Origin: a virus
DNA length: 24,625 nucleotides
Reading direction: 5' to 3' (one strand)
IMG/VR virus record: IMGVR_UViG_3300037488_001934
Coordinates: 1-24,625 of that record
Both the position numbers and the translations under genes were made by a program. Under the pieces are notes generated by a model. It was not told the DNA's origin. It did not search any database and saw only the letters and a list, made by a program, of their open reading frames with translations. This document shows positions 1 to 24,625 of the stretch, piece after piece (the stretch's first letter is position 1; every line of letters begins with the position of its first letter).

Positions 1-3000
1 AACGCTTGATGCTGATCCCAATTAGCTTGCACAAAATCGAAGTCTTCCTCTGTCAGTCTTCCTTGAGCAACTTGGTCTTCGATAAACGCCCACCATTCCG
101 CAGTGTTAACTAAACCTGTTGTAGAGTCTCTTTCTGCCAATTTATAACCAAGCAGAAAATTTTCTAAATTGGACTTGGTACCCGATTGGCTTAGCGCGCC
201 AACGAGGTCATTGCGACCTTCAAAAACAAATGTTGTATTCCCGTTTATCGCTACAGGAACCTTAAAGGTCCACCATGATAGCTTCTCATGGCGCTTAATG
301 TAATCTTTCAGATACACGTTTCTTTCTAGCAGGTAGTCATTAAACCGTTCACGCGTTTCCCTAAATATGTGTTTGGTAAACACGGGGCCGATCTTGCGGG
401 TCCAATGCTCCATGCGCCGCCCCCAAGCTTTAAGGCTTAAGAACCTAAAGCTTAGGCGCTCTTTTTTCGTTGCTAGGCGTCCCTCCAGAGAGGTCGTAGT
501 TGCGCTAGGCATTGCCCGTAACTCAGCGGTCATCTTAGCCACCGCTGCGGCTTTTTCTACTTGCTTAGTGTTATCTGTTAGCTGCTTATCGAGCTTAGCC
601 TCAGTCAATAGTTTCTCGACAATATCGCGCACCATGCGAAAATCATCAACGCTAAGCTCAAGGTAGCTTTGTAGGGTGTTATTATTTGTGGCCCGCAAGA
701 TGTGGGGCATGATCTCTTTGAATACTTCAGGGCGGTATTTTGCAATCTTATCTACGAGCTCCAAAGGTAGCTTTGTGCCCTGCCCCAAGCCAAAAGAACT
801 AAGTATCGCGCGTGCAGCGTTGACGAAATCTAGGTTGTGAGTTTTGTCTAGCACTGCGTCGGCACGCCACACGGACTTAAATTTTTTGAGCGCCTTGGTA
901 ATCTCGGCTTCGACCTTGTTGGCTTCATTCACAAGCGCATATTGCAGCACTTGCTTATGCGCAGCGAGTAGCACATTTTTGGCGTCGGCAGTCTTCAGTG
1001 CGTCTTCTAGTTGCCTACCCGCACGGCGCTCTAGTATGCGTTCACCGGGGGGGCTGATTAGCTTGACCTTGCGTTCGTCAAGCAATCGACGCGCAGTATC
1101 CCGAGCAGCCAGCATCTGTTCACGCACAGGCTTACGAGAGCGAGTTAGGTGGTTAAACTGAGCGGCCAAAAAGCGTTCCCGGGCCTCGGTGCGCAGGGAT
1201 TTCTGAATAGCGGTATCGATCTCTTTTGGGCTACTGAACTCGCTGTAGCGTTCTAGCATGATTTTGTCGGTCTTAGCGTCAACGACAGTATCCAAGCTTG
1301 GGGTGTCTAAAATTGCCCGCAAGAGTTGTTCACCAGTGTTAAAGCCAAACTCTACCGCTACGTCATCGGGATGTTGGCCGTCGGTTTTGCGCGTGTAGGC
1401 TTTTAGAAGTTCCTGCGCTGCGCTATCCTCCTTAAGGATCTCCTGCACGGACGCTGCGTCTAACTTGTGCGGGCCATCTTCTTTTACGACTTTCCCGTCT
1501 ACTACTGATTCACCCTTAGCTAGCCACCGAATTGCGCGGTGAACGGGTTCTTGAGAGACTTCGTTGGCGACGTCTTCGCGCACAGCAGAGCGCACATCTG
1601 CGTGCAGGGCCTGCAATTCTTTTAGCCGCCTGCCCGAGGTGTTTTTAGCCCACGCCATTGCTTTCAGGCTAGCGGACAACAGCTTCTCTTCACTTGTGTC
1701 ATGCACATCTTGCCAGGCCTGCAAGTGAGTGACCCAATCATCGTGCGTTTTGCTTGGGTCTGCCGCAAGAAACGCAGCCTCATCGGTAAATAGCGCAGTT
1801 AAGAACTGAGTTTGCTCGGCGCTTTGGATCTGCTCTTCGGAAGCTAGGAACCGATTAAACAACGCTTGTAATTCTGGCGTGCTGCTTGGTAGGTCACGGC
1901 CAAATAGCTTGCGGTAGTTTTCGTTTAGATTGTCACGTATTGACGTATAGACCGCGCGCATGAATTGCTTCAACCTGCGGAACACACCTTTAAGTTCTTC
2001 GCTGGGAGCAACACCGTCGTATACGTAGTTTTCAAAATTATAGGCTACGGCTTCGTGATGCGGCTCTTGCTCCGCAAAGGGCATACTGTGCCAAGCGGCA
2101 AGCCTTCCTTCCGCAGTGTCGCTCGCAATACCAAACCAGCGCAGCAATATGTCGGCGTCGTTTTTAATGCTCGTGCTAGCGTTCGCTTCGGTTGCAAGTG
2201 CTAGGGTCGAGAGCGTAAAAAAGTGACTGAGCTCATGCAGCACGGTAAATGCGTCTGCACTCTCACCGGTTTTGGGCCCGAATAACACAAGCTCTCGCGT
2301 TGCGATGTTGAAAAAACCTTTCTTGTTCTGAAACAACGCCTGCCCGCCCATGACGGAATCGCGGATTTCGGGGGTGATGGTGAGGGAGTGGATGGCAGCG
2401 TTTGGTTGTTTGTCTCCAAGAATAAAACTTTGGAATGGCCCATCATCTAACTCGGCTTCGTATAGGTGATTTTCAGAAGTTAATGAAATCTCATGGCCGT
2501 ATTTATCAACTCCGAAAATCTCCCCGCCTCTACGCAATACTTCGATTGCGCGCTGCTTAGATTCAAAGCGTTCATTATTTGATGCGTCGTGATTCTGGCC
2601 AAGCTCGCTCATCCCCACCTTCTGCCCGGACTTCTTCACCGCTGGCAGGTTGTTGACGATGTTGCGGAATTCTACGTCGTAGAGCTTCTTCAAGCCTTCG
2701 CCGCCGAGTTTGAGATCTTCGCCTGAAAAGATTGTGCCGCTCTTGGCGTCCATAATCTTTTGAGACATGTCTCTGCCTATTACTTCATCAAGCCGCTTGC
2801 CAATTAGCCCACGGTGGCTGGCGTCGGAAGTGTCAATTATTCCATTATTGTTAACTTCTAGCGTTATTTGTCCATCGCCAGCGGGGACTTGGATAAATAC
2901 GCTGCGCGTCTGCTCGTCTGTTGTCTGATTGACTTTCTGGTGAACTACGATCTGTTCCACCTGCTTACTCAATTCATACCGCTCCGCCTGCTGCTCGCCC

Positions 3001-6000
3001 GTGGTCCAGCCCACCGCACCAAACCCGTTCTCCGCCGCGTAACGCAACACCCACTTGAAAGCAATCTCGTTCCGGTTCTTCTGGAACAGCTCGGGCATCT
3101 TGGCGAACTCGCCGGAATACTTTTTCTCCACCTTGCCTCCAGTCTCCTTGGCGTAGGCGGTCGCTCGTTCAAACGAACCTTCACCTTCAAACGTCTTGCC
3201 GTTTACCTCGTGCCACTTTTCGCCCTGCGGAGACTGCACTTCTTCGAGGAACAGCATCCGCTTGCCGTCTTGCGTGATGCGCTCGTTTAGCCTCAAGCGC
3301 ACAATTGGATCGGCTATGTCGGAGTATTGAGGGTGACCGTCGCGCCATGTCGGGGACCTCTTGTTTTTCAAGAAATTAAACCGGATGTCGTCGCCCATGC
3401 TGACTTCCCCGTACATTCTGTCCTTCTCCGCTATGTGCTCCATCTCCCTTGCTTCTGCGTCGGTTAATATGGTTTCCCTTTTCGGCCCTTTCAGAAACAC
3501 TTCCCGATAGCTGCCCTTGACGGCGCCGGGGAGTTGTAAATTGGAGAATTGGGTTTCGCCCGCTGGTTGAGCTTCTGATTTAGAAAGGCCATCCGCTTCC
3601 GCTGCGATGCGCCGATATCGAGCAACGGCGGGAGCATTTGGTGAGTGCGCCTCAAACTTGTTGGCAAGCTCGGCGTATTGCTTGGCGATGTCGGCCCACC
3701 CTTCCGCTGAACTTGGACGCAACTCAGTCCCAAGCGTGGCTATCATTTCCTGTGAGAGTTGGCCTTCGCCCCCCAGCGTCACAGCCTTCACCACTATCTC
3801 GTTGGCCTTGAGGTAGTCCAAAACCTCCTGCTTCGTGTAGCTCTTGCCGTCCTCCAAATCTTGGACGCCGACCAACTCCATCTCGCCCGGGCTCGCGCCC
3901 AGCTTGCTGCCCTTGATCGTGGCTTTCCACTGCGCGCCAGATGCCTTGTTCTGCTGCGATTGCTCGACTGTGCGACTCAGGCGCGAGTAGAAAGCTGGTT
4001 GCTTTGCCTTTGCATCGGCTGTTTCGGATGTGTCTTCGTCTCCCACCCGAAATAGCAGCCCTGTTTTGGGTGCGCCCGCATTCCTTGCGGCTATGCTTTT
4101 GCGCCTGTCCAGAATTGCGTAGCCTCGATCAGTTTGAACTCCCGTGACATCGGCCCAATCTTTAACTAGAACGGCATCTCCACCGCGTTGAATTTTCTTC
4201 CTTCGCGCTGGAGTCATCAACTTTTCGGGGACAAAGAAAATTCCGCCTCCGCGATTCTCTACGCCCTTCAACAAAGTGATTTTAAGTGCCGCCGATTCTT
4301 CCGGCGTCAGTTTAATCGCTGCAGCCGCAGTTTTTAACTGCTCGTCAGATAGCGTTTTTGAGTCTGCGGCTTCTGGGGTGGCTGCTTCCGGTGTTTGAAC
4401 TTGCGAGATTTCGGTTGCTGGGGCTACGCTTTCACTCATCTGCTCCGCTGTCGCATTAGTCGCGGCTTCGGGCTGAACTTGCGAGATTTCGGTTGCTGGG
4501 GCTACGCTTTCACTCATCTGCTCCGCTGTCGCATTAGTCGCGGCTTCGGGCTGAACTTGCGAAGCCTCAGATTCAGTATTGTCGTAGCGTATGGAAACCC
4601 CGTGTGTTTGCTGCGCTTCGGCTATTGATATTTGCTTCTCTCTCGCAATAAGTGCGATTCTATGGCTGTAGATTAAACCGAGCGTATTTGCGTCTTCTTG
4701 TGTCTGGCCAGATGCAACCAAGGCAGCAGACATATCATTTTCGACCTGCTTGGTTGCGTTAAAAGTATCAAGGTCTTCGGCAGCTGCTTTTTCAAGAAAA
4801 GCAATAGCTTCTTTTACCCGTTCAGGAGCATTTTGGTTTAATACCTCGGCTTCTGCTGCGGTAGTATCACCGGGCGATAACGTCATGTGCGGCTGCAAAG
4901 CAATTTGAAGTTTGCTCCCTGCCATAGGCACCATTTTTTCAATTGGTATTATGACGTAATCGCTATTGTTTTTTTGTTCTTCCAGGTTAGGCACTATCCC
5001 CTGCAATTGTGCTAACGCAAGTTTCTGCTGTTCAGGGTCTGCGCTAAGGCCTTCGATTACCTTTTGCAGATCATCCTTATGAACGTATAAATTAGGAGTC
5101 GTGTTTTTGGCGTTTTCGCGGACAAAACTTTCTGCGGCGTCGGGGTCGTTTGTGCGCAGCGGAAGTGCATTTATTCTTGCCGCCACACCGTTCAAGTAAT
5201 CTTGCGTGGCTTTTGCGTTTTTCACGCTGCGCATATCTCCAATAAAACGGGCGCCGGGGCCAACACCAGCGATCAGTGCCATACCCTGGGCCGTTTTGAT
5301 TGCAATATGCGCTAGTCGCTTGCCAACATCGGGCACTTCTGGGTCTACGCCTTCCGTTGCGCGTCTTGCGTTACCTTCAGCCACGATACTGCTGACCTCT
5401 TGCGTAATTTCCGTAGCGTCTTCGGCTAGCATACCCCTACCCCAACGCTGGGCAAACTTTACGGCGCTGCGGTTAAATGTTGGGCGCACCGTCATCTCAG
5501 CCGCTACGGCAGTAGCTAGCTGGCGTTTAGCTGCTCGCCGGAAAAAGCCACCGATGCCCAGTGTTAATTCGGTAGCAACTGTTTCTAAGACGCCGTTTAC
5601 GGCAGCAACACCGAGGGCATTATACGCCGAAGTTTTAGGGTCAAGTCCAAGCTCAATCGCGTCGGCATAAAAGTTACCCCCTTCGATTAAAGCCGATTGC
5701 GTAAATATGGCGGTTGTTGTTGCGATTGTGGCTCCTAGCGCCGCTCCCACAGGTGTAGCTAGCGCGCCAAGTTCAGCACCGGCTAAGCCCGCGCCTATAA
5801 CTATAGGTATTGTCCCGGACATCTGGCCCAAGATGTTTACAGTGTTGGCTATAAAACCTTCAGGCTCCGGTATCGTATGCAGTTGAGAGTTGAGCCAATT
5901 GAGGTTTGCAAGATCATCGTTGCTGGCGCTTTCACCGCGCAGCTCCATTGTTGCTAATCGCGAGCCTTCATATCCTCGCGTGTTCGTAAGGGCACCTTTG

Positions 6001-6635
6001 GTCCAGGGGTCTTTAAAATAGGTTTTAAAAAAGCTTTCTATACCTGTGAGATCCCGCATGTCATCTACGGCTACTAGTGCATGTTCTTTTTTTTCCAAAA
6101 AGCCATGCGTTATTGGAAATAGCCGTTGAAGTTCTAGCCTGTGTGCTTCTTGTTCGTAAGCCCACTTTTTCGCTTCTTCAGGGTTTGCTTTAACTTGTTC
6201 AGGAGTTAAACCCAACGCTTTCGCTTTTTGCTGAATTTGACCCGCCAAAACAGGGTCTGTTTTGCTTGCTGCTTCAAACGCCAGCATTAGCCGCTTGTTT
6301 GCGGCAAGAGCTTCTTTTTTTGCTTCGGCTTCTATCAGCGCTACGTAGGTGTCGCGAGGTTCTCCAGGGGGCTTTTCGCCTAGTGGTTTTTGTGTCTTTT
6401 GCGGGTCTTGCGGGTCTTGCAGCTCTTGCAGCTCTTGCAGCGGTTGCGTGTCTTGCAGGTCTTGCAGCGGCTGCGTGTCTTGCAGCGGCTGCGTGTCTTG
6501 CAGCGGTTGCGTGTCTTGCAGCGGTTGCGTGTCTTGCAGCGGCTGCGTCTCTTGCGGTGCCGTCAATGCAATGGCATCAGCCTGCTCGGTAAGAATTTCG
6601 GGCTCGGGTGTAATATCGTTTATCGGCGGTAGCAT
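1..6635 (-). CDS. Giant polyvalent internal virion protein with HELSH metallopeptidase domain (3'-truncated, gp16 slot)
   Basis: The frame opens at ATG 6635 and stays open to the left edge, giving at least 2211 codons without a stop, so the C-terminus is missing. It follows gp14-like and gp15-like genes, so it should be ejected into the host like T7 gp16 (inference from position). Visible in order: acidic/Pro-rich N-terminus; Gln-rich QPLQDT repeats (about residues 31-82); Gly/Ala-rich hydrophobic stretch (about 262-330), possibly membrane-inserting; linker with an exact 26-residue duplication (about 695-746); segment with WRDGHPQYSDIADP then FLEEVQS (about 1097-1145); WTTGEQQAERY (about 1210-1220); LGGEG (about 1310); QALFQ followed by HELSH (1467-1471), a zinc HExxH motif; HHEAVAYNFENY (1526-1537), which may carry a third zinc ligand; then a long helical part with HPDDVAVEFGF. 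This succession is typical of phage polyvalent proteins. No methylase, helicase or transglycosylase motif was noticed. The ribosome binding site is weak (GGTGGG about 15 bases upstream). Confidence 0.88.
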   Translation of the reverse strand, partial: MLPPINDITPEPEILTEQADAIALTAPQETQPLQDTQPLQDTQPLQDTQPLQDTQPLQDLQDTQPLQELQELQDPQDPQKTQKPLGEKPPGEPRDTYVALIEAEAKKEALAANKRLMLAFEAASKTDPVLAGQIQQKAKALGLTPEQVKANPEEAKKWAYEQEAHRLELQRLFPITHGFLEKKEHALVAVDDMRDLTGIESFFKTYFKDPWTKGALTNTRGYEGSRLATMELRGESASNDDLANLNWLNSQLHTIPEPEGFIANTVNILGQMSGTIPIVIGAGLAGAELGALATPVGAALGATIATTTAIFTQSALIEGGNFYADAIELGLDPKTSAYNALGVAAVNGVLETVATELTLGIGGFFRRAAKRQLATAVAAEMTVRPTFNRSAVKFAQRWGRGMLAEDATEITQEVSSIVAEGNARRATEGVDPEVPDVGKRLAHIAIKTAQGMALIAGVGPGARFIGDMRSVKNAKATQDYLNGVAARINALPLRTNDPDAAESFVRENAKNTTPNLYVHKDDLQKVIEGLSADPEQQKLALAQLQGIVPNLEEQKNNSDYVIIPIEKMVPMAGSKLQIALQPHMTLSPGDTTAAEAEVLNQNAPERVKEAIAFLEKAAAEDLDTFNATKQVENDMSAALVASGQTQEDANTLGLIYSHRIALIAREKQISIAEAQQTHGVSIRYDNTESEASQVQPEAATNATAEQMSESVAPATEISQVQPEAATNATAEQMSESVAPATEISQVQTPEAATPEAADSKTLSDEQLKTAAAAIKLTPEESAALKITLLKGVENRGGGIFFVPEKLMTPARRKKIQRGGDAVLVKDWADVTGVQTDRGYAILDRRKSIAARNAGAPKTGLLFRVGDEDTSETADAKAKQPAFYSRLSRTVEQSQQNKASGAQWKATIKGSKLGASPGEMELVGVQDLEDGKSYTKQEVLDYLKANEIVVKAVTLGGEGQLSQEMIATLGTELRPSSAEGWADIAKQYAELANKFEAHSPNAPAVARYRRIAAEADGLSKSEAQPAGETQFSNLQLPGAVKGSYREVFLKGPKRETILTDAEAREMEHIAEKDRMYGEVSMGDDIRFNFLKNKRSPTWRDGHPQYSDIADPIVRLRLNERITQDGKRMLFLEEVQSPQGEKWHEVNGKTFEGEGSFERATAYAKETGGKVEKKYSGEFAKMPELFQKNRNEIAFKWVLRYAAENGFGAVGWTTGEQQAERYELSKQVEQIVVHQKVNQTTDEQTRSVFIQVPAGDGQITLEVNNNGIIDTSDASHRGLIGKRLDEVIGRDMSQKIMDAKSGTIFSGEDLKLGGEGLKKLYDVEFRNIVNNLPAVKKSGQKVGMSELGQNHDASNNERFESKQRAIEVLRRGGEIFGVDKYGHEISLTSENHLYEAELDDGPFQSFILGDKQPNAAIHSLTITPEIRDSVMGGQALFQNKKGFFNIATRELVLFGPKTGESADAFTVLHELSHFFTLSTLALATEANASTSIKNDADILLRWFGIASDTAEGRLAAWHSMPFAEQEPHHEAVAYNFENYVYDGVAPSEELKGVFRRLKQFMRAVYTSIRDNLNENYRKLFGRDLPSSTPELQALFNRFLASEEQIQSAEQTQFLTALFTDEAAFLAADPSKTHDDWVTHLQAWQDVHDTSEEKLLSASLKAMAWAKNTSGRRLKELQALHADVRSAVREDVANEVSQEPVHRAIRWLAKGESVVDGKVVKEDGPHKLDAASVQEILKEDSAAQELLKAYTRKTDGQHPDDVAVEFGFNTGEQLLRAILDTPSLDTVVDAKTDKIMLERYSEFSSPKEIDTAIQKSLRTEARERFLAAQFNHLTRSRKPVREQMLAARDTARRLLDERKVKLISPPGERILERRAGRQLEDALKTADAKNVLLAAHKQVLQYALVNEANKVEAEITKALKKFKSVWRADAVLDKTHNLDFVNAARAILSSFGLGQGTKLPLELVDKIAKYRPEVFKEIMPHILRATNNNTLQSYLELSVDDFRMVRDIVEKLLTEAKLDKQLTDNTKQVEKAAAVAKMTAELRAMPSATTTSLEGRLATKKERLSFRFLSLKAWGRRMEHWTRKIGPVFTKHIFRETRERFNDYLLERNVYLKDYIKRHEKLSWWTFKVPVAINGNTTFVFEGRNDLVGALSQSGTKSNLENFLLGYKLAERDSTTGLVNTAEWWAFIEDQVAQGRLTEEDFDFVQANWDQHQA
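4398..4562 (-). repeat. Exact 78-bp tandem duplication plus partial third copy
   Basis: Two perfectly identical 78-bp units lie at 4398-4475 and 4476-4553, followed by nine bases of a third copy (4554-4562). The unit is a multiple of three, so it duplicates 26 residues (read ...ATEISQVQPEAATNATAEQMSESV...) inside the low-complexity linker of the giant protein. Zero divergence suggests a recent duplication or ongoing recombination or slippage. An assembly collapse or expansion cannot be excluded. Confidence 0.97.
6390..6545 (-). repeat. 18-bp minisatellite encoding QPLQDT repeats
   Basis: The codons on the minus strand read four perfect QPLQDT hexapeptides, then degenerate QPLQD-LQDT, QPLQEL-QEL, QDP-QDP and QKT units. 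The DNA period is 18 bp with shorter 9-bp derivatives toward the C-terminal side. It lies at residues about 31-82 of the giant virion protein and keeps frame. The unit is Gln/Pro-rich with alternating leucine, probably an extended or coiled linker; no function can be assigned. Confidence 0.95.
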
Positions 6636-6640
6636 GGCTT

Positions 6641-9445
6641 TTAAAACCCACCCATTTTAGGTTTAACACTGTTGCGATGGGGCTTATCTTCGCCTTTATT
6701 AGGTGGGGCCTGCCATACGGGGCGACGGTTGGCAATCCCGGGGGCCCGTGTCCACGGTTGACCGGCTGCTGGTTTTGGGTTTTTTGCTAAGTATAAAAAG
6801 GCGGCAAGTACTTCCTCCACCGGAACTAGTTCGTCCCGCGACAAGTTAGCAACTTTGGACGTTTGCTCGTCTAAGCTTTGTAGCTGTGCGACGCTATAGA
6901 CACCCCTGTCTGGGCCAAAAGCGGGACCCACGTATGGCACTTGGGGGCGGCCTACTTTAGCGACCACTTCTTTTTCGCTTAAGCCTGTTTCGGCTGCTAC
7001 AGCTGCAAGAGTTAGACCCCCTTGGAATTCGCCAAACACGCCACGGTCTTGGAGTTGATCGGTTAAGCTGTTTTGCAAGTCTTTAACATCCACCTTATCC
7101 GACCCTGTATTTATGGAACGTAACTGGTCAGCAAGGCTCATTTTGGCAATGCTACTCATGGATACTGAGCGGACTTTTATAGCTTTACCGTCTGAGTCTT
7201 GAGCCGCTACTTCTACTACCGGCACGTTTCTAAGCCGCGTGTTAAAACGGTTTGTTAACACTTCATCTTGGCGCGCGTTTAGAGCTTCTGGCGTATCAAA
7301 CTTAGTAGACGGCTTTTCAAGCGGTGCGCCTTGCTCTTTAGCCACTTGATCTATTAATAGTTTTTTAAAAGTTTCTTTTGTGTAACCTTTTCTGGGAATA
7401 ATTACGTCTGTCCCATAACGGGGTGGCCTATCACCATCTCCTAGCTGAGCAACAATTGTAGATTCGGGAAGGCCGGTTACTGTGGCAACTGCCAAAAGGC
7501 TAAAAAAAGTTGTTTTGCTTTCTGTTAATACTTCGTTAGGCATATTTTTTTGTACATAACTAACGGCGTCATTAACTAATTGGTTCTCATTTGCTTGTCG
7601 CCCTAACATTATTACGTTAACGGCATCTTGTACCGTGAAGTTTCTATTTTTTCCTTTTAGCTCTGCTTGGGCGGCTTGCAGCTTTTCATCAGTTATATTT
7701 AGCTTCTCCAAAGATACTATCTCGTTGTTATTTGTAGCGTTGGTTACTACAGCCGCGTTTTCCGCGTCTTTCTTGTCGAGTGGACTCAAGGCCCAGAGGT
7801 TCACCCCACCGCGTGTCAGCGGTGCGGTTTCCATGCGTTTAAGAACTTCAGCGTAGCCTATTCTTTGCCCTGAAGGCAAACGCAAGTCTTGAGCTATTAG
7901 CCGTCTCGCGTTAGCCCGATAAGTGTTTACTCGTCTTTGCGCTTGTTGACGAAGCAATATATTATCCTGTGTATTCCGTAAGCCTGGTATGTCGTCGGCT
8001 GTGGGGTCTATATTTGCAATGCCCACGGCATACATCGACTGGTTTATTGCGTCGTCAACAAGTTTTTGGCCAGCTGCGGCAACCGACGAAGGCTCTCTCC
8101 CCTGCGCTTCTAATATCCTTTCCGACAATAGATTAAGAGTTGAGGGAGTAAAGTTGCTAACATTTTCCAGACGCCACGTTGCGTAATTTAAACCTTCAAG
8201 TTCGGATGGTGATGTATCCCGAAACTCGGCTTCCTTTCTGGGATCATCCGTGAAGTTGCGCTTTTCAGCGTATGTGGCCCAGTTATCAGTCATGTCATAA
8301 GCTAGGCCCCGTTGCCAAAGTTCTGGATTATCACTTTTGAGGAACTCAAAACTGTCGTTAGGATGCTCGTTAAGCCAGCGAGTACCTTCATTGAGGGCAG
8401 CTTCTGCTTGTTTTTGATGCCCTTCTAGTCTTTGCTTAGCGCCAGCTTCAATGCGCTTCAGCGTTGCGTCACGCACTTCAAGATTTATATGAGCTGGATC
8501 ATTGTCAGGTAGATTAAAGCGTCGCTCAACTTCAACAACAGCGTTATCATCTGCTTCAAGTTGAAGTTTATCCTGCAAGTGAAAGTTATCAGAAAACGAA
8601 CTTAGCTTAGTAGGTTCTACTTTTTTCGGTGTGGTCAGTGCATTGGCAAGCCGTTGACTGAAATCGGCGGTATCCTTTATGCTGATCCGCTGTTGCAATT
8701 GTTGTTCAGTATTGGGGTCAAGCTCTTTTGCTTCGCGGGCAGCGTTAAACATTTTAGCTGCCCCAATACTGTCGGTCGTCAGCGCGGCCATTATTCGGGC
8801 TGCATGTCCTTTTGACAAAGCATCCAATATTTTTTCAGCGCGCGTTGCTTCGGGGTCGCCTAACATCCGGCTGGCCTCAGTGATCTGACCAACCATCGCA
8901 CCTTTGCTTTCTTCGCTGCCGGTTGAAACCCAGTCGTTTTGGCGCGCGGTAGCGAGCGAGCTAGTGCGCGAAAGGTTGAATACTAGAGCTTCTCTATTGT
9001 AATGTTGGTCAATGTGGCTTTCAGCTTGCGAAGTTGCAGCGTTAGCTACTTGTGCAAAAGCGTCACGTTGGCGAGTAGTCTCAAGAGTTGCTTCTAGGGA
9101 TTTGCGCAAACTACTCATGCTTTGCAAAGCACCGGTGCGCCCGTTGACTGCATTGTAGCCTTTCTGATTTAGGTAACCGCCCCCTTTTTCGGGGTCTTGT
9201 AATACTCCCCGGTAACCATCTGCAAGAAGACCTGCACGGTCTTTGACTATACCTTCATCAATGTCTTTTTGCGCGCTAGCGAAAAGGCTAAGCCCAGAAT
9301 TCAGTCCCGCTTGCCCCGAGCGCATCGCTTGTTCGTTAATGCCTAAATCAGGCATCGGCAACACGCGGGCTGAGTATTGACTACCAGGGGACGCTGGCGT
9401 ACGTGAAGGATCTTGTGCAACTTGCGGTAGCGGAACGCGAGGCAT
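6641..9445 (-). CDS. Internal virion (ejection) protein, T7 gp15-like
   Basis: A 934-aa, mostly helical, Gln/Ala/Lys-rich protein. The N-terminal third has the layout of podovirus internal core proteins: a Pro-rich start, SLFASAQKDIDEG (about residues 53-65), then GYLNQKGYNAVNGRTG (about 90-105), a segment seen in many gp15-like ejection proteins, followed by long amphipathic helices. It lies between the gp14-like gene and the giant terminal gene, matching the T7 order 14-15-16. Expected role: part of the inner core that is ejected and forms the channel across the cell envelope (family knowledge; not shown here). I see no signal peptide, membrane helix or transglycosylase motif. The ATG at 9445 shares a base with the stop of the previous gene (TAATG), which suggests translational coupling; a GGGGGG tract lies about 7 bases upstream. 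Confidence 0.75.
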   Translation of the reverse strand: MPRVPLPQVAQDPSRTPASPGSQYSARVLPMPDLGINEQAMRSGQAGLNSGLSLFASAQKDIDEGIVKDRAGLLADGYRGVLQDPEKGGGYLNQKGYNAVNGRTGALQSMSSLRKSLEATLETTRQRDAFAQVANAATSQAESHIDQHYNREALVFNLSRTSSLATARQNDWVSTGSEESKGAMVGQITEASRMLGDPEATRAEKILDALSKGHAARIMAALTTDSIGAAKMFNAAREAKELDPNTEQQLQQRISIKDTADFSQRLANALTTPKKVEPTKLSSFSDNFHLQDKLQLEADDNAVVEVERRFNLPDNDPAHINLEVRDATLKRIEAGAKQRLEGHQKQAEAALNEGTRWLNEHPNDSFEFLKSDNPELWQRGLAYDMTDNWATYAEKRNFTDDPRKEAEFRDTSPSELEGLNYATWRLENVSNFTPSTLNLLSERILEAQGREPSSVAAAGQKLVDDAINQSMYAVGIANIDPTADDIPGLRNTQDNILLRQQAQRRVNTYRANARRLIAQDLRLPSGQRIGYAEVLKRMETAPLTRGGVNLWALSPLDKKDAENAAVVTNATNNNEIVSLEKLNITDEKLQAAQAELKGKNRNFTVQDAVNVIMLGRQANENQLVNDAVSYVQKNMPNEVLTESKTTFFSLLAVATVTGLPESTIVAQLGDGDRPPRYGTDVIIPRKGYTKETFKKLLIDQVAKEQGAPLEKPSTKFDTPEALNARQDEVLTNRFNTRLRNVPVVEVAAQDSDGKAIKVRSVSMSSIAKMSLADQLRSINTGSDKVDVKDLQNSLTDQLQDRGVFGEFQGGLTLAAVAAETGLSEKEVVAKVGRPQVPYVGPAFGPDRGVYSVAQLQSLDEQTSKVANLSRDELVPVEEVLAAFLYLAKNPKPAAGQPWTRAPGIANRRPVWQAPPNKGEDKPHRNSVKPKMGGF

Positions 9446-10137
9446 TAGGCACCCCCCATCAATAAGGACCCAGCAATTTGTCCGGCAGAACCATAAAGCG
9501 ACTTCGCTAATTCGCGTCCAGGGCTAATTAGTTTAGCACTTCTGCGCATGTTTCGAGCACTGGCTTCGTTGAGCAACGCACGGCCTTTAAGTTGAGCTCC
9601 ACGCATGCGGGATTGACCTGCGGCTTGCAAAGTGTTTGTTGTTACGGTCAACATATCAATGCGCTTGGATAGCTCAAGACTTGCCTCGGCTTCTGCCGCA
9701 TTGCCAACACCAATCTCAACTCCTGAAGCTGCTGTGCCCGCTTTGAGCATACCAGCTTCTTGTGCATAATTGAGCGAGCGCATGCCTTTGTCAAAACGGC
9801 CTGCTGCAAGAATGCTTTGCGCATCTACTTCAGCCATTTCAGCGTCAACGCGCGATTGCGAACCTTCAAATTCCAGCGTAGAAGCTCGCGAGTTAAGCTC
9901 GTATTGTTGCGTTTTTGCCCCGTAGTAGGCACCAATAGCTTTCTCCGCAGCGCCTGAAGCGGCCATAAAAGCACCAAAAGCAGCGCTGCCCTGAGCACTA
10001 ACGTCGGGCCCCGCAACAGCTGGACCGGAACCAAAACCCATCACGCGACTAGACCCGCCGGTCTGCGCCCAACTGGGCAATACGTAAAACGAATTGGATG
10101 CGCTAGGGTTTTGGCCTTGGCTGGATTGATACGGCAT
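9445..10137 (-). CDS. Internal virion (core) protein, T7 gp14-like
   Basis: A 230-aa protein with an Ala/Gly-rich hydrophobic stretch at about residues 45-72 (ending GAYYGAKTQQYEL), then a charged amphipathic helical central part (about 75-200) with spaced Arg, Ala and Glu, and a second Gly/Ala/Leu-rich tail (YGSAGQIAGSLLMGG). This layout and the AASGVEIGVGNAAEA segment, like 'aaSGv..g.Gs..e.' in virion core proteins, fit the gp14 class. These proteins are thought to form the outer-membrane part of the ejected channel in T7. The gene sits between the tail nozzle and the gp15-like gene, as in T7. It has a perfect AGGAGG ribosome binding site six bases before the ATG. Its stop overlaps the next start by one base. 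Confidence 0.75.
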   Translation of the reverse strand: MPYQSSQGQNPSASNSFYVLPSWAQTGGSSRVMGFGSGPAVAGPDVSAQGSAAFGAFMAASGAAEKAIGAYYGAKTQQYELNSRASTLEFEGSQSRVDAEMAEVDAQSILAAGRFDKGMRSLNYAQEAGMLKAGTAASGVEIGVGNAAEAEASLELSKRIDMLTVTTNTLQAAGQSRMRGAQLKGRALLNEASARNMRRSAKLISPGRELAKSLYGSAGQIAGSLLMGGA

Positions 10138-10139
10138 AA

Positions 10140-13100
10140 CTAGCCTCCTATTTCAGTTTCGAGCACGATGGCAGTGACTTCAACGGGCAACGGTTCAACA
10201 ACTTGCAGCGTTGCTTGACCATCGTAGGACCAAGAACCAGTGGCAGTAATTTCTACCATTCCGGTCATAACATCAGTGACTTCTCCGTGTGGGTCACTTG
10301 GCCACAGGGTCCCTCCGAGAGAACCACCTAAAAATGCAGCCGAGTCTTTAACGCGAACGTAGACGTGTGCAAGGTTTTTTTGGCGACTGTGCCCTGCCGC
10401 GTCAATTTGCATAGCGTGGGGTAGCGTATCAATCTGAGCAACAAAAGGTAAACCCGCGTGCGCTATTGTGCTTGCCGCGGTAGTGAGCGTGACCTCACCG
10501 TTAGCATCAACGATCTTTTGCGGTTGCACTTTGCCATCCACAAGCAGGGAGACCGTTTTGCCGATTAAGTGGCGCAAACCTTTGACCTTTGTAGCTGGCC
10601 CCGTAAAGGTCACTCCCGCGTCCACTTGGAAGCTATTTTGTCTTGAAGTGAACACTTGAGACGCAAAACGCTCAACACGCAGCACCCCGTCACGTTTTAC
10701 GACAACGTAAATTCGGTCTTCATCACCTTCCGTAATCACGGCAACGGATTCAAACGTGCCTGCGGTAGAATGTTGATGCCAGGCACCGACTTGCTCTTCC
10801 GGCACATAGGTGAGTCCAAACAGTTGCCCGTTGTTGCTAACGGTCCAAATTACGGGTTGGGGTGCTCTAGTCCAGGCCATGTCAACAAGGCGACGGTTTT
10901 CAAATAAGTGCGCTGCACGCAAGGATAGATTGCCTGGATAAAAGCTTTGCGCATCGGACCTAAAAGCAATCTCAAAAAGATGACCTCCACGTTCAGAGGC
11001 AAAAATTAGGTTGCTATTGATTAGCACCGGGTGCGCAAAGTTACTACCAACGTAACTTTGCGCGCGCACCGAAACAGACAACGGTGAGATTATGCCATTC
11101 CCCGTAGGGGTGACGCGATACTCGGCAGCATCGGTCAGCAAAAGCATTGACTCTAGCGAGATGATGTGGCGAATGGTGCTGCGAGAACGCGAGGCTACCG
11201 CTAGCTTGATACGATCCGATTCTAGCACTGGCAGCGAAAAAGAAAGGTCGCTTTCGGTGCCTGTTTTAGTAAACCAACAAGACTGCGTTTCTTCGGGGGT
11301 GCCTGCCCAGACACGACGCTGGTCGTGGTGGCCTACGGCGCTTGGTTTCGTCAGCGACGAATCAAGTATTGGTGGGGAGATACCAAGGTCCGGGTCAATG
11401 TTGTCATCAATAAACTTAGGCTCGGCGCACTGCCCAATGTAGCCAAACAAACCTGCAAGTTTGCGATACACGCGGTAGCGTTCGGCTCCAACTACGGCAG
11501 CCCAAGACAGCGTATTCTTTGAACCGTTTACGTCGAGGTTGCATAAGGCAAACCCTACGCTACTGGCAAGACTTTCGTTGTTATCTGCGGTTACCGATGT
11601 GACAACGTAAAAATTGTCTCGGTCCCCTGAAAGCTTAGCTTGCCGCACACGCCCGTTTGGAAGACTAGTTGAAGCTAGTGTTGTCCCCGTAATAAGGGCG
11701 CCGCTTTCTGGATCTTGCAGGGTAAAATCAAGAGGAGGTAATGCGAGTCTAACAATGTATTGGCCTGAAAGAAGTCCAGGCTCGCAGCCTGAGATATAGA
11801 CTTCCGTAACCCCTGACACGTACATGTGCGCGCTAACCGTTGAGACAGTAAATCCGCTACCGGTTTGGGCTAAACCCGTGATTTTAAGCCCTTCACCGTT
11901 AAACACGGTGATGTTGCCGTCTCCAAATACTGGGGGTTGCAACACAGGCTTAATAACAACCGTATTTAGCACCCACTGAGTGGCATCACTACGCCGAAGC
12001 TCGCTTGGAGAGTAGTTCTGATGGGCTAACGATACAATGTCATTCGACTGATCGTAGGTAAGGTCCATCAAATCCGCATTGGCAAACGCATGCGGGCACT
12101 CGTAAACCGCGTTAACAAGGGCGTAATTAGTGGGCGCACTGCTGTTGCTAAGAGCCAGAGCCGGACCAAACGGCGTTGCCGAAACTTTAAAAGTTCGCGT
12201 GGTTGTAGTGCTTGCGGCGTCAAGCACGAAGTAAACCGTGCCTGAAACTAATTCCGTAGGTAGCGTGCTTGCGGTAGATGAAAACGTAACCGGGTCACCA
12301 TGATGCAAAGTTAAGTTGGTTAGTTCGGCCTCCGTACCTGTACACGTTATTGAATTAGAACTAAAAGTTACCGTTAATACATTGCCTGGCTCTTTATACC
12401 AATAAGTGGAATTACTGATGCCAGGTATACTTTGGGCTTCTGTAGATTCTAGGTTTGCGATGGGCGGCACTACGCAATAATAGACACTATTGTTTATACT
12501 TGTAGTGGTGGCTTCGTGTAATACAAGGTCGCCTTTGTTAACACTGTGGTAAAGGGTTGTGAGGCCGGAGGCTCGGCCCGGATCCAGCGGTAAAAAAGAA
12601 GATTTTAAGTTGCTTAGGGCAAGAGCTTGAGTGCTAGCAATGTGGAAACTGTAGTCATCTATCTTTACCGCGTAGAATACTTTACCCGCATTACTTATTT
12701 CCACTCCAATGCTGGGGATCGGTGGTGTGTATGCAAGAATAGGTGACCGAGTGAGTGTAGGATAAGATAACTCAGAGTTTTTAAATACTACAGGGTCTCC
12801 CGTAACTAGTTGGTGCGGGTTTGCCGGATTAGATAACGCAGAATACGTTTGCAATATTGTTGGCTCGTCAATAAACGTAACCGGTGTAGGGCTACTAAAT
12901 ACGCTCGTAGATCCTGAGGCAACAGTTCCAAGTAGGCCAGTTAGAGCAGTGCCTCTAATTGCGTCAGCGGCAGAAGAAGCAATCTTAAATTGGGTAATAT
13001 TGTTGCTGCTCGGTATTGCAAAATAAACGCCTCCAGCTAATCGGGTAGCCCCAATAAAGCATTCCGTCCCGGAACTTGGGGTTACGTTTTTGTGCGTGAA

Positions 13101-14693
13101 GGTTATCTGTTCTCCCGTAATTAGGGCGTGGGGGCTTGTAGTTTCAAACTGGAGAGGCTGGCCAGAACCGGTAGGTAGGGTAATACTGTTAACAACAACC
13201 GATTTTTTATACACAAGAACGCTGGTAACAGGAAGCCAGCCCGTTGACATAGCGCAAGAATTCGGAGCAAGCCTGATAATTTTAACGGTTGCCCCAGCAC
13301 TACTAAAAGTAACTACTGCACCGTTAATCGGTGTTTTACTGCAAGTTATGCTAGTAGCAGTGGAAGATAGCACATAGAAAACGTCGCTAACGAGGACAGT
13401 GACACCGTCAACAACGGGAAAAGTTGCGGCTGTAAAATTAAAGGCTGTGCCAATTAACAGATCGGGAGGTATTGCAGCCGATATCGTCGATGTCGATGTC
13501 GATATAGTAACAGAGAGTTCTTTGCATATAGTAATGCCTGCCGAAATAGCATTTGAAAAAGATAAAGCCGTACCGCTAGCAGCGCGGGCACAACTAAAAC
13601 CTGTAGTGCTGCTGCCGCTGCTTAATACATAGTAAACATCGTAAATGGTAAGAGCCGGACTTGATGTTATTGAAGGTAGCACAGTGCCCGTCACATTAAA
13701 TTTAAAGGCTGTGCCCGCGGCTAGAGCCGTAGGTAACGAAACTCCAAAGTTAAGAGTGTTGCTGCTTGCAGTTGACGTTATATTGATAACGCCAATAACT
13801 TGGAAATCACTAGCTTGAGCAATAAAAATGTTTGTGGGGAATGTATTAGCTTCACTTACAACCGGAGACGTTAATGCGGTAGCGGCCTCGGAAGCAAAAG
13901 TTATGGTAGTTGGACTTGTCACTACACTGACGTAATAAAGTCTGTCTACAGCAGGCGTAACATTGGAAAAAACTGTTGCTGCAAGAACGCCAGAAAAAGT
14001 AAAGGCCTCTCCCGCTGATAATCCATGCGCCCCCGAAGTTGTTAAAGTTACAACCGTAGAAACGCTAGTGTTTGTAATATTCGGTCTGGAAAAAGTGACC
14101 GACTGAGCTTTGGTGGGGCTTACTACAGCTTTAAATTGCTGACCGCTTATAGAGATTAGAGTGGCAGCGCTAACATTGGCGGGTTTATATTGAAGTCCAT
14201 CCCCCAAAAACGAAGCATCGCTGCAAATTTGCGTAAAGGCTATCGATTGACCGTTCTTAATTGAATGCTGGTTAGTGGTAGCAAACGTGTCAAGTAAACT
14301 AGTACTAGCGTTCGTATATATCGTTTGCCTAGGTATATATCTTAAAGTTGGCTTTGCATAGAGCACAGGTGCGCCTTGGGAATAGCACCGTAGCCAACCT
14401 GTTAACGAAGACAAAGTTTCTGTTGCGGGTTTATTCCCAAGCGCGAGTACGAGTTCTTGGTTAGTTCCAAATTTGAAGGGGATTACGCGCACCTTACCTA
14501 GGGGGCTAGTATTGGGCGTAGTGTCAACGTGCTGTGTGCCTGGTCGCGTGCGTGCGCTCCCCTGCGGGCGCACAATAAAGTTGGAGCACTTTGCGACTGC
14601 GGCCTGGACCCGCGGATCATTTGCCCGACCAAACATTGTGGCCACAATCTCACCGCTGACCAGCGATTGCTGCAACGTGCGTTGGGTCGGCAT
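10140..14693 (-). CDS. Tail nozzle protein (gp12-like / tail tubular protein B) expanded with repeated beta modules
   Basis: A 1517-aa protein, roughly twice the usual size for this family. Residues 1-90 have the usual N-terminus: QQSLVSGEIVATMFGR, then a CSNFIVRPQGSARTRPGT segment and a short beta unit with FKFGTNQELVLALG. The canonical sequence resumes only at about residue 868 (HAFANADLMDLTYDQSND, then HQNYSPSELRR) and continues through RYRVYRK (about 1072-1078), FIDDNIDPD (1094-1102), HHDQRRVWAG (1122-1131) and a propeller-like C-terminal half. These are recognisable landmarks of podovirus tail nozzle/stabilisation proteins. Between them, about 205-865 is Ser/Thr/Val-rich and built of degenerate repeats (separate entry). 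Expected role: the distal tail tube below the gp11-like adaptor, with the extra modules projecting outward (inference). The gene lies three bases after the fusion gene's stop; its ribosome binding site is weak. Confidence 0.87.
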   Translation of the reverse strand: MPTQRTLQQSLVSGEIVATMFGRANDPRVQAAVAKCSNFIVRPQGSARTRPGTQHVDTTPNTSPLGKVRVIPFKFGTNQELVLALGNKPATETLSSLTGWLRCYSQGAPVLYAKPTLRYIPRQTIYTNASTSLLDTFATTNQHSIKNGQSIAFTQICSDASFLGDGLQYKPANVSAATLISISGQQFKAVVSPTKAQSVTFSRPNITNTSVSTVVTLTTSGAHGLSAGEAFTFSGVLAATVFSNVTPAVDRLYYVSVVTSPTTITFASEAATALTSPVVSEANTFPTNIFIAQASDFQVIGVINITSTASSNTLNFGVSLPTALAAGTAFKFNVTGTVLPSITSSPALTIYDVYYVLSSGSSTTGFSCARAASGTALSFSNAISAGITICKELSVTISTSTSTISAAIPPDLLIGTAFNFTAATFPVVDGVTVLVSDVFYVLSSTATSITCSKTPINGAVVTFSSAGATVKIIRLAPNSCAMSTGWLPVTSVLVYKKSVVVNSITLPTGSGQPLQFETTSPHALITGEQITFTHKNVTPSSGTECFIGATRLAGGVYFAIPSSNNITQFKIASSAADAIRGTALTGLLGTVASGSTSVFSSPTPVTFIDEPTILQTYSALSNPANPHQLVTGDPVVFKNSELSYPTLTRSPILAYTPPIPSIGVEISNAGKVFYAVKIDDYSFHIASTQALALSNLKSSFLPLDPGRASGLTTLYHSVNKGDLVLHEATTTSINNSVYYCVVPPIANLESTEAQSIPGISNSTYWYKEPGNVLTVTFSSNSITCTGTEAELTNLTLHHGDPVTFSSTASTLPTELVSGTVYFVLDAASTTTTRTFKVSATPFGPALALSNSSAPTNYALVNAVYECPHAFANADLMDLTYDQSNDIVSLAHQNYSPSELRRSDATQWVLNTVVIKPVLQPPVFGDGNITVFNGEGLKITGLAQTGSGFTVSTVSAHMYVSGVTEVYISGCEPGLLSGQYIVRLALPPLDFTLQDPESGALITGTTLASTSLPNGRVRQAKLSGDRDNFYVVTSVTADNNESLASSVGFALCNLDVNGSKNTLSWAAVVGAERYRVYRKLAGLFGYIGQCAEPKFIDDNIDPDLGISPPILDSSLTKPSAVGHHDQRRVWAGTPEETQSCWFTKTGTESDLSFSLPVLESDRIKLAVASRSRSTIRHIISLESMLLLTDAAEYRVTPTGNGIISPLSVSVRAQSYVGSNFAHPVLINSNLIFASERGGHLFEIAFRSDAQSFYPGNLSLRAAHLFENRRLVDMAWTRAPQPVIWTVSNNGQLFGLTYVPEEQVGAWHQHSTAGTFESVAVITEGDEDRIYVVVKRDGVLRVERFASQVFTSRQNSFQVDAGVTFTGPATKVKGLRHLIGKTVSLLVDGKVQPQKIVDANGEVTLTTAASTIAHAGLPFVAQIDTLPHAMQIDAAGHSRQKNLAHVYVRVKDSAAFLGGSLGGTLWPSDPHGEVTDVMTGMVEITATGSWSYDGQATLQVVEPLPVEVTAIVLETEIGG
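10144..10149 (-). promoter_or_regulatory. Strong ribosome binding site (AGGAGG) of gp14-like gene
   Basis: On the minus strand AGGAGG stands six bases upstream of the ATG at 10137, immediately before the upstream gene's TAG stop. It fixes the start of the gp14-like gene and is the best Shine-Dalgarno match in the window. Confidence 0.85.
12099..14081 (-). repeat. Degenerate protein-level beta-module repeats inside the tail nozzle
   Basis: Between residues about 205 and 865 of the tail nozzle a pattern recurs: a short beta start, 'L-x-x-G-x-x-F-x-F' (GEAFTFSG 228-235, GTAFKFNVTG 327-336, GTAFNFTA 415-422, GEQITFTH 527-534, GDPVVFKN 632-639, GDPVTFSS 799-806), a gap of about 15-40 residues, then 'YYV' or equivalent (LYYVSV 252, VYYVLSS 353, VFYVLSS 438, VYFAIPSS 556, VFYAVKID 672, VYFVLDAA 820), then 'TFxxA' with a small Ala/Ser-rich end. 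At least six copies are visible. The DNA is not obviously repetitive, so the duplication is old. The pattern resembles segments of phage tail proteins labelled 'E1 FCCH-like'; that match is an inference. Confidence 0.72.
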
Positions 14694-14696
14694 AAA

Positions 14697-17669
14697 TTAT
14701 CTGCGGTTAGAAATCCAAGGATTGATCGGTTTGACAGGGGTTCTCTGCTGCGTGGCATCCGTGTCGGCGGCTTGAGCCACGGTAAGCATCAGCATCTTCA
14801 TAAACTGTTCCGCAACGGTGCGCCCAACGTCTCCCTTTACTAGCGGCCCTGCTAGCAACGCAGCCAGCTGGTAGCTAACGGCAAGCCGGAACAACGGGGG
14901 AAACTCGGTCGCATCGGTGACGCGAGCCTGGTAGCGCAGGTTTGCGGACGCTTGGTCCGTGTAGATGACGCGGTAACCTGCGTCATCACGTTCCAATACA
15001 TACGGCTGCGGCACGTAGCCAGTGGGTTCTACCTGCCTGCGCGGTTGCACTTGAGGTGACGGCGCAGGAGCAAGGAATGATGCCCCGGCAATGTTGTCGT
15101 CGGTAGCGTCGTTGGCCGTCACGGCGGTCGGCATCAGCATGTCGAGCGGCACCGCGTAGGCAAAGTCCCACTCGGTGCGCGTGTTCGTCACTTCGATGAG
15201 CGTTGCGCGCCTGCGAGCAAAGGTCCAAGGCCGCAGTGCTAGCACCATATCGCGCGCTGCGGGGTAGAAACGCGCACAGTGCAAGGATTGCGGACTGCCG
15301 TCTGGAGGGTTGATCGAGGTGATCTGCCCCGCATCGCCAACGTGCGACAGCGCAATGTTGCAAAGGTCCACCGCAGAAGCTTGCACCTTCTCATCAAAAC
15401 CGCAAAAGCTGAGCGTGGCATCCAGCAGCGCAAGAAACGAATCCGCCTTGCGTAGGCCGTGAACAACTTCACCAACGCCATTGAGGTGCAAAGGGTCATA
15501 GCTGAGCTTTAGGGATACCGAATCGTCCACAAGGTGCGTTGCCGCAAAACCGTCGCGTGCAGCCAAGTCATCAATGGCAGCGTTGACTAACTTTTTGCCG
15601 TCACCTTTAAAAGTAAACAGCTCATAGTTAGGAACTATACCCTCAAACTCATACGGTGAATGCGCGATGTTGGCATGCACCACTGGGATTTGTGAAGCCG
15701 TTGGGTAGAGGGATAATCCTGCGTCTTGAATTACCTTGCGAAGCCACGCGTAAAAAGCAGGGAGGTTATCTTTAAAAGTCTCACGCCCTTCGGAACTCAG
15801 TGCGTCCGCTTGACCTTGGTCGCCGACGATTCCAAGAATCTTAAGTTTGCGCCCGTTGGCGCGAGCAGTTTGCGCAGCTACAGCAATCGTTTCGATCAAC
15901 TTGCGTAAACGCGCAGCGCAACCCGTAGGGTTACCAGGAGTCCAATCAAGATACTTGTTGTGGTCCCACCAGCCGATTTTGCCGGGGAAGCCAAAAAAGT
16001 TTTGTCTTTGTCTAAGTATCTGCCCCGCGCTGTTGATCCCTAAATGGATCATGCTGACTTTGCGTCCTAATGCCCCAGCTACGCGGTATGCAAAAGGCAG
16101 CATTTGGCCGAAATGCGTATCTTTACTAAAGAGGCCATAACTGTATTCGTTGTAGACCTTGTCGGCTGTGCCATTGCCGCCTAAGATTTTGCTTCCAAGA
16201 ACATTATTGTGAATCACACCTTGGCTGGGGTTGTAAAAAGAAATTGCCGCAGGACCCGCAGGCAGCATGTCATTTGACGGGTAGCGAAAACCTTCAAGCA
16301 AAGCGTGCGGGTTGCTGTTGAAATGCCCTAGCCAAGCTTGAAATTTTAGAGTGCCTGAAGGAGTAATAGGCGTCCAGCTTGCACTAGTTAAAGTAATTGT
16401 GTCGACGGTATTTGACGCTATGCGACCAATACTGTTGTTGCAGCGAATAAAACCCCCCACTAATTGGTTGGTAATAAGTGTGTTATCCGCTGTTATTGCC
16501 GTTGTCGCTGTTGCCGAACTAAGCGTGCCGAAGGCTCCAGCTCCAGAAATACCTTCAAAAAGCGTGAACGGTAAAAACAAACCGAGGTCTTCGTAGCTCG
16601 TAATGTTTGCGGGGAGGGTAAATCCTGGCACCGTTGTGGGCGTCACGACTCCTGTGGGGTAGGGGATATTTGGCCCCGAGGAATCCGTATTCAGTACTTC
16701 AGGCTGATACGGCGTAAGAACGTCAATGTTTTCGTAAGTCTTCCAGCTCTCATAATCATCCCGCGTCAGGTAGCAGTTTTGAGCCGACGTCGTTGCCGCT
16801 GGCTCGCCCGCAGTCCCAAACCAAGAAACGGTAACACAGTTGCCAATTGTAAAGGTGGTAACGGTGTTTATAACATCAGTTGTACTACCTGCATGATTAC
16901 GCAACGTTGACAGCCGCAAAGTGCTGGGTGTAGCAGATTCAATTATACCAATACCTAGATTGGGTATTAAAACTGCTTGCTCAAGTATCCTGTCTACACC
17001 AATGGCAAATAGTCGAGGGGTAAACAAACCAGCAGTGTTAGCTATTAAAACCCCTTTTAGATTTAGCGTCCACGTAATAGTAGAAACTGTAGCGTTGGAA
17101 GGGACTGTCCCGACCCAAGCGATAGTAAGCACATTACCCGTATTTGCCGTAATTGTGCCGGTGTAAGTAGTAGTAGTAGTAGTAGTAGTAGTATCAACAA
17201 CTGTAACTACGATACCGACAAGTTCAGTGGTGGGCCACGCAGGCGACGGTCCGCCGAGAGTAAGCGTATTATTACTAGCAAACGCAAACGAATTGGCCGA
17301 TGCCGTATACTGTGAGGTTTTTAAGTTTTGTGCCGTGGTCAGAACGTATCCGCCAGTGTTTGAGACCACTGTGCCGTAACCTACACTTGGTGCGCTAGCC
17401 AAGCCTATGCGCAAATTAGCCCCCGGCCATTCACCGTTGTTTAACGGTAGCGCTACAAAAATCTTGCTGACCCTAGACCCAGTTGTACCTGTGGGACCAG
17501 TGATGTAAGTTGCAACTAAGGGTCCACCGGCAAGGCCTCGCCGGTCAAGCTCGGGCATTGCCGCAACTCCTTCAGTCAACAAGCCCCAAGGGCGTGCAAC
17601 TGACTGCCCCCACCAGACGATAGCGTAGTCGTAATCGTCCGACAATTGCGTAGCAAAGCGTCGGGGCAT
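14697..17669 (-). CDS. Fusion: SGNH/SASA-type esterase domain + gp11-like tail adaptor (tail tubular protein A)
   Basis: A 990-aa protein in one uninterrupted frame. Residues about 12-750 look like an SGNH/SASA-type hydrolase with large insertions: AIVWWGQSVARPWG near the N-terminus (GQS 21-23, candidate nucleophile Ser23), IHLGINSAG (541-549), VGDQGQADA (615-623, like the QGExDA block of sialate O-acetylesterases) and YDPLHLNGVGE (724-734) with Asp725/His728 as the DxxH pair. Two Ser/Thr-rich beta segments (about 95-200 and 380-445) are inserted. Residues about 762-990 look like a podovirus gp11-type adaptor: AVDLCNIALSHVGDAGQI, LRPWTFARRRATL, VIYTDQASANLRYQARVTD, FPPLFRLAVSYQLAALLAGPL. Expected role: the adaptor sits under the portal; the esterase would deacetylate a surface polysaccharide (inference). 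A complete adaptor is usually about 200 aa on its own. The ATG at 17669 follows a weak GGA. Confidence 0.83.
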   Translation of the reverse strand: MPRRFATQLSDDYDYAIVWWGQSVARPWGLLTEGVAAMPELDRRGLAGGPLVATYITGPTGTTGSRVSKIFVALPLNNGEWPGANLRIGLASAPSVGYGTVVSNTGGYVLTTAQNLKTSQYTASANSFAFASNNTLTLGGPSPAWPTTELVGIVVTVVDTTTTTTTTTYTGTITANTGNVLTIAWVGTVPSNATVSTITWTLNLKGVLIANTAGLFTPRLFAIGVDRILEQAVLIPNLGIGIIESATPSTLRLSTLRNHAGSTTDVINTVTTFTIGNCVTVSWFGTAGEPAATTSAQNCYLTRDDYESWKTYENIDVLTPYQPEVLNTDSSGPNIPYPTGVVTPTTVPGFTLPANITSYEDLGLFLPFTLFEGISGAGAFGTLSSATATTAITADNTLITNQLVGGFIRCNNSIGRIASNTVDTITLTSASWTPITPSGTLKFQAWLGHFNSNPHALLEGFRYPSNDMLPAGPAAISFYNPSQGVIHNNVLGSKILGGNGTADKVYNEYSYGLFSKDTHFGQMLPFAYRVAGALGRKVSMIHLGINSAGQILRQRQNFFGFPGKIGWWDHNKYLDWTPGNPTGCAARLRKLIETIAVAAQTARANGRKLKILGIVGDQGQADALSSEGRETFKDNLPAFYAWLRKVIQDAGLSLYPTASQIPVVHANIAHSPYEFEGIVPNYELFTFKGDGKKLVNAAIDDLAARDGFAATHLVDDSVSLKLSYDPLHLNGVGEVVHGLRKADSFLALLDATLSFCGFDEKVQASAVDLCNIALSHVGDAGQITSINPPDGSPQSLHCARFYPAARDMVLALRPWTFARRRATLIEVTNTRTEWDFAYAVPLDMLMPTAVTANDATDDNIAGASFLAPAPSPQVQPRRQVEPTGYVPQPYVLERDDAGYRVIYTDQASANLRYQARVTDATEFPPLFRLAVSYQLAALLAGPLVKGDVGRTVAEQFMKMLMLTVAQAADTDATQQRTPVKPINPWISNRR
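17166..17192 (-). repeat. (ACT)9 trinucleotide microsatellite encoding Thr9
   Basis: Nine perfect AGT units on the plus strand read as nine identical ACT codons on the minus strand, giving Thr160-Thr168 of the esterase-adaptor fusion. The identical codons, rather than mixed Thr codons, point to replication slippage. The unit is three bases, so copy-number change would lengthen or shorten a beta-segment linker without a frameshift. Confidence 0.97.
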
Positions 17670-17680
17670 GTTTTATCCGT

Positions 17681-17890
17681 TTAGCCGAAAAGGTCTTCCT
17701 GCGGAGCGTCATCACGTTTTACATCCGCACGCACATCGCCCTTCACTTTTAAAGGTGCGGGTGGTGGGCCTGCGGGAACGTCGTTGTGGACACGCTGAAG
17801 GTTAGTGTCCGGCGGACCTTCATATTCAAACACGGCACCCTTTTCACGGTAGCCGTTAATGTAGACATCTTGCTTGGCGCGAACTTTCAT
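17681..17890 (-). CDS. Small conserved-looking protein, 69 aa, function unknown
   Basis: A 69-aa ORF opening MKVRAKQDVYINGYREKGAVFEYEG, an arrangement (short beta start 'MKVRA', a Tyr/Gly 'surface' turn, then 'G..FEY') seen in small phage head-region proteins of unknown role. The C-terminal half is Pro-, Lys- and Asp-rich, probably disordered, and ends EDLFG. No catalytic motif or membrane segment. It lies between the second cement candidate (3 bases upstream) and the tail fusion gene (11 bases downstream). A GGTGGAG sequence before the ATG at 17890 overlaps the upstream gene's end and supports this start. Confidence 0.72.
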   Translation of the reverse strand: MKVRAKQDVYINGYREKGAVFEYEGPPDTNLQRVHNDVPAGPPPAPLKVKGDVRADVKRDDAPQEDLFG

Positions 17891-17893
17891 ACG

Positions 17894-18541
17894 TTAAACT
17901 CCACCGGCAGCAACGGCAAAACCGGAAGTGTGGTGCGTGGTTGGACCTTGCGAATGTGGCAGCAAGAAAGCGTTAATCCCACCAGCGTTAAAATTTGTAG
18001 GTGCTGTATTATCGATAACATTAGCTATGTACATCCCTAAAGACAAAAACCTTCGCCCCTTAACACTTGAATCTGCTTGTTGCGGAATAGGTAGTTCAAT
18101 CACAGTCCCTTTGGTCAGGTGTGAAATCAATAGATCGCGGCTTTGTACAAGACAACGACCTTTAGTGTCGTTAAGAACCTGTAGGTTCAAAAAATTCTCC
18201 ATTGCTCCCGCCATTGTGGTCGCTGAAGCTATATCTGCCTCAGTGGGGGGAAAGACGTTTAAATCATAAGCAACTACCGCTAAGTTAAACTTATACTTGG
18301 TATCTGTCGCACCCGTAGCTGTAAAAGTTGTGCTGATTTCAAACCGCGCGGTTAAAGGGTTGCCTTGCCCCCAATCCGTAGGGACTTGTAGGTCGATTAC
18401 AGTGTTTAAATTTTCCGATGGGAGTGCGTAGAACACAGGAACCGCATAGATAATACCACCAGTAATTAAAATTGAATGCAGGGAGCTAGGCAGTGTCGGC
18501 TTCTTATCTAAACACACGGTCAAAAAAGAATCGCGTATCAT
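17894..18541 (-). CDS. Probable capsid cement/decoration protein, Bbp16-like candidate
   Basis: A 215-aa beta-rich protein with no signal peptide or membrane helix. Its middle has the order expected of small capsid cement proteins of the Bbp16 type: 'VIDLQVPTDWGQGNPLTARFEI', a 'FTATG' turn, a variable stretch with a long helix (about residues 90-125), then 'GTVIELPIP', 'GRRFLSLGMYIA' and a beta finish ending FAVAAGGV. The match is by overall pattern only. Position after the major capsid protein and before the tail genes fits an accessory head protein. An AAAGG ribosome binding site six bases before the ATG at 18541 supports the start. A 9-bp hairpin lies just upstream and could lower its expression relative to the capsid gene. 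Alternative: another minor head or head-tail protein. Confidence 0.5.
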   Translation of the reverse strand: MIRDSFLTVCLDKKPTLPSSLHSILITGGIIYAVPVFYALPSENLNTVIDLQVPTDWGQGNPLTARFEISTTFTATGATDTKYKFNLAVVAYDLNVFPPTEADIASATTMAGAMENFLNLQVLNDTKGRCLVQSRDLLISHLTKGTVIELPIPQQADSSVKGRRFLSLGMYIANVIDNTAPTNFNAGGINAFLLPHSQGPTTHHTSGFAVAAGGV

Positions 18542-18557
18542 GTTGAACCTTTGGAAA

Positions 18558-18582
18558 GTGCGCCGCGTATTAGGCGGCGCAC
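18558..18582 (-). terminator. GC-rich hairpin between the two capsid-accessory genes (terminator or processing site)
   Basis: A perfect 9-bp inverted repeat, GTGCGCCGC / GCGGCGCAC, with a 7-base loop occupies most of the 46-base gap after the 345-aa gene's TGA. On the minus strand it is followed only by TTT and then the AAAGG ribosome binding site of the next gene, so the U-run is short. Placement right after the highly expressed capsid genes recalls the partial terminator after T7 gene 10. It could equally protect the upstream message or be an RNA-processing site. Confidence 0.6.
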
Positions 18583-18587
18583 AAATT

Positions 18588-19625
18588 TCAGATTGTGTAA
18601 CCTGAAGTATAAGCCCTTACGCCACGCCCGCCCACAGCGGAGTCTACGTCCATAGTAAACTTTGCCGAAAAGGAACCCGCACTTAGGGGCAAACTCGGCA
18701 CGATGCGAGCACCGATGTATTGCTGTCCTACATTAGGACCCATAGCTCGCGGGTTGAAATCGACAAAAATTTGCGGCCCTGCAAGGACCAACATGTTATC
18801 TGCCACTTTTACAGTGATGGGGGTTGTAATACCTGATGGCGTGCCTAGGTCAAGGAAAATGCCTGCCAGAGCATTTACGTAACTTGTAGCGACTTTAAAA
18901 CCTGCCGTTGTTGGGAGAGTAACGTAATAAACTGCTCCGCTAATAAGTGGGCTAATAGTACCACCTGTAAAAGTAAAAACAATGGCTGTGCCTGTTTCAT
19001 ACTGGTCTGCGGCAGCTAAAACCACTCCTGCTGTTTCAACACCAACACTACTATCTATGCTAATTTGCCTAGGCACGTTAACTGGGATAGGCCCCGAACT
19101 GCCTGCGACTCGCACTGATTTAGTTAACGCTGCGTCCTCTGCCGTGATGATTTGAAACTCAAGCGTAGGCAGCGTAGTTAGATTTAACGAAGAAGTCGTA
19201 GCTGTTACTATAGCTGTAGCAGTCGTCAACGAGTTAGCAAATGTAGATGCCAGTGCTATGTTACCTGAGTCCGCTCTAACAACGTAATAGGTAGTACCCC
19301 CTGTAAAGTTTCCAAGAACGGGGTCTAATGCGGTAGTTCGCAAAACAACAGGACTTCCTCCTGTAAGACCGTGACTACCAAACACAAAAGCACTGCCGCT
19401 AACCACTGTAGTAGCAATTGCGACGTCATTTTTACCGGGGACCACCGTGGCTTCGGTATTGAACACCAAAGACATCGTGGAGCCAGCTCCAAAGTCTTGA
19501 TTGGCTTGACGATCAATTGATGCCCCGGATATCACACTAGGGGCAGTTAAGTTTCCGGTAGGGGTGAACGCTACAGACATGGGCGCCGCAGGGGCCGCCA
19601 AAATTAGGTTAATGTCACTTAGCAT
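18588..19625 (-). CDS. Capsid-proximal decoration protein with two inserted beta modules (Bbp16-like candidate)
   Basis: A 345-aa beta-rich protein directly downstream of the major capsid gene. I read it as one domain interrupted twice. Host segments: SDINLILAAPAAP (3-15), FGAGSTMSLVFNTEA (45-59), LEFQIITAEDAALT (155-168) and the C-terminal VDFNPRAMGPNVGQQYIGARIVPS with AKFTMDVDSA; this order resembles small capsid cement proteins such as BPP-1 Bbp16. Inserts: about 75-150 (HGLTGGSPVVL, then GGTTYYVVRAD) and about 198-270 (YETGTAIVFTFTG, then SGAVYYVTLPTTAGFKVAT), which follow the same pattern as the repeats in the tail nozzle. Role: capsid stabilisation or surface decoration (inference). It has a strong AAGGAG site seven bases before the ATG. 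No catalytic motif. Confidence 0.6.
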   Translation of the reverse strand: MLSDINLILAAPAAPMSVAFTPTGNLTAPSVISGASIDRQANQDFGAGSTMSLVFNTEATVVPGKNDVAIATTVVSGSAFVFGSHGLTGGSPVVLRTTALDPVLGNFTGGTTYYVVRADSGNIALASTFANSLTTATAIVTATTSSLNLTTLPTLEFQIITAEDAALTKSVRVAGSSGPIPVNVPRQISIDSSVGVETAGVVLAAADQYETGTAIVFTFTGGTISPLISGAVYYVTLPTTAGFKVATSYVNALAGIFLDLGTPSGITTPITVKVADNMLVLAGPQIFVDFNPRAMGPNVGQQYIGARIVPSLPLSAGSFSAKFTMDVDSAVGGRGVRAYTSGYTI

Positions 19626-19632
19626 AGTTATT

Positions 19633-19638
19633 CTCCTT
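19633..19638 (-). promoter_or_regulatory. Strong ribosome binding site (AAGGAG) of the 345-aa decoration gene
   Basis: AAGGAG on the minus strand, seven bases upstream of the ATG at 19625, immediately after the small hairpin that overlaps the capsid gene's stop. It suggests high expression, consistent with a stoichiometric capsid component. Confidence 0.8.
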
Positions 19639-19640
19639 GT

Positions 19641-19655
19641 TGAGCCTTAGGCTCA
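19641..19655 (-). other. Small hairpin overlapping the capsid gene stop codon
   Basis: The minus strand reads TGAGCC-TAA-GGCTCA, a perfect 6-bp stem with a 3-base loop. Its first three bases are the TGA stop of the major capsid gene, and the loop TAA is a second in-frame stop. No U-run follows; instead the AAGGAG of the next gene comes directly after. It may help stop ribosomes or protect the capsid message, but it is too small to call a terminator. Confidence 0.5.
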
Positions 19656-20666
19656 GACAATTTTGGCCTCGGTGTTAAGCATACGATCTACTGGGATTAG
19701 CGGGATGCCGAGGAAAGACACCTGCTGGAAAGGCTTGCCGAACTGGGTCAGACCCTGCTCGATAGTGACTACTTGTTGACTCTTGTCGAGGCCAATCTTC
19801 ATCAGACAGGCAATGACCGTGCGGTTGCACAAGAACACTCGCGTTCCCATGCCGTCTGGAACCAACTGCGTGGCATCAGACATCGCATAGATAATGTTGG
19901 TTGCTGCGGTTACGGCTTGGGTGCCCGTACGCGCGCGCAACTCGGCCACGTTGATGTTGGCGATGCGAACAATTCGTCTCCAGTCACGCAGCACAAGGCC
20001 AGCGTTCATCACATACTGCGACACGTATGCCGCCATGCGATTGCCGTTGGAGAACTGAATGATCTGCCTGCCGTGGTCAACATTCTGTAGGCCACCCTCG
20101 CTACCAAGCGGGTAGATGCCAAAGAAGTCTTCGCCAAAGTTGACCAGATAGATCGAGGTGTTGGTCGTGCCTGCCGCGCCACCGCAGTCAATCACGTTGC
20201 CTGAAGCCAGGCTGCTAAAGCGAGTAGCAAGACCGTTGAACTCTTTTGAGTCAGCCTTGGCGTTGCCATACATGAACAACTGCACATATTTCTGCCACAT
20301 CGCCTCGATGAAGGCTGCACCTTCAGACGCGCGGTAGAAAGCTTCCTGGCCGTTGAGCTTCGCTTCGGCGCAGTCAACTTCGCTCCAAGCTTCGATAATC
20401 GACATGCCTTCGGTAAGTTGCGCCGTGGCGCTCTTACTTGGCGTGACACCATCGTTGTAGTCGCGTAGGTAGGCTGTCGGGAGCGCGGTGCGCACCGAAA
20501 ACTGGTGGCCCGTGGGTAGGTTACCTGGCTGTAGCCCAAGGTATCCCTGAATCTCCTTCATGCCCCGCTGTGCGAGAAGTTCAACCACCGGGGCGCCACG
20601 GCCCTTCGGGTCAAGATACTTGAGCATGTCGGCCAGAGTGAGTCGCGTAGTCGGAAGTGCTGCCAT
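19653..20666 (-). CDS. Major capsid protein (BPP-1 Bbp17-like, HK97 fold expected)
   Basis: A 337-aa protein whose sequence matches the major capsid class of BPP-1-like podoviruses: start LTLADMLKYLDPKG, then a 'YRDYNDGVTPSKS'-like stretch (LRDYNDGVTPSKSATAQL, about residues 68-85), an E-loop/spine region with EVDCAEAKLNGQEAFYR, then TNTSIYLVNFGEDFFGIYPLG (about 168-188), GLQNVDHGRQ, VLRDWRRIVRIANIN (about 225-239) and a C-terminal FLGIPLIPVDRML beta segment. It forms the icosahedral shell (family knowledge). It is of usual length for this group, with no N-terminal prohead-protease propeptide evident, consistent with a separate scaffold gene upstream. AGAGGA lies eight bases before the ATG at 20666. 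The stop is followed two codons later by a second in-frame stop inside a small hairpin. Confidence 0.92.
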   Translation of the reverse strand: MAALPTTRLTLADMLKYLDPKGRGAPVVELLAQRGMKEIQGYLGLQPGNLPTGHQFSVRTALPTAYLRDYNDGVTPSKSATAQLTEGMSIIEAWSEVDCAEAKLNGQEAFYRASEGAAFIEAMWQKYVQLFMYGNAKADSKEFNGLATRFSSLASGNVIDCGGAAGTTNTSIYLVNFGEDFFGIYPLGSEGGLQNVDHGRQIIQFSNGNRMAAYVSQYVMNAGLVLRDWRRIVRIANINVAELRARTGTQAVTAATNIIYAMSDATQLVPDGMGTRVFLCNRTVIACLMKIGLDKSQQVVTIEQGLTQFGKPFQQVSFLGIPLIPVDRMLNTEAKIV

Positions 20667-20674
20667 CGTTATAT

Positions 20675-20680
20675 TCCTCT
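20675..20680 (-). promoter_or_regulatory. Ribosome binding site (AGAGGA) of the major capsid gene
   Basis: AGAGGA on the minus strand, eight bases upstream of the ATG at 20666, in the 18-base gap after the scaffold gene. It supports the chosen start and efficient translation of the capsid protein. Confidence 0.75.
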
Positions 20681-20684
20681 AAGG

Positions 20685-21380
20685 TTATCTGTAGGTATCA
20701 GCGAGCTTCTCCAACGGATCACGCGTGTCACGCATGTTCGGTGAAGAGCCTTTTGATACCGAATCGTCACTGACGGTCTTACCGACATGCGCAAAAAAGC
20801 GGATTATCTCCGCACGATTGCCCATGCCAGTTTGCACAAGTAGCGTGCGCAGCGAGTCATCACCGAACACATCGATGGCTTTTTCGGCAAGTTGCAGGTT
20901 GACCTGCAATTTTGCTTCATCGCCACCGCTCAGTTCGGAGTCCTTCATCGTAGCTTCGCGCCATGCCGTAAGCGTCTCAGTGAAATAACTCGACTGCTGC
21001 GCTTCAAGGGCGGGAACTAGACTATTGATAACTTTCTGCGCGGACTCGTTGCTCAGATTCAACTCACGCGCGATGCCTTCAAATTGCTGCATTACTCCCA
21101 TACCGAAAGCTGCGCTTTCGTTTGGGGAGCTCAATGCATACTTTTCGGGGGATCCTTGCGGAGTTTCTGGGGCCTTGGATTCTCCACCCTTGGCCCCCGT
21201 CTGAGACGCTTCCTGCGTCTTGCCTACCAATGTCCCAGTGGTTGGCGCGGGCGTGCTTGGCACCGCCGCAAGAGCATTGCTGCTTGCGACTGGTGTTGGC
21301 GTGCCCGCCGCCACTGGAGGCGATTGGTTTGTCGTCGTTGTGCCTTGAGTTGTGTTTCCGGCTATTACGTTCGACGTCAT
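20685..21380 (-). CDS. Capsid scaffolding protein
   Basis: A 231-aa protein starting MTSNVIAGNTTQG. Residues about 1-85 are Thr/Pro/Gln/Ser-rich and look disordered; the rest is acidic and helical: AFGMGVMQQFEGIARELNLS, then Gln-rich ALEAQQSSYFTETLTAWREATMKD, and a C-terminal block AIDVFGDDSLRTLLVQTGMG followed by EIIRFFAHVGKTVSDD. That block is a recognisable feature of podovirus scaffold/capsid-assembly proteins, which are removed from the procapsid before packaging. It stands immediately before the major capsid gene. I chose ATG 21380 rather than an upstream in-frame codon at 21413: it overlaps the previous gene's stop as ATGA and has CAGGAA four bases before it. No protease motif was seen. 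Confidence 0.8.
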   Translation of the reverse strand: MTSNVIAGNTTQGTTTTNQSPPVAAGTPTPVASSNALAAVPSTPAPTTGTLVGKTQEASQTGAKGGESKAPETPQGSPEKYALSSPNESAAFGMGVMQQFEGIARELNLSNESAQKVINSLVPALEAQQSSYFTETLTAWREATMKDSELSGGDEAKLQVNLQLAEKAIDVFGDDSLRTLLVQTGMGNRAEIIRFFAHVGKTVSDDSVSKGSSPNMRDTRDPLEKLADTYR

Positions 21381-21727
21381 CGTTTTCCTGCTGGCACAGC
21401 CTGCTGCGGGCAAAGCTGTTCTTCGGTCATCTTTACGTAAAGATCAGGGCAGTGCTGCCGCAGCAACTTCTGCATCCTTAATCCGTATTCGCGTTCTCCC
21501 GCCATGCGCCCCATCTCGGCAGCGTTTGGCGAGAAACACGATAAGTCCATTCCGGCTTGCTCCAAGAGCAACCACATAAACCGACGCCCACGTTCGACTG
21601 ACATCAGCCAACGGAAGTCCCCTGCTTCTTGTTCCAGCTTGGTGCGAGCAAGATCTGTGCGCTCTTGGCGCACCCGTTCGCGAGCGCGAAAATCGGTGGG
21701 GTCGGAAATACCGGTGTTCACTTGCAC
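21377..21727 (-). CDS. Bbp19-like phage protein, 116 aa
   Basis: A small helical protein with a Glu/Arg-rich N-terminus and a core, about residues 38-100, with the Bbp19 family signature: 'DFRWLMSVERGRRFMWLLLEQAG', then 'CFSPNAAEMGRMAGEREYGLRMQKLLRQHCPDLYVKM'. The biochemical role of this family is not known to me; it regularly neighbours scaffold and capsid genes in BPP-1-like podoviruses. The frame has no ATG near its N-terminus. GTG 21727 is one start; GTG 21721 is another (114 aa), overlapping the stop of an eight-codon ATG micro-ORF (21744-21719, MSVLALCK) as GTGA. The frame is also the large terminase frame, separated from it only by the TAA at 21752-21754. The stop overlaps the scaffold start (ATGA). 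Confidence 0.75.
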   Translation of the reverse strand: MQVNTGISDPTDFRARERVRQERTDLARTKLEQEAGDFRWLMSVERGRRFMWLLLEQAGMDLSCFSPNAAEMGRMAGEREYGLRMQKLLRQHCPDLYVKMTEEQLCPQQAVPAGKR

Positions 21728-21751
21728 AAAGCTAGCACAGACATAGGGACC

Positions 21752-23119
21752 TTATGGGGCCCTAAGGTTGTGCCGCAAGCGATTGTAGCTTGACAAGCTA
21801 GAAGCTTTAGCAAAACGCTCCTGATACTGCATCATCTGGCGAGCTATTTTTGAGGCTCGCAGCACTGGGGCGGCGAAGGTAAGAGCTAGAGCGTCCGCAA
21901 GATCCGGGGAGGCCCCATCCTTAAGCCGCTTCTTGATGTCGTCTTTTGACTCCAACGCGCGGCGGTTCTGCGCGTCAAAAAAGTAGCACGGTGTTGCTAG
22001 CTCTTGCTTTAGCGCAATGTCGTTGGGGATTGCACCGCCAGCGCGCAGCCACTCGCGCATCAACCACCACATCTCCGTGCGCTTGTTCACATACAGCGTA
22101 GGCTCGGATGACTTGCCGCCAAAGGCAACTTCAAACACATTAAAACCAAGCTGCCGCAAGCGATCAATCACGCCAGAACCTGCGCCAGCATCAATGAATA
22201 CCGCGTCGGGATGCCAGTCGTTAATCAGGCTCGCCGTGCGCGTAGCAAGCTCCATGTTGTCTATGCCACGCATCGCGATGGCAGGTAGCATCTGCAAACC
22301 CTGGCGGCGCACAATCGTGCTGCGGTCATTGCCAAATCGCGCAGGATCAACGCCTATGATGCGCGGAGAATCCGCAAAGTCAGTCTCAGTGTAGTCTCGG
22401 TGGCTAGCGTTTTCGGCATCTGCCAACGAGATCAATTGATCGTCACCGGCAGCGTTAAAGTCGCACAAGTATTCGCGGGCAAAAGCCGTCTCAGTCATTA
22501 CGTCTGGGCGCCGCAAACGTGCAATTTCTACTGGGTCAATGGCTCCGTCCGTTTCGTAAACCGTGTAGACTGCCGCGTGCCAAAGCGGATCCCGCTTGGC
22601 GTAGAAAAACAACTGGCTGAACAGATTGATGCCGTTGGGCGTGCCAATAAAAATTGCCCACCCAAGACGATCCGATAGCGCAGGTTGCACAATCTCATCC
22701 CAAACCATCGGCTCAATCTGCGCAACCTCGTCGATAACCACACCGTCAAGACGCATACCGCGCATTGCGTCTGGGTTGTTGGCACCAAACAAACGGATCA
22801 TCGAACCGTTGTGCGCGAACGTCACCGAAAGGTCCGCGTTGTTAATGTGGATTGTGCCAGGCACATTCGTCAAAGGCTGCAACTTTTGTAGCAACCGACG
22901 CCAGACCACACTCTCAGCTTGCTTCAGCAAAGGTGCAAGATAGACAAAGACACCGAGGTCAAGTTCACAAGCTAGCGCGGCTTCGATCAGCTCCATGATC
23001 GCCAACTCGGTCTTGCCCGCTCGACGGTGCAACGCATAAACGCTGAACCGCTTGCGCCCGAGATGACACTCGCGCTGCCACCGTCTTGGTTGGTAGGAAA
23101 TCGATAGTTGACGACTCAT
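21752..23119 (-). CDS. terL: Terminase large subunit (packaging ATPase and nuclease)
   Basis: A 455-aa protein with both domains of a large terminase. ATPase: Walker A HRRAGKT (31-37), Walker B VVIDE (127-131, Asp130 and catalytic Glu131), coupling motif FIGTPNG (157-163). Nuclease (RNase H-like): IIGVDPARFGNDRSTI (254-269, Asp258), VFIDAGAGSGVIDRL (307-321, Asp310), then SPDLADALAL near the C-terminus supplying a third acidic residue. It drives DNA into the prohead and cuts concatemers, docking on the portal (family knowledge). Length is slightly short but complete. The ATG at 23119 overlaps the preceding stop (ATGA), suggesting coupling with the small-terminase candidate. The nuclease core with 'FGGKS' resembles terminases of podoviruses with HK97-like heads. 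Confidence 0.95.
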   Translation of the reverse strand: MSRQLSISYQPRRWQRECHLGRKRFSVYALHRRAGKTELAIMELIEAALACELDLGVFVYLAPLLKQAESVVWRRLLQKLQPLTNVPGTIHINNADLSVTFAHNGSMIRLFGANNPDAMRGMRLDGVVIDEVAQIEPMVWDEIVQPALSDRLGWAIFIGTPNGINLFSQLFFYAKRDPLWHAAVYTVYETDGAIDPVEIARLRRPDVMTETAFAREYLCDFNAAGDDQLISLADAENASHRDYTETDFADSPRIIGVDPARFGNDRSTIVRRQGLQMLPAIAMRGIDNMELATRTASLINDWHPDAVFIDAGAGSGVIDRLRQLGFNVFEVAFGGKSSEPTLYVNKRTEMWWLMREWLRAGGAIPNDIALKQELATPCYFFDAQNRRALESKDDIKKRLKDGASPDLADALALTFAAPVLRASKIARQMMQYQERFAKASSLSSYNRLRHNLRAP

Positions 23120-23535
23120 TTAAAAATGTCTCTCGTCTCTTCAACTCGGGGTATTTCAATCGATGGCTCTTCAATACTGATTACGCGCGCGTCTGCACGC
23201 TTGGGTACTCCCGTGTCGATAACAATTTGAATATGCCCGTCTTGTTCAACTTTTAGTTCTGTCGGCACGGGGCGCGTCAAGCGTTCCAAAATTAACTTCG
23301 CGCTCTGTAGGTCACCGTGTTCGGCTTGCAGCAATAATACTTTGACTACGCGCCAGATGGCTTCGTGTAAATCGTAGCCTTCTAGCTCGGCTTTCCGTAA
23401 CGCTAGGTCATAGATGCAAGGGATGCGATTCTTGTCATGGCCTTCCTTGAAACGCGTATTTACTGCGCCCGGTTTTTGCCAGTGCTTGTTGCCTTTTTTA
23501 AATCCGGGTTTTCTTAGCTCGCGTCCATTAGTCAT
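23116..23535 (-). CDS. Terminase small subunit candidate
   Basis: A 139-aa protein. The basic N-terminus (ELRKPGFKKGNKHWQKPGAVN) recalls the 'FkkGNkhW..' start of many phage DNA-packaging proteins; the central part is helical (DLALRKAELEGYDLHEAIW, about residues 43-61), followed by VVKVLLLQAEHGDLQSAKLILERLTRPVP (about 63-91), a 'GD..AA.lil.Rl' pattern common in small terminase subunits. The C-terminal third is acidic and probably contacts the large subunit (inference). Expected role: recognises phage DNA and stimulates the large subunit. It overlaps the upstream helix-turn-helix gene by 8 bases and the large terminase by 4 bases, which supports a packaging function. Shine-Dalgarno is weak, so it may depend on coupling. 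Alternative: the upstream 91-aa protein is the DNA-recognition partner. Confidence 0.65.
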   Translation of the reverse strand: MTNGRELRKPGFKKGNKHWQKPGAVNTRFKEGHDKNRIPCIYDLALRKAELEGYDLHEAIWRVVKVLLLQAEHGDLQSAKLILERLTRPVPTELKVEQDGHIQIVIDTGVPKRADARVISIEEPSIEIPRVEETRDIFK

Positions 23536-23803
23536 AAATGCTTACGCTTTTTTGGGGTAGTTGACCCCGAACTTCCCCCGAGATAATTCGGCGAACACTG
23601 CTCAAGCTGATGTCGTGCCCCAAGTATTTTAGTAGTATCCAAATGCGTCGCCTACCGAGGCCTTTCGTATGGTGAGCATGAACTAGGTTGACAAGTTCGT
23701 CACTGATCGTTGAGCACTGGTGTGATGCACCCACACGATAACGCTGACCGTTTTTTTCAACGTAGTCAATCTTATGGTCGTTGTCGCCCGGTAAGGAAAC
23801 CAT
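23528..23803 (-). CDS. Small helix-turn-helix protein, 91 aa, coupled to the terminase genes
   Basis: I chose ATG 23803 because it overlaps the preceding gene's stop by one base (TGATG) and has GGAG ten bases before it; a start at 23911 would lie deep inside the upstream gene. The N-terminal part (about residues 1-28) is charged. Residues about 32-78 look like a helix-turn-helix: ISDELVNLVHAHHTKGLGRRRIW, then LKYLGHDISLSSVRRIISGE, where 'iS..sV..IisG' is the usual recognition-helix pattern. It may bind phage packaging DNA together with the next gene or regulate late genes; sequence alone does not decide. It ends TAA inside the start of the small-terminase candidate. Confidence 0.65.
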   Translation of the reverse strand: MVSLPGDNDHKIDYVEKNGQRYRVGASHQCSTISDELVNLVHAHHTKGLGRRRIWILLKYLGHDISLSSVRRIISGEVRGQLPQKSVSIYD

Positions 23804-24625
23804 CAGCTCAGGTCTCCGACCATCCACTCCCAGTCGGGTTGATTCCGCATCTGGGAGTAAAGGACGTTGCGCAAGCGGATTGCCTTTTGGTTTCCTGTAG
23901 CCGAAGCGCACAGGATTGCCCCCGAATACCAGGTGAGACCGATGCCGCCGTAGATCATGTCGGCATCACCCTCCAACGTCGTTTTTGCTCCTGCTCTCGG
24001 CAAAGTGAAGTAAGCAGACGGATTCGGATCACCTCCTAGATTGGACTTGGCGTAGGTCACAACCACCGCGCCCCAAGTTGGATGTTCGATGATGCCTTGA
24101 TCGACCACTGTGTTTGCAATGCTGACTGCGTGCGCGAGATACTTGCTCATCTTATCATACTGGCTGGTGCGCTGCCAGATCATCGCCCATGCCGTCAACC
24201 CATCAACCAAGAATGATTCCTGCCACGGGATCCATGCGTCGTGGCCGAGGTCTGGGTTGGTGGTGTTTCTCAGAGGATTCTTGCCCTCGTATTTCGAGAT
24301 GGCTTGCGTGACTTTTACTGGTCCATCGACCTTCCACGTTGGTTGACTTTCGACGATGGCGAACATGCGGTCAGCCAATGTCTCTAGGTGCGCTCGCTGC
24401 GTCTCGTTCGCCGATATCCACCAGTGCGCCCACTCCTGCAATAGTCGGCCAGAGGCTCGCGGTGCTTCAATGCTGCCATCGCCCTGGCCACCGTGTCGCG
24501 TGTCGCGGCATTCAATGGCGAGCAGAAAGTCCAGCTCGTCCTTCGAGATGAAATCACCAACGATGGCAGCAGCGGTCGGCGCGTAAAGGTTGCCGCGATG
24601 CTGCGGATCAAGTCCACCGCGTTCG
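23803..24625 (-). CDS. Unidentified protein, 5'-truncated by window edge (at least 273 aa)
   Basis: The frame is open from the right edge to the TGA at 23803-23805. A TTG at 24441 has been a possible start, but 61 further codons upstream (reading ...GNLYAPTAAAIVGDF..., IEAPRASGRLLQEW) continue the same compositional style, so the gene very likely begins outside. The visible part is Trp- and Ala-rich with alternating helices: EWAHWWISANETQRAHLETLADRM, AWIPWQESFLVDGLTAWAMIW, LAHAVSIANTVVDQGI, GIGLTWYSGAILCASATGN. The regular Trp/Gly spacing suggests an alpha/alpha-barrel-type fold. I do not recognise the family. Position immediately before the terminase genes in the same transcript allows a virion role (for example receptor binding), but that is only a guess. 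It does not look like a portal. Confidence 0.6.
   Translation of the reverse strand, partial: ERGGLDPQHRGNLYAPTAAAIVGDFISKDELDFLLAIECRDTRHGGQGDGSIEAPRASGRLLQEWAHWWISANETQRAHLETLADRMFAIVESQPTWKVDGPVKVTQAISKYEGKNPLRNTTNPDLGHDAWIPWQESFLVDGLTAWAMIWQRTSQYDKMSKYLAHAVSIANTVVDQGIIEHPTWGAVVVTYAKSNLGGDPNPSAYFTLPRAGAKTTLEGDADMIYGGIGLTWYSGAILCASATGNQKAIRLRNVLYSQMRNQPDWEWMVGDLS

Follow-up and report, generated by a model that had tools for sequence, protein, structure and literature searches.

The giant gene and its neighbours

The window, that is the whole stretch of DNA analysed here, is the entire virus record IMGVR_UViG_3300037488_001934, 24,625 bases long. Its left end cuts a giant gene of the polyvalent type on the minus strand, whose open reading frame (3..6635, −) begins with an ATG and runs for 2,211 aa to the contig edge with no stop codon, leaving the C-terminus of the product outside the sequence; the predicted full length is ~2,735 aa. 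This gene is the last of the entry-protein cluster, and only 5 bases separate its start from the end of a gp15-like gene (6641..9445, −), which in turn follows a gp14-like gene (9445..10137, −). The gp14-like product is a homologue of Bbp12 of Bordetella phage BPP-1 and matches PHROG 418, a family annotated as 'internal virion protein' (E 8e-7), while the gp15-like product is a homologue of BPP-1 Bbp11 (E 6e-75, iterated profile). Upstream of the gp14-like gene lie the gp12-like and gp11-like tail genes and those of the major head protein, a protease and the terminase. The order bbp12-bbp11-bbp10 is kept here and in the relatives whose gene order was inspected. A sequence-only reading of this DNA had placed the giant gene after gp14- and gp15-like genes, in the slot of T7 gene 16, and the open frame together with the two homologues upstream bears this out.

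The gp12-like tail protein (10140..14693, −; 1,517 aa) exceeds its homologues in length by ~500-750 aa; these match it at either end, which indicates a large internal insertion. In the gp11-like tail protein (14697..17669, −; 990 aa) the tail domain takes up only aa 762-989. The first 760 aa form an extension, which among the loci compared is shared by contig L097 alone, and aa 601-746 within it weakly match a family of sialic-acid acetylesterases (SASA in Pfam, E 0.016).

All the landmarks from which the giant product had been called polyvalent are present in the 2,211-aa frame: WTTGEQQAERY at aa 1210, LGGEG at aa 954 and again at aa 1310, QALFQ at aa 1432, HELSH at aa 1467-1471 and HPDDVAVEFGF at aa 1755. 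They are, nevertheless, split among modules, as WTTGEQQAERY, the second LGGEG and QALFQ belong to one exchangeable domain, and HELSH and HPDDVAVEFGF to a conserved core. The polyvalent character was also supported by the search for LPD profiles that had been proposed, which returned an LPD22 domain (6024..6278, −; aa 120-204; PF18834, E 7e-7) at 29.9 bits, above the Pfam cut-off of 28.6. LPD22 is the sole Pfam domain recognised in the giant protein, and it was found in 14 of 15 family members scanned.

Conserved modules around a variable slot

By sequence comparison, the giant protein is a member of the large and already known Bbp10 / PHROG 9880 family, its aa 1458-2208 matching PHROG 9880 (function not assigned there) with an E value of 4e-132. 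Identity over the core reaches 34% with ctQRb9, 32% with Limnohabitans phage DC33 and 28% with Bbp10 of BPP-1, the last over aa 1430-2097. Besides these three and zth2-2, isolate relatives include phages of Caulobacter, Xanthomonas, Vibrio, Pseudomonas and Acinetobacter, and the isolate genes occupy the same slot wherever gene order was inspected. The core is encoded at 480 candidate loci in viral contigs, most of them fetched by a scan with the LHExxHF pattern, and in 72 genome contigs, mostly of Pseudomonadota; the relatives' genomes are mostly those of Gram-negative bacteria. Scans of viral contigs with a single window sequence, be it the whole protein or the core only, gave no match, and alignments were needed.

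Pairwise comparison revealed two shared parts, an N module (aa 73-643) and the core (aa 1458-2211), whereas the middle part between them has a counterpart in none of ctQRb9, DC33 and BPP-1. The order of N module, variable slot and core is the same in all 66 proteins having both modules (57 distinct by length), and the slot of these proteins measures from 89 to 2,015 aa, with a median of 1,201. In the window protein, low-complexity (QPLQDT)n repeats detected by a tandem-repeat search (6399..6555, −; ~aa 27-79) lie near the N-terminus. The N module with LPD22 (4707..6419, −) is conserved in ctQRb9 (blastp E 1e-38) and also in BPP-1. It contains a hydrophobic segment (5754..5813, −; aa 275-294) which might insert into a membrane; with a Kyte-Doolittle value of 1.62 over 19 residues it is weak, as are the transmembrane segments of the giant protein in general. 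A perfect 78-bp tandem repeat (4396..4562, −; 26 aa x 2.1, ~aa 692-747) is a probable flexible linker between the N module and the cargo. Its copies, each encoding the 26-aa linker unit, are 100% identical, which suggests recent duplication.

The core (3..2264, −; aa 1458-2211 and beyond) is mostly helical in a model of aa 1436-2211 (pLDDT 80.8, pTM 0.54). Solved structures gave no meaningful match to profiles of the giant protein, the core or the zincin-like segment; the best structure row, an m4D2 chain (E 0.0015), fell off the HExxH columns and was taken as chance. In 46 relatives the median distance from HExxH to the end of the protein is 1,269 aa; in the window protein it amounts to 745 aa, so that ~520 aa should be missing from the latter. 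Complete relatives continue for ~520-535 aa past the point where the window ends, and in the tails of six of them no Pfam domain was found in the region matching the missing C-terminus, though some hydrophobic segments lie near the end. Judging by these relatives, the absent part should hold no known effector domain, which makes the earlier suggestion of more effectors at the C-terminus unlikely.

The giant protein had also been contrasted with a gp16 bearing a transglycosylase, and this distinction stands. Pfam and PHROG detected no transglycosylase or other muralytic domain in it, nor did Pfam in the gp15-like protein. T7 gp16 shares with the window protein the slot after gp14- and gp15-like genes, but it bears a transglycosylase itself, at its N-terminus, and no sequence match between the two was seen. 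Lack of a muralytic domain is normal for a giant protein of the Bbp10 family, since in this family it is the gp15-like gene that encodes such a domain, if there is one: Bbp11 has an SLT domain at aa 325-406, and its ctQRb9 homologue has GH108 in the corresponding place. The gp15-like homologues of the window, L097 and DC33 have no muralytic domain visible to Pfam. Of the sequence typical of the Bbp11 family, the window's gp15-like protein retains the N-terminal 450 aa but no domain of the SLT or GH108 type. Lysozyme domains are known to be swapped between proteins of the gp15 and gp16 types (PMC8954989).

The exchangeable WTTG domain

The slot of the window protein holds what we call the WTTG domain (2328..4001, −; aa 879-1436), defined by a profile family and a structure model. 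In an alignment of 37 members, the WTTGEQQAERY motif (2976..3008, −; aa 1210-1220) is conserved at T1211 (35/37), G1213 (36/37), Q1216 and R1219 (34/37 each) and Y1220 (30/37). The second LGGEG (2694..2708, −; aa 1310-1314) is followed by Y1319-D1320, and in this region G1314 and D1320 are kept in 36 of the 37 members and Y1319 in all. The domain ends with GQALFQ (2328..2345, −; aa 1431-1436). A GxxxFQ motif located 36-60 aa before HExxH was present in 11 of 60 proteins, every one with the WTTG cargo. We considered GxPLFQ as a cleavage site for the HExxH domain and rejected it: the motif occurs there only with this cargo, and the consensus of the WTTG family ends with GxPxF even in proteins devoid of the core.

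No Pfam family was common to the 37 aligned members and no acetyltransferase model matched them; for lack of a Pfam GNAT match the domain is called here GNAT-like and is not filed in a known GNAT family. Its AlphaFold2 model, built with the 37 sequences, reached a pLDDT of 81.3 and a pTM of 0.75. When this model was compared with known folds by VIA-align 2, proteins of the GNAT superfamily made up 49 of the 50 rows listed, and at least 19 chains had a Z of 8 or more; the best match was the C-terminal domain of ICL2 (Z 9.8, rmsd 3.2, 134 residues). An ADP-ribosyltransferase-like fold, considered before, was dropped after this search. Foldseek returned no PDB match under E 0.001, though acetyltransferases recur among its results, and the GNAT assignment thus rests on the VIA Z values. 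The modelled fold matches GNAT acetyltransferases, and the cargo looks like an acetyltransferase; its activity as such is putative.

A profile search found the WTTG domain, complete or in part, in 50 ORFs among the loci. In contig L016 (7548-13014) it and the core are distributed among three separate ORFs, either an interrupted gene or assembly errors. In a viral library, the domain gave matches in further large proteins of phages, and the annotation of some of these reads polyvalent or ART-PolyVal-like. On the tree, the window's domain falls into a fully supported group of 10, half of which are on a Bbp10-type carrier and the other 5 in other giant proteins; the label of carrier or other backbone changes six times over the tree, at least two of these changes being forced by starred branches. 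In L097, the contig closest overall, the neighbouring tail genes are the same, and the carrier has the core but not the WTTG domain. The grouping of the domain on mixed backbones and the L097 carrier lacking it indicate movement between proteins, and hence, on sequence evidence, the WTTG domain has been exchanged between giant proteins.

The slot of other family members contains ART-PolyVal, PBECR5 or DUF7178, and full-length scans of members also produced a GGDEF and an acetyltransferase match. In Bbp10 of BPP-1 the slot contains a domain (aa ~592-762) whose identity with stretches of DarB-like antirestriction proteins, found in unrelated phages of Sinorhizobium, Agrobacterium, Pseudomonas and Burkholderia, reaches 51%. 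It is the WTTG domain, aa 879-1436, and not HELSH, that is the true cargo, or effector-like part, of the window protein.

The HExxH segment and the role of the giant protein

The zincin-like segment (1836..2318, −; ~aa 1440-1600) was located through aligned relatives and corresponds to residues 700-1000 of Bbp10, which were filed in 2013 as a zincin, being a seed of the CLCA_X family (PMC3650047). A HExxH would be expected 0.06 times at the composition of the giant protein and was observed once, as HELSH (2223..2237, −), which aligns with HExxH in every relative examined. H1467, E1468, H1471, E1528, P1544, F1552 and Y1563 are invariant in the 47 aligned members and E1535 is kept in 46, the H and E counts being partly selected by the LHExxHF search pattern. 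Among proteins found without this pattern, HExxH occurred in 13 of 13 and was followed by HExxA..[FI][EN]xY, scored as a simple pattern, in 11. E1528 (2052..2054, −), in an HExxA on a second helix, is the likely third zinc ligand. In agreement with the earlier supposition that HELSH lies in a helix, the core model places it in a confidently predicted one (model residues 27-45) and the conserved Glu in another (85-105), with a local pLDDT of ~90. A fold search with the core model listed no zincin; the strands expected before the HELSH helix in a three-stranded zincin sheet would fall at the N-terminal edge of the model, which is of low confidence and poorly covered, many alignment rows having been cut there.

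Both HExxH and the downstream Glu are kept with long and short slots, even with a slot of only 89 aa. Since neither a change of cargo nor its near absence removes the segment, a carrier role is favoured for it; by its conservation it counts as a component of the carrier and not as an effector peculiar to this phage. Zinc binding and proteolysis by this segment are putative.

Several known systems may be compared with this layout. Bbp10 occupies the same gene slot and has an N module with an LPD22-like region, the HExxH core and a similar C-terminal helical part; it differs in its length of 2,052 aa and in having the domain shared with DarB-like antirestriction proteins in place of WTTG. The Bbp10 seed of CLCA_X aligns with the HELSH region of the window, whereas in the accessible part of that paper (PMC3650047) no carrier-and-cargo layout is described and this phage does not appear. 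The feature is real and well conserved, and its new parts are the cargo family and the explicit layout of carrier and slot. Like the polyvalent proteins of Iyer et al. 2017 (PMC5512222), the window protein is very large and multi-domain, adjoins virion genes, and combines an LPD domain with a zincin-like site and enzyme domains; two biochemical domains are predicted in it, the GNAT-like fold and the HExxH segment. The main text of that survey names two GNAT families and mentions neither Bbp10 nor Bordetella; the WTTG domain has no Pfam model and might be one of these GNAT families.

The likeness in plan to N4 virion RNA polymerase, gp50, a giant virion protein of a podovirus, is clear. As described in the accessible part of PMC12633501, gp50 begins with an N domain that probably spans a membrane, after which come a low-complexity linker of 100 aa, the enzyme, a HExxH segment (in the C1 domain, with no protease function reported there) and a large helical end. 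The order of modules in the window protein, with its low-complexity repeats at ~aa 27-79 and 692-747, is identical, and in both cases the gene is the last of three ejection genes. The distance from HExxH to the C-terminus is 1,273 aa in N4 (1,227-1,309 in N4-like proteins), as compared with the Bbp10-family median given above. The cargo of gp50 is, on the other hand, an RNA polymerase, a domain for which Pfam and PHROG gave no match in the window protein. Profile comparison with the N4 C-terminus was collinear and not significant (E 0.09-0.23, against 0.70-0.97 for reversed or shuffled decoys), and in a segment-versus-segment matrix P was 0.03-0.07, with single decoy segments reaching better values; homology is thus unproven by profile comparison. 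It is conceivable, if doubtful, that Bbp10-type proteins and N4 polymerase share one injectable carrier, made of a membrane N module, a linker, a swappable enzyme, HExxH and ~1,270 aa to the end, into whose slot this phage would load a new family of acetyltransferases with the GNAT fold.

The sequence-only reading suggested that a protease is injected with the DNA, perhaps to disarm host proteins; the HELSH domain would then cleave them as the phage enters. The intact HExxH and Glu would agree with this, as would the proposal of Iyer et al. (PMC5512222) of self-processing or host attack for zincin-like domains, in which host targeting is among the possible roles. A host-specific effector should, however, be gained, lost and swapped like the slot, whereas this segment is a constant part of the core, retained whatever the cargo and even when there is hardly any; disarming of host proteins by a protease gains no support over a generic carrier role, and we regard it as rather unlikely. 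If, on the contrary, the core HExxH were not proteolytic and the giant protein were purely structural, an internal core or tunnel with incidental enzyme-like domains, the mostly helical core model and the HExxH of the N4 C1 domain would be readily accommodated, but neither the invariance of H, E, H and E nor the swapping of identifiable enzyme domains within the slot would be expected, and such a role seems unlikely. Records of some relatives name the protein 'lysin' or 'lysis protein', and Bbp10 was called a lysin in a paper (PMC9239159); with no muralytic domain detected in the giant protein, and with such domains encoded by the gp15-like gene and by endolysin genes of their own, an autolysin or endolysin is highly improbable.

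Taking the architecture, its conservation, the exchange of the cargo and the resemblance of its fold observed here, we consider it reasonably probable that the phage is a BPP-1-like podovirus whose third ejection protein, at the gp16 position, is the giant protein, and that the latter acts as a conserved carrier of one exchangeable enzyme. The carrier would consist of the N-terminal LPD22 and hydrophobic module and of the C-terminal HExxH segment with ~1,100 aa of helices, and would bring the enzyme, along with the DNA, into the host cell. In the window protein the cargo would be the divergent domain with the GNAT fold, whose probable function during entry is to acetylate some macromolecule, either the host's or an incoming one. 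For the HExxH segment, a task within the carrier itself, in processing of the giant chain, release of the cargo or a structural role, is more probable than a host target peculiar to this phage. Gene position and analogues suggest that the protein most likely travels inside the virus particle and is injected from it. Packaging is supported by analogy only, in that the 4,515-aa DarB-like gp69 of podovirus JC1 was detected in the virion by mass spectrometry with 51 unique peptides (PMC9144972). We found no virion proteomics of a Bbp10-family protein in the literature, and the accessible part of the BPP-1 head paper identifies only two main capsid proteins.

Emphasis should shift from a protease to the exchangeable domain of GNAT-like fold. 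Should the carrier reading be true, hundreds of podoviruses would possess a natural means of putting an enzyme into a Gram-negative cell at the start of infection, and new entry-phase effectors could be sought in the slot between the conserved modules. One could then also test whether the HExxH of polyvalent giant proteins is directed against the protein itself or against the host.

What the first reader, a model, noticed from the sequence alone, without database searches (positions are those of the whole stretch)
14697..17669. Esterase-like domain fused to a head-tail adaptor (gp11-like) protein
One unbroken frame carries SGNH/SASA-style blocks (GQS 21-23, QGQADA 618-623, DPLH 725-728) and, at about 762-990, a full-length gp11-type adaptor. 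Such adaptors are normally stand-alone proteins of about 200 aa that sit in a ring under the portal. Joining about 750 residues to the N-terminus would place up to twelve copies of a putative carbohydrate esterase around the tail top, an unusual location for a receptor-modifying enzyme, which is normally on a fiber or spike. It could be a collar-borne deacetylase for capsule or O-antigen.
Basis: partly seen in the sequence, partly recalled or inferred. Interest (0 to 1): 0.78.

Follow-up and report, generated by a model that had tools for sequence, protein, structure and literature searches.

The report
Esterase-like domain fused to phage adaptor
In an uncultured short-tailed phage, the ring protein that joins head to tail is made as one chain with a large esterase-like sugar-enzyme domain, and a second phage family carries an unrelated, partly sugar-binding module at the same place, so this ring seems to serve as a plug-in platform for host-surface tools.

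Summary
In detail: one unbroken 990-aa ORF at 14697-17669, on the minus strand. Residues 764-989 are a complete BPP-1/epsilon15-type head-tail adaptor (phrog_394, E=2e-37). Residues 1-760 are a divergent SASA/CE6-like SGNH-hydrolase domain, split after its first strand by a ~490-aa insertion. A profile of 35 viral SASA domains hits it at p=6.5e-9 (best of 3000 shuffles 5.9 bits, against 21.9). An alignment-guided AF2 model matches CE6 esterases (2apj, Z 21) and a cyanophage tailspike (Z 20). Ser23, Asp725 and His728 fall in the triad columns, but the GQSN, GGT and WxQGE motifs are altered and the Pfam cut-off is missed, so catalysis is open. Both flanking genes are the adaptor's usual neighbours, which makes an assembly chimera unlikely, although no second contig spans the junctions. 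Of 225 adaptor ORFs examined, all are stand-alone except this one and eight others from one separate clade. Those carry an unrelated ~950-aa N-terminal module (some with CBM5/12 or laminin-G matches); three have tandem adaptors. Adaptor N-terminal fusion has therefore arisen at least twice. The next gene, the nozzle, also carries a ~750-aa insertion. Most likely: a ring-borne glycan-binding or deacetylating adhesin.

The parts
14697..17669 (-). Whole fusion gene, 990 aa
17601..17669 (-). Residues 1-23: first strand of the SGNH core plus block I GQS (putative nucleophile Ser23, codon 17601-17603)
16125..17600 (-). Residues ~24-515: large insertion splitting the SGNH core, rich in Thr/Ser/Asn with beta-type repeats; no family match; AF2 confidence mostly low
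15435..16124 (-). Residues ~516-745: rest of the SGNH/SASA-like core (W576, QGQAD 618-622, DPLH 725-728)
15486..15497 (-). DPLH 725-728, putative catalytic Asp725 and His728
14700..15380 (-). Residues 764-990: BPP-1 Bbp14 / epsilon15 gp11-type head-tail adaptor
17681..17890 (-). 69-aa gene whose homologues lie directly upstream of stand-alone adaptors; marks the upstream edge of the added module
10140..14693 (-). Nozzle gene (phrog_376), 1517 aa, directly downstream of the adaptor as in relatives
12105..14360 (-). Residues ~112-863 of the nozzle: ~750-aa beta-repeat insertion absent from BPP-1 Bbp13
19653..20666 (-). Major capsid protein, epsilon15 gp7 family; places the phage in the epsilon15/BPP-1 group

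Best explanation
An epsilon15/BPP-1-type podovirus has gained a host-surface module in the frame of its adaptor gene. The gene makes one chain: an N-terminal SASA/CE6-like SGNH domain, interrupted by a ~490-aa beta-rich insertion (possibly a binding module), followed by the normal ring-forming adaptor. The C-terminal part would sit in the (normally 12-fold) ring under the portal. The N-terminal part would hang outside the tail at the collar, where it binds acetylated host glycan and possibly removes O-acetyl groups through Ser23-Asp725-His728. Shown by sequence: the fusion, the adaptor family and the SGNH-like core. Inferred: ring copy number, outward display, glycan substrate, catalysis.
For: Unbroken frame with coding signal only in that frame. 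Adaptor family match and synteny MCP - small genes - adaptor - nozzle as in BPP-1. Viral SASA profile p=6.5e-9. All three MAFFT modes place S23, W576, Q618-G619, D725 and H728 in conserved columns although the protein carries a ~490-aa insertion. AF2 core (residues 11-23 and ~580-755) pLDDT mostly 65-91; Foldseek top hits are CE6/SASA esterases (2apj E=3.6e-7, 1zmb, NanS), VIA Z 21.0, 20.1 and 18.9, plus phage Pan3 tailspike Z 20.1 and N4 tail chain Z 12.7. Independent fusions of another N-terminal module to adaptors in a separate clade, with CBM5/12 in two of ten members and laminin-G in one. SGNH domains are common on phage receptor-binding proteins and some are active esterases (PMC13123978).
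Against: No independent contig covers 14697-17669. The Pfam SASA cut-off is not met. Three motifs near the active site are altered. The AF2 model was guided by an alignment of SASA proteins, so it is not independent of the sequence match; the single-sequence model failed (pLDDT 33). No homologue of residues 1-760 was found anywhere searched.
Confidence: 0.66

Rival explanations
1. Non-catalytic adhesin: the SGNH domain has degenerated and only binds glycan, tethering the virion; the insertion and the altered motifs reflect binding.
For: GQSN to GQSV, GGT to NSA, WxQGE to GDQGQ; DEV gp53 has a carbohydrate-esterase-like domain but no LPS hydrolase activity was detected in virions (PMC10925440); the other fusion family has carbohydrate-binding matches and no hydrolase match.
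Against: All three triad residues are kept, which a pure binder need not keep. The comparison set was found with seeds that contain GQSN and W-x-Q/H-G-E, so the changes look more exceptional than they may be.
Confidence: 0.3
2. Assembly chimera or lost stop: esterase and adaptor are separate genes joined by error.
For: No second contig spans the gene; GC shifts from ~0.51 to ~0.61 at the junction.
Against: It would need two artificial joins, because both outer neighbours are the native ones. The frame is open across both joins. The same GC contrast occurs between core and inserted parts of the nozzle. The same type of fusion recurs, conserved, in several contigs of another clade.
Confidence: 0.06
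3. Both forms are made: full-length protein plus a short adaptor from an internal start (GTG at residue 762), so only some ring positions carry the module.
For: The adaptor homologues start at the equivalent position and a GTG codon lies there.
Against: The only purine-rich stretch (GAGAAGG) runs into the GTG, leaving no normal ribosome-site spacing (read by eye).
Confidence: 0.12

Closest known systems
Bordetella phage BPP-1 Bbp14 / epsilon15 gp11 adaptor (phrog_394); solved relative: connector protein of PDB 8ck1
   Same: Full-length adaptor domain, gene order, next to the nozzle gene
   Different: Those are stand-alone proteins of about 200-250 aa; here 763 residues precede the adaptor
CE6/SASA esterases: At4g34215 (2apj), C. 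acetobutylicum acetylxylan esterase (1zmb), NanS (3pt5), SIAE (8f9q)
   Same: Predicted fold, order of blocks, Ser-Asp-His positions
   Different: Below the Pfam cut-off; ~490-aa insertion after block I; GQSN, GGT and WxQGE motifs altered
Cyanopodophage Pan3 tailspike (9vyh), phage N4 tail chain (9lc0), DEV gp53
   Same: SGNH or esterase-like domain carried on a tail appendage of a short-tailed phage
   Different: There the domain is on a separate spike or fibre that docks to the tail (for DEV: PMC10925440); here it is covalently part of the adaptor
KP32 / KP34 tail tubular protein A (T7 gp11-like) reported as dual-function
   Same: Enzymatic role claimed for an adaptor
   Different: There the activity was reported for the adaptor itself, with no added domain
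L091/L283/L284/L286/L291/L292/L094 fusion family (found here, uncultured)
   Same: Large N-terminal module fused to a phrog_394 adaptor, placed before the nozzle where the contig shows it
   Different: Module unrelated by sequence; separate adaptor clade; three members have two adaptor domains in tandem

Membership tests
phrog_394 head-tail adaptor (Bbp14/gp11) | Full-length profile match | tested here: met
   E=2.3e-37, model 2-188 of 190
phrog_394 head-tail adaptor (Bbp14/gp11) | Genomic place between the MCP/small-gene block and the nozzle | tested here: met
phrog_394 head-tail adaptor (Bbp14/gp11) | Stand-alone protein of about 200-250 aa (usual, not strictly defining) | tested here: not met
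   990 aa; 216 of 225 adaptor ORFs are at most 300 aa
phrog_394 head-tail adaptor (Bbp14/gp11) | Forms a ring under the portal | not testable with these tools
   needs cryo-EM
SASA / CE6 esterase (PF03629) | Pfam gathering score | tested here: not met
   15.3 bits against 24.8; 18.8 for an excised core. Called SASA-like, not filed as a member
SASA / CE6 esterase (PF03629) | Ser, Asp and His in the triad columns | tested here: met
   S23, D725, H728
SASA / CE6 esterase (PF03629) | GQSN, GGT and WxQGE motifs | tested here: not met
   GQSV, NSA, GDQGQ; comparison set partly chosen by these motifs
SASA / CE6 esterase (PF03629) | SGNH fold | tested here: inconclusive
   Z 21 to 2apj, but the model was guided by SASA homologues; single-sequence model failed
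SASA / CE6 esterase (PF03629) | Deacetylase activity | not testable with these tools
   needs assay
Phage tail spike/fibre | Separate trimeric protein with an N-terminal tail anchor | tested here: inconclusive
   same chain as the adaptor; oligomeric state unknown

The most novel reading that the evidence does not exclude
The N-terminus of the epsilon15-type adaptor is a recurrent plug-in site: at least two phage lineages independently display large glycan-directed modules straight from the ring, one of them an esterase, doing the work of docked fibres. In the lineage with tandem adaptor domains, six double-domain chains would fill twelve places and present six modules, matching the six-fold nozzle.
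Probability: 0.4. Interest if true: 0.75.

Novelty: new variant of a known kind. Interest (0 to 1): 0.62.

Why it matters
Podovirus host-contact proteins are thought of as separate fibres or spikes docked on the adaptor/nozzle interface. A covalent fusion to the ring fixes copy number and geometry and removes the docking step. Finding it in two separate clades with unrelated modules, and with tandem adaptors in one, makes the idea of the adaptor as a modular display platform testable by cryo-EM, proteomics and simple esterase assays.

Tried and rejected
Homologues of residues 1-760 by exact-peptide scans of IMG/VR and GTDB contigs, tblastn of 50,697 phage records at E<=10 and six-frame search of 399 genomes (no positive control): none. 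A two-motif DNA pattern in IMG/VR gave five hits, none relevant by inspection. Plasmid records hold only adaptor-domain matches. Single-sequence AF2 of the whole protein: pLDDT 33, discarded. A mixed P0001/SASA alignment was too divergent to seed a scan. PF03629 in 50 records of related phages: none, so a SASA domain is not usual in this group. A set of randomised sequence variants was generated as possible search seeds but not used. hhalign against five SASA sequences gave low probability (5-10%) although the register is right. The fusion family's relatives L287-L289 have the N-terminal module but no adaptor that my profile recognises.

Full report
What is there. The finding's coordinates hold one ORF on the minus strand, 17669 down to 14697, 990 aa. 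The window is a 24,625-base virus record from an epsilon15/BPP-1-type podovirus: MCP GP7 family, E=2.8e-83. Its gene order matches BPP-1, from large terminase through protease, MCP, small genes, adaptor, nozzle and internal virion proteins, except that no portal gene was identified in its usual place.

Adaptor half. Residues 764-989 match phrog_394 at E=2.3e-37 over nearly the whole profile. They are 40-46% identical to adaptors of BPP-1, Limnohabitans phage DC33 and Manatee Spring phages, and related to the solved 8ck1 connector. It is the only adaptor in the window. The upstream neighbour (17681-17890) has homologues immediately upstream of stand-alone adaptors in other contigs, and the downstream neighbour is the nozzle. 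So the extra 763 residues sit, in frame, exactly between two native neighbours. That argues strongly against a chimera, although no other contig covers the gene: L087-L089 confirm only 17906-24625 at 90-99% identity.

Esterase-like half. The only family match for residues 1-760 in Pfam, PHROGs or NCBIfam is Pfam SASA, below its cut-off. To test this further I collected natural SASA proteins from bacterial genomes, used them to fetch 37 viral-contig SASA loci, and built a profile from 35 domains. P0001 scores 21.9 bits (p=6.5e-9 as one test), against at most 5.9 in 3000 shuffles. In three MAFFT modes, without removing the insertion, GQS 21-23, W576, QG 618-619, D725 and H728 fall in the conserved columns. 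Spacing from QG[E/Q] to DxxH is near normal; spacing from GQS to QG[E/Q] is some 480 residues too long, so the core is split after its first strand by a large insertion. Three motifs differ: V24 follows GQS, N546-S547-A548 stands for GGT, and G616-D-Q-G-Q620 for W-x-Q-G-E. The scan seeds contained GQSN and W-x-Q/H-G-E, so the invariance of those residues in the comparison set is partly by construction.

Fold. The single-sequence model was useless. With the 35 viral SASA domains as alignment, AF2 gave a confident core (most blocks of residues ~580-755 at pLDDT 66-91, and 11-20 at 83) and an unresolved insertion. Foldseek and VIA-align put it with CE6/SASA esterases (2apj Z 21.0; 1zmb 20.1; NanS 18.9; SIAE 17.8), the Pan3 tailspike (Z 20.1) and, lower, an N4 tail chain (Z 12.7). 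The matches span model residues 12-750, so the strand before Ser23 and the part after the insertion are folded together. Caution: the alignment carries the fold into the model, so this supports compatibility and is not independent proof. I could not measure the triad distances.

How common. I checked adaptor ORFs from IMG/VR, GTDB contigs, prophages and phage records: 225 carry the domain, median length 225 aa, and 9 exceed 300 aa. Besides this window, the eight long ones (seven distinct) form one family: L091, L094, L283, L284/L290, L286, L291, L292. They share a ~950-aa N-terminal module unrelated by sequence to ours; Pfam finds CBM5/12 in two of ten aligned members and laminin-G in one. L094, L291 and L292 have two adaptor domains in tandem. 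In a tree of 73 adaptor domains that family is a clade with support 1.0, on the other side of a 0.998 branch from the window's domain, which groups with 44 stand-alone BPP-1-type adaptors at 0.77. So the two fusions are most simply independent.

A wider pattern in the same genome. The next gene, the nozzle, has ~750 extra residues between positions 111 and 864 compared with BPP-1 Bbp13, of lower GC than the conserved parts. By eye these are beta-repeats that also occur in P0007 (18588-19625), a larger protein in the place of the usual small capsid genes. This phage seems to have added surface modules to several ring or shell proteins.

Mechanism. In T7 the adaptor and the nozzle together form the fibre dock, and the loop between adaptor helices 1 and 2 faces the nozzle (PMC6702177), so by analogy the N-terminus should point toward the portal side; in SU10 the adaptor ring holds the long fibres (PMC9509320). 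An N-terminal module would therefore be displayed at the collar, where fibres normally dock. SGNH domains on Klebsiella prophage receptor-binding proteins include active esterases (PMC13123978), and a Pectobacterium phage tail spike deacetylates O-polysaccharide (PMC6989608, title and abstract only); but DEV, with a carbohydrate-esterase-like collar fibre, showed no LPS hydrolase activity (PMC10925440). I therefore favour a ring-displayed glycan-binding module with probable, unproven deacetylase activity.

Verdict. The location is less alien than claimed, catalysis is open, and the more interesting point is that large N-terminal fusion to this adaptor has happened at least twice.

Noticed in passing
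21377-23119: No portal gene identified between the large terminase (21752-23119) and the Bbp19-like gene (21377-21727), where BPP-1 has it; it must lie outside this fragment.
   Followed up: partly
23803-24624; L088:153-1500: A large ORF upstream of the small-terminase-like gene runs off the window and continues in a near-identical contig; the part in the window has no Pfam or PHROG match above chance.
   Followed up: partly
12105-14360: ~750-aa beta-repeat insertion in the nozzle protein at a place where BPP-1 has almost none.
   Followed up: partly
18588-19625: 345-aa protein with beta-repeats like those of the nozzle insertion, in the place of the usual small capsid genes; weak PHROG tail-fibre match.
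   Followed up: partly
L094:2797-7089; L291:5716-9915; L292:5974-10170: Two adaptor domains in tandem at the end of one chain, after a ~950-aa N-terminal module.
   Followed up: yes
L287:5602-9321; L288:5572-8451; L289:5602-9327: Relatives of that N-terminal module without an adaptor domain recognisable by my profile.
   Followed up: partly
3-6635: Very large (at least 2211 aa) polyvalent internal protein with a TQPLQD repeat near its start and a Pfam LPD22 match.
   Followed up: no
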